Notes under the pieces: generated by a model | The model's database searches: none | What the model saw: the letters and a program-made list of their open reading frames with translations, nothing else | What the model was told of the DNA's origin: nothing | Assembly: GCF_013414195.1 (NCBI RefSeq) | Contig: NZ_JAATTV010000004.1 | Coordinates: forward strand, 186,001-250,000 | DNA: 64,000 bases | Direction of reading: 5' to 3' | Source: Psychrobacter sp. BI730 | GTDB lineage: Bacteria > Pseudomonadota > Gammaproteobacteria > Pseudomonadales > Moraxellaceae | Position numbers and translations under genes: made by a program | In this document: piece after piece, positions 1 to 64,000 of the stretch | Numbering within the stretch: position 1 is the first letter of the stretch | How the letters are laid out: every line of letters starts with the position of its first letter

Positions 1-747
1 TCAGCGGCACGCATCAATTCGATAATGGTACCTTTAGGTATGATACTAAAAGAATCAGCTAAACGCTATAAATTTGATAATCCTTACTACGATATCAATG
101 CGCTCAAACAGCCTAAAACGGATATTCAACCATTCACACTAGATGAGGTTTGGACATTTATTAATGGTGTAAGAGCAGACTATCGCAATTATTATCTGGT
201 ACGTTTTTTTACAGGGATGCGTACGAGTGAGATTGATGGGTTGACGTGGGAGAACATTGACTTTAATCGACGTGAGATTGTGATCAAACAAGCTTATGTC
301 AAAGGCAAAATTGTTCCTCCTAAGACTCAAGAGTCTTACCGTGCAATTCAAATGTCACCTTGGGTCTACGATGCTCTGAAGCAACAGCAGACCGTCACTT
401 ATAAGCGATCTGACTATGTATTTTGCGCGCATACCGGTGAGCCACTTGATTATAACAATGTGAACAAACGCGTTTGGCACCCAACTCTTAAGATTTTAGG
501 TCTGAAGAAGCGTAATGCTTATCAGACTCGTCATACCGCAGCAACGCTATGGTTGGCTGCTGGCGAAAGTCCTGAGTGGATTGCCAGTCAAATGGGACAC
601 TCTACAACTAAGATGCTGTTTAATACGTATAGCCGTTACGTACCGAATATGACTCGGCAGGATGGTAGTGCATTTGAAGCATTGGTCAATCGCAGTCAGA
701 TTGCTCAAGTATCTACCGATAAGGGGGCTCACCATGAAGATGATTGA
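1..747 (+). CDS. Tyrosine-type site-specific integrase, 5' end outside window
   Basis: C-terminal catalytic part of a phage/island tyrosine recombinase, which cuts and rejoins DNA at att sites. The frame is open to base 1 and the first ATG at 25 has no convincing ribosome site, so the gene almost certainly starts upstream of the window. Numbered from that ATG, the box I arginine lies in FFTGMRTSEIDGL (about residue 66), the box II group appears as YQTRHT with Tyr in place of the usual first His, MGH follows about 25 residues later, and the nucleophile is the Tyr of NTYSRYVP. The last 14 bases overlap the next gene. Integrases of this kind normally sit at one end of the element they move. Family assignment is secure; the target site is unknown. 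Confidence 0.9.
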   Translation, partial: SAARINSIMVPLGMILKESAKRYKFDNPYYDINALKQPKTDIQPFTLDEVWTFINGVRADYRNYYLVRFFTGMRTSEIDGLTWENIDFNRREIVIKQAYVKGKIVPPKTQESYRAIQMSPWVYDALKQQQTVTYKRSDYVFCAHTGEPLDYNNVNKRVWHPTLKILGLKKRNAYQTRHTAATLWLAAGESPEWIASQMGHSTTKMLFNTYSRYVPNMTRQDGSAFEALVNRSQIAQVSTDKGAHHEDD

Positions 748-1024
748 TTACGATAAGCTGCATGCGACGTTTAAACCTAGTGGCTATGTCAGTAATGGTG
801 CAGATAATATTGCTAACTACCTTATCTGTGAGCTCTGTATTCAGTCAGGTACTGGTTTGGCTAGGTTCCTGAGTATTGATAGTTGCTTTGATAATCATAC
901 GGCGCTGCGCATATGGATACAGAAGCGCTTAGAAACTAATCTCGACTATGTCTTTGATGATATGTGTACTCAGCTACAGAGTGAGCTCTACGAGCTTCTA
1001 CCTCAAACTGGCTATGGATACTAA
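734..1024 (+). CDS. Hypothetical protein, 96 aa, behind integrase
   Basis: Small acidic protein not recognised as a known family. The ATG at 734 is chosen over an earlier in-frame start at 662 because a purine-rich AAGGGGG block lies 7 bases upstream and the longer version would run far into the integrase. It overlaps the integrase stop by 14 bases and is followed 10 bases later by another small gene, so the three are probably co-transcribed. No signal peptide, membrane segment or cysteine motif is visible. Its position suggests element cargo or an accessory factor, but nothing in the sequence proves a role. Confidence 0.6.
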   Translation: MKMIDYDKLHATFKPSGYVSNGADNIANYLICELCIQSGTGLARFLSIDSCFDNHTALRIWIQKRLETNLDYVFDDMCTQLQSELYELLPQTGYGY

Positions 1025-1034
1025 GGAGGGTATT

Positions 1035-1355
1035 ATGAGCATGAACTTCGTCTTTGATTCAGCTCTAGAGGATACAGCAAAGCGTTTGTGCCATGAGTAT
1101 TGGTCCTATGTGTCGCCCAGTGATTATATAGCGCATTTAGAACTGCTTTGTTATGAACACAACACGGAGACTGATGTTTTATTTGCTACACTTGCAAAAT
1201 GTCAGGTTTATTTAGATGACGTACACTGTGAGTACTGTGGTCGTCCCTACCAATTAGATGTCCCAGCAGATATTCCTCATGCAAGGAGATTGAACTCTTG
1301 GTTTTGTGAGGGGTGTATTAGCTTTTCTGGTGGACAGCTTATTGTAGACAGATAG
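1035..1355 (+). CDS. Small protein with a four-cysteine zinc-ribbon-like motif
   Basis: A 106-residue protein starting at ATG 1035, preceded by a strong AAGGAGG at 1023-1029; a longer in-frame version from 948 lacks such a site. The C-terminal third has CEYC and, after about 26 residues, CEGC, the spacing of a treble-clef or zinc-ribbon fold, so it probably binds one zinc ion. The N-terminal two thirds look helical. It ends the short integrase-linked operon and is followed at once by a hairpin terminator, which separates it from cas1. Function unknown; a nucleic-acid-binding accessory protein is a guess from the zinc motif. Confidence 0.65.
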   Translation: MSMNFVFDSALEDTAKRLCHEYWSYVSPSDYIAHLELLCYEHNTETDVLFATLAKCQVYLDDVHCEYCGRPYQLDVPADIPHARRLNSWFCEGCISFSGGQLIVDR

Positions 1356-1375
1356 GTTTTTGGAAGTAATTTATT

Positions 1376-1404
1376 ACCAGACAACTTAGGTTGTCTGGTT
1401 TTTA
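1376..1404 (+). terminator. Rho-independent terminator
   Basis: Nine-base inverted repeat CCAGACAAC / GTTGTCTGG (1377-1385 and 1390-1398) with a 4-base loop, followed by a T-rich run. It closes the integrase-linked operon and insulates the cas operon downstream. Confidence 0.85.
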
Positions 1405-1421
1405 TTGCCTTTTAAATTTTT

Positions 1422-1440
1422 AACGACATTTGTTGTCGTA
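1422..1440. promoter_or_regulatory. Inverted repeat in the cas1 upstream region
   Basis: Palindrome ACGACA-TTTGT-TGTCGT about 90 bases before cas1, in the only intergenic stretch where the cas promoter can lie. No U-run follows, so it may be an operator rather than a terminator. No -35/-10 pair stands out clearly. Its role is inferred from position only. Confidence 0.35.
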
Positions 1441-1529
1441 TTAAAAACCCTACCTGTTGTTTTACAAACAAAGTTTCGTTAAAGTGAATTTATATTCGAT
1501 TTTTCTCACTGTTAATAGACGGAACTATA

Positions 1530-2525
1530 ATGGCGAAACTCAATAATGCCTATACCGATAATAGCTTTGTCTCTTCAGATCTCAAAACCATTTTGCACTC
1601 CAAACGTGCCAATATCTACTACCTCTCGCACTGCCGAGTAATGCAAAAGGACGGGCGTGTGTTGTATCTTACTGAAGATGACAAAGCCAACCTCTATTAC
1701 AACATCCCTATCGCTAATACCACCTCAATACTACTAGGAACCGGTACGTCTATTACTCAGGCAGCGATGCGTCTTCTATCACAAGCAGGCGTGTTAGTTG
1801 GCTTTTGCGGCGGTGGTGGTATGCCGTTATTTATGGGCACAGAGCGTGAGGTCTATGTTGAGTGGATGACTCCGCAAAGCGAGTATCGACCGACTGAATA
1901 TATTCAAGGTTGGATGAGCTGGTGGTGGGATGATGATAAACGCCTTGCTGCAGCCAAGCAGTTGCAAATAGCTCGCGTTGCTTATCTGCAAGCAGTATGG
2001 AATAAAGACAGCGACCTTAAACGTTGGGGTTTTGACAGCAATATCGATGCGATACAGAAATTGCTCAATGATAATATTCAGCAAATCGATAAGCAGACAG
2101 AGGTCATGCATTTATTGCAATTGGAAGCCCGCCTGACCAAGCAGCTGTATAAGCTAGCTGCCAAAAATACGGGCTATGATGGTTTTACCCGCGAACACGA
2201 CGGTATCGATAAAGCCAATGGTTTTCTCAATCATGGCAACTATTTGGCGTACGGTCTCGGTGCCACAACTGCATGGACGTTAGGAATTCCGCATGGTTTT
2301 GCGGTGATGCATGGTAAGACACGTCGCGGGGCATTAGTGTTCGATATTGCCGATATTATCAAGGACGCGTTGGTGCTACCCCTCGCCTTCATCTGCGCGA
2401 GCGAAAACATGAGTGAGCAAGAGTTTCGGCAAGAATGCCTGAATATGTTTACTCAGCATAAAGCGCTAGATTATCAGTTTGAGGTGGTAAAGCAGTTGGC
2501 GATGACTAGCGACTGGAAGGTGTAG
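1530..2525 (+). CDS. cas1: Type I-F CRISPR integrase Cas1
   Basis: Metal-dependent integrase subunit that, with the Cas2 part of Cas2-3, inserts new spacers at the leader end of the array. At 331 residues it has the length of subtype I-F Cas1. The N-terminal beta domain carries LLGTGTSIT and FCGGGGMPLF; the helical C-terminal domain shows the expected metal ligands, Glu199 in QLEARL, His261 in VMHGKTRRG and Asp272/Asp275 in VFDIAD. It is the first gene of the cas operon, and its stop is 3 bases before the cas2-3 start, which implies translational coupling. No damage is visible, so adaptation should be functional. Confidence 0.97.
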   Translation: MAKLNNAYTDNSFVSSDLKTILHSKRANIYYLSHCRVMQKDGRVLYLTEDDKANLYYNIPIANTTSILLGTGTSITQAAMRLLSQAGVLVGFCGGGGMPLFMGTEREVYVEWMTPQSEYRPTEYIQGWMSWWWDDDKRLAAAKQLQIARVAYLQAVWNKDSDLKRWGFDSNIDAIQKLLNDNIQQIDKQTEVMHLLQLEARLTKQLYKLAAKNTGYDGFTREHDGIDKANGFLNHGNYLAYGLGATTAWTLGIPHGFAVMHGKTRRGALVFDIADIIKDALVLPLAFICASENMSEQEFRQECLNMFTQHKALDYQFEVVKQLAMTSDWKV

Positions 2526-2528
2526 AAA

Positions 2529-5500
2529 ATGATTGTCACCTTTGTCTCTCAATGTGAGAAGAAATCACTCAAGCGCACACGACGTATCTTGGATTCCTTT
2601 GCTAGTCGTATTGGTGATAACGTTTGGCAGACGGCTATTACAGAAGAAGGACTAAAAACGGTTAAGCAGCTCCTGCGCAAGTCAGCGACCAAGTCTACAG
2701 CGGTAAGCTGTCATCGTAATAAAACTCGTCAGCTGACGGAGTTGGTATGGATTGTGGGTAATAAGCGGCGGTTTAATGAGGTTGGCGTGGTTCATGTAAA
2801 CCGTACCAAAAGAAATATTCTGCACAGTGAGTGGGAGAATGAATGGAGTTATGCCAGTAGTATTCAAATTATCGCTACACTTGCTGCATTACTCCACGAC
2901 ATTGGCAAATCAACGGTTGGTTTTCAAAAGAAACTCCTTGTCGGTAGTAAACAAGGCGACTCTTATCGGCATGAATGGATATCATTAAAACTGTTTGAGC
3001 TGATGATTGGCGATTGCAGCACTGACGAAGCATGGCTTGACCGTTTAATGAATTTAAATAAATGGTTAGAAAATAACAATATAGAAAATCTACTATCTAA
3101 TGCTAATAAAGATGTCGTCAATATAAAAGCTATGCCGCCCCTAGCACAGTGGGTTGCTTGGCTGATTGTCACTCATCACCGCTTGCCACCTATCAAAAAG
3201 GTTTTTTACCCTTACAAAGATATTCAACGTTTGCAATTACCTCAAAATACGTTAGAGATTAAAAGAGACTTAAATCAGTTTTATGGAAAAATTGAGCCGT
3301 TCGACTATTGGGTAAAAAATCCTAAGTCGTTAGAGCAGATGACCAAAGCGCAATTAAAGGACTTTTGGCAATTTGAGCATTTAGTCATTAATAGCCCAGC
3401 TTGGCAAAAGAATATCAAGCGTTGGTCTAAAAAAGCCTTGAATGACCCGACCTTAATCCAATTAAGCCAGCAAGCGGTTGATGATAACAAAGCCATTAGC
3501 GATCCATTCTTACTGCATATATCACGGTTATGCTTGATGGTAGGCGACCATAATTATTCTAGTCTCAAAGAAGACGACTCTCGCTGTATCACAGTCGACA
3601 GCAGCTTTAAAAATTTAGCCGCTAATACCGACCGAACCGCCAGCATGCCAACCGTTAAGCAATCTCTTGAGGAGCATCTATTAGGTGTCGGAGCTTTTAC
3701 AGCACATTTTTGTCGTGCACTTCCTATCATTGCCAGTGAAATGCCAACACTACGTAATCATGATCCATTAGCTAAACCTACTGGGATTGAACGTTTTAAA
3801 TGGCAGAATCAAGCTTTCAAGATGACTTATGGTTTGCAAGAAGCCACGCGCGAGCATGGGTTTTTTGGAGTTAATATGGCATCGACAGGTGCAGGTAAAA
3901 CCATCGGTAATGCACGTATCATGTACGCTCTAGCTGACCCAAAAAAAGGAGCGCGCTTTACTATCGCTTTAGGACTGCGGATTCTAACCTTGCAGACCGG
4001 TTTAAGCTTTCGTAAAAACTTAAAATTGGCAGGTGACCAGTTAGCCATATTAGTCGGTAGTAGCGCCAATAAAAAATTGTTTGAGCTGGCATACGATAAC
4101 AAGACTAATGATATTACTGACATTATCGGTGAATACAAAAAGAACGATGCGCCTGATAGTGAGTCTGAAACTTTTGGTAGTGAGTCCAGCGAAGATTTGT
4201 TAGATGAAATCGTCGATAGCGACATTGACTATCAAGATTATGAGGCGCTGAATCTCGATACGGTCATCGCTAGCCCTAAAGCACGCGATTTAATATTTGC
4301 GCCTATCGTGACCTGCACCGTTGACCATATTATCCAAGCCTCTGAGTGCAAACGTGGTGGTAAATATATTGCCCCCATGCTGCGACTGCTCAGTAGTGAC
4401 TTAATACTCGATGAACCTGATGACTTTGATCAAGCGGACTTGCCTGCGTTGTCGCGTTTAGTGCATCTAGCAGGACTTTTTGGTACGCGAGTGCTGCTTT
4501 CATCTGCAACCTTGACCCCTGACTTGGTGACAGGACTGTTTGAAGCCTATATGGAGGGGCGAAAACTATTTAATCAAAGTCAGAATAAACCTACGCCAAA
4601 AGTAGTTTGCGCATGGTTCGATGAACAGCCCAAAGCGATGCTATCGGAACAATGCAGCGACGTTAACGGCTTTCAAAACAGTCATAAACAATTTTGTGAA
4701 AAACGTGCCAGCTATTTAGCCCAGCAACCTATCAGACGTAAGGCAGAAATACTGCCTTTTTCAGCTAACTATACAAAGGATAAAGCGTCGCAGTTTTATA
4801 GCACTTTGGCGCAGACTTTGGTTGATGCTGCCATAGGCTTGCACTATAAGTATCATGAAGTGTCTGATAATAAGCTTCAAGCTGATAAAGATGTGCGGGT
4901 AAGCATTGGACTCATTCGCGTTGCCAATATTAACAACATTACCAGTATCGCTATGCAGTTATTTAAAGCAGACAGCATAACGGTGCCAGATGACACGGTT
5001 ATACATGTAGCGTGCTATCACGCTAAGCAGCTTTTACTACTGCGCAATGCTTTGGAGAATAAGCTAGATAGAATTTTAGACCGTAGCGATAGTAAAGTTG
5101 GCATTTTTGATCATTCTGAGATTAAGCAAGCCATTGCTAATAACCCTAATAAAAATCATATCTTTATGGTACTGGCTACTCCTGTCGCAGAAGTCGGGCG
5201 CGACCATGATTATGACTGGGCAATCGTAGAACCCTCCTCTATGCGCTCTATCATTCAGCTGGCTGGGCGTGTCTGGCGACATCGTCCTGACAAGGTTGCT
5301 AATGAGCCAAATATCCTGCTGCTGCAATACAATATTCGCTACTTTAAGCACCCTAATGGCAAGCGCCCTATCTTTACCCATCCAGGGTTTGAGACCACGC
5401 TGTTTAAACCACCAAGCTACGATTTGAATGAGCTCATGACAGCAGAACAATTAGCACAAGTTGATGCCAGACCTAGAATTAAAGCAGCTCATGAAAAAAC

Positions 5501-6011
5501 AGTAGAAACGCTGAGCGACCTCGAACACCAAGTTATGCGGCATCTACTTAACAACCCTAAGCTCAACTACGTTAATGCTTACTGGGACAGCAAAGCCACA
5601 GCCAATCGTACGCATACTCATCTACAGCAAATCAGTCCTTTTCGAGCGGGCACTCCGCAAGACGATTGGTTATTAATTCCGCGCATGGTTAATGATGATG
5701 AAGAAACTGATGTGCCAACGACAGGATTTGATGCTTACTATGCAGAAGATGTATTTGAAAAAGGTTTAGTTAAATCTACCATTCATAATAAAACCATTCA
5801 GCCGCTGGATTTTAACTTTGAACACGCGCAAATAAAGTCGTGGTTAAGCACTTCATTGAATGACGTCTTGCAGGACTTACAAGTGGCACAGCCTGATAAG
5901 AGCTTGCGTTCGTTAGCCATTACCTACTCGTCAGTGTCACTTGATAGCATTAAAGCTAATAACAGTCGCGGCTGGACATTTCATGAGTTTTTTGGTTTTG
6001 TGCGGGAGTGA
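2529..6011 (+). CDS. cas3: Type I-F Cas2-Cas3 fusion nuclease-helicase
   Basis: Single 1160-residue protein joining the adaptation subunit Cas2 to the interference effector Cas3, diagnostic of subtype I-F. Residues 1 to about 90 form the Cas2-like domain. An HD nuclease domain follows (HDIGKS with H123/D124, HEW near 150, THHRLP further on). Then comes a superfamily 2 helicase: Walker A STGAGKT at about 452-458, motif II LILDEPDD at about 625-632, motif III SSAT, and motif VI QLAGRVWRHR near 910-919. The protein unwinds and degrades target DNA recruited by the Csy complex. All key motifs are intact. A 140-base gap separates it from csy1, where a second promoter could lie. Confidence 0.97.
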   Translation: MIVTFVSQCEKKSLKRTRRILDSFASRIGDNVWQTAITEEGLKTVKQLLRKSATKSTAVSCHRNKTRQLTELVWIVGNKRRFNEVGVVHVNRTKRNILHSEWENEWSYASSIQIIATLAALLHDIGKSTVGFQKKLLVGSKQGDSYRHEWISLKLFELMIGDCSTDEAWLDRLMNLNKWLENNNIENLLSNANKDVVNIKAMPPLAQWVAWLIVTHHRLPPIKKVFYPYKDIQRLQLPQNTLEIKRDLNQFYGKIEPFDYWVKNPKSLEQMTKAQLKDFWQFEHLVINSPAWQKNIKRWSKKALNDPTLIQLSQQAVDDNKAISDPFLLHISRLCLMVGDHNYSSLKEDDSRCITVDSSFKNLAANTDRTASMPTVKQSLEEHLLGVGAFTAHFCRALPIIASEMPTLRNHDPLAKPTGIERFKWQNQAFKMTYGLQEATREHGFFGVNMASTGAGKTIGNARIMYALADPKKGARFTIALGLRILTLQTGLSFRKNLKLAGDQLAILVGSSANKKLFELAYDNKTNDITDIIGEYKKNDAPDSESETFGSESSEDLLDEIVDSDIDYQDYEALNLDTVIASPKARDLIFAPIVTCTVDHIIQASECKRGGKYIAPMLRLLSSDLILDEPDDFDQADLPALSRLVHLAGLFGTRVLLSSATLTPDLVTGLFEAYMEGRKLFNQSQNKPTPKVVCAWFDEQPKAMLSEQCSDVNGFQNSHKQFCEKRASYLAQQPIRRKAEILPFSANYTKDKASQFYSTLAQTLVDAAIGLHYKYHEVSDNKLQADKDVRVSIGLIRVANINNITSIAMQLFKADSITVPDDTVIHVACYHAKQLLLLRNALENKLDRILDRSDSKVGIFDHSEIKQAIANNPNKNHIFMVLATPVAEVGRDHDYDWAIVEPSSMRSIIQLAGRVWRHRPDKVANEPNILLLQYNIRYFKHPNGKRPIFTHPGFETTLFKPPSYDLNELMTAEQLAQVDARPRIKAAHEKTVETLSDLEHQVMRHLLNNPKLNYVNAYWDSKATANRTHTHLQQISPFRAGTPQDDWLLIPRMVNDDEETDVPTTGFDAYYAEDVFEKGLVKSTIHNKTIQPLDFNFEHAQIKSWLSTSLNDVLQDLQVAQPDKSLRSLAITYSSVSLDSIKANNSRGWTFHEFFGFVRE

Positions 6012-6151
6012 GTTATTGGCATGAAAAAAGCATGATTCTAAGTAAATACTTTCTATTTTTTGCTAATAATTACAAATACTTCAGCTAAAGACAGCATCAC
6101 AGATTACTAATTTAAATGACTAAACTTTGCAAATGATAAAAGGAGCTAATC

Positions 6152-7525
6152 TTGAACGATATACCCCCAGAGGCAACCCAAGAAGAAATTCATAACTCGA
6201 TAGTTAAATATCTTGAATATGAGCTCGAATTGGAAACGATGAAAGCGTTTAAAGATAAAATACCCACTCAAAAATCTATTGATAATAAAAGAGCTAAGCT
6301 CAAACCAGACTTTGAGTACCGCTTATGGTTACTATCATTACAAGACTCTCTAGAGTTTATGCAAAACCATGACTTGAGTCTGGCTACACATATCTCTAAG
6401 GGAATACATTCAGCAGTTAGAAGCGATAACTTACTACTAGAAGAATCTGCTACAACTTCTTCTAGGTTTGTTAATTCTTATTGTGTACCAAATCCTAAAC
6501 TAGATGCCAATAGTAATAATACAGGTAGTCATGCTGGACACCTCAAAATCATAATAAATTTTCTAAATATAGAAATTTTAGATGGACGTTTTTATTCATT
6601 AATTAAAGATAAAAACCCTAATATACAAGTTTTTTTCGAACAAAAACTAACCATGGAGTTTTTTAACTACCTAGTAAATTTGCTTAACTTCAAAGTTGAG
6701 CGACCAATAACAGACGGTAGAAATAAACAAACCTTATTTCCAATAGAAAACAACTTATATCATTGTGTCATTCCTTTGTTCCCGTCATCCTTAACGCATT
6801 ATACGCATCAAAATATAAATGAAATAAAGTATTCCAATGCTTCGAAAGAAGCAAGGAAAGTTAGATTTAGTAGTAAGGATGAAAAGGGAAAAATCGTAGC
6901 TTATAGAGATATTCTTAATTTAGCAGTGATTAAATTAGGGGGAGAAAATGCACAGAATGTAAGTAGATTAAATAACGTTCAAGGCGGTTTTCACTACCTC
7001 CTCCCCTCTCTGCCTCCCATCATTAAACAAGACCGCGCTTTTAAGTTGTCTAAATTTGCCAATAGTATCTTTAGCACTGGCATGGAATATAATGCCCGCG
7101 AAGCCATCCAAAATATTTTTAAGTCCATTAATGATACGCGCAATATTGTCGATGTCAGAGACGCGCGCAAACGAGCTATCGATGAAGTGTTATATCAGAT
7201 ATTTGCCGCAGCAGAAGATATACGCAATACCCTACATGCTGGCTGGTCAACAGACTATGAGCTTGACCACATTGAGAAGCTTTGGCTCGATCCCAAACGC
7301 GCCGACCTTGATGGTCAAGCTGAGTTCAAAGCAGAACGTGAAGAAGATGACGCTTGGCATAGTCAAATTATTCATCGTTTTGCGCGTTGGCTCAATACCT
7401 TAATGCAAGCTGAATTTAAGCAAATAGCCAGCGATTTTGGTGATGCTGAGCATTTGGAATGGGAGCGTGAGATTGAGGATATGAAAAAACGCTACGAGCG
7501 CGCAGGCAAAGGAGTATTTTTATGA
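6152..7525 (+). CDS. csy1: Cascade large subunit Cas8f (Csy1)
   Basis: Large subunit of the type I-F Csy surveillance complex, which reads the PAM and helps hold the crRNA 5' handle together with Csy2. The start is TTG at 6152 with AGGAG 6-10 bases upstream; no ATG is better placed. Its 457 residues fit Csy1. The family diverges quickly, and recognition here rests on the C-terminal region (HAGWSTDYELDHIEKLWLDP and the following acidic stretch) and on position before csy2. The last four bases overlap the csy2 start (ATGA), showing translational coupling. No internal stops or shifts. Confidence 0.93.
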   Translation: MNDIPPEATQEEIHNSIVKYLEYELELETMKAFKDKIPTQKSIDNKRAKLKPDFEYRLWLLSLQDSLEFMQNHDLSLATHISKGIHSAVRSDNLLLEESATTSSRFVNSYCVPNPKLDANSNNTGSHAGHLKIIINFLNIEILDGRFYSLIKDKNPNIQVFFEQKLTMEFFNYLVNLLNFKVERPITDGRNKQTLFPIENNLYHCVIPLFPSSLTHYTHQNINEIKYSNASKEARKVRFSSKDEKGKIVAYRDILNLAVIKLGGENAQNVSRLNNVQGGFHYLLPSLPPIIKQDRAFKLSKFANSIFSTGMEYNAREAIQNIFKSINDTRNIVDVRDARKRAIDEVLYQIFAAAEDIRNTLHAGWSTDYELDHIEKLWLDPKRADLDGQAEFKAEREEDDAWHSQIIHRFARWLNTLMQAEFKQIASDFGDAEHLEWEREIEDMKKRYERAGKGVFL

Positions 7526-8493
7526 GCCGCATAGATGATGACAATAGTATTGGTGTGGTTGGCTATTTGATGTTTAAAAAGGTCGTCATTGAAGGAGCGA
7601 ATACTATCTCAAGTCCGCTGACTTATGGCTTCCCCGCTATCACTGGGTTTTTGGGTAGCTTTCATGCGATGTCACGAAAAATGGTAGATGATGAGCTGCT
7701 CTCTGATGTCTGTTTAGGCGGTGTACTGCTTGCCTGTCACGACTGCCAACCACAAATGTATCGTCCTAATAGTTATAACAACTACACTTTTAACCAAACG
7801 CGCAATCCCATCAAAAAAGATGGCAAAACCGCCTCTATAATTGAAGAAGGCAAATGCCGATTGGTGATGACCTTTGTAGTCGAGATATTAGGTACAGATA
7901 CCTTAACTAATGAGCAGCAAGATTATGCCATGCAAAAAACCAAGCAGTGGCTACAGCAGCAGCGTATGGCTGGTGGTAGCGTAAGAGGCTTGGCAAGGTT
8001 TGAGCCCGTGCAATTCTTTGATAAAGATGACGTCAGCTCTATTACTGCGCAATTACTGCCGGCTTTTGTACTAATGGACGCGCAGGACGACTTTGCCGAG
8101 ATTATCGATAAGGTGCAAGCAGACAACCCAGACGCGACGCCACTAGACGCTTTGATAGATGTTTGTACACTACATCATATTCCTGAAACCCAAAAAAACG
8201 GCGATACAAAGTGGCTAACTACCTCACGTAAAAGCGGACATGGCTGGCTAGTCCCTATGCCGATAGGTTATCAAGGTATCTCTGATTTATATGACGCTGG
8301 CATGATGCAAAACGTGCGCAATCCTGAATATCCTAGTCAATATGTTGAAGCTATATATAGCCTTGGTAGGTGGGTTTATCCGCAGCGTCTAAATAGTGTC
8401 GGCGGTGATAATGATATTGCTAATGCGTTTTGGCATTACCTTTATGATGCTGATGAATCACTTTATTTAGTCACTCAAAATCGAGAGTTTTAA
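7522..8493 (+). CDS. csy2: Cascade subunit Cas5f (Csy2)
   Basis: RAMP-fold protein of 323 residues that, with Csy1, forms the tail of the Csy complex and binds the 8-nt 5' handle of the crRNA. The N-terminal strand-helix (YLMFKKVVIEGANTISSPLTYGFPAITGF) is characteristic of Csy2, and GHGWLVPMPIGYQGISDLY is another conserved block. It overlaps csy1 by four bases and is followed by a 67-base gap before csy3, long enough for differential control of the abundant backbone subunit. Confidence 0.93.
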   Translation: MSRIDDDNSIGVVGYLMFKKVVIEGANTISSPLTYGFPAITGFLGSFHAMSRKMVDDELLSDVCLGGVLLACHDCQPQMYRPNSYNNYTFNQTRNPIKKDGKTASIIEEGKCRLVMTFVVEILGTDTLTNEQQDYAMQKTKQWLQQQRMAGGSVRGLARFEPVQFFDKDDVSSITAQLLPAFVLMDAQDDFAEIIDKVQADNPDATPLDALIDVCTLHHIPETQKNGDTKWLTTSRKSGHGWLVPMPIGYQGISDLYDAGMMQNVRNPEYPSQYVEAIYSLGRWVYPQRLNSVGGDNDIANAFWHYLYDADESLYLVTQNREF

Positions 8494-8560
8494 TTTTACT
8501 TTGTTCTAATCAATAACCCGTTCAATTAACTTTTAATTTCTTACAATCATGGAGAATAAT

Positions 8561-9571
8561 ATGTCAAAAACAGCCCTAAAAACTGCATCCGTCCTAGCCT
8601 TTGAGCGTAACCTTGATATCTCAGATGGTTTCTTTGCACAAACAGACAGCCAAACTGCTAACGCTAAAATTAGTCCTGTAACCATTAACGAAAAATCTGT
8701 CAGAGGTACGATTAGCAACCGTCAAAAAAGCGCCATTGCTAAAGACCCTGCCAAGCTCGATGCCGAGATTCAAAAAGCCAATCTACAAACGGTAGATTCA
8801 GCCTCATTAGATGAAACCAATGATACTCTGATTGTAACGTGGAGCTGTAAGGTGTTGCCGTTCACCGGTAAACCAAGCGTCTGTAACGACCAAGATTATC
8901 AACAGGTCTTAGTCTCAACGGTACAGGATTATTTGGATAACCAAGGCGTTAATGAGTTGGCTCATCGCTACGCTAGTAATATTGCCAATGCCCGCTGGTT
9001 GTGGCGCAATCGTGTAGGCGCTGAAAGCATTAAGGTTAATGTTAAATGTGATATTGATGGCACTGAACACGACTTCGAATTTGATGCAAAGTCCATTTCA
9101 CTAAAAGACTTCCATACAGAGGATAGCAAAATCAATGAATTGGCTAAGCTGATTGAAAAGGGCTTAAATGGCGACACTTTTATCATTTTATACGTCAAAG
9201 CCGCTGCCATAATGGGTTATGGTCAAGAAGTTTATCCTTCGCAAGAACTGGTACTCGATACGGGCAAGAGCAAAAGTAAAATCTTGTATGAGATCAATGG
9301 CAAAGCAGGCATGCACTCTCAAAAAGTCAGCAATGCCATTCGCACTATCGATGACTGGTATCCTGAAGCCGAGTTCCCTATCGCTATCGAACCTTATGGT
9401 GCGGTCACGACTTTGGGTACAGCGTTTCGCCAACCTAAAGATAAAATGGACTTCTACAGCCTGTTTGATAACTGGGTATTAAAAGGTGAATCGCCAGACG
9501 TAAACCAGCAGCATTATGTCATGGGCGTACTTATCCGTGGCGGCGTATTCGGTGCCAGCGGCAAGGAGTAA
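8561..9571 (+). CDS. csy3: Cascade backbone subunit Cas7f (Csy3)
   Basis: Backbone protein that polymerises (six copies in characterised complexes) along the spacer part of the crRNA. The start at ATG 8561 (MSKTALKTASVLAFERNLD, 336 residues) is preferred over ATG 8549, because GGAGA at 8551-8555 is a good ribosome site for 8561 and falls inside the longer version. Recognised by the N-terminal VLAFERNLDISDGFF block, the WLWRNRVGAESIKV region and the C-terminal VNQQHYVMGVLIRGGVFGASGKE. Two bases separate its stop from the csy4 start. Confidence 0.95.
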   Translation: MSKTALKTASVLAFERNLDISDGFFAQTDSQTANAKISPVTINEKSVRGTISNRQKSAIAKDPAKLDAEIQKANLQTVDSASLDETNDTLIVTWSCKVLPFTGKPSVCNDQDYQQVLVSTVQDYLDNQGVNELAHRYASNIANARWLWRNRVGAESIKVNVKCDIDGTEHDFEFDAKSISLKDFHTEDSKINELAKLIEKGLNGDTFIILYVKAAAIMGYGQEVYPSQELVLDTGKSKSKILYEINGKAGMHSQKVSNAIRTIDDWYPEAEFPIAIEPYGAVTTLGTAFRQPKDKMDFYSLFDNWVLKGESPDVNQQHYVMGVLIRGGVFGASGKE

Positions 9572-9574
9572 CTT

Positions 9575-10180
9575 ATGAGTCAGATGACCCATTTCCAAGA
9601 AATCACCATCATCCCTGACCCTGAGATTGCCCCTCACTTCATTTGGAGCAAACTATTTACCCAATTTCATATTGCATTAGCGGAGATGAAAAATGATCAC
9701 AGCATCGACTCCGTCGGTGTCAGCTTTCCTGACTATCATTATGACGAAAAGGGTAAATCATCCAAGCTTGGTCTAAAACTTCGAGTCTTTGCTCCCAGTA
9801 AAGAGGATTTAGAGACTTTAGATCTCAATAAATGGCTAGAGCGATTGACGGACTATGTGCATGTGAAGCGCATCAATGAGGTTGGTGACAAAGCCAAAGG
9901 TCACGTTATGATCAGACGCTACCGCCATAAAAACGTGCTTAAGCAAGCTGAAGCATTCGCTGAGCACAAAGGCATTACGCTGGAGGCGGCACTGATACAC
10001 TGCGCCAAACACAAGCAGGATAATAAGCCCTATCCGTATATCAACTTAAGGAGCATCAGCAACAATCAACCCTACGCATTATCTATCATTCAAGAAATGG
10101 CAGATAACGAAACTCAAGGGTCGTTTAACAGCTATGGCATTAACAATGCGGTAGCTAAGGTTACTGTGCCCCATTGGTAA
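9575..10180 (+). CDS. csy4: CRISPR RNA endoribonuclease Cas6f (Csy4)
   Basis: Processes the long CRISPR transcript by cutting each repeat hairpin at its 3' base and stays bound to it. Its 201 residues fit the family. The likely catalytic histidine is His32 in QFHIALAE, matching His29 of the Pseudomonas aeruginosa enzyme, and the LRSxS loop near residue 154 is conserved. The arginine-rich recognition helix reads MIRRYRHK (residues 112-119), so by eye Arg115 and Arg117 align with Arg102 and Gln104 of the Pseudomonas protein. The array it should cut has an unusual stem base, see the CRISPR entry. AAGGAG lies just before the start. Confidence 0.95.
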   Translation: MSQMTHFQEITIIPDPEIAPHFIWSKLFTQFHIALAEMKNDHSIDSVGVSFPDYHYDEKGKSSKLGLKLRVFAPSKEDLETLDLNKWLERLTDYVHVKRINEVGDKAKGHVMIRRYRHKNVLKQAEAFAEHKGITLEAALIHCAKHKQDNKPYPYINLRSISNNQPYALSIIQEMADNETQGSFNSYGINNAVAKVTVPHW

Positions 10181-10358
10181 GCTACTTATAAGGTAATGAC
10201 GAATTACCCAAAAATTGGGACAAAAAACCCTTTTTTTGAGCTATTTAAAAACTTATAATGAAATCAATCAGTTACACTAGGTCGAAAAACGGAGGGTAAG
10301 ATAGGGTATTTCACTCTCCACGCCTTATTGTAACTGAGTTTTTTGAGGTATAATTCCT
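10181..10358 (+). promoter_or_regulatory. CRISPR leader and array promoter region
   Basis: AT-rich 178-base leader between csy4 and the first repeat. It holds a run of A and T tracts around 10205-10237, TATAAT at 10254-10259, and a second TATAAT at 10349-10354 just before the first repeat; which one drives pre-crRNA synthesis cannot be settled by eye. No open frame of note. The orientation (leader before repeats that end in TTAGAAA) matches known I-F loci. Confidence 0.75.
10262..10274 (+). promoter_or_regulatory. IHF binding-site match in the leader
   Basis: AATCAA-TCAG-TTA fits the IHF consensus WATCAA-N4-TTR at every fixed position and lies about 85 bases before the first repeat. IHF bending of the leader is known to direct Cas1-Cas2 integration in type I systems, so this is probably the adaptation site. 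Confidence 0.6.
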
Positions 10359-13300
10359 CTTCCTCACCGCATAGGTGACTTAGAAAACCTTGTGAGCTAG
10401 TTGCATATCAATCAGCGCCTTCCTCACCGCATAGGTGACTTAGAAATACCATGCAAACAATTGATATCACAGCCATGCCTTCCTCACCGCATAGGTGACT
10501 TAGAAAATAAATAAGGCCTCAGAGCCATGCTGTGACATCTTCCTCACCGCATAGGTGACTTAGAAAAACAATGAAGTGGTATCAGTGTTGGTTCAATGCT
10601 TCCTCACCGCATAGGTGACTTAGAAATTCAATCTTTGGCTCGTAGTCTGTGACTTCTACTTCCTCACCGCATAGGTGACTTAGAAATCACAAGATGCAGC
10701 CGTATGTTAAGCCTGACTCTTCCTCACCGCATAGGTGACTTAGAAATTATAGTAATCTACGTTCGTCTGCTCATAGCCCTTCCTCACCGCATAGGTGACT
10801 TAGAAATGAAGAAAATATATCAGCATATGTAAATGGACCTTCCTCACCGCATAGGTGACTTAGAAATAGTGCTAAGAAGTCGGCTGGGTGTTTGATAGCT
10901 TCCTCACCGCATAGGTGACTTAGAAATGGTCAATCCGCAGTCGTCGTAAGTTAGTCATCTTCCTCACCGCATAGGTGACTTAGAAACTGAACCAGCCACT
11001 GGCTTTGCAACAGTTGAACTTCCTCACCGCATAGGTGACTTAGAAATGTATTATCACCGTTGAGCAACTGCTGTTCTTCTTCCTCACCGCATAGGTGACT
11101 TAGAAATTTTGTAGCTCGCCGCACCTGCCTTAACGCTTCTTCCTCACCGCATAGGTGACTTAGAAATTGCGCTGCATCAGTTACCGTGACTACCATAACT
11201 TCCTCACCGCATAGGTGACTTAGAAATTTCCAAATGACGCGCATACCTGTATCAATCTCTTCCTCACCGCATAGGTGACTTAGAAATCATTAATAAATAG
11301 ATAGCTCGTATCGTGAGCCTTCCTCACCGCATAGGTGACTTAGAAAAAATAAAAGAAGCGATAAACCATCTTGTTAATCTTCCTCACCGCATAGGTGACT
11401 TAGAAAGTGTCGTCTAAATACTCGCATCTAATAGCAATCTTCCTCACCGCATAGGTGACTTAGAAATTTGACAATATCAAACCTTAAAACTCCATCCACT
11501 TCCTCACCGCATAGGTGACTTAGAAAGTTGGCAATACCGAGGTGCTGACTTGCCATACCTTCCTCACCGCATAGGTGACTTAGAAATGCACTTCATCAAG
11601 CCCTGTGATTTCGTTAGCCTTCCTCACCGCATAGGTGACTTAGAAAGACAGCAACAGCAAACCCCGTATGGTTTTTTGCTTCCTCACCGCATAGGTGACT
11701 TAGAAAATGTGTATATTGATGAGGAATTATAAAATGATCTTCCTCACCGCATAGGTGACTTAGAAAGACAAAGATATTATCGTCTATAACGCACCGGTCT
11801 TCCTCACCGCATAGGTGACTTAGAAAGATGAACCGTTACTTGAATCACCAATGTTGCACTTCCTCACCGCATAGGTGACTTAGAAATTTGTCACCCTTTA
11901 AGCCGGTATCGCCCTTTACTTCCTCACCGCATAGGTGACTTAGAAACGCACAAAGCGCAGTACGAACCTACGGTCTACGCTTCCTCACCGCATAGGTGAC
12001 TTAGAAAGATGAACCGTTACTTGAATCACCAATGTTGCACTTCCTCACCGCATAGGTGACTTAGAAATTTGTCACCCTTTAAGCCGGTATCGCCCTTTAC
12101 TTCCTCACCGCATAGGTGACTTAGAAACGCACAAAGCGCAGTACGAACCTACGGTCTACGCTTCCTCACCGCATAGGTGACTTAGAAAAACAGAGCGTCA
12201 AGAAAGGCTATGAATATTGTCTTCCTCACCGCATAGGTGACTTAGAAATCTGACTGCTCGCCCTGTGCGCTTATCAAGTCCTTCCTCACCGCATAGGTGA
12301 CTTAGAAACTCACGTTTGTCAATGTCATCTGATTTGTGCCCCTTCCTCACCGCATAGGTGACTTAGAAATATGGTGCATGGGTTAATGATGATAACAGCG
12401 ACTTCCTCACCGCATAGGTGACTTAGAAATTGCTGCCAATGCGGTGCTAGTCCACGGAGTCCTTCCTCACCGCATAGGTGACTTAGAAATAAGTATGGTT
12501 ATGATGAAAAATACATGAGGCCTTCCTCACCGCATAGGTGACTTAGAAATGTGTACTATCATCGCCGTTCACCACCTCTTGCTTCCTCACCGCATAGGTG
12601 ACTTAGAAATCTAACTAAATCGTATTTTGTCAAAAAACCATCTTCCTCACCGCATAGGTGACTTAGAAAATAGCTGGCTGTGATTCGATAAACATTGGGT
12701 ACTTCCTCACCGCATAGGTGACTTAGAAAAAAGATGATGTATTGATAGCTAGTATCAACGACTTCCTCACCGCATAGGTGACTTAGAAATGCTATGGCAG
12801 CAGGGACGGCACTACACAAGCCTTCCTCACCGCATAGGTGACTTAGAAAACAAGACGCTGAACAGCGTTGATGAAGCTAAACTTCCTCACCGCATAGGTG
12901 ACTTAGAAATCACATGGGCGACCTGAAGGAGTCTTCAGCAACTTCCTCACCGCATAGGTGACTTAGAAAAACTGCCAGCTGCAACCCAACTCAAAATAGG
13001 ACTTCCTCACCGCATAGGTGACTTAGAAATGAACGATACTTCGATGCTTGGCAGTGGCGAACTTCCTCACCGCATAGGTGACTTAGAAATCAAAAAGCTC
13101 TTGAATAGCCACATCTGCATCCTTCCTCACCGCATAGGTGACTTAGAAATTCTACAGGCTTATAACCTAGTTCTGCCCTAGCTTCCTCACCGCATAGGTG
13201 ACTTAGAAATTTAATGCTAATGTTAAGAGTTCAGAAGATGACTTCCTCACCGCATAGGTGACTTAGAAATAAAGTATCGAACCATTCTTTAGATTTCTTA

Positions 13301-15430
13301 TCTTCCTCACCGCATAGGTGACTTAGAAACGTACCACTGTTAGCTATTACAGGTACTTTAGCTTCCTCACCGCATAGGTGACTTAGAAATTTGCGCTTTG
13401 GGGGCTTCCCTAGTTCATCTTTCTTCCTCACCGCATAGGTGACTTAGAAATTTGATAAAAAATATAGCACTGGCCTTTCCCCCTTCCTCACCGCATAGGT
13501 GACTTAGAAACTAAACTCAGAGAGATACAAGGTTATGAAGCGCTTCCTCACCGCATAGGTGACTTAGAAATAGCCCTAAACCGCTTTCCGTTCTTACTAA
13601 CCCTTCCTCACCGCATAGGTGACTTAGAAAGTCCACTACATTGATCTAGTTCAGGATTAGTACTTCCTCACCGCATAGGTGACTTAGAAAAACAGTGCGG
13701 CATTATCGCGCAAGGCTTAAAACTTCCTCACCGCATAGGTGACTTAGAAACATACCGTAATCGCGAGCGAAGTAATCGCTTGCTTCCTCACCGCATAGGT
13801 GACTTAGAAATAAAATAGCTAAAGATTCAGTATCTAGTCTATCTTCCTCACCGCATAGGTGACTTAGAAAATAGCAAAGACTGCTCTAGCTGCTGTAGAT
13901 TGCTTCCTCACCGCATAGGTGACTTAGAAATGTGTATTCAAATGCACCGTCTATGACGTTAGCTTCCTCACCGCATAGGTGACTTAGAAATACAGCTAAA
14001 CCTACAGCTTCTAATACCTTAGCTTCCTCACCGCATAGGTGACTTAGAAATAGCAAAAGCGTTGATCGGTGTATTCATGGGTCTTCCTCACCGCATAGGT
14101 GACTTAGAAATGAATACGATAGTCCTAGCGCCAGCACACTAGCTTCCTCACCGCATAGGTGACTTAGAAATGACGAAATTGTTTACGTTGAGCCAAACAT
14201 AACTTCCTCACCGCATAGGTGACTTAGAAACATTTGACCCTATGGCGTTATTCGCAGGTGGTCTTCCTCACCGCATAGGTGACTTAGAAAAAACAGGGCT
14301 TTACTTAACAAGCGAGGTAATTCTTCCTCACCGCATAGGTGACTTAGAAATAGACATAACACTAACTCGGTAACTCTTTCTTCTTCCTCACCGCATAGGT
14401 GACTTAGAAAGTATCGACGCGACTCAATAGCGATACCGCCCACTTCCTCACCGCATAGGTGACTTAGAAATATTCTTTGTGCGTGGTGTCACATCACGAG
14501 GGCTTCCTCACCGCATAGGTGACTTAGAAATTGATGCCTTTACCCTTGCCATGTACGCCAAACTTCCTCACCGCATAGGTGACTTAGAAAATTGGCAGAC
14601 ACAAGGCAGAACGGTCATGAAACTTCCTCACCGCATAGGTGACTTAGAAAGTTGTATTCAACACTGAGTACAACAGCCACACCTTCCTCACCGCATAGGT
14701 GACTTAGAAATAGTAGGGTTACTAAAGAGTACGGTAAAAATACTTCCTCACCGCATAGGTGACTTAGAAATGTAAGAATGTAGCAGAAGACCCTACTAAA
14801 TACTTCCTCACCGCATAGGTGACTTAGAAATACAGGTGCAGGTGGTGACACTTTCAGAAGTGCTTCCTCACCGCATAGGTGACTTAGAAAAATGATGTTT
14901 AAGAAGTAACCTCTACTTAGCACTTCCTCACCGCATAGGTGACTTAGAAATAATCGCCACACTGAATAGTCATCATCGCTCACTTCCTCACCGCATAGGT
15001 GACTTAGAAATATAAGACAGCCGATACAGTTTACAGAGCACTCTTCCTCACCGCATAGGTGACTTAGAAATACAGGCTGGGCATTAAACCTTGGGCTGTT
15101 TACTTCCTCACCGCATAGGTGACTTAGAAATAACACGGTGCAAATCAGCGTCTTGCATTAATCTTCCTCACCGCATAGGTGACTTAGAAAATCATAAAAC
15201 CCGTTACTGGTAGTTGCTTTTGCTTCCTCATCGCATGGGTGACTTAGAAAACTATCAGCTCACGCGCAACAAAATTTGAATGCTTCCTCACCGCATAGGT
15301 GACTTAGAAAGATGATTTGACGGACTTAGAACGCGCTCAGTTCTTCCTCACCGCATAGGTGACTTAGAAAGACCATCAAGAAGTGATTTTGCCAGGTCAA
15401 CCCTTCCTCACCGCATAGGTGACTTATAAA
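10359..15430 (+). CRISPR. Type I-F CRISPR array, 85 repeats and 84 spacers
   Basis: Repeats of 28 bases alternate with spacers of 32 bases (80 of them) or 33 bases (four: starting 11947, 12128, 12309 and 13390). The repeat is read as CTTCC, then stem TCACC, loop GCATA, stem GGTGA, then the 8-base handle CTTAGAAA, the same geometry as other I-F repeats. The leader side is at 10359, next to csy4. All repeats look identical except number 82 (15223), with C9 to T and A15 to G, and the final one (15403), with TATAAA in place of TAGAAA; terminal decay marks the old end. Three consecutive spacers occur twice in tandem (11827-12188), so 81 spacers are distinct. Transcription on the plus strand would yield crRNAs with the CUUAGAAA handle. 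Confidence 0.99.
11827..12188 (+). repeat. 181-bp tandem duplication inside the CRISPR array
   Basis: Three spacer-repeat units (spacer starts 11827, 11887, 11947) are repeated base for base at 12008, 12068 and 12128. Copies are 11827-12007 and 12008-12188. The shared 33-base third spacer shows that this is a copy event rather than three separate acquisitions. Unequal recombination between repeats is the simplest cause. Confidence 0.97.
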
Positions 15431-16142
15431 GTGACCTATTACAAGCAAATCAAGTAGAGCACATTCATCATCAATTTATCAAATTTGTCTCTACGATCGT
15501 TTCAATATAGTACCGTCTTATTTTTCATAGTAAACCACTGAGACTATTTAATGACTGCTAAGGTCTAGTAGTTGATATTTGTTTATATCTCTGTTAGATT
15601 TTAACTCGATACATAATGTATCGTTTTATATATAACTGTGTTTAAACAATGGCAAACCTTTCAGTGTTTGCACATCACATTGTTATAACAGTTGTATTAA
15701 TCGTATTTCATTCCTGCTAAGGATAGCAATTATGAACAACCATTCAATCAGTTCACTCTTATAAACCAAACTTCTTCAGGCACCGATCAAATAGTATTAA
15801 CTTAAGCTATAAAGCCCTAATAGTGTGTGTTTAATGTATGAGTACGCTTTAATATCGAGAATAATTCGAGTCATATATATCGCTATAAATATGCTAGGCA
15901 TTAGCCCTAATGCTCTATCTAAGAAATAGTTAGATATTAGTAACCCTTTACGCTATGGCATAAGATATTTTCATCCATTCATTACTCACTACGACATGTT
16001 CCCGTCTAAATAGCAACTACGAAGAAGATCCTAGAAATTTTTATCACGTAATAACTAGACTAAATTCTGTTTATCAGAAGTATTATCTTGTTCACAAAGT
16101 ATAATTTTACAGCGTATTTTTCCATGGAAGGAAATTGAAACT
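15431..16142. other. AT-rich intergenic stretch after the CRISPR array
   Basis: About 710 bases without a credible gene, RNA gene or strong hairpin. It is strongly AT-rich with only short open frames. The last 30 bases hold the ribosome site (GGAAGGAAA) of the following permease, so its promoter must lie in the right part. I see no further repeat copies. Confidence 0.6.
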
Positions 16143-17531
16143 ATGAGCATCTTTGCTATTTTTTTGTCTTTATCACTCTTAATATATTTTGCCTATAGAG
16201 GTGTCAGTGTATTAGTCTTAGCGCCCTTACTCGCTATTTTAGCTGTTGTTTTAAGTGGTGATAGTAGTCAAACCATGGGTATTTATACTGAAGTATTCAT
16301 GCAGGGGCTTGGCGGATTTGCTGTGAAATATTTCCCACTATTTATCTTAGGTGCGATTTTCGGCAAGTTGATGGAAGATTCTGGTTATGCCTATAGCATC
16401 GCACGCAACATCGTGGATAAACTGGGTGACAAACATGCTTTGTTAGCCGTCGTCTTAGCCTGTTCAATCTTGACTTATGGAGGTGTATCAGCCTTTGTCG
16501 TTACTTTCGCAATATACCCCATTGCTGCCGCCTTATTTAAGCAGACGAACATACCTAAAAGACTGATACCTGGAGCCATTTGCATCGGTGCCCTAACCTT
16601 AACCATGACGGCATTGCCAGGTTCACCTGCCATTCATAATGTTATACCGATGCCTTATTTTGAAACCGATGCATTTGCAGCTCCCGGTTTAGGCATTATT
16701 GCCTCGATAATCATGCTAGGCGGAGGTATGTTGTGGATGAATCGCCAAACGCGCATTGCAAGTGCAAATAATGAAGGTTATGGAAATCATACGCTAAATG
16801 AAAAAGAGCCTCATTCAGGTATCGACATACCCAATTTTTGGCTCGCATTATCGCCTATTCTCATTGTAATAATAGGCAACTATGTTTTTTCAAAAATTAT
16901 AATACCGCTATGGAACAACAGTTACTTAGCTGACGAAAAGTTTGGTGGTGTAGCGTTAAGTTCAGTTATTGGCATTTGGGCCATTATTTTATCGTTGTTT
17001 TTAGCTTGTGTGTTTGTTATTGCTTCGAGTTTCAAAAGAATAGATAGTGTGGCAGAAAGTTTAAACAAAGGTGCTACCGGGTCTTTACTGCCTATTTTTA
17101 ATACAGCTTCAGAAGTAGGCTATGGTTCTGTGATTGCAACTCTTGCAGGTTTCGCGATTATCAAACAGTCTCTCATGGGCATTTCACCTGGAAACCCTCT
17201 CATATCAGAAGCAATCATGGTTAACGTTTTAGCAGGTATTACTGGGTCAGCTTCAGGTGGTTTGGGTATAGCGTTAGAAATTATGGGCGCAAGCTATATG
17301 CAATTGGCAGAACAATATAATATTGACCCCGAATTAATGCATCGTATTGCTTCTTTGGCTTCCGGTGGTTTGGATTCATTACCACATAATGGGGCAATAA
17401 TAACAATGCTAACCATTTGTGGTTTGACTCATAGAGAGTCCTATAAAGACATATTTGCTACTGCTGTGGTCATTCCTTTAATTGCTCTCATTCTAGTCAT
17501 CATACTCGGTACCCTATTCGGATCTTTTTAG
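16143..17531 (+). CDS. GntP-family permease
   Basis: Integral membrane transporter of 462 residues with about 12 hydrophobic segments, of the GntP gluconate:H+ symporter family, which takes up organic acids. Family hallmarks visible are the N-terminal LLIYFAYRGVSVLVLAPLLAIL, the segment FPLFILGAIFGKLMEDSGYAYSIA, TALPGSPAIHNVIP in the middle, and the C-terminal SGGLDSLPHNGAIITMLTICGLTHRESYKDI. The start at ATG 16143 has AAGGAAA 11 bases upstream. It stands alone between the CRISPR array and the recombinase module, so its substrate (gluconate, hydroxybutyrate or another carboxylate) cannot be read from context. Confidence 0.85.
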   Translation: MSIFAIFLSLSLLIYFAYRGVSVLVLAPLLAILAVVLSGDSSQTMGIYTEVFMQGLGGFAVKYFPLFILGAIFGKLMEDSGYAYSIARNIVDKLGDKHALLAVVLACSILTYGGVSAFVVTFAIYPIAAALFKQTNIPKRLIPGAICIGALTLTMTALPGSPAIHNVIPMPYFETDAFAAPGLGIIASIIMLGGGMLWMNRQTRIASANNEGYGNHTLNEKEPHSGIDIPNFWLALSPILIVIIGNYVFSKIIIPLWNNSYLADEKFGGVALSSVIGIWAIILSLFLACVFVIASSFKRIDSVAESLNKGATGSLLPIFNTASEVGYGSVIATLAGFAIIKQSLMGISPGNPLISEAIMVNVLAGITGSASGGLGIALEIMGASYMQLAEQYNIDPELMHRIASLASGGLDSLPHNGAIITMLTICGLTHRESYKDIFATAVVIPLIALILVIILGTLFGSF

Positions 17532-17551
17532 AAAGTGCGATTTCCTGTCTA

Positions 17552-17587
17552 TGTAGCTATGGACGTTTACCATACGTCTTAGCTACA
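17552..17587 (+). terminator. Hairpin after the GntP permease
   Basis: Inverted repeat TGTAGCTA / TAGCTACA with inner pairing GACGT / ACGTC, 20 bases past the stop codon. Only a short T stretch follows a few bases later, so termination is plausible but not certain. Confidence 0.5.
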
Positions 17588-17589
17588 AC

Positions 17590-17909
17590 TGCTCTTTTCG
17601 ATAAAGCTCTATCAATAAGTATAAGTAATAGCACGCACTATCGCTTGATAGCTGGAAAATAGCATCACAAAAATCAAAGCCACATGGTGTCTCAAAGCCA
17701 TATAACACACTTTTCTTACCAGTTTAGTAAAACCTCCTAGCTTTCTTATTTCATCATAAACACCTTCTAAATTCTTAACATTAAGACTTTCAGTCTATAA
17801 ATAGGATTGTCATCAATTTTGTCTATGAAAGCTTAAAAGCGTAGCAAGACGTCATTTGCTGTCGCTTAATTCAAGTGTTTGACTTAAAACCTCATAAATT
17901 GGCTTTCAA
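17590..17909. other. Intergenic stretch before the recombinase module
   Basis: About 320 bases of AT-rich DNA with no credible gene. If the recombinase module is a mobile element its left end should lie here, but I cannot find a terminal repeat shared with the right flank (24800-24855). Confidence 0.4.
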
Positions 17910-18509
17910 TTGTTTGCTAATACTCGTAAATTATTAGTGGAGGTCAATACACAGGATATAACGACCAAGTCATCAACTCGATATCTTAGTGGGAAAGACA
18001 TGAAATCACTATCGATTGCTAAGCTACAAACACTCAATGTGCTTGTATATTCAGAAATCATTAGTCTGTTTGATATTTATACCTGCCATATCAGACCACT
18101 TCTAAATAGCCAGGCTATCGAACTTGAGCAAAGTAATGCTTGCTTAAAACTTACCTGCTTTATAAAAGAGGAGGAAAAGTGGTTCTTGCTCAATAACTTT
18201 GAGCTATTTCATATGGCAAAAAGCCCTTATATTGATTTTGATCTATTAAGAGAAGAAGTAGCCGTGAAATATATATCAAAGAAACAGTCTAATTTTGACA
18301 TCAGTTTTTACGAGCTTATTGATCTCATCGCAAAATACAACAAAAAAATAAATATCAAGCTCATTTACACGCAGCTAAACGAGAGCTTGGATCAAGAGAT
18401 AAACCAAAAATTATTTGGCAAAAATATTTTTGCTATTACTACATTTTGTCGGCTTATAAACATAAGTGAGCAAACTTATTACAAGCGACCTTCTGAGGCT
18501 GTTTTATGA
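17910..18509 (+). CDS. Hypothetical first protein of the recombinase module
   Basis: Up to 199 residues from a TTG at 17910; the ATG at 18000 (MKSLSIAKLQ, 169 residues) has a better upstream GTGGGAAAG and may be the true start. No family recognised. The C-terminal 30 residues (FAITTFCRLINISEQTYYKRP) look like a helix-turn-helix, so DNA binding, perhaps as a directionality or accessory factor for the recombinases, is possible. Its stop overlaps the next start by four bases (ATGA), a sign of translational coupling. Codon use is AT-rich like its two large neighbours. Confidence 0.7.
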   Translation: MFANTRKLLVEVNTQDITTKSSTRYLSGKDMKSLSIAKLQTLNVLVYSEIISLFDIYTCHIRPLLNSQAIELEQSNACLKLTCFIKEEEKWFLLNNFELFHMAKSPYIDFDLLREEVAVKYISKKQSNFDISFYELIDLIAKYNKKINIKLIYTQLNESLDQEINQKLFGKNIFAITTFCRLINISEQTYYKRPSEAVL

Positions 18510-20989
18510 CTGAGAATGATGATACCTCTCCCAATGAAGAACACTTGCTGTCGGCACAGACCATTGCTCATATAAAGAATAATAAAGCACTTGTTTACCC
18601 AGAATCTGTCTTAAAGGCTATCTCTACCATTATTGCTACAGTAGATGGTAGTTATGAACGAGATGACGATGCGATTGAGTATTTATCAGAAACTGTCATA
18701 CAAACACTACAAAAAAGGCCAGTTGACGATCAGTATATGCAAATCAATCGTAAAGATTTGGCACAAAAACCATTGATGATGCAACTGCTTATCCTAATGC
18801 AAGATATCGTCATTAAACGGCAGTTAGGTCAAGCAGTGCAACAACTAGTTTGGTTATCCATAGCGATGCACACAGCAGCTCTACTTATCTTTCACAATAG
18901 AAAAACTGACACTGATAATATATTAATGCAGTTTAAACAGGCTCAGTTTTCAAGCTCTGTAAGACGAACGTGGATTTGGCGTGAACTACCCGATTTACCT
19001 CAGATGACCATAAGTGTAGAGTACATATCTAACACCCTCAATGATCTATTAAAGCAGAAAAAAAGTGAGAAAGTAAAAAAAGATGAATCTGATGAAAAAG
19101 CCAAACTGAGCCAAATAGAAAAAATAACGACTGCCTATCAAAATGCGCATACGTTACGCAAGCCTAAACCCGATCGTAAGAAGACACTACGTAAGCGTAG
19201 ACCCAAACGTAAGAAGCCACCTAAACATATTAAAATTACAGCTATCAACTTAGCAGATAACACATCGAGATTGCCCTTAGACTCTACTGCAACGAGCCAC
19301 AACTGGAATACCACGCCTAGCAATGATGCATGGGTTAACACACGTGATGATATAGAACACAGCGCTATCGCCATAGATCTTGCATTTTTAGACGCTAATA
19401 CTGAAAGCTATGAAGGGTTAACCACTAGTTTTGAAGAGCGTATTGACCACTATGAAGCACCCTATGTCAGCTATGGCGAATATCCAAACCCGTTGATCAA
19501 AAACTCTATACCGCTCCAAACTATAGATTTATCGCTACAGCAAAACTACATGTCTCAGCGCAATCTAGCGCTTAACTCTAACACGCGCTTACTCTCCCTT
19601 GCCGGATACCAAGCGTTATTTGCTGCGCTCAACCAAGATGCAAGCACCTTACCAGAATCAGAGATTGATAAAACGTGTGCGGGTATTTTACTGTTATCTA
19701 TGATTACCGGGCTGCCAGTTAAGTCCTTACTAATACCCGGCTATATCGGTCATCCTAGAATTTTCAATCTTGAAGGCAAAAAGTATTACATTAAACATAG
19801 CTTAGGTATTACTAAAAGGTCCACAAGCCAAACATTGCCCGAAAAGGGTTATGAAAATACTTTGGATACCATCAAAGTTCCACTGCCATTGTGGCTTGTA
19901 TATGATTTACTTGCTAGCGAGTTGCCATCAAAAGAAGACTTTACGGCCTATCTTGCCGACTTGCGTAGAAACCTTGGATTGCCGTACCTGTCCGTCAATC
20001 GTATAGAGACCGCACTACATGTCATGCTCTCTCGTTATACACCTAATTGTCATGCACATATCGCCGATATCATCTGTCGCACGCCTGCGTCCCATGCTCC
20101 TGCAATGTACTATAGTAGCCACACCAGCGAAGCACTTATGACACACTATAAATCAGTACTGGGCATATTTAATAGCAACAGTGATTTTGACTTAACTTAT
20201 ATCACCCCTTGGCATAAATATAAGGTAGGCTCAGCGTTTGCGCTAACGATTGAAACCGTTTGCGACATCGTAAATGAGATGAAGTACTGGACTGATCAAA
20301 GTTCAAACGATGAGGAGCACTTTAATAGAACCAGTATTTTTGTATGGTTTGTCTTTTGCCTTTTAACGGGCGTGCGACCAAATAACGGTCTTGGCAAGAT
20401 GTACGATATCGATCTTGATATGGGTTGGCTGCTCATCAATGACAAGCCTGTCAAGAAGGTCAAAAGTGATCGTCTCATTCCGCTATGCCCCACACTTATA
20501 CGCCATCTAACAGACTATAGAGCGTATTTGATTAATTATCAGGCAAAGCACCAAGGTCATCATGACATCAGCGCTATTATTGACAATATCCGTTTGGGTA
20601 ATGATGAAGCACTATTAAAGCTGTTATATGAGCGAGCTCCTAGTGCTAACTCCCCTACTCTTAAAGACATTAAGCGTGGCGATGCTTATCATATGACTAA
20701 GCACATCATTGACGCCAACCCTTATTGGACACGTCATTTTGTACGTACTCAGCTTGAGAAACGTGGCGTTCAGCTTCCACTCATCAACACCATTATTGGT
20801 CATGAAAAAGCTCGTCAAGAAATATTGGGACGTTTCTCATCAAGTAGTAAGGCAGATATTAAGCGTGTAGCGTCCGTGTTTGAAAAAATCGCAGCACAGC
20901 TTGGGTTATCAGATGTCACAATCAATTATTACCCTAATTCAAATCATGTTGGCACAAGCACTGCAGAGGTTGACCATGCTAATAAATGA
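18506..20989 (+). CDS. Large tyrosine-recombinase-like protein lacking a clear catalytic Tyr
   Basis: An 827-residue protein whose last third resembles the tyrosine recombinase fold: box I arginine R624 in LLTGVRPNNGL, box II H744-x-x-R747 in WTRHFVRTQ, and GH at 765-766 in TIIGHEKA. The nucleophilic Tyr expected about nine residues later is absent; the nearest aromatic residue is Phe777 in GRFSSSS, and the remaining C-terminus offers no well-placed Tyr. A lysine/arginine-rich linker sits near residues 213-240. The long N-terminal part matches nothing I know. It probably works as a structural or regulatory partner of the intact recombinase downstream, which its reading frame overlaps by 14 bases. 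Confidence 0.8.
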   Translation: MTENDDTSPNEEHLLSAQTIAHIKNNKALVYPESVLKAISTIIATVDGSYERDDDAIEYLSETVIQTLQKRPVDDQYMQINRKDLAQKPLMMQLLILMQDIVIKRQLGQAVQQLVWLSIAMHTAALLIFHNRKTDTDNILMQFKQAQFSSSVRRTWIWRELPDLPQMTISVEYISNTLNDLLKQKKSEKVKKDESDEKAKLSQIEKITTAYQNAHTLRKPKPDRKKTLRKRRPKRKKPPKHIKITAINLADNTSRLPLDSTATSHNWNTTPSNDAWVNTRDDIEHSAIAIDLAFLDANTESYEGLTTSFEERIDHYEAPYVSYGEYPNPLIKNSIPLQTIDLSLQQNYMSQRNLALNSNTRLLSLAGYQALFAALNQDASTLPESEIDKTCAGILLLSMITGLPVKSLLIPGYIGHPRIFNLEGKKYYIKHSLGITKRSTSQTLPEKGYENTLDTIKVPLPLWLVYDLLASELPSKEDFTAYLADLRRNLGLPYLSVNRIETALHVMLSRYTPNCHAHIADIICRTPASHAPAMYYSSHTSEALMTHYKSVLGIFNSNSDFDLTYITPWHKYKVGSAFALTIETVCDIVNEMKYWTDQSSNDEEHFNRTSIFVWFVFCLLTGVRPNNGLGKMYDIDLDMGWLLINDKPVKKVKSDRLIPLCPTLIRHLTDYRAYLINYQAKHQGHHDISAIIDNIRLGNDEALLKLLYERAPSANSPTLKDIKRGDAYHMTKHIIDANPYWTRHFVRTQLEKRGVQLPLINTIIGHEKARQEILGRFSSSSKADIKRVASVFEKIAAQLGLSDVTINYYPNSNHVGTSTAEVDHANK

Positions 20990-23900
20990 AATACAGCTGC
21001 CAAAAATTATTGATGGCTTAGCAAAATTTGATGGTAGAAAAAAGCGCTATGTACCATATCCTTCGCTACTTAACGATAGTAACCCTGCAAGAAAACGTGA
21101 ATTACAGCTATTAGTAAATCTACAGACCCAGTGGGAACTCTTACTTGAAATACATCCTGGCAACATTAGGTTCGTCCAATCTTTTAATAAATATTACGGG
21201 CACTACGAACAAGTACTTTGGCCAGATAGTCGCACCTTTTTAGCTATACCGAACCCTGTAAGTTTTGCTGATGAGTTATGGTTACCAGAAAGCCAGATGC
21301 TAGGTCAGTTTCAGCGTGATTTTAATAATAAGCTAAAGCCTTTATCGGGCGAAGGGTTCGATAAGTTTCAAGAGATTGTTCAGAATAAAATTTCTCAAGC
21401 TTATAAAACTACCAAAACACTAAAACAAGCATGGCAAACCGTTAGTCAGTTTATCGATTATCAAAATAAGCACTATATGCTTGCTGAGCATCACTATCCT
21501 AAGATAATCGCGCCACAGCCTATAAAGTTTAACCCATTAATTACTGATAAAAGCTGGGTTAAAAACGGTAAGGTGCTAGTCAAAATTGTTCGCGCAGTAG
21601 AGCATAATTGGGAGCAAACAGCCGATTATAGCCAAGATCAGATTATTGGCTGGCTGATATTCTCAGGAATTGTATATGGCGGTATCAATGAGGTGCAAAT
21701 GCTACAATGGTGGCTTACCTCATTGCTCGCCAAAGAGTATCAGCCATTTATCAAAGAAAGGATAATGGTCTCGCCGCGCTTTGTGCAAAAGCGCTTTGGT
21801 AACGAGCGCGAAGAAGGTAGTGACAAGCTTTATAACACCAAGCAAATCGTTGTAGATATGGTCAGTCAGTGTTGGTTGATGAATTACCATAAAAGCAGCA
21901 GTCCAGCAGAGACCACACATATCATTGCCAAGCTGTCAGAAGATAAGATCAAACAATACTTGACCATGGTTTTGTCTGATTTGATCAAGCCTTTAAATAT
22001 TGACTTGCTTCCCTTTCTAAGGTTTTTACGTTACGCCAGTTATTACTGGGAGGGTCTCGATGACGCTGATATTGATCATGCCTCAGTTGGGGTACTGCGA
22101 GGTATGCATAACACTGCAGGACTGAGTACGCAGGACTTTTATCGGTTTTTGAATCAGAAATATCAGCATACAAATGAACCTTATGATCTAGAACATATTT
22201 TAACGCTGTCTATCAGCAAAAACTCTACTAATCAAAAAGAAAAAACTAACATTTCCACCAAAAAGATAGAGGTTAGAAAGTCTGATTTGATTGTAAATCT
22301 GACTAAAGACTTCAAAATGGATGAAAAACAGACACAGCAAAAAACCAGTAAAAAGCCGCCTACCCTTATCGAAAGAGTACAAAAACGTTATAAGCAATAC
22401 GATGACTTAAGTGAAAAGATTTTATTAGATTGGGTACTCAGTTTGCTAAGCCGAAAAGGACCACCGAACAACGTAACTATTTTGAAATATCTTAGAGCTA
22501 TAGGCTATGAATGGTTATATTTCACAACAGCGCAGCCGCTTGATATTTGGTCAGAGGAAGATTTTGAAGAGCTCTATGAAGATATTTTAGAGTACAAAGC
22601 TGTCGTACGTAATAATACTGACATTGTATATTCTGCCAATTTATTGAAGAGTATGCACAATTTCGCTAAGGCCAAATACAACCTACCCTCCGTGAACTTC
22701 CAACATTCCAAAAATGGTCGGCGTGTACGTGCGGAGCTGATATCACCGCAAGCGTACCAAGCCATTATTACGCAGATACTGGGTTCTGTAGATATATTGG
22801 AGCGGGAGATGTTCGCGCTTTTATTTATCTTAGTCTATCGTACTGGGATGCGCAAAAAAGAGCTGTTAGGACTTAAGTATAATGACATCGAAGGTCTAAA
22901 GGCAGCCACACCCTCAGTGGTGATCAGGCCCAATAGCTATCGTCCAACTAAGACTCAAAGTAGTATTCGCCGCGTTCCCTTATTTGCCCTATTAAAGCCT
23001 AATGAACTGAGTTTTTTTATTAACTTTGTGCAAAGTAATATCGGCGGCAATTCAAGCAAATTTATCTTTACCTTATCATCAGAGCAACGCCCTATTGATG
23101 ACCATGTTCCGTTAAAGTTACTCAAACGAACCTTAAAAGACATATCGGTAGATGATAATGTTACAGACCATACTTTTCATGGGTTTAGGCATACGGCAGT
23201 GAGTAACCTATCTCTGGTGCTAGTAGGCCATTCAGATCTCGTAGAAGCCCTTACCGATTATGACGAAAGCGACGTACTCCGCATCAAACAAGGCATACTC
23301 GGAGAGCATATCAATGCACAAGATCGCTGGTATGCTCTCTCAGGTATTATGGGCCACTTATCGCCTGAGCGGAGCTTTGAGTATTACAACCATTTTGCCA
23401 CACTGATGGCGACCTATACGCTTAGTAAAGCAGATATAACATTGCCAGAGCGGACGCTGTATAACGTAACAGGTTTTACGAACAAAAAGCTTAAGGAGAA
23501 TAATGCGACTGTTCGTAATAGTAGCGTCAGCATACCTAGTATTCGTACACTCTTATTTAAAAATATTATAGAAGGCAAACGCAAGTCACCGAAGTTTACG
23601 GTCGAAAGCTGTGATAAGCAACTTCTCTTGAATACCAATACGCCAGCCGCTGATGAATTGTTTGGTCGTTATGGTCTAAACCGAGTACAGCTGCTGTTAC
23701 AGACTTATGATAAAGAGATGCCATTAAGTAAGGCAGCCCAGTTAGCAAATATTTCTATTCACGATGCAAAGGTTCTAATAGAACGTGCCAGCGAGATTAT
23801 CGACATCACTACCAAACGCGGCAAACCTCGCTTTGTTAAGCTATCAGATTCAAATACCCCTGTACTGAGTCCACTGAACATTCAATACCAAAGTGACTTA

Positions 23901-24314
23901 AGATTGCTATCGCTTTTGTTAAGTAATGCTTACCGTCTACGAGAAAAATCAGAGACTGATTGGACTTGGTTTATTGAGATATGTCGTGAAAAACTATCTG
24001 TTAGCAGAGCATACCTACCATTTAGAACAGAGGATGAGAAGGAGTTGCAGCGGTTCATTGGTATTGCTGAGAAACTGCTACCTTTGAAGCGTTGGCTAGT
24101 GAGTAGCAACGAAGATTTATTGATGAAAACTATGTCATCTACTGACTATCGAGATATTAAGCAGCAATCTAATGATTCGAAAAATGCTCTCCATATCGGT
24201 ATTGCTAGTCAAGACCATAGGGAACGGACTAACAAGTGGCAATACTCACCACTACTACGGTTTTTTGTGCATATGATGCTGATTACAGATGAAACATTAT
24301 CTATTGCGAATTAA
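20976..24314 (+). CDS. Giant tyrosine recombinase with complete catalytic set
   Basis: A 1112-residue protein, three times the size of a common integrase. The start is ATG 20976 (MLINEIQLPK) with AGAGG 7 bases upstream, overlapping the previous gene by 14 bases; an in-frame TTG at 20880 would give an unlikely extension. A catalytic domain lies at about 600-820: R626 in YRTGMRKKELLGLKY, H735-G-F-R738-H in the box II HGFRHT motif, GH at 793-794, and the nucleophile Y803 or Y804 in EYYNHF. About 600 residues precede it and 300 follow, the latter with a possible helix-turn-helix (AAQLANISIHDAKVLIERA). It is presumably the enzyme that mobilises this module. Confidence 0.88.
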   Translation: MLINEIQLPKIIDGLAKFDGRKKRYVPYPSLLNDSNPARKRELQLLVNLQTQWELLLEIHPGNIRFVQSFNKYYGHYEQVLWPDSRTFLAIPNPVSFADELWLPESQMLGQFQRDFNNKLKPLSGEGFDKFQEIVQNKISQAYKTTKTLKQAWQTVSQFIDYQNKHYMLAEHHYPKIIAPQPIKFNPLITDKSWVKNGKVLVKIVRAVEHNWEQTADYSQDQIIGWLIFSGIVYGGINEVQMLQWWLTSLLAKEYQPFIKERIMVSPRFVQKRFGNEREEGSDKLYNTKQIVVDMVSQCWLMNYHKSSSPAETTHIIAKLSEDKIKQYLTMVLSDLIKPLNIDLLPFLRFLRYASYYWEGLDDADIDHASVGVLRGMHNTAGLSTQDFYRFLNQKYQHTNEPYDLEHILTLSISKNSTNQKEKTNISTKKIEVRKSDLIVNLTKDFKMDEKQTQQKTSKKPPTLIERVQKRYKQYDDLSEKILLDWVLSLLSRKGPPNNVTILKYLRAIGYEWLYFTTAQPLDIWSEEDFEELYEDILEYKAVVRNNTDIVYSANLLKSMHNFAKAKYNLPSVNFQHSKNGRRVRAELISPQAYQAIITQILGSVDILEREMFALLFILVYRTGMRKKELLGLKYNDIEGLKAATPSVVIRPNSYRPTKTQSSIRRVPLFALLKPNELSFFINFVQSNIGGNSSKFIFTLSSEQRPIDDHVPLKLLKRTLKDISVDDNVTDHTFHGFRHTAVSNLSLVLVGHSDLVEALTDYDESDVLRIKQGILGEHINAQDRWYALSGIMGHLSPERSFEYYNHFATLMATYTLSKADITLPERTLYNVTGFTNKKLKENNATVRNSSVSIPSIRTLLFKNIIEGKRKSPKFTVESCDKQLLLNTNTPAADELFGRYGLNRVQLLLQTYDKEMPLSKAAQLANISIHDAKVLIERASEIIDITTKRGKPRFVKLSDSNTPVLSPLNIQYQSDLRLLSLLLSNAYRLREKSETDWTWFIEICREKLSVSRAYLPFRTEDEKELQRFIGIAEKLLPLKRWLVSSNEDLLMKTMSSTDYRDIKQQSNDSKNALHIGIASQDHRERTNKWQYSPLLRFFVHMMLITDETLSIAN

Positions 24315-24420
24315 GCTTCTTGTACTAGCGTCCTTTGTCATAATGACTTATAGATTTGCCTGATGGCGATACCACAAAAAATATTATTTTTATTAGTCAA
24401 TAACATTCGTAGGAGCTTCC

Positions 24421-24795
24421 TTGGTGCACAACAGTAAATCACAAACCTCTATATCGAGCCTAGATTTTAATAACCTACGCAGACTTATGGATACTTTAAT
24501 CAATCTAAAAAAAATTGATGATCTGGATTCTCTTGATGCTGACTACAGCTTTGAATGGCAAAAAGATGCCAACGAAATGATTGATGGCATCAATCAGTAT
24601 GTCGAGCAAACTTTATCTAGTCTAGAATCAGAGAGCTACCAAAATGCTCACTGCAGTCTTACTTCTTTGAGAATACGCCTACAAGAGCTAAGGGGTACAA
24701 TAGATGGGATTACTAACGATGCCATTTTAATGAATTGTGATAATGAAGAATTTACTTGGCCACCATTGAGTGAAGAGTGTCGTCTTCTTGAGTGA
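24421..24795 (+). CDS. Small hypothetical protein ending the recombinase module
   Basis: 124 residues from TTG 24421 (or GTG 24424), with AGGAG at about 24411. Acidic and helical, with no motif I recognise. It follows the giant recombinase by 106 bases on the same strand. In layout this recalls transposons of the Tn554 type, where two tyrosine recombinases are followed by a small accessory protein of similar size (TnpC), but sequence relatedness is not evident, so the comparison is only structural. Confidence 0.6.
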   Translation: MVHNSKSQTSISSLDFNNLRRLMDTLINLKKIDDLDSLDADYSFEWQKDANEMIDGINQYVEQTLSSLESESYQNAHCSLTSLRIRLQELRGTIDGITNDAILMNCDNEEFTWPPLSEECRLLE

Positions 24796-24854
24796 AGAGG
24801 CTGAGCAATGCTAGATATTCATAGAATTATACCTTTGTTGCGACACACTATAAC

Positions 24855-25580
24855 CTATACTCCACCCGCGCCGCGACTAGATGCTTCGCTATTTTCAACT
24901 AATATAGCTGCTGCTGTTTTTTTGAGTATCGCCCACTGTTCGTCATCGACATAGATACCCTCTTTCCATGCGCGCTGATGGGTTTCAAACAGCTCATCTG
25001 TCGATATTTTACGGTCGAAATGCTGGATATCATGTTCGATATCGAAGTTTTGAGTCGCAATCTCGATGACCATATCATTGGTATTGTAATTTGACTGTGC
25101 CTTGTCAAAAAAGTAAAGGTCAGGATAGACAAACCCTTGATTCAACGTAAATAACGTATGCTTGGGCACAGAGCCGTTATCCCATTTGGCCAAACAAGCA
25201 TAGCCTTTGGCCGCCAGCCCTACCAGCTCACTATAGGCCAGCCAGCGATTATGACAGTTCTGCAAGTAAATATGAAAGTGTGCAGAAGCACCCATTTTTT
25301 CAAGAGCGTAATCGATGATCGTCGGTAAGTGACACGCCAAGCTACTACCGTGCAAATCTAAACGCATCGCCTTAGCATCTTGATGGACGATATCAATTGG
25401 CGTATCGCTCTCGGTTAAAATATACGGACTGGCATTGTTAAAGTGTCTGACGCCATCCAAGCCTGCCATCTGTAATTCAGCAACCATTGTAGCGATTACA
25501 TCAGCCTCCCCAACTTCTCGATGCATCCCAGTAAAGGCTTTATACACCATTGCTACGATTTCATTATGCGATACGATCAT
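24855..25580 (-). CDS. DUF3726-like protein, end of osmolyte operon
   Basis: A 241-residue cytoplasmic protein. The N-terminus (SHNEIVAMVYKAFTGMHREVGEADV and the following LDGV) resembles the DUF3726 family, whose function is not known to me. No catalytic motif stands out; two histidines and a cysteine lie in AHFHIYLQNCHNRWL. Its start overlaps the end of the 579-residue gene by 17 bases, so the two are translationally coupled and probably act together. It is the last gene of the RidA-to-DUF3726 operon. A part in catabolism of the substrate brought in by the BCCT transporter is inferred from position only. Confidence 0.75.
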   Translation of the reverse strand: MIVSHNEIVAMVYKAFTGMHREVGEADVIATMVAELQMAGLDGVRHFNNASPYILTESDTPIDIVHQDAKAMRLDLHGSSLACHLPTIIDYALEKMGASAHFHIYLQNCHNRWLAYSELVGLAAKGYACLAKWDNGSVPKHTLFTLNQGFVYPDLYFFDKAQSNYNTNDMVIEIATQNFDIEHDIQHFDRKISTDELFETHQRAWKEGIYVDDEQWAILKKTAAAILVENSEASSRGAGGV

Positions 25581-27303
25581 GAGTCAAACCTCCCTGCTCT
25601 GTCGACAAATCGGGTAATAGAGGAAACAGCCATTCATCACTATGCACTTCTGCAAATAAAGGTGCGCCTTGGAACAAGGTGATTCTGACCCAGCGATCTG
25701 ATCTCGGATCAAACTTGGTCGCACCAAACATAGACAATTTACACCGTAACAGATGCATAGGTAACGCGTCTTTATGTAAGACATTCATCTGAATATCACC
25801 CAACTGTTTATGCCCCATTGTCCAAACACGGCGCGCAATTGAGCGGTACTTTGGTTGGTTTAAAATAAATTCAGATATCAATTGTTGAGCGTTGACTTGT
25901 TTGAGCGCGAAGTACAGCTTGTTTGCTTGCCTTGCGATGTCTAGTGCAAGCTCACGATCTGCGCCTACCTCTTGCCCACGCACACCTAGGCGTGGCTCTT
26001 CTTTATCCACCGAACGATACCAAAACCAATGACTATTATCAGGCTGGCTAAAATCAATATTGATCGCCCACTGATAGTGTCGCTCCAGTACATCAATCAA
26101 ATCTTGAATCACCTTGCCCTTCGGTAACGACAAGCTTTCATCGGCATTTATTTTCTCTTGAAACGCATCAACACGCTCAGGATACAGCTCCATCAAGCAA
26201 GAAATGATGACCTCTTGGCTCTCAAGACTCAAATCATGGTGCACTTGCAAGAACTCCGCCCACGTCACATAGTGATTGATAGTAGTCATCAAATTGTTTT
26301 GTAGTACCATTAATTCTGTGACGACCGTTTCATTGCGTTCTATTTGCTGCTCATTGATGGTGACAATCTCGCCAAAGTGCTGAATAGCACGTTTGATTAA
26401 ACTGGCAAAATGCGCCGTTTCTTTGGGTTCAATCTGACAGGTTAATGTCGCTTGCAGTGCTTCCTCACGGGTGGTCAGCCATTGATCAACCACACAAGGG
26501 TGGTTAATCAAATACGGCGCCATACCCAAACCAGTGGCATTACCAATCCCCAAATAACGCTTAATCTCTGGATGCAGCTTGACTGCGTTGCTGCCACCTT
26601 TTTGCTGTGCCAAATAATCAACCCAATCTAAACTAAACTCACGTAGCAAATACACGGCACACATCTGCGCTCGAAACGATTGATCAAAGTCTGCACTATG
26701 ATCTAACGGTTTAAAGTCATAAATACCGAATTTACCGTTGCCATAGACGGCAGTGGTACGCAGGATGTAGCCGACTTGAGCTAATACATCTAAATCTGGT
26801 TGCCGACCAACGGCGAGTGAGCTAACGATATGATCAAAAACTCGTACACTCTTATTTGCTCGTGCCAGCACCATCACCATATTAGAATTGCGACCTGCTT
26901 CTTGTAGCGGCACATTAGCTTGCAAATTATCTAGCAACACTTCGCTTATCTCACCAAAGACCAGACCAAATGTCACATCCCACTTTCGGGCAATCACTCT
27001 ATCGTTACGTTCTTCATCAGCCAACTCATTGCAGAACACCACCAGATGATACAGGTGCTCTGGGGTATTTAGGCGATAGATAACTTTGCCATAGCCTTGT
27101 TCATCCAAATCCCACAAGTGCGTGCTGAGTGTCCATTTTTCTTTGTCAACTTTACGGAGTAATGTGCGCACGAAGCTGATACGAGTCTGGTGCATTGCGC
27201 CTAACCTTTCAGCATTCATAATCACGTCACGAGTACGAAAACCCGTACTAAGCGAAGGTTGTTTGAGGTTAATGTTTTCGTTACTTGCATAAACCATATT
27301 CAT
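25564..27303 (-). CDS. Uncharacterised 579-aa protein in osmolyte operon
   Basis: A soluble protein of 579 residues that I cannot place in a named family. The N-terminal half has conserved-looking blocks (KWTLSTHLWDLDEQGYGKVIYRLNTPEHLYHLVVFCNEL is one, and FGIYDFKPL another), the C-terminal part is helical with many Trp and Arg. There is no signal peptide, membrane helix, or nucleotide-binding loop. The start ATG 27303 is taken as the first Met; a second Met lies two codons on. It sits between the BCCT transporter and the DUF3726 gene and overlaps the latter by 17 bases. A catabolic enzyme of new type is possible but unproven. Confidence 0.75.
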   Translation of the reverse strand: MNMVYASNENINLKQPSLSTGFRTRDVIMNAERLGAMHQTRISFVRTLLRKVDKEKWTLSTHLWDLDEQGYGKVIYRLNTPEHLYHLVVFCNELADEERNDRVIARKWDVTFGLVFGEISEVLLDNLQANVPLQEAGRNSNMVMVLARANKSVRVFDHIVSSLAVGRQPDLDVLAQVGYILRTTAVYGNGKFGIYDFKPLDHSADFDQSFRAQMCAVYLLREFSLDWVDYLAQQKGGSNAVKLHPEIKRYLGIGNATGLGMAPYLINHPCVVDQWLTTREEALQATLTCQIEPKETAHFASLIKRAIQHFGEIVTINEQQIERNETVVTELMVLQNNLMTTINHYVTWAEFLQVHHDLSLESQEVIISCLMELYPERVDAFQEKINADESLSLPKGKVIQDLIDVLERHYQWAINIDFSQPDNSHWFWYRSVDKEEPRLGVRGQEVGADRELALDIARQANKLYFALKQVNAQQLISEFILNQPKYRSIARRVWTMGHKQLGDIQMNVLHKDALPMHLLRCKLSMFGATKFDPRSDRWVRITLFQGAPLFAEVHSDEWLFPLLPDLSTEQGGLTHDRIA

Positions 27304-27438
27304 AATTTCACTACCTTACCTAATATACTGAGCCAGCAGCTTCGTTAATAATCTCAATGATAATATCTATCGATAAATAAGAAGTCAGCGGTATAGATGA
27401 GGGCTAGTTTCTTATTTACCGTTCAGTGATTTAGTGCT

Positions 27439-29118
27439 TCAATTAACTTTTTCAGCCAATTTTTTCTTAGCCTGTTTCTCTTCACTGATTTTGTGCCTTA
27501 CCTCTACTTTATTAGGACGATACAAGTCCTGCTCTCGTGCCATTTTCTGAGCAATCTGTGGCCCATTCCATAACGAAGGTAACAATACAAAAGAGACTGG
27601 CACTGCGGTGATAACGATAAAAGACTGCAACGCGGTCACACCGCCCGAACCTAGAGAGATTAAAACAATCGCCGTCACACCCATCATGATGCCCCAAAAG
27701 GTACGAATCATGGCGTTTGGTTCGCGTTCGCCACTGATGACGACACTGATGGTATAAGTCATCGAATCGCCCGTAGTAACGATAAACACTGTAGTTAAAA
27801 TTAAGAATAATATCGAGGTGATCAAAGGAAATGGCAGTTGCTGCGTGACGGCTAATAGCGCACCTGGCAAGTTAAAACCCTCAAAGGCGCTACTGACACT
27901 ACCGGGGTTGGCAATTTCAAAAGCTAGACCAGAGCCACCAACGACAGTGAACCAAAAGCAGGTGACAAGCGGCGCAATGATACAGACGGTGGTAATCAAT
28001 TGACGAATAGTGCGACCACGTGAGATGCGAGCGATAAATATCGCCATCATCGGACCATAACCTAAAAACCAACCCCAGAAGAATACCGTCCACCAACTCA
28101 GCCAACCCTCATCACCGCGAAAGGTTGCCATTGGAACGAAGTTGTCAATCATCGTACCCACACCCTGAATGTAGCCGTTGACAATAAAATTGGTCGGTCC
28201 AAATATCAAAATAAAGACCATCAGCGCAAAAGCCAAAATGACGTTAAAGCGGCTGAGTAGCTGCATACCACGAGTTAGGCCACTGATCGCAGACAACGTA
28301 TAGAGTACGATGGCAAAGACAATGATGATTAGCTGAGTGGTGAACGTATCGGGAATACCGAACAATTCATTCAGCGCATAGCTGGTTTGCAATCCCAAAA
28401 AACCAATAGGACCGATAGTACCGGCAGCCACTGCAACGATACAGCAAGCATCGATGATTGCGCCCGTTTGGCCAGTGAGTACACGCTCACCAAACATAGG
28501 ATAAAGAAGCGTACGAGGCTTCAACGGTAAGCCTTTGTCATAATGCAGATGCATAATCACAATCGCGGTTAAACTACCTACAATCGCCCACGCCAAAAAC
28601 CCCCAATGCATAAATGATTGAGACAATGCGTTAAAAGCGCGTTGCTGTAGATCGGCTGACTCACCGTATAAAGGAGGTGCTGAAACGAAATGCGCGATTG
28701 GCTCGGCGGCAGCCCAAAAAACCCCGCCCCCAGCCAATAGTGTGCAGAAAAGAATAGCCATCCATTTGAAACTGTCTATCTCAGGTACGGGTAGATTGCC
28801 TAAAATCACGCGACCTGTACGGCCAGCACCGACTGCCAAAGCAATAACAAAGGTCGCTAGTAGCAATATTTGCCAAAAAGGTCCAAATATTTTGACGGAC
28901 CACGAGAAGCCCACTTCGACTATTTTTGCCAAACGCGCTTCTGCAAAAATTGCCATCAAAACAAAGGCTACAATGAATCCGCCACTGTACCAAAACGCAG
29001 GATTTTTAAGGCCTAATGTGTCGGTAGAAATAGTGGCGGCTTCGGACTCACTTGTTCCTTGATTAACAGGAGTTGAGCGTCCTTGCTCATTTTGATTAAA
29101 TCCCTTTAAGTCGGCCAT
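27439..29118 (-). CDS. BCCT-family betaine/carnitine/choline transporter
   Basis: A 559-residue inner-membrane transporter with about 12 membrane segments. The family signature is visible in LSWWTVFFWGWFLGYGPMMAIFIARISRGRTIRQ, and the early segments FWYSGGFIVAFVLMAIF and FVIALAVGAGRTGRV fit. BCCT carriers take up quaternary ammonium or related zwitterions with sodium or protons. An N-terminal cytosolic tail of about 40 residues is Ser/Thr-rich and the C-terminal tail is lysine-rich. As it lies within a catabolic operon, it probably imports a nutrient rather than serving osmoregulation alone. The exact substrate cannot be read from the sequence. Confidence 0.9.
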   Translation of the reverse strand: MADLKGFNQNEQGRSTPVNQGTSESEAATISTDTLGLKNPAFWYSGGFIVAFVLMAIFAEARLAKIVEVGFSWSVKIFGPFWQILLLATFVIALAVGAGRTGRVILGNLPVPEIDSFKWMAILFCTLLAGGGVFWAAAEPIAHFVSAPPLYGESADLQQRAFNALSQSFMHWGFLAWAIVGSLTAIVIMHLHYDKGLPLKPRTLLYPMFGERVLTGQTGAIIDACCIVAVAAGTIGPIGFLGLQTSYALNELFGIPDTFTTQLIIIVFAIVLYTLSAISGLTRGMQLLSRFNVILAFALMVFILIFGPTNFIVNGYIQGVGTMIDNFVPMATFRGDEGWLSWWTVFFWGWFLGYGPMMAIFIARISRGRTIRQLITTVCIIAPLVTCFWFTVVGGSGLAFEIANPGSVSSAFEGFNLPGALLAVTQQLPFPLITSILFLILTTVFIVTTGDSMTYTISVVISGEREPNAMIRTFWGIMMGVTAIVLISLGSGGVTALQSFIVITAVPVSFVLLPSLWNGPQIAQKMAREQDLYRPNKVEVRHKISEEKQAKKKLAEKVN

Positions 29119-29314
29119 GATGTGGCTCCATATACTATGCTAACGTTGCGTTTTAGATCAGAGTGGTAGCAATGAGGATGTGATCAAACGACCTCACTAT
29201 ATATACCTATCTAATTTAAATTACCTACTTCAAATGGATATGCGCTATAACACGACTGTCGTCTTATAGCGATTTCGAGCAACCATTGATTAAAATGACT
29301 CTTTAAATAGCTAG

Positions 29315-30304
29315 TTAAGCCAAAGGCTTTAAACCTTGCTCTAAAAAATCAAACCAGTTTTGACCGATGACTTTTCCAGCATCGCTTTCGTTAAAACCAT
29401 GCTTGAGCAGACCGTTATAGATGTTTTCCATACCGTCTTTACCTGCAAACCATGGCAAAGTATCTGGCCAACCTGAATTACTGGCATTGCCTTCGCCATA
29501 GTCCATCGCTTTTGACCAACGTCCATTACGCATCCACTCAAGTACAGCTTGTGGTTGATTAAGACATAAATCACTGCCAATCGCTAAATGCTCCACGCCA
29601 TACTTATCAGCGCAATTAGCAATCATAGTACAGAAATCATCAAGCGTACAGTCACTACCGTTTGGCAAATGGAATGGATATAAACTAAACCCTAACAACC
29701 CGCCTGCTTGGGTCAAGGCACTGATGACCGTATCTGATTTATTACGCAAGGCCTCATGAGCCGTGGTCGGATTGGCATGGCTGATACATATCGGGCGCGA
29801 TGATACCTCTATCGCCTCAAGCGTTGAACGCTCTGCGCTGTGTGACATGTCAATAATCATACCGACACGGTTCATCTCAGTGATGGCCTGTTGACCAAAT
29901 CGGGTAATGCCGCTGTCATTCTGCTCATAACACCCTGTCGCCAGTAAGCTCTGGTTGTTGTAAGTCAGCTGCATAATCAATAGACCTAAACGCCGCATCA
30001 CGCTAATCAGACCAATTTCATCGTCGATTGGTGAGCAATTCTGCGCACCAAAGAAGATGCCAACTTTACCCTGATCTTTTGCCATCTTGATATCAGCAAC
30101 TGAGTACACGGGCAAGATAAGATCTGAGTTTTGCTCAAAGCGTGCATGCCATTCAGCAAAGCGAGTTGTGGTTTGGCGAGCGTCTTCGTGATAGACCAAG
30201 GTGGCATGTACCGCATTGATACCACTGGCTTGCAGCATCTTAAAATAATCGCGATCCCAATGGCTATACTGTAATCCGTCAATGACGATATGGTCTTGGT
30301 ACAT
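29315..30304 (-). CDS. M19-type (renal dipeptidase-like) protein with altered metal site
   Basis: A 329-residue TIM-barrel protein of the peptidase M19 family. The later ligands are present: H155 in IIDMSHSAERS, H176 in CISHANP, and the Asp of AIGSDL. The usual N-terminal HxD is replaced (D9-G-L-Q-Y-S-H), and the bridging Glu of the GxEGG motif is Gln88 in FFGAQN. Such divergent members occur beside glycine-betaine and dimethylglycine genes in pseudomonads and are unlikely to be ordinary dipeptidases. Here it lies between the aldehyde dehydrogenase and the BCCT transporter on one strand, so a hydrolytic step in betaine or amino-acid catabolism is a fair inference. Confidence 0.85.
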   Translation of the reverse strand: MYQDHIVIDGLQYSHWDRDYFKMLQASGINAVHATLVYHEDARQTTTRFAEWHARFEQNSDLILPVYSVADIKMAKDQGKVGIFFGAQNCSPIDDEIGLISVMRRLGLLIMQLTYNNQSLLATGCYEQNDSGITRFGQQAITEMNRVGMIIDMSHSAERSTLEAIEVSSRPICISHANPTTAHEALRNKSDTVISALTQAGGLLGFSLYPFHLPNGSDCTLDDFCTMIANCADKYGVEHLAIGSDLCLNQPQAVLEWMRNGRWSKAMDYGEGNASNSGWPDTLPWFAGKDGMENIYNGLLKHGFNESDAGKVIGQNWFDFLEQGLKPLA

Positions 30305-30411
30305 ATCAATTCCCTTTAATACTTTTATAAGTGACCGCTATCATTTGCTATTGAGTGCGTGTTTACACCCTGTCGCTTCGATAGCGGCTAACATGCTTAT
30401 CAATAAGGTTT

Positions 30412-31887
30412 CTAATACGCTTTTTGATAAGCGGTCTTGACGATGGTATAGAACTCTTTGGCATATTGACCTTGCTCACGCGGGCCAAAGCTTGACTGTT
30501 TACGGCCACCAAACGGTACATGATAGTCCGTACCCGCAGTTGCTAGATTGACCATGACACAGCCTGCTTGTACTTGCTCTTTGAATATCGCACTGCTACG
30601 CAAGCTCTGAGTGATGATGCCGCCCGTCAGACCAAAGCGCGTATCATTGGTCATCGCAATCGCTTCTTCTAGATTTTTGACACGTAAGACACACGCTAGC
30701 GGTGCAAACACCTCTTCTTGATTGATATCCCAGCTGTTGTCCGTCTCAGTAAACAACGTCGGCGACATATAGTAGCCGTCATGTGGCATCTCTAAACGCT
30801 CACCGCCAAACGCTAAATGAGCTCCAGACTGCTTGGCTTTTTCGATCCAATCCATGTTTGATGCCAGCTGCTTATCATCGACGACAGGCCCCATGAATAT
30901 GCCGTCTTCAAGCGCATGGCCGACCTTCAAAGTTTTCATTTTGGCAATCACACCGTCTACAAACGCATCGTGAATACCGTCCATCACGATAAGACGTGAA
31001 GAAGCCGTACATTTCTGCCCTGAACCACCAAACGCACCAGCCACTGCTGCATCGATAGCAACTTGCAAATCGGCATCGTCAGCGATGACCAAGGCGTTTT
31101 TGCTGCCCATCTCAAGCTGACAACGGATAAAGTTTGGCGCAGTAGCAGCCGCAACTTTGCGGCCTGTTGGTACAGAGCCCGTAAAGCTGACGGCATCAAT
31201 ATCTGTAGAATTGATGAGCGCATCACCGACTGACGAGCCGCCACCCAATAGTAAGTTAAATGTGCCTTCTGGCAGGCCTTGACGATGGATAATTTCGGCC
31301 AATGCCACTGCGCTGGCTGGTGTTAAATTCGCAGGCTTCCAAATGACTGTGTTACCAAACGCTAGCGCTGGCGCGATCTTCCACACAGCGGTAGCCGTTG
31401 GAAAGTTCCAAGGTGAGATAATCGCGACCACACCAACTGCTTCACGGGTGACTTCGACTTTGACACCAGGACGCACTGAATCAGCCGTATCACCCATTTG
31501 ACGCAATACTTCCGCTGCATAGTAATGGAAGAACTGACCCGCACGATAAATCTCACCGCGACCTTCCGCAAACGGCTTACCTTCTTCAAGAGACAACAGC
31601 GTACCTAGCTCATCACAGCGAGCAATCATTTCATCGCCAATTGCTTGTAGGATAGACTGCTTTTTTTCTAAAGGAGTCGCTTCCCATTTTGGCTGAGCGT
31701 GACGGGCGGCAGCAATAGCGTCTTTGACTTGATCGCCACTGGCTTGGGCGAACTCACCGATAGTGTCAGTGATATCAGATGGGTTAATATTGGCAATGGT
31801 ATTTACGCCTGCCTGCCATTCACCGTTGATGTAAAGTGATTTGGTTGGGTCTTGCTGTAATATCTGTTGGGCGGTGTGAGCTGACAT
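30412..31887 (-). CDS. NAD(P)-dependent semialdehyde dehydrogenase, KGSA-dehydrogenase-like
   Basis: A full-length 491-residue aldehyde dehydrogenase. The Rossmann signature FTGSVPTGRKV (about 235-245), general base E259 in QLEMGSKN and nucleophile C293 in GSGQKCTASS are intact. The C-terminal block TAGTDYHVPFGGRKQSSFGPREQG is typical of alpha-ketoglutaric semialdehyde dehydrogenases, which make 2-oxoglutarate at the end of the hydroxyproline, glucarate and arabinose routes. It is second in the minus-strand operon after RidA. The substrate is inferred from this subfamily resemblance; a succinic-semialdehyde or other aldehyde role is not excluded. Confidence 0.88.
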   Translation of the reverse strand: MSAHTAQQILQQDPTKSLYINGEWQAGVNTIANINPSDITDTIGEFAQASGDQVKDAIAAARHAQPKWEATPLEKKQSILQAIGDEMIARCDELGTLLSLEEGKPFAEGRGEIYRAGQFFHYYAAEVLRQMGDTADSVRPGVKVEVTREAVGVVAIISPWNFPTATAVWKIAPALAFGNTVIWKPANLTPASAVALAEIIHRQGLPEGTFNLLLGGGSSVGDALINSTDIDAVSFTGSVPTGRKVAAATAPNFIRCQLEMGSKNALVIADDADLQVAIDAAVAGAFGGSGQKCTASSRLIVMDGIHDAFVDGVIAKMKTLKVGHALEDGIFMGPVVDDKQLASNMDWIEKAKQSGAHLAFGGERLEMPHDGYYMSPTLFTETDNSWDINQEEVFAPLACVLRVKNLEEAIAMTNDTRFGLTGGIITQSLRSSAIFKEQVQAGCVMVNLATAGTDYHVPFGGRKQSSFGPREQGQYAKEFYTIVKTAYQKAY

Positions 31888-31946
31888 AAGAGCTTCCTTG
31901 ATAAAGTATTAAATATTTGATTTATTGACTAGAGTACATTCAAAAT

Positions 31947-32336
31947 TTAAGGCACAGCGGCATATACGACCAACTCAACCAGCATCTCTTCACGAGCCAA
32001 TCCTGCTATCACGAGCGCTGCACGATTTGGGTAAGGTGCTTCAAAATATTCGGCGTAGACTTGATTGACGGTTTTTAGGTAGTCGCGGTCGGTCACATAG
32101 ATCATGACCTGTAGCACCGAATCCATGCCAACATTGGCACATTCTAGTGTGTGCTTGAGATTGTCTAACGTTTGACGGGTTTGCGCTTCAATACCACCTG
32201 CAACCACATCACCATTTTCATCGATAGGAATCTGCGCAGTGTACAATGTACCATTGCTGGTAACTGCCCATTCTAAAGGGGCTTTAGACGCATAAAGTGA
32301 GGTTTTGATGGCTTGTTTGGTTGAGTGAGTCGTCAT
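31947..32336 (-). CDS. RidA-family imine/enamine deaminase
   Basis: 129 residues of the RidA/YjgF fold, which forms trimers and hydrolyses reactive imines or enamines released by dehydratases and amino-acid oxidases. The conserved Arg in YPNRAALVIAGLAREE and Glu in MLVELVVYA line the active site. It is the first gene of the catabolic operon, 157 bases from the divergent LysR gene, so it probably follows the regulated promoter. Its presence hints that the pathway passes through an imine or enamine intermediate. Confidence 0.9.
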   Translation of the reverse strand: MTTHSTKQAIKTSLYASKAPLEWAVTSNGTLYTAQIPIDENGDVVAGGIEAQTRQTLDNLKHTLECANVGMDSVLQVMIYVTDRDYLKTVNQVYAEYFEAPYPNRAALVIAGLAREEMLVELVVYAAVP

Positions 32337-32493
32337 GTCGTCATATCCTTTGATCTATGATTGGGCGGCAATTGGTATAGACGTATCCTACCCAAGTAGG
32401 CACGATAAATCTAACTAATTAAATTTGGATTTTGATAGATTTAATCTATCATTTAGGATAGATTATTAAAGAATAGTTTTGGATGGTCTGAGT
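32337..32493. promoter_or_regulatory. Divergent control region between RidA and LysR genes
   Basis: AT-rich spacer of 157 bases containing the interrupted inverted sequence GATAGATTTAATCTATC (around 32433-32449) and a second GATAGATTATTA copy shortly after. The GATAGATT...AATCTATC palindrome has the length and form of a LysR-type operator (T-N11-A core). Confidence 0.5.
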
Positions 32494-33384
32494 ATGAAGC
32501 TACAGCAATTGCGTCATTTCTTATTTGTCGTGGAAGAAGGAGGGTTTCGTGCGGCGGCTGATCGTGCCAATCGCTCGCAAGCTGCTTTGTCAGCATCGAT
32601 AAAGGAGTTAGAAAAAACCTTAGGACAGCGTTTATTTGAAGTAGGAAACAAAGCCCTGCTCACGCCTTTCGGTGAAACCTGCTTACCAAAGATTGAGCAG
32701 TTTCTTAGCGTTTATCAGGCGCTAGAAGACGACCTAAAAGCTTCTGCGTCTGGCGAAAAAGGTAAGATTAGGATTGCAAGCGTACCGTCGCTAGTGACTA
32801 AATTGTTACCTAGCGTATTGGTTGAATACTCAAAAAAATATCCTGATATTGAGATTGTACTGATAGATGATAACTCTGTCGGTGTGGCCAATCGATTGTT
32901 AGCCGGAGAAATTGATTTGGCACTGGGTAATTGCACCAGTATTGATCAAACGAACATCGATTTTACTTTACTCATATCAGACCCGATTGGCGTGGTCTGT
33001 CTGAAAAGCAATGAGCTGAACAACCAGTTAAATCAAACGCAAGGGCTAACATGGCAGCAACTCATGGCGCAGCCGTTTATTTATAATGGCACTTGCAGAT
33101 TGCTCGAAAACACGCCAGCCGAAGCGCTCAATCGCAGGGCCAGATATACAGTAGAAAACATCACCTCGCTATTTTCTTTATTACGTAATGATCTGGGTAT
33201 CACTACCTTGCCTAAGCTTGCCTTCCCTGCGAATGAGCCGGAACTAGTTTGGATAGATTTAATTGAGCCCACTTTAAACAGGCAGATTGGTATCTTTAAA
33301 CTCGCTGATAAATCTATTTCTCCGCCTGCTCAGGCTTTCTATGAGTTATGTGTTCACTATGTGCAGAAACACTACCTACTATAG
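32494..33384 (+). CDS. LysR-type transcriptional regulator of the osmolyte operon
   Basis: 296 residues from ATG 32494 (MKLQQLRHFLFVVEEGGF); an upstream TTG at 32479 adds five unlikely residues. The N-terminal winged helix-turn-helix (FRAADRANRSQAALSASIKELEK region) is followed by a periplasmic-binding-like effector domain beginning near residue 90. It is divergent from the RidA-first operon, the standard arrangement for a LysR activator of the adjacent genes. The likely inducer is the transported substrate or a pathway intermediate. Confidence 0.92.
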   Translation: MKLQQLRHFLFVVEEGGFRAAADRANRSQAALSASIKELEKTLGQRLFEVGNKALLTPFGETCLPKIEQFLSVYQALEDDLKASASGEKGKIRIASVPSLVTKLLPSVLVEYSKKYPDIEIVLIDDNSVGVANRLLAGEIDLALGNCTSIDQTNIDFTLLISDPIGVVCLKSNELNNQLNQTQGLTWQQLMAQPFIYNGTCRLLENTPAEALNRRARYTVENITSLFSLLRNDLGITTLPKLAFPANEPELVWIDLIEPTLNRQIGIFKLADKSISPPAQAFYELCVHYVQKHYLL

Positions 33385-33734
33385 CTTATTGACAATAAAA
33401 TCACTGATTACTTGATTGGTTAAAGACTTGAACCTTTGGTTGCAGCACAAATGATCTCAATGGGTATACCCTAGCGGAACCAGCTACTTCACTCTTCAAA
33501 GCTATTGACAGACTATTCAAAGCAGACTGTTAGCATGGAACTATCTATAACAGACTTTTGAATTATAAGACTGGCTGCTGTGCTTTTTTCCTATCATTAG
33601 CCTATACCCAAAATATAAAACCTTTAAATGATAATCTATCTATCATTAGACTTTTTTCTATTATCAAATGATAGTAATATCCTGCTATTATCAATAAACA
33701 TTAATGATTAAGTCTAAGTAATAGAGGGGGCGTT
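33385..33734. other. Intergenic region with palindromes before the serine recombinase
   Basis: No gene. The part nearest the recombinase has inverted repeats AATGATA / TATCATT (33627-33633, 33641-33647) and TATCA-AA-TGATA (33662-33673), plus further ATTATCA-type half sites up to about 33715. Serine resolvases act at clustered imperfect palindromes upstream of their own gene, so this may be a res-like site. Farther left, 33462-33481 carries a 20-base sequence (GGGTATACCCTAGCGGAACC) nearly repeated at 53363. Confidence 0.5.
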
Positions 33735-34208
33735 ATGACCGTTCGTATTTATGTGAGAGCCAGTACTAAGGATCAAGACGCTAAGAGAGCGTTGTCTGAC
33801 TTGATTAGCTTTAGCCAAAGCTATGATGATAACCATGTTGAGTACGTTGAGCATTTCAGTGGTACGAAGCTTGATAGACCAGCACTCACTCTGTTACTCA
33901 ATGATGCTGAAGAAGGCGATATTCTGCTGGTTGAAAGCGTGGATAGATTAAGCCGGCTATCTCAAGATGATTTTGCGATCTTAAAGCAGCGTATCAAAGA
34001 TAAAGGCTTACGATTGGTGGTGGCTGATCTACCAACCACGCATACGGTAAGTATGGGCATGACAGGTGATATCCTAACAGTGATTAACCATATGCTGATC
34101 GACTTGTTAGCAACGATGGCAAAGCTTGATAACGACAAGCGTAGAGAGCGTATCAAGCAGGGATTAAGCTATGCTGAAAAAACTGTAGAACCCGTTTTGG
34201 TAAATTAA
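33735..34208 (+). CDS. Serine recombinase (resolvase/invertase), C-terminus short
   Basis: 157 residues of the resolvase catalytic domain. Nucleophile Ser10 lies in YVRASTKDQ, and VESVDRLSRLSQDDF carries the conserved Asp-Arg-Leu-Ser-Arg. The long E helix (MLIDLLATMAKLDNDKRRERIKQG) is intact. Typical resolvases run to 180-200 residues with a C-terminal helix-turn-helix; here the chain stops with LSYAEKTVEPVLVN just after the hinge, so the DNA-binding domain is missing. It could be a truncated or minimal recombinase. A GAGGGGG ribosome site precedes ATG 33735. A similar tail occurs as a relic at 53632. Confidence 0.85.
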   Translation: MTVRIYVRASTKDQDAKRALSDLISFSQSYDDNHVEYVEHFSGTKLDRPALTLLLNDAEEGDILLVESVDRLSRLSQDDFAILKQRIKDKGLRLVVADLPTTHTVSMGMTGDILTVINHMLIDLLATMAKLDNDKRRERIKQGLSYAEKTVEPVLVN

Positions 34209-34783
34209 AGACTTAATAGAGCGTTTATCATGACTAAGATAACCAGGACTCATAGTGCCGCTTTTATGACTGAAACTGTCAAAAACTAGCAGATGACAAC
34301 GACAACGGCAAAGTAGCTAGGCAGCTCAGGATGAATGAGACTTCTTAAATGAGGAAGGAGGAAGCGAAGCAGTATTACGCCCCGAGGCAAGATAGTGGCT
34401 ATGCTAGCAGTAGGATTCAATAGCGTTTAAGCTATAGAACGCCAAGAAAAATGTGGTTTGACTTTCATTATCAGACTGCGTAAATAAAACCCCCTAAGTC
34501 AAGTTCTACAGGATTGATAGTATAGGTCTGTAATATAAGTATCTATTAGTTCACATAAAAAAATACTGCCCTACTTTTATCAAAAATATTCAATATAAAT
34601 CGTAAAACACTCATTCATTGGAATGATTGGGGTAGTAACACATCATAATTTTGATAATTGAATGATTGTCATTTACAATAATCTGTAAAAAACTACCTGC
34701 AAATACAGTTTATTCTCTAATAAAAATATTCGCAGTTCGCTAAATAACTGGCTGCTACTCTTTAATTATCGAGCTACTTTCTT
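34209..34783. other. Gene-free stretch with a Fur-box-like site
   Basis: 575 bases with no credible gene. A purine-rich block lies near 34350 (GAGGAAGGAGGAAGCGAAG) of unknown meaning. The right part is very AT-rich and holds a Fur-like site (separate entry) that should control the DUF454 gene. Confidence 0.5.
34660..34678. promoter_or_regulatory. Fur-box-like site upstream of the DUF454 gene
   Basis: GAATGATTGTCATTTACAA resembles the 19-base ferric uptake regulator consensus GATAATGATAATCATTATC in its ATGATTxTCATT core. It is about 105 bases before the DUF454 start, in a run of iron-related genes. Confidence 0.5.
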
Positions 34784-35224
34784 ATGAACAATGTGCAACC
34801 TTCAACAAATTCATCGAATTTACAAAAAAAAGTAATGCTCAACCAAATTCATCATAACCGCATAATACGAATATTATTTATGGCGCTAGGCGGTTTTTTC
34901 TTCTTCATAGGCTTAGTCGGTATTATTCTTCCAGTATTACCTACCACCCCTTTCATTTTACTAACGGCAGCATGCTGGGCTAAAGGGTCTGATAAATTCA
35001 ATCAGTGGCTTCTCAAACATAAAGTGTTCGGTGAAATGGTAAAGAACTGGCAGCAGCATCGAGCTATTCCTCGTAAGGCAAAATATTTGGCTTGGTCAAT
35101 GATGGCTATGTCATGCGGTATGTTGTTTTACCGATTTTCTGATAGTTTGCAGTGGCTTGCTTGGGTTACATGCGCAATATGCATCACTGTTACTGTGTGG
35201 ATGTCTCGACTGCCGGACGCTTAA
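34784..35224 (+). CDS. DUF454 (YbaN-like) inner-membrane protein
   Basis: 146 residues with a hydrophobic hairpin GGFFFFIGLVGIILPVLPTTPFILL (residues about 37-61), the hallmark LPVLPTTPF motif of DUF454, and two further membrane segments near the C-terminus. A 25-residue polar N-terminal tail precedes them. The family has no proven function, but members are often found beside haem uptake and haem oxygenase genes, as here, and a Fur-like site lies upstream. A part in haem or iron handling at the inner membrane is inferred. Confidence 0.85.
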   Translation: MNNVQPSTNSSNLQKKVMLNQIHHNRIIRILFMALGGFFFFIGLVGIILPVLPTTPFILLTAACWAKGSDKFNQWLLKHKVFGEMVKNWQQHRAIPRKAKYLAWSMMAMSCGMLFYRFSDSLQWLAWVTCAICITVTVWMSRLPDA

Positions 35225-35314
35225 TTTTTCCTACTATTACAAGACGTTTTCCTGACTCCTTGCTAAGCCTTTGCAAAAAGTAAAATACTCTAAGATAATA
35301 TATTTTCCTATTTG

Positions 35315-35333
35315 TTAATGATTATCGTTTACA
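35315..35333. promoter_or_regulatory. Fur-box-like site upstream of the haem receptor
   Basis: TTAATGATTATCGTTTACA matches the Fur consensus well over the ATGATTATCxTT core and lies about 130 bases before the TonB-dependent receptor. It implies repression by iron-loaded Fur and expression under iron limitation. Confidence 0.65.
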
Positions 35334-35460
35334 ATGTAACTATATTGTTTTATTATATGAAGAAACTATCAGCAATGTTATTAACAATTAATATTATTTC
35401 CTTTGACGACGAGGCTGATGTGAAGAAAATTGTGCTTATTTTTACTATAGGAAATTTGGA

Positions 35461-37947
35461 ATGCACGAGGATTCAACTTATAAGAAGTCGATATATATAC
35501 CTAGTCTTAAAGGTAAGTCTAAAACCCTATTAAGTATTCTTGTTGGAACTTTGATGTATCAATCAGCCATTGCGGATACTCAGCACCAAGAAGAAAACTT
35601 ACCGATGTTACATATGGACACGATAACTGTTTATGCTAATAAGCAGCCCCCTATAAATGTAGGGGACGACCTTAAAACGGCCAAGACGATATCAGACAAC
35701 CTAATTGACAGTGATAAAGATTTAGTCCGTTATAACCCTGATATAAGTGTGGCAGATGCAGGAAGATATGGTAGCAATGGCTACGCCATCAGAGGGGTAG
35801 ATGGCAATAGGGTAGCTTTAAACTTAGATGGCGTTAGCTTGCCAGATAAGCAAGTCAATGAAATATTTTCAGCTTATGGATATATGTTTGAGGGTCGATT
35901 TTCACCCGATGTAGAGCTTCTGTCAGAGGTGGAGTTTGAAGTCGGGGCGGACTCTTTTAATTCTGGTAGTGGTGCAATGGGAGGGTCTGTTAGTTTCAAG
36001 ACCAAAGACCCAGAAGATTTAATAAGACCTGATCGTCAACTTGGTGGTTATATCAAAACAGGTTATAGCAATAGCAATGAAGAATTTAGTAACGCTTTTG
36101 GTTTAGCAGGGAAAAACGATAAGGTTGAGGCAATAATTAATTATGTGCATCGTGAAGGACATGAAACAAAAAATCACCGAATGTTAGATTTCGATAAAAA
36201 CAAACTAGATCCTGCCTATGATTTTATCAATGATCCAGACTATAAATATCCCTCTACAGGATACAGATCTAATACAGCAGCAATATTACCTGACCCATTA
36301 AGTTATACAACAGAGGCAACGTTAGCAAAGTTATACCTCCATTTGAACGAAGAAAACCGATTAGGTTTTCATGCCACTAAACAAAAAACGGATAGAGTAT
36401 CCAATAACTTTACCAGACAGACTTTTGCTTCAAGAATTGGTAAGGATACTGCAGAATTAGAAAGTTATGGCATCAGTCATAGATACCTACCTATTACTAG
36501 TGAGTTCATAGATGAGGTCAATACCACTTTAACTCAGCAAAAAATTACAGGAGTGGCTAATACAGAAACTTATAGCCAAGTATGGGGATCTGACTCTTAT
36601 AGGGTAGATGGAGTGAAGCATCGGCCTCAAGAGGACAAAACCATACAACTAAGTATAGAGGCAACAAGCTTACCGTTAGAAACTGAGAAGCTAGGCTCTC
36701 ATACTTTGTCAGTTAATACAAAATATGCAAAGACGGACCATAGATTGACCTTAGAAGAAACTTATATTCCTTCTTCAGGCAACCCCAGTTCTTGGTACGA
36801 TTTTATTGGGCCCTCAGTGAAGCAAGATATCTTCAATGTGGCCATTCAAGACAAAATAAATTTAACGGAAAAGCTCGATACGACGATTGGACTTCGGTAT
36901 GACAATTATAACTACAAACCCTATATGGATGAAATCAATAAAAAAGGCATCGAGAAGGCGAGCAAATATTATCCGGTACGTATTGATTATGAGAATGGCG
37001 AGTTTGATCACAATAATAAAATGGACAATATAGGAGGGATGTTTTCCATAAACTACAAACTTAGCCCATATTTACAGACCCAGTATCAGCTATCTACAGG
37101 ATTCATGGCACCCGCTACCAGCCAAATGTATTCAGCATTTGAGATGATGGGAAACAGTTTGACGCCCAATGTTCATCTTAAGCCTGAGAAATCTATCAAT
37201 CATGAACTTAGCTTGTCTGGCCAGTTTCAAGATTTAAGTTTTACAGCTATAGGTTTCTATACTAAATATAGTGACTTTATCAGTTTGTTGAATTCTCAAG
37301 AGGAACAACAACGATGCTATGAAGATTTTTCGACCGGCCAATCGGTTTGTTCACCCCTTTCTATAAATATACTCAGCGCCCAAAATATTGGTGACGCAGA
37401 GACTTATGGATTGCGTTTAGGAGGCGTATGGGATGTTGGACAGCTTGCTGACCTAGAAGGAGATATTCGAGTAATTGCTAATTTAAGTTATGCCAAAGAT
37501 AAAACTGATAAAGGAACCAACTTACTTGCGACTCAGCCTTTGAATGTCACATTCGGGTTAGGTTATGAAGCCCCTAAAAAGGATTGGCAACTGTCTGCGA
37601 ATCTAAGGTATTTAGGCAGAAAACATGCTGAAGACGCAAAAGTAGCTACCTTAGAATCAAATGGTTATAACATGCCTTATGAAAATGTCATTGCTCCTTA
37701 TAAGCACATTGATAAGTCTAAATCGGCTTATGTATATGATGTTTATGGCAGTAAAAGACTAGGTTCTAATTTAAAACTATCAGCAGGGGTGTTTAATTTA
37801 TTTAATGCTAAATATGTTCCATGGGACAACTTGCGTTCGTTAGCAGAATTAAACGTCAACTCTATGGTAGATGACCAAGGGGTTGGCATTGAAAGATTTA
37901 CGGCACCAGGAAGAAATTACAAAGTAGGGTTAACCTACGAATTTTAG
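35461..37947 (+). CDS. TonB-dependent haem/haemoglobin receptor
   Basis: Outer-membrane receptor of 828 residues. An N-terminal signal peptide ends near residue 38 (hydrophobic TLLSILVGTLMYQSAIAD), a TonB box-like DTITVYAN lies near 52-59, and the plug domain carries YAIRGVDGNRVALNLDGVSLP. A 22-strand barrel follows, with the typical late motif FNLFNAKYVPWDNLRSLAEL and a terminal Phe (LTYEF). The form is that of HmbR/HemR-type haem and haemoglobin receptors. ATG 35461 has a modest AGGAAATTTGGA upstream. The next gene encodes a haem oxygenase, which strongly supports haem as substrate. A Fur-like box upstream suggests iron control. Confidence 0.92.
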   Translation: MHEDSTYKKSIYIPSLKGKSKTLLSILVGTLMYQSAIADTQHQEENLPMLHMDTITVYANKQPPINVGDDLKTAKTISDNLIDSDKDLVRYNPDISVADAGRYGSNGYAIRGVDGNRVALNLDGVSLPDKQVNEIFSAYGYMFEGRFSPDVELLSEVEFEVGADSFNSGSGAMGGSVSFKTKDPEDLIRPDRQLGGYIKTGYSNSNEEFSNAFGLAGKNDKVEAIINYVHREGHETKNHRMLDFDKNKLDPAYDFINDPDYKYPSTGYRSNTAAILPDPLSYTTEATLAKLYLHLNEENRLGFHATKQKTDRVSNNFTRQTFASRIGKDTAELESYGISHRYLPITSEFIDEVNTTLTQQKITGVANTETYSQVWGSDSYRVDGVKHRPQEDKTIQLSIEATSLPLETEKLGSHTLSVNTKYAKTDHRLTLEETYIPSSGNPSSWYDFIGPSVKQDIFNVAIQDKINLTEKLDTTIGLRYDNYNYKPYMDEINKKGIEKASKYYPVRIDYENGEFDHNNKMDNIGGMFSINYKLSPYLQTQYQLSTGFMAPATSQMYSAFEMMGNSLTPNVHLKPEKSINHELSLSGQFQDLSFTAIGFYTKYSDFISLLNSQEEQQRCYEDFSTGQSVCSPLSINILSAQNIGDAETYGLRLGGVWDVGQLADLEGDIRVIANLSYAKDKTDKGTNLLATQPLNVTFGLGYEAPKKDWQLSANLRYLGRKHAEDAKVATLESNGYNMPYENVIAPYKHIDKSKSAYVYDVYGSKRLGSNLKLSAGVFNLFNAKYVPWDNLRSLAELNVNSMVDDQGVGIERFTAPGRNYKVGLTYEF

Positions 37948-38089
37948 CCCATATGTCTTGGATAAAATACATAAAAAACTATCAATAAAAACCCAAAAAT
38001 ATTTTGGCGTGCGCTCAATCTAAAAAAAGCTAACTAAATAGGATGAAATGGGAGAGCGCCCCTTAAATTAATAAATATAGGAAACAGTG

Positions 38090-38668
38090 ATGAACTTACC
38101 TCTTAGTGAAGCATTAAAAAAGCACTCCCGCCAAACACATGATAGTGTTGACATGCTCGTTTTATCTATGGAACCATTTGCCTCTATAGAAAATTACAGT
38201 AAATTTTTACAAGCACAAAATGCTTTTCACGAAGTTTTGAAACCTATCTATGAGAATCCCAGCTTAAACCTTAAGATTAAGGGACTTAATAGTCTATCAC
38301 GCTTAGAACAAGTAGCCATGGACATGCAAGACCTTCACGTTAAGACTATGTTAGTCGATGAGGCTATACCTAGTCCAAGTGAGTTTGAATCTATTGGTTG
38401 GCTTTATTGCTCTGAAGGTTCAAATTTAGGCGCCGCAATTTTATATAAAGAAGCTCAAAAAATTGAACTTACAAGTACTCATGGTGCAAAACACCTATCT
38501 GCACATAAAGATGGCAGAATGGTGCATTGGCGTAAATTTAAAGAGCAATTAGATGGCTTAGAATTGACACTAACACAACGCCAACAAGCATTAAAAGGAG
38601 CTGAAGATGCCTTTGCATTTTTTAAAAGGGTCATTCGACAAGTAAATTATGCTGAAGAAACGGTGTAA
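38090..38668 (+). CDS. Biliverdin-producing haem oxygenase
   Basis: 192 residues from ATG 38090 (a GTG three bases earlier is also in frame), with TAGGAAA upstream. Bacterial HemO/PigA-type enzyme that opens haem to biliverdin, CO and iron in the cytoplasm. The proximal His is probably H17 in HSRQTHDSVD; the distal helix glycines are in LYCSEGSNLGAAIL. It lies 142 bases after the haem receptor on the same strand, completing a haem import and iron release pair. No haem ABC transporter genes lie in the window. The C-terminus ends YAEETV. Confidence 0.92.
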   Translation: MNLPLSEALKKHSRQTHDSVDMLVLSMEPFASIENYSKFLQAQNAFHEVLKPIYENPSLNLKIKGLNSLSRLEQVAMDMQDLHVKTMLVDEAIPSPSEFESIGWLYCSEGSNLGAAILYKEAQKIELTSTHGAKHLSAHKDGRMVHWRKFKEQLDGLELTLTQRQQALKGAEDAFAFFKRVIRQVNYAEETV

Positions 38669-38830
38669 CGGTCATTTAGATTGAATGGTTGCTGACATAC
38701 ATGGTCATCAATGTAATTCGAACGCGCCTTAAAGCAGACGTTCGGTTTTTTAATGCCATATTGAGTAATCACTGAGCTATGCTGAGGAAACTGAACCGCC
38801 CCGACTTTATCGGAGAGTGATTTACTTGAG

Positions 38831-39733
38831 TCAGGCAGCGATGCCTGACAGGGTTAAATTATCATAATACCGCTTTTCAAAATCAAAAGGTGACACATAA
38901 CCAATCGTACTATGCAGTCGTGTTTTATTAAACCAGTCCACCCACTCAAGGGTTGCCAGTTCAACATCGTTCACACCAGTCCAGTTTTGCTTTAAATAAT
39001 GAATCACCTCAGACTTATAAAGCCCATTGACCGTTTCAGCCAATGCGTTGTCATAAGAGTCGCCTGTTGTACCAACAGAGACAATCACGCCAGAATCCGT
39101 CATTTTATCAGTATAGCGAATGGATAAGTACTGAACCCCTCGATCACTGTGATGAATGATATCTTTGGGATGGTTTCTATCTGCTATTGCTTGATTTAAA
39201 GCCGCCATCACCATATCGGTGTTCATACGATTAGATACCTTCCAACCAACGATAGCACGGGCAAACACATCAATAATAAAAGCGGTATAGACCCAGCCGC
39301 TTGTCGTCTTGATATAGGTAAAATCTGCAACCCACAGCTGGTTAGGACGATAAGCGCTAAAGTTACGATTGACTAAGTCATCAGCGCGCTTTTGGTCGTC
39401 ACGGCTGTTGGTGGTAATCTTGCCTTTGCCACGCCAGACGCCTTGTAGGCCATACTGCTTCATTAATCGCTCTACGGTACACCGAGCAACCTTTAACCCG
39501 TCAGCTTTCATCTGCTGCCATACTTTACGCGCACCGTAACGGCATTTGCTGTCCTGCCAGATGCGTTTAATCTCGCTGAGATAGTAGTCGTCATGCTGAC
39601 TGCGCAGTGAGCGTTTTTCAGGGTAGCTCTCCAAGTCTTTAGCACGGTGATAGGTTGATGGGGCAATCGGTAATACTCTACAGATCAGCTCGACCCCATA
39701 ATTATTCTTATGATCGTCGATGAATTGAATCAT
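38831..39733 (-). CDS. IS3-family transposase OrfB (DDE integrase core)
   Basis: 300 residues with an HTH_21-like N-terminus (HDDYYLSEIKRIW, YGARKVWQQMKADG) and an rve integrase core: Asp in WVADFTYI, Asp in HHSDRGVQYLS and Glu in DNALAETVNGLYKSEV form the DDE triad. It is expressed mainly as an OrfAB fusion by a -1 shift from orfA: its frame stays open upstream of ATG 39733 through the slippery site. The catalytic triad is intact, so the element may still move. Confidence 0.93.
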   Translation of the reverse strand: MIQFIDDHKNNYGVELICRVLPIAPSTYHRAKDLESYPEKRSLRSQHDDYYLSEIKRIWQDSKCRYGARKVWQQMKADGLKVARCTVERLMKQYGLQGVWRGKGKITTNSRDDQKRADDLVNRNFSAYRPNQLWVADFTYIKTTSGWVYTAFIIDVFARAIVGWKVSNRMNTDMVMAALNQAIADRNHPKDIIHHSDRGVQYLSIRYTDKMTDSGVIVSVGTTGDSYDNALAETVNGLYKSEVIHYLKQNWTGVNDVELATLEWVDWFNKTRLHSTIGYVSPFDFEKRYYDNLTLSGIAA

Positions 39734-39741
39734 GATTTTAG

Positions 39742-40050
39742 TCAGCGGTCGAGCTCCGCCTGGGCGAAAAAAGCGGCAGCCTTACGTATGATCTCATTGG
39801 CTTGCTTGAGCTCTCTGCATTCGCGTTCAAGCTCCTTGATGCGCTCTTTATCACTTTGCGCTTGCACCGATGCAGGAATAGTTTGATCGATGTGTTTTTT
39901 ATGCCACGACCGCAGGGTTTCAGGCGTACAGCCAATCTTAGGGGCAATGGCTTGAATCGCTGACCATGTGGAGGGATAGTCGCCCAACGCTTCTATCAGC
40001 ATGCGAACGGCGCGTTCTTTAATCTCAGGAGTGTAGGTTTGTTTTTTCAT
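39742..40050 (-). CDS. IS3-family transposase OrfA (helix-turn-helix)
   Basis: 102 residues: an HTH_Tnp_1-type domain (IKERAVRMLIEALGDYPSTWSAIQ followed by GCTPETLRSWHKK) and a leucine-zipper-like C-terminal helix (ERIKELERECRELKQANEI). It ends 8 bases before OrfB's ATG. Near its end the codons GCT TTT TTC contain the slippery heptamer T-TTT-TTC (minus strand, 39772-39766), from which a -1 shift enters the OrfB frame without meeting a stop. Confidence 0.93.
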   Translation of the reverse strand: MKKQTYTPEIKERAVRMLIEALGDYPSTWSAIQAIAPKIGCTPETLRSWHKKHIDQTIPASVQAQSDKERIKELERECRELKQANEIIRKAAAFFAQAELDR

Positions 40051-40201
40051 TGTCGTATTCTCTCAGAATGTTGAGTCTCCGACAATTCCGGGGCGGTTCA
40101 ATCCGTGACTGGACGTCTGTTTTAGATCGCTTTATGTTTGATGACTGTATCAGTAAGCCTTTAACCTAAACGTCAATTACACAGAATCTGAGATATTTTA
40201 T

Positions 40202-40396
40202 CCAAATTAAAAAAGCCATAAAAGTCATTGCTTTTATGGCTTTACTATTCTGTTTTATATTTTGAAGCTTAGACCTAGCTTTAAGCTAAATAAGCTCTTT
40301 TAATTCAGTCAGCTTGTCTAAAACTGCATCAGGTGAGTATCTTAACAGCTGCTGCTCATTTTGTGCACCAGATAGCACACCTAAAACTAGCCCACA
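40202..40396. repeat. Source copy of a 195-bp segment repeated at 60925
   Basis: This stretch spans the terminator and the last 37 or so codons of the phosphonatase-like gene. A diverged copy (about 85-90% by eye) lies at 60925-61121. Confidence 0.85.
40209..40243. terminator. Bidirectional terminator after the phosphonate operon
   Basis: Inverted repeat AAAGCCATAAAAG / CTTTTATGGCTTT with a six-base loop, A-rich on the left and T-rich on the right, so it can stop transcription from both directions. It closes the minus-strand aminophosphonate operon. Confidence 0.85.
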
Positions 40397-41059
40397 CCCT
40401 GCATTCCTACCTTCTTCAATATCGATACCACTATCCCCTGCTTTTAACACCTGCTGTGAGTTATCAATATTAACCTGTTTCATTGCAAGAGTAATCATAT
40501 CAGGGCCTGGACGGCCATTGTCTACATCATCGGCTGTTATTAATGCATCTACTTGATCCCCCACAGACCAACCTAAGATAGTTAAAATTTTATTAGCAGT
40601 CTTAGCATCATATCCTGTATTTAATACCACTTTACGACCGCTCACCTTTAACTGCTCGAACAACTCTGACATGCCTTCAAACTCAGATAAGGTCTCCTTG
40701 CTATAGGCAGTTGCAAGACTGTTTTTAAAGGTAGCAAACGCAGTATCCGTTAACAACTCAATACAAGCATCAGATAAATCTAACCTGTTTAAAATATCGC
40801 GGATGGCGTTGCGTTTTTCTTTCCCTGCACCATATTCTAAACATAACTCAAGACTCACTTGTTTATCTGACTTGCCAGCGCTATTCAGTGCTTCATTGAT
40901 GGCATTACATACGGTTTTATAGACTAGGTTACCTTCATTTACTGTTGTGCCAGCCATATCAAACACACAGAGCTTAATATCAAAAAATTTGTTTTTAATA
41001 CTGTTTAAACTATCACCATGTGAGCTGCTGCTCATTATATTATTATTTGCTGTATTCAT
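40286..41059 (-). CDS. Phosphonatase-like HAD hydrolase
   Basis: 257 residues of the haloacid dehalogenase superfamily. The nucleophile is Asp34 in CVFDMAGTTV, followed by the Thr of LNTGYD and the acidic motif KAGDSGIDIEEG; GRPGPDMI is a hallmark of phosphonoacetaldehyde hydrolases and their relatives. Beside the FAD oxidoreductase and phosphonate transporter it most likely cleaves the C-P bond of a phosphonoaldehyde, yielding phosphate and an aldehyde. Its start overlaps the oxidoreductase stop by one base (TAATG). Similar gene pairs have been proposed to act on aminophosphonates other than plain 2-aminoethylphosphonate. Confidence 0.88.
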   Translation of the reverse strand: MNTANNNIMSSSSHGDSLNSIKNKFFDIKLCVFDMAGTTVNEGNLVYKTVCNAINEALNSAGKSDKQVSLELCLEYGAGKEKRNAIRDILNRLDLSDACIELLTDTAFATFKNSLATAYSKETLSEFEGMSELFEQLKVSGRKVVLNTGYDAKTANKILTILGWSVGDQVDALITADDVDNGRPGPDMITLAMKQVNIDNSQQVLKAGDSGIDIEEGRNAGCGLVLGVLSGAQNEQQLLRYSPDAVLDKLTELKELI

Positions 41060-42195
41060 TACTTTGATTCCAATACCAATTCAATTAACTCTTCGCCAAA
41101 TGCGAAACCTGTTGATGCCCCTGTACCACTGGTGACTGCACCGACCACCACGCCTTTTTCAGGTGATGCCTTAAATACCACGTCATCTGCACTTGGATAT
41201 ACACCCAACCAGTGCTGAGTAATATCCATCTCACCAATATCCATCACCTGCTTAAATTCATTAATGATTAGATCATCAATTTGAGTGTCTCTAAACGGTA
41301 GTTCTCTATCACTATAATCATGACTATCGCCAATGATTAGTGAGCCATCTTCAGACTGAACCACAATTAGGTGGACACCTGCTTGACGCTCTACACTTTG
41401 AATATCGTCAAGTAAGCTTTTTAGTACCGTAGCTTCAGGTAACTGAGCAAATCCATCATAACGGGCAAAGCTTAAATCTGACATGACAGCAGCATTTAAT
41501 TTAAATGTTTTTTTGGGCATGACTCGCATCATATTTAGCGTGCACATTTTAGCCTTTGTCTTAGTGAACACGTTTGGATATAAGCCAGTAAAGTCCGCTC
41601 CGGGGCAGACCACACAGTGCTCAGCATTAAGTACACCGCGACTGGTATGCACTTTTGGTAATTCCACTGAAGTCACTGTAGTATGGTTGTAAAAATTCAC
41701 ACTCTGCGTCTCTTGTAACCAATGAGCCAGCTTAGCGACTGCAGTATTAGACTCCACTCGAAGCTCATGAGGACTATATAACACCCCTTTTCCCTTGTTC
41801 AGATAAGGCGCGGCTTCATTAATTTCAGACTGTGTCAGTAGTCGGCACCCCTCACCCATTTCTGTCTTTAAAAAAGCTTGTGCAACATCTACCGCTTCAG
41901 GTCGCTGCATTAACATATGCAGACCGATATGCTCTACCTGAATACCTGCTTTTGGCGCAATATCGGCCCAAACATTACGAGAGTGCATGGCGCGTTGCCA
42001 ATGCTCACCTCGACGCTGACCACTAACGGTCACAAATCCAAAATTACGAACAGAAGCATCTTTGTTCTGAGATTGGCGTTCTACAACCGCAACACTCAGC
42101 CCCTTTTTAACGGCGGCGTAGGCGCTTGCCAGCCCAACGATACCCCCACCTACTACAACGACATCGTATGTTTTATCAGAAAGTATTTTGCTCAT
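41059..42195 (-). CDS. FAD-dependent aminophosphonate oxidoreductase
   Basis: 378 residues from ATG 42195 (MSKILSDKTYDVVVVGGG); an in-frame ATG seven codons earlier is possible. The dinucleotide-binding GGGIVGLASAYAA with the acidic end of strand 2 (VVER) identifies a D-amino-acid oxidase/glycine oxidase type flavoprotein (DAO family). This branch occurs paired with phosphonatase-like HAD enzymes, as here, and is expected to oxidatively deaminate an aminoalkylphosphonate to a phosphonoaldehyde. One-base overlap with the HAD gene shows coupling. Substrate inferred from context. Confidence 0.88.
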   Translation of the reverse strand: MSKILSDKTYDVVVVGGGIVGLASAYAAVKKGLSVAVVERQSQNKDASVRNFGFVTVSGQRRGEHWQRAMHSRNVWADIAPKAGIQVEHIGLHMLMQRPEAVDVAQAFLKTEMGEGCRLLTQSEINEAAPYLNKGKGVLYSPHELRVESNTAVAKLAHWLQETQSVNFYNHTTVTSVELPKVHTSRGVLNAEHCVVCPGADFTGLYPNVFTKTKAKMCTLNMMRVMPKKTFKLNAAVMSDLSFARYDGFAQLPEATVLKSLLDDIQSVERQAGVHLIVVQSEDGSLIIGDSHDYSDRELPFRDTQIDDLIINEFKQVMDIGEMDITQHWLGVYPSADDVVFKASPEKGVVVGAVTSGTGASTGFAFGEELIELVLESK

Positions 42196-42303
42196 TGTCA
42201 TACCTGCTCTTCCCATATATCTTTATTAATTAGCCCTCTACTTGCTTAACCTATGAACTAATATAGCTAAGCATGAATGGGCATTATTTTGATTCAACTA
42301 AAA

Positions 42304-43290
42304 TTACTCACCATGGAAAAAAGCACGGTGCTTATCTAACAGCTCGGCAGTTAATGGCTCTGGATAGGTCTTAGAGTTATCAATCTGATTTTCAGCAGCT
42401 ACTGTCTCACCGTCATACACAATATTTGGATAAATTTCTAATAAACGTGGGCGAGCTTTAGTGACAATTAACTCAGCCATTTTCATTGCTTTAGGATTGG
42501 TTTTCTCTCCTTTATCAATAACAGCAACCGATTCAGTCAATGTGTAATTACCTTCACTAGGATCAACAAAATCAATTGGTAAACCTTTTGCCTTATTAGC
42601 GACTGCCTGATGACGTAGACCGAAACCGATAGGCACCTCACCTGCCATTACCTTTTTAAGAGGACCAGAGCCAGATAGCTCTAAATTAGGTCCTGCATTT
42701 TCACGAATAGCATTCATGATTTGTTGACCTTCAGCATCGGTGCCATATTCAGCAGCAATGTCTTGTACAAACAACCAACCAGTTGATGAACCATTTGGAT
42801 CAACCATAGAAATTTGATTTTTATAAATAGGATTCGCTAAGTCTTTGGCACTGGTAGGTATGGGGAGATTATTGGCTTCCATCTCTTTGGTATTGAGTAA
42901 GATGGCACCCGTAAAGCTGAGGATCGGTGCATAATAATTAGGCGTCGCAATCTGTGGATTTGCCGTAAATGCTAACGCTTTAAACATTGGGTTCTTTGCT
43001 TGAGCACTTTCGATATAAAATGAGCTCATTGTCACCATATCAGCTTCAATATTTTTTCCTTCTGCTAATAGTCGTCCACCAAGCTCACCTGTTCCGAATG
43101 ATTGAAATATGTATTGTCCTTCAAAGCCTGCCTCATCAAGCACCTCTTGAATAACCTCGACTGCCTCTTCATCAGCATTACTATAAATAATCACCTCCTC
43201 GCCAGCCGTATCTCCCGAGCTTTGCGACCCACAACCTGCTACTAAAACTCCACAAGTTAATCCCGTTATTATCGTTTTAAATAAATTCAT
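42304..43290 (-). CDS. Aminophosphonate ABC transporter, substrate-binding lipoprotein
   Basis: 328 residues with a lipoprotein signal (hydrophobic segment ending LVAGC, Cys20), so anchored on the periplasmic side. The mature protein is a type II periplasmic binding protein of the ferric-iron/2-aminoethylphosphonate group (VIIYSNADEEAVEVIQEVLDE at the start). It belongs with the permease and ATPase that precede it. The neighbouring oxidase and hydrolase mark an aminophosphonate as ligand. Confidence 0.9.
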   Translation of the reverse strand: MNLFKTIITGLTCGVLVAGCGSQSSGDTAGEEVIIYSNADEEAVEVIQEVLDEAGFEGQYIFQSFGTGELGGRLLAEGKNIEADMVTMSSFYIESAQAKNPMFKALAFTANPQIATPNYYAPILSFTGAILLNTKEMEANNLPIPTSAKDLANPIYKNQISMVDPNGSSTGWLFVQDIAAEYGTDAEGQQIMNAIRENAGPNLELSGSGPLKKVMAGEVPIGFGLRHQAVANKAKGLPIDFVDPSEGNYTLTESVAVIDKGEKTNPKAMKMAELIVTKARPRLLEIYPNIVYDGETVAAENQIDNSKTYPEPLTAELLDKHRAFFHGE

Positions 43291-43367
43291 TGTTTTCCCT
43301 GATTATTTGAATAGTTAAAAATTAAATTAGTTTTCATCACATTAAGGCCTAAACTGTTTTGAAATAT

Positions 43368-45050
43368 CTAAGCGACCGTCGTCACTGTGGTTTTTTTCAC
43401 TTTTATTTTTGTTGTGCCATTAATGCTTCTGGTATAAAGATATCGCGCCACTGCGAAGAATATTAATGCCGTGATATTTGTGAGTAGTACCATCAGCGAC
43501 AATATAAAAATCTCATCAAAGCGGGCGAAGTGCTGTAGTTCAACAATTTTTGTAGTAAGCACCATCGTCTTTGCACCTGAAATAAATATCACAGCACTGA
43601 TGCTGACCATCGCACTGATAAAGAAGTACGATGCTACTTCGATAAGCGTAAATATTGAGTTGGGTACAACAATTCGGCGTAAAGACTGTAGCCATGAGTC
43701 TCCAAGTAAAGAAGCTGTGGTCTCCCAACCTAGGTTCATTTTTGATAGTGCGTTTTTACTCATGAGATAAGGTGTCGAGAAGTAATGAATGATATTACTA
43801 ATCACAATAATGAAGATGGTGTTCGATATCGATGAGCCTGAGAAAACCATCAGGTAAGCAATACCAATAACCATACCTGGAACTGTATTGGTTACTAATG
43901 CTGAGCTTTCGATCGTTAACTTCCCTATCTTGAATAACCCTGAGCGCTCGTATATCAACGCGGCAACATAGGTAATAATAGTGCCAAAAACAGCCGTTAA
44001 GGTCGCGACAATAAGTGAGTTCTTATACACTCGCATTAGGTTCGAGGACTCGATCACCTTAGTAAAGGTGTCTGTACTAAACGCCATCTCGTAAGGCCAT
44101 GTCTTAATCCATGGAATGATGAATATCACAGCAAATACGAATAACAGTGAAATCAAAATGCCACTGGACAATACCCCAAGAATCCTGTCTTTGACTTTAG
44201 AGGTAGGCAAGTCAAAATGCTCTACTGAGTCATACCTGACATTAAATCGAGCCACATACCAAAGCAGTAGAATACTCAAGACAGAGGGGATTAACATGAA
44301 CAAGGCAACCACAGAGCCCTTTTCAAACGAGGGAGATGCACCCAGTATTTGGGTATAAAGCTCAGTGGCTATAACCTTATACTGACCACCAATAGAGGCT
44401 GGAATACCAAAGTCAGTAAAGGCCAAAAAGAAGCATTGAATGATAGCGGCTGCAAAAGTACCAATTAAGGGACGAATGACCGTCATATCTATCTGGCGTA
44501 AGCGTGAATCGCCCATCAGTTCTGATACGATCACGAACTTCTTATCCAAATATTGAAAGGTATTGTTAAGCAGTAAAAAGGCTATTGGTAAGGTATAGAT
44601 GGTGTAGCCAAGCCACATACCATAGAAACCATATATGTCTTCAAACAACTGAAAGCCAATTATCTTGGTGAGCAGACCTTGCTTACCAAAGGTGTAAATA
44701 ATGGCAAATCCATAAGTCACTGTTGGCAATAGCATGGGAAAGAGTGATGCAAGCTTAATGGTTTGTTTAAAGCCCTTTGGCAAGTTAGTCCAGTGCACCG
44801 TATAAGCAAGGATAAATGCCAAAAAGGTGGCACTCATCGCACTAACAATGGCGACAAAAAAACTATTTAACATCACTTGTCTGAAGTCATTACTGCTGAT
44901 GATATCGACATAGTGGCTTATACCTAATCCATCAGCCACATTAAATGACAGCACCAACATTTTACCCAAAGGCACAAACATAAAGACGAGAAATAGCGCA
45001 CCAATGAAAAGCCACGAAGCTTTCATTAGCGGTGAGTTATTAAGTTTCAT
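43368..45050 (-). CDS. Aminophosphonate ABC transporter, fused double permease
   Basis: 560 residues with about 12 membrane segments. Two permease domains of the BPD type are joined in one chain (first half to about 270, second from about 290), each with an EAA-like loop (near SELMGDSRLRQIDMTVIRPL and ETTASLLGDSWLQSLRRIVVP). Many related systems use two separate proteins (PhnU and PhnV) or a fused one as in FbpB-type iron transporters. It moves the substrate across the inner membrane with the ATPase encoded just upstream. Confidence 0.9.
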   Translation of the reverse strand: MKLNNSPLMKASWLFIGALFLVFMFVPLGKMLVLSFNVADGLGISHYVDIISSNDFRQVMLNSFFVAIVSAMSATFLAFILAYTVHWTNLPKGFKQTIKLASLFPMLLPTVTYGFAIIYTFGKQGLLTKIIGFQLFEDIYGFYGMWLGYTIYTLPIAFLLLNNTFQYLDKKFVIVSELMGDSRLRQIDMTVIRPLIGTFAAAIIQCFFLAFTDFGIPASIGGQYKVIATELYTQILGASPSFEKGSVVALFMLIPSVLSILLLWYVARFNVRYDSVEHFDLPTSKVKDRILGVLSSGILISLLFVFAVIFIIPWIKTWPYEMAFSTDTFTKVIESSNLMRVYKNSLIVATLTAVFGTIITYVAALIYERSGLFKIGKLTIESSALVTNTVPGMVIGIAYLMVFSGSSISNTIFIIVISNIIHYFSTPYLMSKNALSKMNLGWETTASLLGDSWLQSLRRIVVPNSIFTLIEVASYFFISAMVSISAVIFISGAKTMVLTTKIVELQHFARFDEIFILSLMVLLTNITALIFFAVARYLYTRSINGTTKIKVKKTTVTTVA

Positions 45051-45106
45051 AATGACCTACGCGCAAAATAAGTAAGTTTTGAAAGACCAGCATTGGCCTA
45101 GTGCGA

Positions 45107-45985
45107 TTAACCTTTGGAGGTATCTTTAATGGATTTAGCAGCTGTGCGCTGGATTATGGAATTGATATCTTCAGTGACTGAACTGCCATCTAGCACAGGT
45201 CTCATTTGAGTGTATTTTTCTAATGGATCAGCTGGTGCATCGTCCGTTTCAAATAGGCTCAAGATATTACGACGTTTGATATTGAGCTGATTTAAGATAA
45301 AGCTCTTAACAAAATCATTGGCAGGGTTTTTGATGATTTCTGATGGTTTGGCATATTGAGCTACTTTGCCGTCTGATAACAACAAAATGCGATCAGAGAG
45401 TGTCATCGCTTCTTCAGGATCATGTGTCACAATCAAAGTGGTTAGCTCATAACGCTCTGCAATCTCGCGAATACGTGCCTTAATGGTCTCTTTAATAACC
45501 CCGTCTAAGGCAGATAAAGGCTCATCTAATAATAAAATTTTCGGCTTCATCACTAGAGTACGCGCTAATGCAACACGCTGCTTTTGCCCACCAGAGAGCT
45601 GGCTGATTCGCTTGTTCAAATGCGGCTTAATCTCCAAAAGGTCAACCAGCTCATTAACCTCCGCTTGTGTGCTGACGTTAGGTCTATTACGTAGCCCATA
45701 TTCAATATTCTGCTTTACATTCAAGTTAGGGAACAACGCATAGTCTTGGAATACAATATTGAAACCTCTGTGCTTCATAGGCACACGTGTGATGTCTTCC
45801 TTATCATAGGCAAGTCGACCAGAACTAATATCGGTTAGACCTAAAATAATATGCAGCAACGTGGTTTTCCCACAGCCAGATGGGCCCAATATTGAAACAA
45901 TCTCACCCTTATTTACCTTTAGGGAGATATCCTCAAAAATAACTTTGCCATCATACTTCTTAGTCACATTTCTTAGTTCTAACAT
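45107..45985 (-). CDS. Aminophosphonate ABC transporter, ATP-binding protein
   Basis: 292 residues from ATG 45985 (MLELRNVTKKYDGK); a longer frame to 46063 adds an atypical N-terminus. Walker A GPSGCGKTT, Q-loop FQDY, signature LSGGQKQR, Walker B ILLLDEP and switch His in VTHDPEE are all present. The C-terminal extension of about 55 residues does not look like a TOBE domain. It is the first gene of the minus-strand operon ATPase, permease, binding protein, oxidase, hydrolase, divergent from a LysR regulator. Confidence 0.92.
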   Translation of the reverse strand: MLELRNVTKKYDGKVIFEDISLKVNKGEIVSILGPSGCGKTTLLHIILGLTDISSGRLAYDKEDITRVPMKHRGFNIVFQDYALFPNLNVKQNIEYGLRNRPNVSTQAEVNELVDLLEIKPHLNKRISQLSGGQKQRVALARTLVMKPKILLLDEPLSALDGVIKETIKARIREIAERYELTTLIVTHDPEEAMTLSDRILLLSDGKVAQYAKPSEIIKNPANDFVKSFILNQLNIKRRNILSLFETDDAPADPLEKYTQMRPVLDGSSVTEDINSIIQRTAAKSIKDTSKG

Positions 45986-46243
45986 AATTTTCAGCCCAAA
46001 CTTATATTGTGGGGTTGGCAGTGAGTAATAACTCAAGCAGATACACTGAAATAAATTGTTCAATGCTTTAATCGTTTACACGTAACTAATATAGAAGATG
46101 AATATGACAGTTTGGTGTCAAATATAAGGTTAGCTTATACATTTAATCATTCAGTCTTATTTATCGTGTATAACTTCTCGTACTTCCCAGAGATAAGCCT
46201 GACAGTCTCTGCAACTGAAACCTATATGAAAAACGGGGGTCAT

Positions 46244-47119
46244 ATGACGAAAAAACCTTACACCTATAATCAGCTAAATATCTTAAACTCTGTGCTTGAG
46301 GAAGGTAATTACACGCAGGCGGCTAAACATTTGGGTGTGTCTCAATCTGCCATTAGCCAAGCATTATCTACGCTTGAAAACAATCTTGGGTTTAAGCTAT
46401 TTATGCAGCGTGGCAGGCACTTTGTGCCAACAGATTACTGCTTAGAGCTTGGAACGTTAACGAGTAAAGTGCAAGCAGTTGAAGATGAACTAGATCAGCT
46501 GATTCAAAGGAGTAAAGTTTTTGAATCAGCTATATTGAAGGTGGGTCTATGCAGCCCGCTGCCGGGCACTGAAATTATTAGGCAGTTTAGTAAGCGCTAT
46601 CCCAAGCTACAGACTGAAATCTATTTTGGTAATTTCCATGAAACGTTTAGTAGAGTGGTTAACGGTCAGGTAGATGTTGGTATTCTTGCAAATGTTCCAA
46701 AAAGTGACAAGTTACAGTTTAAGAAATGTGCTACCCAAAGGCTTGTTGCTTTGTGCTCACCGAACCATGCTTTTGCATCAAGAGAATCTATAAGCTTAAC
46801 TGAATTAGCGACCGAAACCGTTATATTCCGCACGCACGGCTCTACCACTCAAAAACTTATAAATGAGGCGCTAGCAAAAATTAATTTAGAGATAACCCCT
46901 ACGTATATCGTAAACACCCAAGAAAGTGTTTACGATGCGGTTTACCAAAACTTAGGTGTGGGATTTGCATGGAGCGAAAGCGCGATCAGAAAAGGTGGTT
47001 TTGTGAAGGTACCCATTGCGGAGCTACCTTCAGATTATGATGAGGTGGTCTTTTCACTCAAAAATGTAAACAACTTAGTGGTGACTGCTTTGATGAACTC
47101 TTTAGATACCTCTGGTTAG
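46244..47119 (+). CDS. LysR-type regulator of the aminophosphonate operon
   Basis: 291 residues from ATG 46244 with GGGGG just upstream; an in-frame start at 46112 would add 44 residues of unlikely sequence. N-terminal winged helix-turn-helix (YTQAAKHLGVSQSAISQALSTLE) and an effector-binding domain. It is divergent from the phosphonate transporter operon with about 260 bases between the starts, so it is probably the substrate-responsive activator, as is common for AEP use independent of the Pho regulon. Confidence 0.9.
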   Translation: MTKKPYTYNQLNILNSVLEEGNYTQAAKHLGVSQSAISQALSTLENNLGFKLFMQRGRHFVPTDYCLELGTLTSKVQAVEDELDQLIQRSKVFESAILKVGLCSPLPGTEIIRQFSKRYPKLQTEIYFGNFHETFSRVVNGQVDVGILANVPKSDKLQFKKCATQRLVALCSPNHAFASRESISLTELATETVIFRTHGSTTQKLINEALAKINLEITPTYIVNTQESVYDAVYQNLGVGFAWSESAIRKGGFVKVPIAELPSDYDEVVFSLKNVNNLVVTALMNSLDTSG

Positions 47120-47245
47120 ACTATTTGAAAAAAGCATCCTAATGTTTTCAATATATACGTATCTTGCGAAGTAAGTTTTCTGCATCAAATCCATTTATCA
47201 TAATTGATCTCTTGGGAACAATTAATGTGGTTGTGGAGTAAGTGT

Positions 47246-47470
47246 TTAGTTCATTTGAGTACCGGTCACGCTTATTTTTACCTGCATGATTAGTGATAAG
47301 CAATAAAGGATTAGTGCTAAGGCTAAAAAAATAAAAGTCAGAGGTAAAAACAGGCTTTCTTGAAGCACGCCATCAGAACCAATGTCACCGTAAAACAAGC
47401 TTTCCATCAGTCCAGACAGTGCAGCAAGGGCCAGCATAATTGAGCCACTAACAAATAATTTAGACGTCAT
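47246..47470 (-). CDS. Small two-helix membrane protein, DUF3955-like
   Basis: 74 residues with two hydrophobic segments (FVSGSIMLALAALSGLM and LTFIFLALALILYCLSLIM) separated by a short loop containing DGVLQESLFLP, which resembles the DUF3955 family motif. GGAG lies 8 bases before the ATG. Standalone gene of unknown function between two LysR genes. Confidence 0.7.
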   Translation of the reverse strand: MTSKLFVSGSIMLALAALSGLMESLFYGDIGSDGVLQESLFLPLTFIFLALALILYCLSLIMQVKISVTGTQMN

Positions 47471-47703
47471 AAAAGCTCCATAGGCTCATATTTAAGCATA
47501 ATAAGTCATTTTAAATTTAGAAGCATTCATCAAGTCATGAGTGCCTAGGCCTATATCGTATATGAAATAATACGCGGATTGGGCGCGCTCCTATTTTTTC
47601 ATAAACTATTCATACTCGGTCTTTAAAATTATCAATATTCATGAAAGTGAATTTATCTGTCGTTGACTATAAAAACTTGTGAGATCAAGCTGTAGATCCA
47701 AAC

Positions 47704-48597
47704 TCAAATCACTATCATCTGTTCTACTAGAAAATCTAAAAAAACACGTGTTTTTGGTGAAACCATATCTCGCTTTAAATAAATAGCGTAAGTAGCACTC
47801 AGTTCTTCATAGGGACTAAAAACATGATCTGGCATGACTTGAACTAATGACCCTTTCGCCAATTCATCTTTAACAGCCCACAGTGGTATTAGCGTCAGAC
47901 CTGTATGATTCAATACCAGCTGCTTCTGACCATTCACTGAGTTCACTGAAACCTGACTATTAATAATCAACTTTTTACGATCTTCTGCTATCAAAAACCA
48001 CTCTTTCCAACCGTTATAACCATATCGGATACATTGGTGATCAGCTAGATCGTCAATCCTACGAGGCGTGCCATTATTTTTTAAATATTGGGGGCTTGCA
48101 CACAGTAGAAAATCATTAAATACCAAGCGTCTGTCAATCATGGTCGAATCAGATAAGCGTCCACTTCGAATAGCTACGTCAATATTTTCTTCTATAAGAT
48201 CCACAACCCGCTCTGTTAACTCAATTTTTATATCAATATCTGGATATAACGACATAAATTTCGGTATTAACGGTAATACCATGCTTTCACCAAAACCGAC
48301 TGTCATGCTGATTTTCAGCTTACCCTGTGGCATTATTTGCAGGTCATTAACGGCTCTTTTGGCATTATCAAACTCTGACACAATTCGCTGAGAGTATTCG
48401 TAATATTTGTGCCCCGCTTCAGTCAAACTGGTGTTTCTGGTCGTTTTATTGAGCAGACGTACGCCCAACTCCTTTTCAAGCACTGCTAACTGCCGTGAAA
48501 TGGAAGACGGCTGTACATCAAAGATGCGGCTGGCCTCTGAAATGCTACCGGTTTCGACAACACTATTGAAGTATGCCAGTCGATTTATTGAGCTCAT
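47704..48597 (-). CDS. LysR-type regulator divergent from oxidoreductase
   Basis: 297 residues from ATG 48597 (MSSINRLAYFNSVVETGS) with AGAGGAG upstream; a longer frame to 48813 would overlap the divergent gene. It is of the CrgA/AaeR-like group with helix-turn-helix ISEASRIFDVQPSSISRQLAVLE. It is transcribed away from the quinone-reductase-like gene with 168 bases between, so probably regulates it in response to a reactive electrophile or quinone; this last point is inference. Confidence 0.92.
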   Translation of the reverse strand: MSSINRLAYFNSVVETGSISEASRIFDVQPSSISRQLAVLEKELGVRLLNKTTRNTSLTEAGHKYYEYSQRIVSEFDNAKRAVNDLQIMPQGKLKISMTVGFGESMVLPLIPKFMSLYPDIDIKIELTERVVDLIEENIDVAIRSGRLSDSTMIDRRLVFNDFLLCASPQYLKNNGTPRRIDDLADHQCIRYGYNGWKEWFLIAEDRKKLIINSQVSVNSVNGQKQLVLNHTGLTLIPLWAVKDELAKGSLVQVMPDHVFSPYEELSATYAIYLKRDMVSPKTRVFLDFLVEQMIVI

Positions 48598-48765
48598 TGC
48601 CACTCCTCTATTAAGTTGATAGGTATTCCATTTAACTGTAACCATGGCTTGCTCAAAAAGCAAAAGTAATTTGTTTACTGGGTAATGGTTTGCTGGATTA
48701 GCAACGTCTAAACTTATTGTCCTGAAACAAACAATAAGACATTCACACCAGTAAAGGGTAATAAC

Positions 48766-49749
48766 ATGAAAGCGATGATCATTAAAGAAATCGGTACAAC
48801 TGCAGTTTTTCAATTGGAAGAAAAACCAAAACCAACGGCAACACTAGGTCATATGGTTGTGGAAGTGAAAGCCACTAGTGTGAACCCTATTGATACCATG
48901 CTGCGCTCAGTCGAGCTGCCTTGGTCGGAGAATTTGCCAGAGATACTACACGGTGATGTAGCTGGTATTGTGAGCGAGATAGGTGCCGACGTCACTGAAT
49001 TTAGTGTTGGTGACGAAGTTTATGGTATGGCTGGTGGCCTCAACGGTATTGATGGTGCACTTGCTGAATTCATGTTAGTTGATGTGCGTTTAATGGCTAA
49101 AAAACCTAAAACACTCAGTATGAAGCAAGCTGCAGCCTTGCCGTTGGTCGCACTCACTTCTTATGAAGCACTCGTACAAAAAATGAATGTCAAAGAAGGC
49201 GATAATGTCCTGATTCATGGTGCAACAGGGGGCGTTGGTCATATTGCCGTTCAGCTAGCAAAAGTACTTGGCGCGACAGTCACTGCTACCTACTCTCCTG
49301 CTAATTGTGCACTAGCACAAACACTAGGCGCGGATCATCTAGTGGATTATACAACAGCGGAGGTTGATGACTATGTGGCGACGTATACTGACAGCGTGGG
49401 TTTTGACAAAGTTTTTGATACAGTAGCTGGTGATAATATACAAAAATCTTTTCAAGCAGTTAGATTCAATGGCCATGTCGCCACTATTTTACCGATTGCT
49501 GATCCATTGCAAGTTGCTCTCAAAGCCTTATCCTTTCACGCTGTTTTAGTGCTCATCCCATTATTTCATGGCGTCAACCATGAATCGCACGGTCGTATCC
49601 TGAAAATGATTGCAGAGCTGGTCGATAGTGGCAAAATCACGCCTATCATAGATGATAGTAACTACTCTATTTGGGAGGTAGCGCGCGCGCATGACCACCT
49701 TGAATCAGGTAAAGCAGTGGGTAAAATTACGCTTACTATAGAGTGGTAA
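48766..49749 (+). CDS. MDR-family NAD(P)H-dependent quinone oxidoreductase
   Basis: 327 residues of the medium-chain dehydrogenase/reductase superfamily without the structural-zinc cysteines, thus of the zeta-crystallin/quinone reductase type. GroES-like N-terminal domain (VKATSVNPIDTMLR), then Rossmann domain with GATGGVGHIAVQLAK at about 148-162, and a C-terminal KITLTIEW. Preceded by AAAGGG. It probably reduces quinones or enals in the cytoplasm and is under control of the divergent LysR gene. Confidence 0.9.
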   Translation: MKAMIIKEIGTTAVFQLEEKPKPTATLGHMVVEVKATSVNPIDTMLRSVELPWSENLPEILHGDVAGIVSEIGADVTEFSVGDEVYGMAGGLNGIDGALAEFMLVDVRLMAKKPKTLSMKQAAALPLVALTSYEALVQKMNVKEGDNVLIHGATGGVGHIAVQLAKVLGATVTATYSPANCALAQTLGADHLVDYTTAEVDDYVATYTDSVGFDKVFDTVAGDNIQKSFQAVRFNGHVATILPIADPLQVALKALSFHAVLVLIPLFHGVNHESHGRILKMIAELVDSGKITPIIDDSNYSIWEVARAHDHLESGKAVGKITLTIEW

Positions 49750-49948
49750 GGTTACCGAATAGACACGGTCACAGGCTTTGAACTCCTCTATCCTAGTGCC
49801 CTGACTTAGACCCCATCGAGAGAAATGGGTACAAACCAATATTCCACGCCAAGAATGGATAATGGTTTTTTAAATTGCTAAATGATGTGGGCTGTCATAA
49901 ATTTATTATGAATGGCCCATATAACGATCTTCTGAAGGAATAAAAATT

Positions 49949-50935
49949 ATGATGAGAAAAACGTTACTGCCAAGCGTGCTGTTATTAAGTCTGACTGCGT
50001 GCCAGAACACTAATACACAGGGCCTTGAGACAACAACGGTTTTACAAAACGACCTACCGACGACAACCTCAACCGATAAGTATACTAACAATATAACGGG
50101 CGATTACGTCACAGATGGCTATACAAAGCGTAACGAGGGTTATGACTGGTTTGCGATCAGCGTACGTGATGCTGGTCAAGATGCTATTAGTGTGTCTATT
50201 CGTTCTCGCATAGACAAAAAGAAACCTACTTGTACATTAGACACCGTACTTCATAAAGCTCATGATGGACGGTATCAGTTTTGGGTAGATAATAACCCCG
50301 TTTATTTGCGCTTTAATGACAATAGCTTATCCATTGAAGGTGAAGAAGCCTATCTACAAAAAACAGCTTTTTATTGTAGCGGCGGTGCAACGCTTGGTGG
50401 CGTATATCAAAAATTAAGCGATACGCTGGACACTCAACAATTGGACAATTCGCAATACGCTACATCACTCAACTATGGTGATTTTTCTACTCAAGTGACC
50501 AGCACCTCTGACGGCAATGGTGGTTATGTCTTAAAAATCCAGCCTATAGGCGAAGACATTATTGAGCGACCAATTAGCGATCCTGTTGTTAGTGCTGATG
50601 TGGGTGATATGAATGGCGATGGATATCCTGAAATTCTAGTATTCACCCAAAGTGTGGGTAGTGGCTCATATGGTGACGTGATTGCTTATTCGAGCAATAA
50701 AGGGCTGTCGTGGAGTCAAGTCTCTTATCCAGAGCTGACTGATACACTCAAACAAGGTTATATGGGGCATGATGAATTTTTGCTAGTTGAGAATGTGTTG
50801 GTTAGACGTTACCCACTCTATTTAGAAAACGATAGCAATGCCAATCCACAAGGTAAAACACGCCAAATCCAGTATCGTATGATCGAGGGTGAAGCTTCTC
50901 GTCAGTTTGTGGTTGACGCGGTTAATGAGTTTTAA
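49949..50935 (+). CDS. Lipoprotein with PliI-like C-terminal domain
   Basis: 328 residues with a lipobox LTAC (Cys18), hence membrane-anchored after processing. The N-terminal domain (about 45-160) is unrecognised and holds two Cys that may form a disulphide. The C-terminal part, GDMNGDGYPEILVFTQSVGSGSYG to IQYRMIEGEASRQF, resembles proteins of the PliI type, periplasmic inhibitors of I-type lysozyme, though the DxNxDG loop also recalls FG-GAP calcium motifs. First of a run of exported proteins to 53.3 kb. Confidence 0.75.
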   Translation: MMRKTLLPSVLLLSLTACQNTNTQGLETTTVLQNDLPTTTSTDKYTNNITGDYVTDGYTKRNEGYDWFAISVRDAGQDAISVSIRSRIDKKKPTCTLDTVLHKAHDGRYQFWVDNNPVYLRFNDNSLSIEGEEAYLQKTAFYCSGGATLGGVYQKLSDTLDTQQLDNSQYATSLNYGDFSTQVTSTSDGNGGYVLKIQPIGEDIIERPISDPVVSADVGDMNGDGYPEILVFTQSVGSGSYGDVIAYSSNKGLSWSQVSYPELTDTLKQGYMGHDEFLLVENVLVRRYPLYLENDSNANPQGKTRQIQYRMIEGEASRQFVVDAVNEF

Positions 50936-50974
50936 GCACCTCTTAAAAGTTTACTGGATAATAGGATAAAGCAA

Positions 50975-51502
50975 GTGCTATATAAAAACTTTAAAATACA
51001 GTTAATTTTAGCATTAACTGTATTAACTAGTGCCTGTACAAATATGGACCTTGTTCAAACTACAGCTATTAATACTGTATTTGAAGAGACGGCGCTGGTA
51101 AAAGCTAAACCAATAGCTATCGAAAAATCGAATATAAATTTTGACAGTCATCCAATTGCAAAACGTTATAGAACTGTGATTAGTGGGGAATATGCAAAAC
51201 AGGAAGTAAATTTTGCAAACCATTACGTAGTAATAACATGGGGCTGTGGTTCAGGCTGTGTCAGTGGTGCGATGGTCGATAGCCGAAATGGAACGGTTTA
51301 CCCTTTACCAGAAGATAAAGAATGGGGTGGTAATGGCACATATGTTACATTTGAACAGGAAAGCAATATTTTAACGTCAGTATGGGTAATTCCGACCCCA
51401 ACAGGCGATACTGAAGAAACGCGAAAATACTGGAGATGGGATGAGCAATCTAAAATATTTGCACATACTTCTGCATTTTCAACCTATCTTGAGAGTAAAT
51501 AA
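50975..51502 (+). CDS. Putative lipoprotein, 175 aa
   Basis: Starts at GTG 50975 with AGGAT upstream. The signal sequence has a lipobox LTSAC (Cys21). The conserved-looking core FANHYVVITWGCGSGCVSGAMVDSRNG has a WGCGSGC motif, likely a disulphide loop, seen in other uncharacterised periplasmic proteins. It lies 39 bases after the previous lipoprotein and 12 before the next small gene, suggesting one operon. Function unknown. Confidence 0.8.
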   Translation: MLYKNFKIQLILALTVLTSACTNMDLVQTTAINTVFEETALVKAKPIAIEKSNINFDSHPIAKRYRTVISGEYAKQEVNFANHYVVITWGCGSGCVSGAMVDSRNGTVYPLPEDKEWGGNGTYVTFEQESNILTSVWVIPTPTGDTEETRKYWRWDEQSKIFAHTSAFSTYLESK

Positions 51503-51514
51503 GAGAGAAAACCT

Positions 51515-51721
51515 GTGAAAAAAATTACCAAAGTGCAAATGGCAACGATAATCGCCATAGTCTTTTGTATTGTATGGGAAATTTATATAGGTATATGGTC
51601 TAGAACACAAGTTGGAGCGATAATAAGAGTAGATATATTCATTATTTATCCAATTTTGATCGCTCTAATTATTATTTCAGTCAAACAATATATAAAGAAT
51701 AAGCGAAGCAATCATAGATAA
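51515..51721 (+). CDS. Small membrane protein, 68 aa
   Basis: Starts at GTG 51515 with GAGAGA upstream. Two hydrophobic segments (MATIIAIVFCIVWEIYIGIW and VDIFIIYPILIALIIISV) and a positive tail (KNKRSNHR), so probably an inner-membrane hairpin. Third gene of the lipoprotein cluster. Not recognised. Confidence 0.65.
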   Translation: MKKITKVQMATIIAIVFCIVWEIYIGIWSRTQVGAIIRVDIFIIYPILIALIIISVKQYIKNKRSNHR

Positions 51722-51798
51722 AGAAGCTTAAGAACAGTGCTCGATGAAAAATTAAACTTTTCTTTTTGATGCTCATTTTTGCAAACAGGACATATGTC

Positions 51799-52638
51799 AT
51801 GCTTACCCTTCATATTGTTAACGGCGCATCAGCTTCTGGCACTTTAAAACATTATTTCGAACAAAATAAGCTTGATGGTACAAACCAAGTATTGTGCTTT
51901 GATGACTATTTGGCCATTGGCCCTTTATATGACGGTAATAAAGTCAATGATCATCAATTGTTAAACCAACGAGCCAACTATCTATTTGATATGTTACAAA
52001 TAGCGCATCTCGAAGAATTCGCTGACGCAACTATTGAAGATCAATGGTTAATAGATATTACTAAAGACATCAGTAAATTATGTCACTTTAACTTTACTCA
52101 TTACCACAAAGTGGTTATATGGCATGGAGATAATGCGCCTGAACGGTCGTTACTCTATTTGTGTTGCCATATAATTGATGAGCATAAACTCTACCATATC
52201 AGTATTAACGACTATAACCTCTCTACTCATATGCTACGTGGAGTGGGTGCCTGTTCTCTTGAAATGTTAGATTTCCTGCATAATCAAGAAAAAAAGATTA
52301 ATCCCGTAGATTGCGTGCAATATGCACAACTATGGCAAACGCTCGTTAAGTCCTCGAAGCGACCTGACAGCTTATTGCGAATTTTTGAGAGCAACGAAGT
52401 CAAATCTGTTGGTGAAGATTATTTTGATAAACAAATACTGACGCAATGCCAAGAACAAGGTCAAGGAAATTTTGTATTAATGATGGCATTGGTTGGCCGT
52501 GTTCTGGGGTTAAGTGAGCAGCTTATTACAGACACTTTCATTATCGCTCGAGTCTACTATTTAATCCAAAATACCAGTCTTGAGTATCAAGGAGATTTGG
52601 ATCAGCCGCGTCAGTTACAAGTTCGAGTCAGAGATTAA
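51799..52638 (+). CDS. DUF1835-domain protein
   Basis: 279 residues from ATG 51799 (MLTLHIVNGASASGTLK) with AGGA eight bases upstream; an in-frame ATG at 51766 adds 11 residues without a ribosome site. The LHIVNGxSAxGTLK start, the FDDYLAIGPL block and VVIWHGDNAPERSLL are typical of DUF1835, a cytoplasmic family of unknown function. No membrane segment. It may be independent of the flanking lipoproteins. Confidence 0.82.
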   Translation: MLTLHIVNGASASGTLKHYFEQNKLDGTNQVLCFDDYLAIGPLYDGNKVNDHQLLNQRANYLFDMLQIAHLEEFADATIEDQWLIDITKDISKLCHFNFTHYHKVVIWHGDNAPERSLLYLCCHIIDEHKLYHISINDYNLSTHMLRGVGACSLEMLDFLHNQEKKINPVDCVQYAQLWQTLVKSSKRPDSLLRIFESNEVKSVGEDYFDKQILTQCQEQGQGNFVLMMALVGRVLGLSEQLITDTFIIARVYYLIQNTSLEYQGDLDQPRQLQVRVRD

Positions 52639-52673
52639 TCATAATCACCAGCCCTAAATTCTAGGAAAATATC

Positions 52674-53348
52674 ATGAATGTTTTGAAATCTGGCTCAATC
52701 ATCTCGTTAGTGACATTAGTCACGCTAAGTGGCTGCCAGTACGCTAATACAAGACTAGAAAGTCAATTAAAGAAAGAGCCATCTGAAGTCATGCAGAAAC
52801 TGTTTAGTATCGAAACTGATAGACAGTTTTATATCACTTTTCCTGACCACAAGAATCAAGTGGCGTTAACTGAGTTTGTCAGTGCCAATGACAGCCAAGA
52901 TAGCAAACCGTATGTGAGAGGTGTATTAGCAGATAATAAAAATTATTCAGTGTCACTGGACTATAGAAATATCACCGCATTAAATGGCTCAAAAAATCAA
53001 AATATTGTTAAGTTCATCGTTCCTTATACATTAACCAATAGTAACGCTGTGTCAGATGAAACACTGTCTACTCTAGATAATCCAAACCTACCCAGCAACT
53101 CACTGTATTTAGGATTTTTCGAGCTAGATTATATTACCAATAATATTACTCAATACGATCAACAGCTCCTAGGCAAGTACAGCACTCTGACTGCGATAAG
53201 CTATGATGGACAAGATACTGTTAATATCAACATACGTCAGTACCCAACAGAGACTGACCAAAATAAAAATGTCAGATCCAGTTTTCACGACCTGACGTTT
53301 AAAGTGGGCGAAGAGATGACCCTGATTGAAAATGTGATTGTAGAATAA
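52674..53348 (+). CDS. Putative lipoprotein, 224 aa
   Basis: Signal sequence with lipobox LSGC (Cys21), followed by a mostly beta mature domain. No family recognised. AGGAAA precedes ATG 52674. Last of the exported-protein run; 35 bases after the DUF1835 gene. Confidence 0.75.
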   Translation: MNVLKSGSIISLVTLVTLSGCQYANTRLESQLKKEPSEVMQKLFSIETDRQFYITFPDHKNQVALTEFVSANDSQDSKPYVRGVLADNKNYSVSLDYRNITALNGSKNQNIVKFIVPYTLTNSNAVSDETLSTLDNPNLPSNSLYLGFFELDYITNNITQYDQQLLGKYSTLTAISYDGQDTVNINIRQYPTETDQNKNVRSSFHDLTFKVGEEMTLIENVIVE

Positions 53349-53455
53349 TTATTTATTGGCTTTGGGTATATCCCAGCGGAACCGTCTATAAAGCCTTTTA
53401 AACCTATTAACAGACTATTTATTTTCTGTAATAGTAGACTTGAAAAATATGATTT

Positions 53456-53620
53456 TTATAATAGAACCAACTCATAACTCGTACTACGCCCTGATGCTAC
53501 AAATTTTTGTATCATACCCTTCTCTACTAAATCATTAATATCTCGTAGTGCAGTGTCTATAGAGCACTTGGTTATTGTCGCCCATTTTTTAGTGCTGAGC
53601 TTGCTATGAAAATTAGTCAG
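53456..53620 (-). pseudogene. Fic-family protein, C-terminal fragment
   Basis: Reads LTNFHSKLSTKKWATITK, then CSIDTALRDINDLVEKGMIQ and FVASGRSTSYELVLL before a stop. This is the winged-helix end of Fic/DUF4172 adenylyltransferases, with the conserved GRSTSYEL. The catalytic Fic core is absent. A decayed gene remnant. Confidence 0.75.
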
Positions 53621-53631
53621 CAAAGTATTTG

Positions 53632-53683
53632 AGCTATGCTGAAGAAACCGTAGAACCGCACTTTATAAACCAAGCGTATTAAC
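53632..53683 (+). pseudogene. Resolvase C-terminal tail relic
   Basis: AGCTATGCTGAAGAAACCG and following bases translate as SYAEETVEPHFINQAY then stop, close to LSYAEKTVEPVLVN at the end of the serine recombinase at 33735. The first 16 bases recur just left of the IS at 38775. No resolvase core precedes it. Confidence 0.5.
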
Positions 53684-53744
53684 AGGAATCTGCTCATATA
53701 CCTTGTCTTAACACGATAGACTTGACATTATAAAAGCTCTCCAG

Positions 53745-53825
53745 AGTTAACTCATAGCTCGTATTACGTCCTGAAGCCTCAGATTTTTGCATCATGCCCT
53801 TCTCTATCAAATCATTATCTTGTAG
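53745..53825 (-). pseudogene. Second Fic C-terminal fragment
   Basis: Reads LLQDNDLIEKGMMQKSEA and SGRNTSYELTL, a second diverged copy of the same Fic tail as at 53456, with one codon lost in the LQD-(I)-NDL part. No stop at the expected place. Confidence 0.65.
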
Positions 53826-54060
53826 TAACTAATCCTCTCATCACTGTAGAAAACAGGCTAGACCATAGTCTATTTTTTGGTCTTCAAACTATAGATATTT
53901 AATACTATCACCGACTGAATAGTCTCCATTACTATATCAACCTCAAAAGCAGCAGATAGCCCTCCTGTCACCTTTCTCTGAATATCAAGCATGAGAAGGC
54001 TCTACTTACTTATCATTTAGGGATTCGCTTTCAATATTATTGGTCTAATCCAACAATATA

Positions 54061-54309
54061 GTAGAGGTAAAAATACTATAAAAATATAGTGCCTAAATAC
54101 GAGTTAAATTTTATTCGATTATAATTTACGTCGTAAGTATTCAATCGTATAATATCTATAGGCCTTAAATATCAATGTATGTAAGATATTGTCACAATAT
54201 GTACTTTAGTTGACCTACCTTGACATGGTAGAGGTCGTTGGTTCGAATCCGATTACGCCTACCAGATTCGAAAAGCCCCAATCTTAAGATTGGGGCTTTT
54301 TTTGTCTGT
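54061..54309 (+). repeat. tRNA-Val-derived 250-bp repeat, copy 1
   Basis: Contains the 3' half of a tRNA-Val (anticodon GAC). The anticodon arm is CTACC-TTGACAT-GGTAG (54215-54231), followed by variable loop AGGTC, T arm GTTGG-TTCGAAT-CCGAT, acceptor strand TACGCCT and ACCA ending at 54264. No D arm or 5' acceptor strand (expected AGGCGTA) lies upstream, so it cannot be a working tRNA. About 150 bases upstream and the terminator downstream are shared with the copy at 61698. Looks like a phage or island attR made by integration in a tRNA gene. Confidence 0.8.
54271..54303 (+). terminator. Terminator after tRNA-Val fragment 1
   Basis: AGCCCCAATCTTAAGATTGGGGCT followed by seven T; near-perfect 12-base stem. 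Probably the original terminator of the tRNA-Val transcript. Confidence 0.85.
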
Positions 54310-54481
54310 AATATATGGGCTGTAGAGAAAAATACTTTCTTATATCACCTCATAGTCATGATTATGCAATCAGATTTAAATCATTCAAAAAAGTGATGGT
54401 GACCAAAACGTGACCGACCCTTAAAAACCATTAAAATTAAAATCTTCTTTTTGACCTCTACTTTAAACTGTAAGCTAGAAC

Positions 54482-54709
54482 CTATTTTTTAGTATTTTTC
54501 TCTTTATCCTCTTTTACATATTCAAAAATATCTCCTACCTCTACTTCTAAATACTCACAAAGCTTATCTATAGTATCGAAATCAATTCTAGATGATTGAT
54601 CGTTGTATATCTTATGCAACGTCGTTTTGCTTACCCCTGTTGCTCGTACGGCATCCGCTACTTTAAGCCTTCTTTCAGCTAGTAAAGTTGGGAGATGGTT
54701 AACTATCAT
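54482..54709 (-). CDS. XRE-type helix-turn-helix regulator, 75 aa
   Basis: Cro/C1-type DNA-binding protein: helices around LLAERRLKVADAVRATG and VSKTTLHKIYNDQSSRID, then FDTIDKLCEYLEVEVGDIFEY, the form of HTH_26 regulators. It follows a 70-residue gene by one base, so the two form an operon. Such pairs may be toxin-antitoxin or phage-type control units. Probable operators lie upstream at 54946 and 55021. Confidence 0.88.
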   Translation of the reverse strand: MIVNHLPTLLAERRLKVADAVRATGVSKTTLHKIYNDQSSRIDFDTIDKLCEYLEVEVGDIFEYVKEDKEKNTKK

Positions 54710-54710
54710 C

Positions 54711-54923
54711 TTACAAACTCCAATTGTCGTAGAATAAATACCCTCTACTACCTTGCTTTTCTACTTGAAACACTTGCGAACACTGAATTCGAGTCCAAAA
54801 TTCAATATCGCTCTTTAACATGTAAGGCAAAATAAGGTGATTAAATATTTTATAGTAGCCAATATTAGCTTTATGAACACTTAGCTCTTTTTGCTTTATA
54901 TCGTTTAGGTAAGTCTTTTTCAT
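54711..54923 (-). CDS. Hypothetical 70-aa protein paired with XRE regulator
   Basis: Basic, aromatic-rich protein (KSDIEFWTRIQCSQVFQVEKQGSRGYLFYDNW) of no family known to me. It precedes the XRE gene with a one-base gap. Size and pairing would fit a toxin or a small phage protein, but there is no recognisable toxin motif. Confidence 0.5.
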   Translation of the reverse strand: MKKTYLNDIKQKELSVHKANIGYYKIFNHLILPYMLKSDIEFWTRIQCSQVFQVEKQGSRGYLFYDNWSL

Positions 54924-55498
54924 AAATAGTGAAATCCAATCATACTTACTGAAATCTTATATAATTTATATCTACTGTTATCTACAGAAATTGCAAGTAA
55001 TTATTATAAAATAATAAGTAATTTCAGTAACTTATACCAGGATATACCTATTTCATCTGAGCTGAGTTTCTACGCTGCATACTTTAAGAAGAAATGATAA
55101 CCATCCTGCCATTAGAGTCGTAGCTCTTATATCAAATTATTTTTTAGAAGCAACAGATTGCCAAAAAAATGCTGCCTTTGAAACGTTGGCTATAGTCAAT
55201 CCAGAATAAAAGAGATACAGCCCATATCATGAAACAGTTTTATTTTGAACTAACTATATATCCAAATGAGCCATTTATTTAATTCACCTTATATTGACTA
55301 ATGCGCTTCACAAGCCCGAAAATAGTATGAAATCGTGATCGATGCGCTATACAGGAATCGAGCTCTAAGCTGTATACTCAATATTTAGAGTGCTTTCAAT
55401 AACTGTCTATTAACTCGTAGCGCAACTCAATATTTTTGAGAGCTCAGCAACTGATTTGAGATAGTTGTATTATAAATAATAATGTCTATAAAACTAAA
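54924..55498. other. Gene-free region with operator-like repeats and a recombinase relic
   Basis: Contains a perfect 10-base inverted pair TTACTGAAAT (54946) and ATTTCAGTAA (55021) around an AT-rich promoter-like core, which probably binds the XRE protein, and the recombinase relic at 55154. The remainder to 55498 is AT-rich without features. Confidence 0.5.
55154..55195 (+). pseudogene. Relic of the giant recombinase C-terminal region
   Basis: Translates as QIAKKMLPLKRWL then stop, against GIAEKLLPLKRWLVS near the end of the recombinase at 20976-24314 (nucleotides around 24060-24105). The DNA is also similar over about 40 bases. It indicates that a second copy of that module once lay here. 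Confidence 0.55.
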
Positions 55499-56443
55499 TT
55501 ACGATAATTTTTGTCTTCTAAACCATCTCGGCAGTTGTACATTGGTCGAATTTGTTAGCCCATTTAATAGAGCAACGAGCAAAATCAAAAAAACACCTAT
55601 ATATTGAACACCTGATAACATTTGATGCAGGAGCAACACTGCCAAAAATATTGCGGTCAAAGGTTCAAAGATAGTAAATACTGACGCGCGTGTGGCTGGT
55701 AGTTTTTCTAATGCTTTCATATATAATGCAAAAGGTGCAATCGTACCCACCAAAGATAAGCCCAGTACATATATCCAGCTAATAACGGGAAGCTGTATCA
55801 GCTTATAATAAGTTGTATACGTGGTAGGAATGAACAATAATACAATGCCACTGAACAAAATTGACGTAAAAAAGACAAGCGGTGCAGAGTGTTTATGATG
55901 CATGGCGCGTTTACCAAGCACACCATACAAAGAGTAACAAACGCCAGAGAGCAGCCCAACGGCAATACCCAACTTCCCTTCAGTAGTGCCACCCATCGTA
56001 GTCATACCAACGCCAATCACTGCTACAACTGCTAATAATGCAGCTTTATAAGTAATTCGCTCATCTAATAATAGGTGCGAGAATATCAAGCTAAAGACCG
56101 GCGCCGTATAGAGTAATGCGACTGCCGTGCCTGCACCCACATGAAGCACTGCAAATAAGTAGCAAACCGTCATACCCAGTACGCCAATTAGGGATTGTAG
56201 ACCAAGCCCAAACCATTGACCGAGTGTTAGCCTACTTAATGGTTTCCAGATCTTAGGCAACATCGCTATAGCAATAATAGCTGCCGTTATGATACGCAAT
56301 ATCGTAATTTGCCAACTACTAAAACCTAATTGACTAAGATAAGTCGAAAATATACCAAGTGTGCCCCAACATATGGCCGCCATGACAATTTGTATGGTGC
56401 CAATCCATGGCTTGACATCAACCGCTATAGGTCTGATTTTCAA
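55499..56443 (-). CDS. EamA/DMT-family transporter
   Basis: 314 residues, ten membrane segments in two EamA repeats (first from WIGTIQIVMAAICWGTLGIFSTYL, second from KLGIAVGLLSGVCYSLYGVLGK). Such drug/metabolite exporters move amino acids or other small metabolites out of the cell. It lies 232 bases downstream of the creatine symporter on the same strand and may or may not belong to that unit. Substrate not readable. Confidence 0.88.
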   Translation of the reverse strand: MKIRPIAVDVKPWIGTIQIVMAAICWGTLGIFSTYLSQLGFSSWQITILRIITAAIIAIAMLPKIWKPLSRLTLGQWFGLGLQSLIGVLGMTVCYLFAVLHVGAGTAVALLYTAPVFSLIFSHLLLDERITYKAALLAVVAVIGVGMTTMGGTTEGKLGIAVGLLSGVCYSLYGVLGKRAMHHKHSAPLVFFTSILFSGIVLLFIPTTYTTYYKLIQLPVISWIYVLGLSLVGTIAPFALYMKALEKLPATRASVFTIFEPLTAIFLAVLLLHQMLSGVQYIGVFLILLVALLNGLTNSTNVQLPRWFRRQKLS

Positions 56444-56675
56444 TACTTCCGCGACTAGTCACCTCTATTATTGAACATAAAATGTTCGTAATATCATTGA
56501 GTAAATATAAAACTGGTACAAAATAACTGAGTGTTAATCAGCATTAGCTTATCTATACAACTCATACTTGCCAGCCTTACTGAATACGTCAACCGCTGAA
56601 TTTATGACTATCAGTCAATAAACTCAGCGGTTAACTTAGGCTCTGTTAAGTATTAATAAATATAAGTAACTATAT

Positions 56676-58139
56676 CTAAGCGCTGACAGCTTCTTCTGAT
56701 ATGACTTTGACTCTATTAGGAACCAACACACTAACGACCAAGTAAGTGATGGCTGATGCAGCTGATCCGATAAGAGGTCCCTCTACCCAGCCGACAATAC
56801 CTGATGTTAAGAGATAACTACTACAAACAGCACCGATGATAATAGAGGCAATAGCAGCCATCGTTGAGCCTTTATAAAAGATAGTCACTAAAAGCACGCC
56901 AGATAAAGCTGCCATTAAGGTACCGCTAGAGAATATTCCTAGATAGCTAAGCATCGCTTCAGGTAAGAAGAAGGTAGAAATGAAGGCGATAGCAGCCACA
57001 ATAGCGACCCACAATCTATTCAGTTTCAATAGCTCAGCCTCAGTGCGAGGTTTATTGTCAAATACTGCCAAACGCAAATCATGTGAGGCAGCAGTTGATA
57101 AGGTATGCAAGATAGAGTTTGCCGTAGATTTCATAGCAAAAAGAATAAACAAAGTGATCACACTACCCACCACACTTGGAATAGCATTGGCTAAATACCA
57201 AGGCATTGCTTCATCGGGATTGATCAGACCTGGGTTTTTGATACGAACATATAAGCCAACGATAGGCACTAAGCTCAAAATACACCCTAGAATGGCCGTA
57301 TAAAAGCCTGTTTTGGCAATACTGATATTAGATTTCATCGCCAAAAAACGTACTGACATATAGGGCAATGCAGTACTAAAGATAAGCGCATAGACAAATA
57401 CTAGAAAAACAGAAGCTTTGGCATTACCATATGGGTTAGAATTTTCTGGATTGACAAGGTTTGGATCTATCGCATTCAGCTGCGTCATCATATCTGCTAA
57501 CGGAATGTCAGTGAACACCTGAACCACTATATAAATGGCAGCAGTGGCCATCCCAATCACCATAAAAGTATCGGTCCAAGCAACGGCGAGCAATCCGCCT
57601 GCCATGGTATAAATAGTAATAATTACCAATAAAAGCGCAGAAGCCAGAAGAGGTGAAATACCGAGCCAGCTACTACCTAACATACCAAGCGCTCTAATCT
57701 GAGCCGTCAAAAATACGGTCAAAAATATAATCATGCCCAAAGACGTGACAATACGCAAAGTGCGAGCAGATATTGAATTTCGATCATTACAGTGCAAGTT
57801 AACGATAAATTCAGGAATGGTACTACTACCCATCTTCATGGCTCTATTACGCAAATAGACCGCAAAGAATAGTACGGCGACGACCATGGCTGGTGCAAAA
57901 AAGAAATTACCTAAAAGCTCAATCGTCCCGTATTGGTATGCGGCACCAGGTGAACCCATAAAGCCCCAACCACTAAACCCAGTCGCCACGACAGTACCTG
58001 CCATAACAAAAGGCCCTAATGAGCGACCGGCTACTAAAAAACCACTTTCCTCATCTGCTGACATGACTTTTGACGCTTTACTAGCCAATACAATGAGAAG
58101 CGCAATTGCTGCTAACAATATCATCCAATTAATAAACAT
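56676..58139 (-). CDS. Sodium:solute symporter (probable creatine importer)
   Basis: 487 residues with about 13 membrane segments of the SSS family. The N-terminal region ADEESGFLVAGRSLGPFVMAGTVVATGFSGWGFMGSPGAAYQYG is typical. The Na+ site region follows the family pattern, and the substrate is inferred from position between a creatinase gene and its 35-residue partner. It is read in the same direction as creatinase, so probably in one operon: creatinase, small peptide, symporter. Confidence 0.85.
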   Translation of the reverse strand: MFINWMILLAAIALLIVLASKASKVMSADEESGFLVAGRSLGPFVMAGTVVATGFSGWGFMGSPGAAYQYGTIELLGNFFFAPAMVVAVLFFAVYLRNRAMKMGSSTIPEFIVNLHCNDRNSISARTLRIVTSLGMIIFLTVFLTAQIRALGMLGSSWLGISPLLASALLLVIITIYTMAGGLLAVAWTDTFMVIGMATAAIYIVVQVFTDIPLADMMTQLNAIDPNLVNPENSNPYGNAKASVFLVFVYALIFSTALPYMSVRFLAMKSNISIAKTGFYTAILGCILSLVPIVGLYVRIKNPGLINPDEAMPWYLANAIPSVVGSVITLFILFAMKSTANSILHTLSTAASHDLRLAVFDNKPRTEAELLKLNRLWVAIVAAIAFISTFFLPEAMLSYLGIFSSGTLMAALSGVLLVTIFYKGSTMAAIASIIIGAVCSSYLLTSGIVGWVEGPLIGSAASAITYLVVSVLVPNRVKVISEEAVSA

Positions 58140-58165
58140 GTCGATTCCTCGTATCGTTTACTACA

Positions 58166-58273
58166 TTACTTGTTATGACGCTCTACGAAGAAATAACTCA
58201 CTGCCAGTAATAGCGTCAGTACATTAATGGTCAAGAACCAAAATAACGTCCAGCTGTTAAGAAACAGGTCCAT
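58166..58273 (-). CDS. 35-residue single-span membrane peptide before the symporter
   Basis: Short gene: MDLFLNSWTLFWFLTIN continues with VLTLLLAVSYFFVERHNK and stop. One strongly hydrophobic helix with a positive C-terminal end, GGAAA eight bases upstream of the ATG, and 26 bases before the symporter start. Many SSS-type transporters are preceded by a small one- or two-helix membrane protein, so it is probably a subunit or stability factor of the symporter. Confidence 0.65.
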   Translation of the reverse strand: MDLFLNSWTLFWFLTINVLTLLLAVSYFFVERHNK

Positions 58274-58420
58274 AATGTTATTTCCTTAATAAGTAAAATG
58301 TGAAAATAATTGCATCGTGCGAGGCGCATCATCATCTATGTTGGTGAGCTTAAAATAAGGAAATTATTCATGGTAGCCCACTCGATATAGACAGTATTTA
58401 TTGATGACACCCCCCCTACA

Positions 58421-59737
58421 TTAACGACCGATAATATTATGCTCAGGGCCGTACTTAAAGCCTGTGATATTATCAGCGCCCGTCTCATTGATGACTAAAA
58501 TGTCATGCTCTCGATAACCGCCAGCACCCGGCATGCCCTCTGGAATCATAATCATCGGCTCCATAGAGATGACCATACCTGGCTCAAGCACTGTTTCAAT
58601 ATCTTCACGTAGCTCAAGTCCTGCCTCGCGTCCATAATAATGGCTGAGCACACCAAAAGAATGGCCATAACCAAAGCTGCGTTTTTCTAATAAGTCGTAT
58701 TTTGTATAAATTTTATTCAGCTCATGTGCGATATCGCAGCAGCGCACGCCAGGTTTGATAAGCTCAAGACCTGCTTCATGTACTTCACAATTTATCTGCC
58801 AGTAGCGTAGTGAATCTGCATCACATTTATCCAAGAACAATGTGCGTTCAAGCGCGGTATAGTAGCCTGCTATCATAGAAAAACAGTTAAGACTCAATAT
58901 ATCACCCGATTGGACAAGACGATTGGTCACTGGATTGTGGGCACCATCCGTATTAATACCTGACTGAAACCATGTCCATGTATCCATGAGTTCCACTTGA
59001 CCAAACTGCTCACCAATAGCCTTCACCATCGCTTGTGTAGATGCCAAGGCAACTTCGTATTCGGGCACGCCATCATAAACAGCCTGTACCAATGCAGCTC
59101 CACCAATATCACAGACCTGAGCACCCTTTGTTATTAGCGCTATCTCTTCAGAGGACTTAACCATTCTCATGGTCATACATGCTAGGCTAATATCAACAAA
59201 CTCTACATTGGGTAAGATAGCTTTGAGCTTAGCAAAGCGATCCATTGGTAAATGATCAAACTCAATACCTACACGTCCGTGATGAGGAATTTGTTGAGCA
59301 ATGGCTTTGAAATAGTTATCACGCTGCCAATCAGTGTAAACAATATTATTGTCGCCCACAGTACGCCGCCAAGGCTGTCCACCATCGATATTGGCAGAGA
59401 TTGACACAACTTCTTTTGAAGTAACGACTAGTCCATAAGGTCGCCCAAAAGAGCAATATATAAAGTCAGAGTAGTAATTGATGTTATGTATCGAGGTGAA
59501 AAGCGCCGCCACAATGCCATGATTATCTAAATACTCACGAAGTTTCTCATGACGATTTGCATATTCTTGAAGACTAAAAGTCGGTTGCACTTTCTGGCCG
59601 TTTTTAATTTCGATTAGACTTGGGAGATGCAGATTATCGAATGAGCCATCTAAAGAGGTTAGGTTTAATGAATTCATCGATTTTCGAGAAAAATCTGTAG
59701 AAGATAACGTGCTAGTAAGGTCTTTTAGTGCTGACAT
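58421..59737 (-). CDS. Creatinase (creatine amidinohydrolase)
   Basis: 438 residues. Pita-bread-fold enzyme splitting creatine into sarcosine and urea. Very close to the Pseudomonas putida enzyme in recalled sequence, for example SFGRPYGLVVTSKEVVSISAN, then DTWTWFQSGINTDGAHNP with the catalytic His, FGYGHSFGVLSHYYGREAGL, and EHDILVINETGADNITGFKYGPE. Unlike M24 metallopeptidases it needs no metal. The start at 59737 has TTGGAG upstream and gives about 33 extra N-terminal residues compared with the 403-residue Pseudomonas protein; ATG at residue 21 is an alternative. Forms a unit with the downstream symporter. Confidence 0.93.
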   Translation of the reverse strand: MSALKDLTSTLSSTDFSRKSMNSLNLTSLDGSFDNLHLPSLIEIKNGQKVQPTFSLQEYANRHEKLREYLDNHGIVAALFTSIHNINYYSDFIYCSFGRPYGLVVTSKEVVSISANIDGGQPWRRTVGDNNIVYTDWQRDNYFKAIAQQIPHHGRVGIEFDHLPMDRFAKLKAILPNVEFVDISLACMTMRMVKSSEEIALITKGAQVCDIGGAALVQAVYDGVPEYEVALASTQAMVKAIGEQFGQVELMDTWTWFQSGINTDGAHNPVTNRLVQSGDILSLNCFSMIAGYYTALERTLFLDKCDADSLRYWQINCEVHEAGLELIKPGVRCCDIAHELNKIYTKYDLLEKRSFGYGHSFGVLSHYYGREAGLELREDIETVLEPGMVISMEPMIMIPEGMPGAGGYREHDILVINETGADNITGFKYGPEHNIIGR

Positions 59738-59903
59738 GGAACGTCTCCAAAGTAGTAATAATTAACTGAGAACACGTTCGATAATAGAGGTAAAATTAAT
59801 AAGGTATTTTTTCATAAGCGACATTTTATGTTTATAATCGGACATATAGACAAACAACTTAACATTAGCCAGAATTTTAGGTATGTTCTGAAGGCGACAA
59901 AAA

Positions 59904-60884
59904 ATGACTCAGATAACGGAAAAGATGATAGACAAGCCTAGGCGTATTGGGTTTCTACTGATCAATGGCTTTACCATGCTCGCGTTCAGCAATATCATTG
60001 AGCCACTTCGAATGGCGAATTATGTGAGCGAGCAACTCTTATACTCGTGGGTGGTGGCAGGGTTCGATGACAATAAAACCAGTAGTAGTAACGGTATTAA
60101 GTTAAGTCATACTGCACCACTCGACTACTTATTAACCTGCGACTTGGTGTTCGTATGCGGAGGACACCAAACAGATTACTTGGAATCTAGTAAGCTCATT
60201 ACCTTAATTCAGCGATTGGCAGTACGGGATATTGCACTTGGCGGTTTGTGTACAGGAGCGCTGGCATTGGCCGCAGCGGGCTTACTTGAGCAGCAAGCAG
60301 CCTCATTGCATTGGGAGAACATCAGCGTAGCCCAAGAAAGCTATCCAGATGTTATTTTCAATGACCAAATATTTACAATAGCACCGCAGCTATATTCTTG
60401 TTCAGGTGGAGCTTGCGCATTGGATATGACTTTACATATCATCAATAAGCATCATGGTCATCATATCGTTTCCAAGATACAAGACATGTTTATTATCACC
60501 TCTATACGTGAGCCTACTTACGTACAGCATATGCCCAAGCCAAAAATACTGAGCAGTAGCTATACCAATGTAATAGATGCTATTGCATTGATGAAAACCA
60601 ATCTTGAAGAGCCTTTAAGCGTTAAGGATATTGCCCGTCATCTTGGATTATCAAGTAGACAATTACAGCGCATATTTAACAAAAATTTTAGTTGTTCACC
60701 GCAACAGTATTACGTGCGATTGCGCCTTGAACACGCCAAATATATTCTTAAACATACTACGCTGCCTATTAGCCAAATCGTACTAGCAAGCGGCTTTATC
60801 GATAACAGTGCATTCTCTAGCACCTTCAAAAAAAACTATGGCATGACGCCAAGCCATTACAGACAAGAGAATCAGCTGGTATAG
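59904..60884 (+). CDS. GlxA-type AraC-family regulator of creatine use
   Basis: 326 residues: N-terminal DJ-1/PfpI-like (GATase1) domain (RIGFLLINGFTMLAF to GGLCTGALALAAAGLL) and C-terminal AraC double helix-turn-helix (SVKDIARHLGLSSRQLQRIFNKNF and PISQIVLASGFIDNSAFSSTFKKNYGMTPSHYR). This architecture (like GbdR, SouR and CdhR of pseudomonads) senses betaine, sarcosine or carnitine-type compounds. It is divergent from creatinase with 166 bases between, so it probably activates the creatine operon in response to creatine or sarcosine. Confidence 0.9.
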   Translation: MTQITEKMIDKPRRIGFLLINGFTMLAFSNIIEPLRMANYVSEQLLYSWVVAGFDDNKTSSSNGIKLSHTAPLDYLLTCDLVFVCGGHQTDYLESSKLITLIQRLAVRDIALGGLCTGALALAAAGLLEQQAASLHWENISVAQESYPDVIFNDQIFTIAPQLYSCSGGACALDMTLHIINKHHGHHIVSKIQDMFIITSIREPTYVQHMPKPKILSSSYTNVIDAIALMKTNLEEPLSVKDIARHLGLSSRQLQRIFNKNFSCSPQQYYVRLRLEHAKYILKHTTLPISQIVLASGFIDNSAFSSTFKKNYGMTPSHYRQENQLV

Positions 60885-60924
60885 CCTATTTAATCTTGAC
60901 GCAGCAACTATAAGAATGGTCTCT

Positions 60925-61121
60925 CCAAAATTAAAAAAAGCCATAAAAGTCATTACTTTTATGGCTTTACTGCTCTGTTGTATATTTTGAAGCTTAAACC
61001 TAGCTTTGAGTTAAATAAGCGCTTTTAATTCAGTCAGCTTGCTTAACACTGTATCAGGTTCATATTTCACCAGCTGCTGCTCATTTTGTGCACCAGATAG
61101 CACACCTAAAACTAGCCCACA
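60925..61121. repeat. Duplicate of the phosphonatase-gene tail and terminator
   Basis: About 197 bases similar (by eye 85-90%) to 40202-40396, including the AAAGCCATAAAAG hairpin and the last 37 or so codons of the HAD gene (minus strand). Homology stops abruptly at CCCACA, where the Fic fragment begins. An incomplete gene copy made by recombination. Confidence 0.85.
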
Positions 61122-61534
61122 TAAAGCCCACTATATCCATCTGGAAATAATGCTCGATGCCATCCGAGTAGATCATCTAATAATAACGGCTGTTGATAAT
61201 GATAGGTAGCACTTAGCATCATCTCTACCACTGCATCGATCTCACGAGTATTGGTTGGCATACTGGCATTATTCAGCCCTAAATGCCGCGCAACTGAAGA
61301 ACGAACCTGCTCATCATTTAGTGTCTCACCTTCTATCTCAGAAGTTTTGATAATCTCTAAGGTCACCGCATCTAATTGTGCCTCAACATTCAGATCGAAC
61401 CCTAGTGTTAGCAGCTTTCCTAGTAAATGGCCTTGTAATATCCGCACACGACTAACAAGTGGCAATAGCTTTTTGTCCGACCATTGCCATTCAGTCCAGT
61501 TTAGATGTTCATGAATATAAGTAACATGCTTCAT
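61120..61534 (-). pseudogene. Fic/DUF4172 protein, N-terminal fragment
   Basis: Encodes about 138 residues of the N-terminal part of a Fic adenylyltransferase (YIHEHLNWTEWQWSDKKLLP, VRILQGHLLGKL, LEIIKTSEIEGETLNDEQVRSS, VEMMLSATYHYQQPLLLDDLLGWHRALFP). The inhibitory-helix-like SEIEGE motif is kept, but the chain stops before the catalytic HPFxDGNGR, right at the junction with the duplicated phosphonatase tail. Cannot act as an AMPylating enzyme. Confidence 0.85.
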
Positions 61535-61697
61535 ATGTTCCTCAGAAATATGCAGAGATTAGGACAGTAATCTCCTTATAATATGCAGAGAATAAGTAGT
61601 AGAAACAATACGTAGAAACTCAAAAATGACAATAGTAGATGCAATAAGAATAGATTTTCAACGAACACACATATTTTTTATTCTAATAAGGGCTTGA
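61535..61697. other. Upstream region of the Fic remnant
   Basis: AT-rich; has a direct repeat AATATGCAGAGA (around 61547 and 61581) just before the Fic start, a possible operator. No gene. Confidence 0.4.
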
Positions 61698-61947
61698 GTA
61701 GAGGTAAAAATACTATAAAAACACAGTGCCTAAATACGAGTTAAATTTTATTCTATTACAATTTACATTGTAATTATTCAGTCGTACAATATATACAGGC
61801 TATATATATCAATATATGTAAGACATTGTCACAACATGTACTTTAGTCGACCTACTTTGACATGGTAGAGGATCGTTGGTTCGAATCCGATTACGCCTAC
61901 CAGATTCGAAAAGCCCCAATCTTAAGATTGGGGCTTTTTTTGTCCGT
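61698..61947 (+). repeat. tRNA-Val-derived 250-bp repeat, copy 2
   Basis: Diverged copy of the repeat at 54061. The tRNA-Val 3' half (61852-61902) has a weaker anticodon stem (CTACT/GGTAG) and one extra base in the variable loop (AGGATC), so it is not a working tRNA. The upstream 150 bases and the terminator (61909-61941) are shared with copy 1. Confidence 0.8.
61909..61941 (+). terminator. Terminator after tRNA-Val fragment 2
   Basis: Same AGCCCCAATC-type 12-base stem as at 54271 followed by seven T. Confidence 0.85.
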
Positions 61948-62155
61948 GAAATATTGGTTGTAGCGGAAAAGAGAACTATACGCCGATGCAAATTATCTCT
62001 TTTCTCACTTTCAGCAAACATCATCAAACTGACCTATGCTGTCAAATCTGTAGACATTGACTTGGGAGAACTCAGCACCTACAAGTGAGGTTAGCAACCA
62101 ATGTAAGTAGTGATATAATATCCTGATAATTGATATTTTATAAAAGGGTTACATT

Positions 62156-62434
62156 ATGGCTCGTACCGCTAGCGCATTGCACATTTTAGTAAAACATAAA
62201 GAACAAGCTGAGGACATTATTGCCAAGCTTAAAAAAGGCGCTAAATTTGATGTACTGGCCAAACGATACTCAACTTGCCCATCAGGAAAAAAAGGTGGCA
62301 GCTTAGGTGAGTTTGGCAAAGGTGATATGGTGGGGCCATTCGATAAAGTTTGCTTTACCGGCGAACTATTTACCCCGCATTTAGTAAAGACCAAATTTGG
62401 CTGGCATGTCGTAAAAGTCCTTTATAGAACTTAA
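62156..62434 (+). CDS. ppiC: Parvulin-type peptidyl-prolyl isomerase
   Basis: 92-residue single-domain parvulin without signal peptide, thus cytoplasmic. Speeds cis-trans isomerisation of prolyl bonds in folding. Motifs: ASALHILVKHKEQAEDI, the CPSGKKGGSLGEFGKGDMVGPFD loop and the terminal FGWHVVKVLYRT. Length matches PpiC (93 residues in Escherichia coli). AAAGGG precedes the ATG. Single gene, likely housekeeping. Confidence 0.93.
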   Translation: MARTASALHILVKHKEQAEDIIAKLKKGAKFDVLAKRYSTCPSGKKGGSLGEFGKGDMVGPFDKVCFTGELFTPHLVKTKFGWHVVKVLYRT

Positions 62435-62659
62435 GCGTTGAAGCTCTGATTGTAAGCCACCTGAGCTATATCTCAAATGTTGTCCTGATTCATATATGAT
62501 TTAACATCGTGATAATTATAGTAGTCAGGACTTGGTTTTTGGTCGACCTACCCATTCTAATCCTTACGTCAAAATCCCCTTATTTTATTTAAGCAGTATT
62601 TTACTTAAACAGTTTTCTACGAGTTAAGGTCAAATAGTGAGGGGCGAAATAAGTTGTCA

Positions 62660-63005
62660 TCAGCCTTTAAAACCTTTCGGTAGTTCAGGTGCAGGCAAGC
62701 GCTTCATATCAGAGTCAACATTATCGAAACGCTCATGGCCATTATTCCAATCAACAATAGACTGTTCAATCTCAGCTTTATTATCAGCAACGAAGTTCCA
62801 CCATAGTAGCACTTGGTTATTAAGCGGTTCGCCGCCGATAAACATGATACGTGTGCCCTTTTTGGCAGCCAGTTTGATACTTTTGTTATTAGCGACATCG
62901 CTATCATGAAAACGGAATAACTGATCTTGCTGACAGACCTTGCCTTCAGACTCTACCTCCCCTTCTGAAACCAAGATACCGTACTCAAAGTCTGACTCTA
63001 AATTT
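62660..63005 (-). pseudogene. Pirin family protein, C-terminal fragment
   Basis: About 110 residues from DFEYGILVSEGEVESEGK to RLPAPELPKGFKG match the C-terminal cupin of pirin (GTRIMFIGGEPLNNQVLLWWNFVADN, with EPL and WWNFV conserved). The N-terminal metal-binding cupin is missing; the frame continues upstream to 63253 but reads nonsense antisense to the next gene. A truncated gene. Confidence 0.8.
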
Positions 63006-63058
63006 ATTATGCCACTACAGGTACAATAAAAAGGATATATAATTGACGCATCTAAAAT

Positions 63059-63832
63059 ATGAGCAATAAAAACATGGATATCGAAGGCAATACTGCTGAT
63101 CAAATAGAAATTATCTATGAAGATGAGTATATAGTAGCGATTAATAAAGAAGCTGGTCTGTTGGTGCATCGCAGTTGGCTGGACAAAGGCGAGACACGCT
63201 TTGCCATGCAGCTCACACGTGATGCGGTAGGCTGTCATGTGTTTCCAGTACATAGGTTAGACAAACCTACATCAGGTGTATTGTTGTTTGCCAAGAGTTC
63301 AGCCGTGGCACGTAGCCTTACCGAAGCGTTTACTGAACGCAAAGTGACCAAGCAATATTTGGCCGTGGTGCGCGGCTTTATGTCTGAGCAAGGTACTGTT
63401 GATTATGCGTTGAGCTTTAAGCCTGATGCCATTGCCGATAAATTTGCCAATTTAGATAAACCTGCTCAAGAAGCGGTGACTCACTGGCAGAGTTTGGCAC
63501 AAATTGAGCTGCCATTTGCAGTATCAAAAAAGCATGCCACTAGCCGCTATAGTCTGGTGCGCTTAACGCCTGAAACTGGACGCAAACATCAGCTGCGTCG
63601 GCATATGAGACATGTATTCCATCACATCGTGGGTGATACCAGTCACGGCGATATACGTCATACACGATTCTTTCGTACTCACTATGATTGCACGCGTATG
63701 TTGCTGCATGCACAGACTTTGGCACTCAGCCACCCCGTCACTGGTGAGCCACTAGTAATAACAGCGGGATTAGACGATCAATGGATACGTATCTTAGAAG
63801 AGTTCTCTTGGACAGATAGTGTTGAGGTTTAA
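63059..63832 (+). CDS. truC: tRNA pseudouridine(65) synthase TruC-like
   Basis: 257 residues of the RluA family. The catalytic Asp is in VHRLDKPTSGVLLFAK; the N-terminal IIYEDEYIVAINKEAGLLVH and the C-terminal RHMRHVFHHIVGDTSHGD and RTHYDCTRMLLHA are TruC-like. It converts U65 of certain tRNAs to pseudouridine. Weak ribosome site; ATG 63059 is the first plausible start. Housekeeping gene at the right end of the window. Confidence 0.9.
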   Translation: MSNKNMDIEGNTADQIEIIYEDEYIVAINKEAGLLVHRSWLDKGETRFAMQLTRDAVGCHVFPVHRLDKPTSGVLLFAKSSAVARSLTEAFTERKVTKQYLAVVRGFMSEQGTVDYALSFKPDAIADKFANLDKPAQEAVTHWQSLAQIELPFAVSKKHATSRYSLVRLTPETGRKHQLRRHMRHVFHHIVGDTSHGDIRHTRFFRTHYDCTRMLLHAQTLALSHPVTGEPLVITAGLDDQWIRILEEFSWTDSVEV

Positions 63833-63899
63833 GTCCCTAGTGGGGACTGGAAAAGACAACCTCTTATAACACGCTCCAAAACCTCAAGTTTTTCAAAAT

Positions 63900-63990
63900 A
63901 TCTTTTTTATCAAATCATCAGTATCTTGTAGCACCACGCATATAGACCACTCAATCATAATTAGCCATTTATTAGTGATCATCTTATCAA
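63900..63990 (-). pseudogene. Third Fic C-terminal fragment
   Basis: The minus strand reads KMITNKWLIMIEWSICVV, then LQDTDDLIKK before a stop, recalling KKWATITKCSIDTALRDIND-LVEK of the fragment at 53456. Strongly decayed; identity by eye is low to moderate. Confidence 0.45.
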
Positions 63991-64000
63991 AAACCTTTTC

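Follow-up and report, generated by a model that had tools for sequence, protein, structure and literature searches.

The genes S1, A and B, carried in a 64,000-nucleotide stretch of a Psychrobacter sp. BI730 contig (hereafter the window), are best understood as the recombination module of a group of integrative islands, centred on the Moraxellaceae and often carrying anti-phage systems; we give this reading a probability of about 0.55. The trio is conserved as a set, one member has the full catalytic apparatus of a tyrosine recombinase, and in the islands examined defence genes lie alongside. Comparison of sequences suggests that the islands are mobile.

The initial annotation had proposed a four-gene module. 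Its open reading frames are real and lie where it put them (17910-18509, 18506-20989, 20880-24314 and 24421-24795); the conserved unit is three genes, not four:

18000-18509, plus strand: S1, small accessory gene, 169 aa from the ATG, no known domain
18506-20989, plus strand: A, recombinase-like, 827 aa, from alignment and a weak Phage_integrase match
20976-24314, plus strand: B, giant tyrosine recombinase, 1112 aa, from Pfam, with catalytic residues invariant in 18/18
24421-24795, plus strand: S4, 124 aa, extra gene specific to the window, not conserved with S1-A-B

S1 overlaps A by 4 bp and A overlaps B by 14 bp, an operon-like arrangement. The order S1-A-B was present in all 20 of the close Psychrobacter loci fetched (the A gene is split in three of these) and in 18 of 20 distant loci; trios also reside on Acinetobacter plasmids and on Aeromonas and Vibrio replicons. 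S4 does not travel with them: tblastn (E<=1e-5) found it in 0 of 20 related loci, and a motif scan covering 52 loci besides the window recovered it only in the window, plus a degenerate fragment in one locus (L074). The four-gene unit was therefore dropped; the expectation that the same gene order would recur elsewhere holds for the first three genes and fails for the fourth. Homologues of B occur in 163 of 348 Moraxellaceae genomes, in 4 of 369 sampled Gammaproteobacteria (the source genome counted) and in none of 50,697 phage records. In the database records seen, members of the trio are called only ‘hypothetical protein’ or ‘site-specific integrase’. Among the papers listed in literature searches, limited to published work with few subscription journals, none was recognised as describing the trio.

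B is a tyrosine recombinase: it matches Pfam Phage_integrase above the cut-off (E=3.8e-9), and R626, K659, H735, R738, H794 and Y804 are invariant in all 18 aligned members, so that the Arg, Lys, His, Arg, His/Trp, Tyr set that defines the superfamily is complete. Translation could begin at TTG 20880 (1144 aa) or at ATG 20976 (1112 aa); the latter is found in all 14 full-length relatives listed. Because this ATG is conserved, the stops reported within many B homologues are judged probably to fall upstream of the true start. A is a different matter. In the alignment all 15 full-length members lack the catalytic tyrosine, one of the residues that define the superfamily, although Arg, Lys, His, Arg and His are kept. 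Its own match to Phage_integrase is weak and below the cut-off (E=0.0051); 5 of 16 members of its family match at E<=0.05, the best at 3.5e-4. An hhalign comparison of A with B gave a probability of 4.7%, no significant match; profile searches against solved structures, A included, returned none; and structure prediction gave unusable models of A and B (mean pLDDT 39.2 and 36.1, respectively). Two complete recombinases are not supported, as A lacks the tyrosine.

S1 may start at TTG 17910 (199 aa) or ATG 18000 (169 aa), the ATG being the more likely judging from alignments. It matched no Pfam or NCBIfam family, and with no recognised domain the label ‘HTH-like’ given to it at first is unsupported.

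The genes to the left of the module supply both cargo and a competing explanation:

1-747, plus strand: c4, 3' part only, for a phage-type (DUF3596-like) integrase of 401 aa whose gene begins ahead of the window, a possible rival mover
662-1355, plus strand: small genes c6 (662-1024) and c5 (948-1355) after c4, linked to it in relatives
1530-10180, plus strand: type I-F cas1, cas2-3 and csy1-4
10359-15430, plus strand: CRISPR array, in which a scan counts 84 repeats and another can be seen near 15223
16143-17531, plus strand: GntP-like permease gene between array and module, adjoining gst in the module-free genome G048

Modules of the type found in the window occupy one hotspot, between hemB and gst: of the 22 genomes that have window-type B and gst on one contig, 21 have them no more than about 50 kb apart (hand count). 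The hotspot's slot between c5 and S1 holds, depending on the genome, a type I-F CRISPR-Cas system, a type I-C CRISPR-Cas system or a type I restriction system. An array lies within 3 kb upstream of S1 in 5 of the 20 fetched loci (6 of 21 with the window) and the other 15 have none there; the CRISPR array was accordingly rejected as the insertion target, and no CRISPR targeting is claimed.

Several comparisons locate boundaries. The module-free genome G048 lacks the equivalent of 17532-47658 after gntP; the 30-kb insert so defined is composite, and its left junction falls about 317 bp outside a short dyad described below. Three distant copies (L153, L156 and L163) have sequence in common from about 330 bp before S1 and differ to the left of that point; on the other side, the first diverges from the other two 32-36 bp after B. 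In one subfamily, five loci open with a 15-bp piece of tRNA-Gly; three of them directly adjoin a tRNA-Gly 3' remnant. For two of the five, reading on led to a complete tRNA-Gly, at a distance of 66 kb in one and about 40 kb in the other. In these two distant islands it marks the end opposite the module, and DISARM, Zorya or CRISPR genes occupy the interior; the tRNA-Gly repeat is at both ends in G030, and the left end in G102 has the 15 bp only. A search for the empty sites of L153, L033 and L156 in 10, 10 and 12 genomes gave no clean answer. It had been said beforehand that the mobile-element idea would fall if the genes never occurred together elsewhere or no insertion boundary could be seen; the set recurs, and boundaries are present in the G048 comparison, at the left ends of the distant copies and in the islands bounded by tRNA-Gly.

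A different perspective holds that the trio, located as it is among defence genes, is itself an anti-phage or regulatory system. This is very improbable: PADLOC gives no match for S1, A, B or S4, the residues of B are those of a standard recombinase, and the sharp ends and tRNA-Gly junctions suit mobility.

A stronger competitor is c4. With c6 and c5 it might move the islands, S1-A-B being a passenger at the far end or inside. The three genes are found in all 10 long stretches of the window type and in both tRNA-Gly islands, where they adjoin the complete tRNA at the end opposite the module and could suffice alone; c4 faces the trio in Aeromonas; and c4-like integrases occur where no trio is reported, for example on a 12.4-kb plasmid of Acinetobacter lwoffii (neighbourhood unread). 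However, no match to c4 (tblastn, 1e-8) was found in stretches of 71 and 79 kb around the distant copies in G009 and G064, or in 13-21 kb around the Acinetobacter and Vibrio trios, and the trio has sharp left ends of its own next to differing neighbours. The passenger account is a serious though less likely alternative; that the module moves the DNA is somewhat more probable.

Three short motifs are candidate sites for recombination by the module:

17849-17865, no strand: att2, dyad ACGTCA-TTTGC-TGTCGC, candidate attachment core upstream of S1, in 18/21 loci with variable spacer
1423-1439, no strand: att1, related dyad ACGACA-TTTGT-TGTCGT between c5 and cas1
24840-24845, no strand: GCGACA, possible inverted right-end half-site, from sequence, a weak candidate as a 6-mer only

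In 18 of 21 window-type loci the dyad occupies the same position class before S1, its arms hardly changing and its 5-bp spacer variable; the other three lack it. A similar dyad precedes cas1, so that the I-F CRISPR-Cas block lies between the two. To the right of B, no dyad was seen in the window-type stretches read, except the known c5-side site in G057. Homology to the DUF3726 locus of other genomes starts at 24848-24862 in 14 of 15 loci, just past GCGACA; since G076 holds the same operon as an extra hotspot copy with a different junction, the DUF3726 3' end was not accepted as an insertion target and is retained merely as the point where homology stops.

Repressor operators also consist of symmetric arms around a variable spacer, and this dyad sits about 150 bp ahead of the S1 start codon; it could be an operator through which the S1-A-B operon regulates itself rather than an attachment site. 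Three observations make this rather unlikely. In G052 the left neighbour switches 8 bp before the dyad (the last CRISPR repeat ends at 19412 and the dyad starts at 19420); the like dyad before cas1 is located where the flank common to many genomes stops; and the pattern is rare elsewhere: a scan of 1.82 Mb gave 12 matches, three without explanation and all others at the sites already named, the one in L062 being assigned by position only. One further match, in L044, is unassigned. The dyad would then be the crossover site.

In the proposed mechanism, B would be the strand-cleaving recombinase, with A as its catalytically incomplete partner, probably binding the DNA ends and holding them in place, and S1 as a small accessory factor. 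The dyad upstream of S1 would serve as the attachment site next to the module; its recombination with a second site could insert, excise or exchange the adjoining cargo. An elaboration makes the trio a slot-exchange machine for immunity, akin to an integron on a large scale, in which whole defence operons are swapped between paired dyads after c5 and before S1; this is a long shot. If the island-module reading is right, CRISPR, DISARM, Zorya and restriction systems travel between genomes and plasmids with the help of a recombinase system that is common in Psychrobacter and Acinetobacter. SE and GInt would then be joined by another instance in which a catalytically incomplete recombinase is retained next to an active one, and with three genes in all, what the incomplete partner does would be directly testable.

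How does the trio relate to systems already described? Islands of phage-type (DUF3596) integrases normally require one integrase; c4-c6-c5 occur in the same islands as the trio, tRNA-bounded in two, and S1-A-B is additional to that single integrase. RIT elements resemble the trio in having three adjacent genes; as described, the RIT recombinases measure 315-410 aa and each of the three carries the catalytic tyrosine (PMC10214605). The trio encodes proteins of 169, 827 and 1112 aa with one catalytic tyrosine among them, and so is not three recombinases of ordinary size. The Tn554 (tnpA-tnpB-tnpC) likeness, drawn from the outset, lies in a small accessory protein accompanying large recombinase(s) and is only loose: in the account consulted, Tn554 has two complete recombinases, with the small tnpC as third gene at the end, and no counterpart of a tyrosine-less partner (PMC10214605), while in the trio only B is complete.

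The closer relatives are GInt and SE. Like GInt, as far as its description goes, the trio places a recombinase operon at an island end, with cargo right after the last gene, a site-specific location and one recombinase with an incomplete catalytic set (PMC5385486); of the GInt tripartite layout, in which direct repeats flank the terminal operon and its cargo, the sharp left end and the cargo after B are seen, a tRNA-Gly repeat is at both ends in G030, and the right end of window-type islands was not found. Compared by description only, GInt has three recombinase genes plus ginD, whereas the trio has a small gene, a tyrosine-less recombinase-like gene and an active giant; the residue reported missing from GinC is the first arginine (PMC5385486), and in A it is the tyrosine. 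S1-A-B therefore does not correspond to ginABCD, three integrases and a small fourth gene. GInt elements also excise in circular form. From the SE accounts (PMC10214605, PMC9345347), shared features are overlapping genes, hosts among the Gammaproteobacteria, a recombinase whose N-terminus is very long next to a recombinase-like protein that lacks part of the catalytic set, and, in the trio at the left end, inverted repeats around a short variable spacer. Unlike SE as described there, the trio has no intA or srap, and A keeps Arg, Lys, His, Arg and His; SE ends are 13-19 bp repeats with a 6-bp spacer (PMC10214605, PMC9345347), whereas the trio dyad has 6-bp arms and a 5-bp spacer and is present at the left end only. 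Against the SE core intA-tfp-intB-srap, S1 stands in place of intA and no conserved gene follows B. SE movement is further defined as strand-biased copy-out that leaves no empty site. By annotation, SE reference proteins were not found on pAQU1 (150 of 204 kb).

The trio might nevertheless have diverged from within SE or GInt, its remaining genes lost or exchanged for others, a serious possibility toward which we do not lean. The logic of a tyrosine-less recombinase with an active one of long N-terminus is shared, according to the published accounts, as is the layout of overlapping genes with the operon at one end and cargo behind (PMC5385486, PMC10214605, PMC9345347), and SE members are reportedly only 20-27% identical to each other. 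Set against this, there is no intA- or ginA-like first gene and no conserved srap- or ginD-like last gene, and the main text of the SE host survey omits Psychrobacter, where the trio is common. The best reading is that islands with S1-A-B are GInt- and SE-like, yet lie outside the definitions of both by gene content.

The four open reading frames that the initial annotation grouped as one module are all confirmed in the sequence, and the core of that module is three of them: S1 (169 aa), A (827 aa) and B (1112 aa). With the window proteins as tblastn queries, S1, A and B appear in the same order in all 20 close loci fetched, with A split into pieces in three (L042, L045 and L048); the fourth frame, S4 (124 aa), is in none of the 20. 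In the window the genes overlap, S1 with A by 4 bp and A with B by 14 bp. Domain searches found no convincing domain in S1 or S4, so the reading of the first small protein as HTH-like lacks support. A degenerate S4 end is present in genome G060 (L074 1790-1952; window 24694-24855), adjoining the same DUF3726 3' end (74% identity over 213 bp); the trio fragments of that genome are on contigs other than that of the remnant.

The trio extends to very diverged copies. A second S1-A-B set, in the same order and ~24-34% identical, occupies another place in the window's own genome (contig C16; L033 38-6052), and 18 of 20 distant Psychrobacter loci, chosen from weak B matches, hold all three genes; L158 and L160 have a partial B only. 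Genes of the trio have been swapped piecemeal, and their identities to the window disagree: in G058 and G093 the values are 95% for B, 65% for A and 51-53% for S1, and G094 has the reverse pattern (A 95%, B 84%).

B contains a Phage_integrase domain above the Pfam cut-off, with R626, K659, H735, R738, H794 and Y804 invariant in the alignment (n = 18). A matches the same family only weakly; across 16 proteins R624, K647 and H744 never vary, and R747 and H766 almost never do. None of 15 full-length A proteins has a tyrosine at the expected catalytic site, where a conserved serine-rich stretch is found instead. As the tyrosine is absent and the other catalytic residues are kept, A looks like a putative recombinase able to bind and unable to cleave.

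All 19 related loci with an organism name are from Psychrobacter, and a protein search found B in 75 of 105 genomes of the genus. A profile at 1e-10 found it in 163 of 348 Moraxellaceae genomes (6 of 16 genera) and in 4 of 369 evenly drawn Gammaproteobacteria, the window's own genome counted. No phage record matched B; 259 of 72,556 plasmid records did, 255 of them Acinetobacter and none reaching 80% query coverage. One Acinetobacter plasmid (L107) has S1, A and B, another (L105) has A and B with an S1 that is weak and interrupted, and a third (L106) a short A. Trios occur also on a Vibrio cyclitrophicus plasmid (L206; 197, 743 and 995 aa), where the middle gene matches A, and in Aeromonas caviae (L191; 209, 790 and 1120 aa), where the profile confirms A and B but not the small gene.

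Among the 22 genomes with B and gst on one contig, the two are within ~50 kb in 21, by hand count of B matches that have some length and an identity of 49% or more; the sole exception is a fragment in G017, ~514 kb away. The common left flank runs hemB, gst, c4 (a phage-type, DUF3596-like integrase), then the small genes c6 and c5, and is variable beyond. Module-free genomes have other genes after gst, with gntP following directly in G048. Relative to G048, the window carries two insertions. One, of ~16.3 kb (-831 to 15466), comprises c4-c6-c5 and the CRISPR-Cas locus of type I-F; the other, of 30.1 kb (17532 to 47658), contains among other things S1-A-B-S4 and a DUF3726/transporter operon. 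This longer insertion is composite, as its part 40098-47204 is found elsewhere in G048. The operon (window 24855-33384; L047, L081) adjoins the module in the window; G076 has an extra copy, and the two copies lose likeness at the DUF3726 stop and near 33375, which would fit a move of the operon as one unit. A tRNA-Ser-like gene adjoins DUF3726 in G050 and G029; only its 3' part does so in G051 and G021 (L076, L077, L078, L080), as would result from insertion of a further island. An ALIL pseudoknot (Rfam RF01497), a frameshift signal of IS3-type insertion sequences, lies at window 39659-39775.

PADLOC models, applied to hand-picked island proteins and not as an enrichment test, identified several defence systems in the cargo: the window has I-F CRISPR-Cas, the slot of G076 has I-C cas genes and that of G069 type I restriction, the G102 island carries DISARM (DrmA, DrmB) together with Zorya type I (ZorA, B, C), and the G030 island carries III-B (Cas10, Cmr3, CARF nuclease) together with I-E (Cas3, Cas8e, Cas7e, Cas1e). 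In three scans 2 of 10, 2 of 10 and 1 of 9 cargo proteins had no match, and some others matched only weakly; S1, A, B and S4 matched no model. The cargo that follows B on the right in G052 and G050 looks, by eye, like genes for transport and for giant surface proteins and unlike defence genes. Very large reading frames beside the module (L045, L043, L053), ~4000 aa in G057 and also in G052 across masked letters, may encode surface proteins accompanied by type I secretion genes.

Candidate ends are offered by a dyad, [GA]CGTCA-N5-TG[TA]CG[CT], upstream of S1 in 18 of 21 window-type loci (absent from L051, L052 and L053). Mean pairwise difference is 0.09 and 0.11 in the arms, 0.57 in the spacer (15 distinct among 18) and 0.40-0.48 in the flanks; arm similarity was selected by the search pattern, recurrence at one position was not. 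A related dyad lies between c5 and cas1 in the window, G010, G009 and G052; in G057 it follows c5, and in G101 it precedes a cas1 remnant. G050 and G076 have degenerate forms, and none was seen in G035, G083, G069, G094 or G075. Only 8 bp separate the S1 dyad of G052 from the end of the last CRISPR repeat, so that the two dyads of this genome enclose exactly the array and the CRISPR-Cas locus; those of the window enclose gntP as well. Elsewhere the pattern is rare, with 12 matches in 1.82 Mb of fetched, partly overlapping Psychrobacter sequence (simple shuffle expectation, 1.2 per Mb): nine are the sites described above (L062 by position alone) and three are unexplained; L044 has one more, also unassigned. 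At the right end of the module no such dyad was found. Separately, cas genes are lost in G101 and G050 (L046 478-2577; L111, L043), where a 5' remnant of cas1 runs directly into the CRISPR array.

Distant copies provide other boundaries. In L153, L156 and L163 common sequence starts ~330 bp before S1, with all three differing to the left, and L153 diverges from the others 32-36 bp past B. In another subfamily (L148, L149, L151, L157 and L167) the start is a 15-bp piece of tRNA-Gly, with a tRNA-Gly 3' remnant immediately left in L148, L151 and L157. Four of the five were traced rightward: a complete tRNA-Gly(GCC) follows after 66 kb in G030 and ~40 kb in G102, and none was met in 71 kb (G009) or 79 kb (G064). 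The complete tRNA-Gly is adjoined in both by c6 and c5 homologues and an integrase of the c4 type, which is 65% identical in G030 and split in G102; these two islands could therefore be moved by c4. All 10 long window-type stretches have the integrase, as do 3 of the 19 shorter ones, most of which have flanks too short to reach it; in the sequence read, the G009 and G064 stretches and the surroundings of the Acinetobacter and Vibrio trios showed none. Left of S1 in distant loci, seven have a c5-like gene and one a c6-like gene. In A. caviae a c4-type integrase lies 1.3 kb after B; this integrase (51% identical) and the trio face each other (L191 2906-11583), perhaps as a near-minimal element, and neither a tRNA nor a long flanking direct repeat was found there.

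The S1-A-B trio is genuine and recurrent, a recombinase module that lies at the edges of islands bearing defence systems and that likely drives their mobility. The literature searches gave no prior description of the trio, and the SE host survey does not mention Psychrobacter in its main text. The gene content of the trio differs from that defining GInts (PMC5385486) and SEs (PMC10214605, PMC9345347); judged from their descriptions, these are nonetheless its nearest known kinds in layout and logic.
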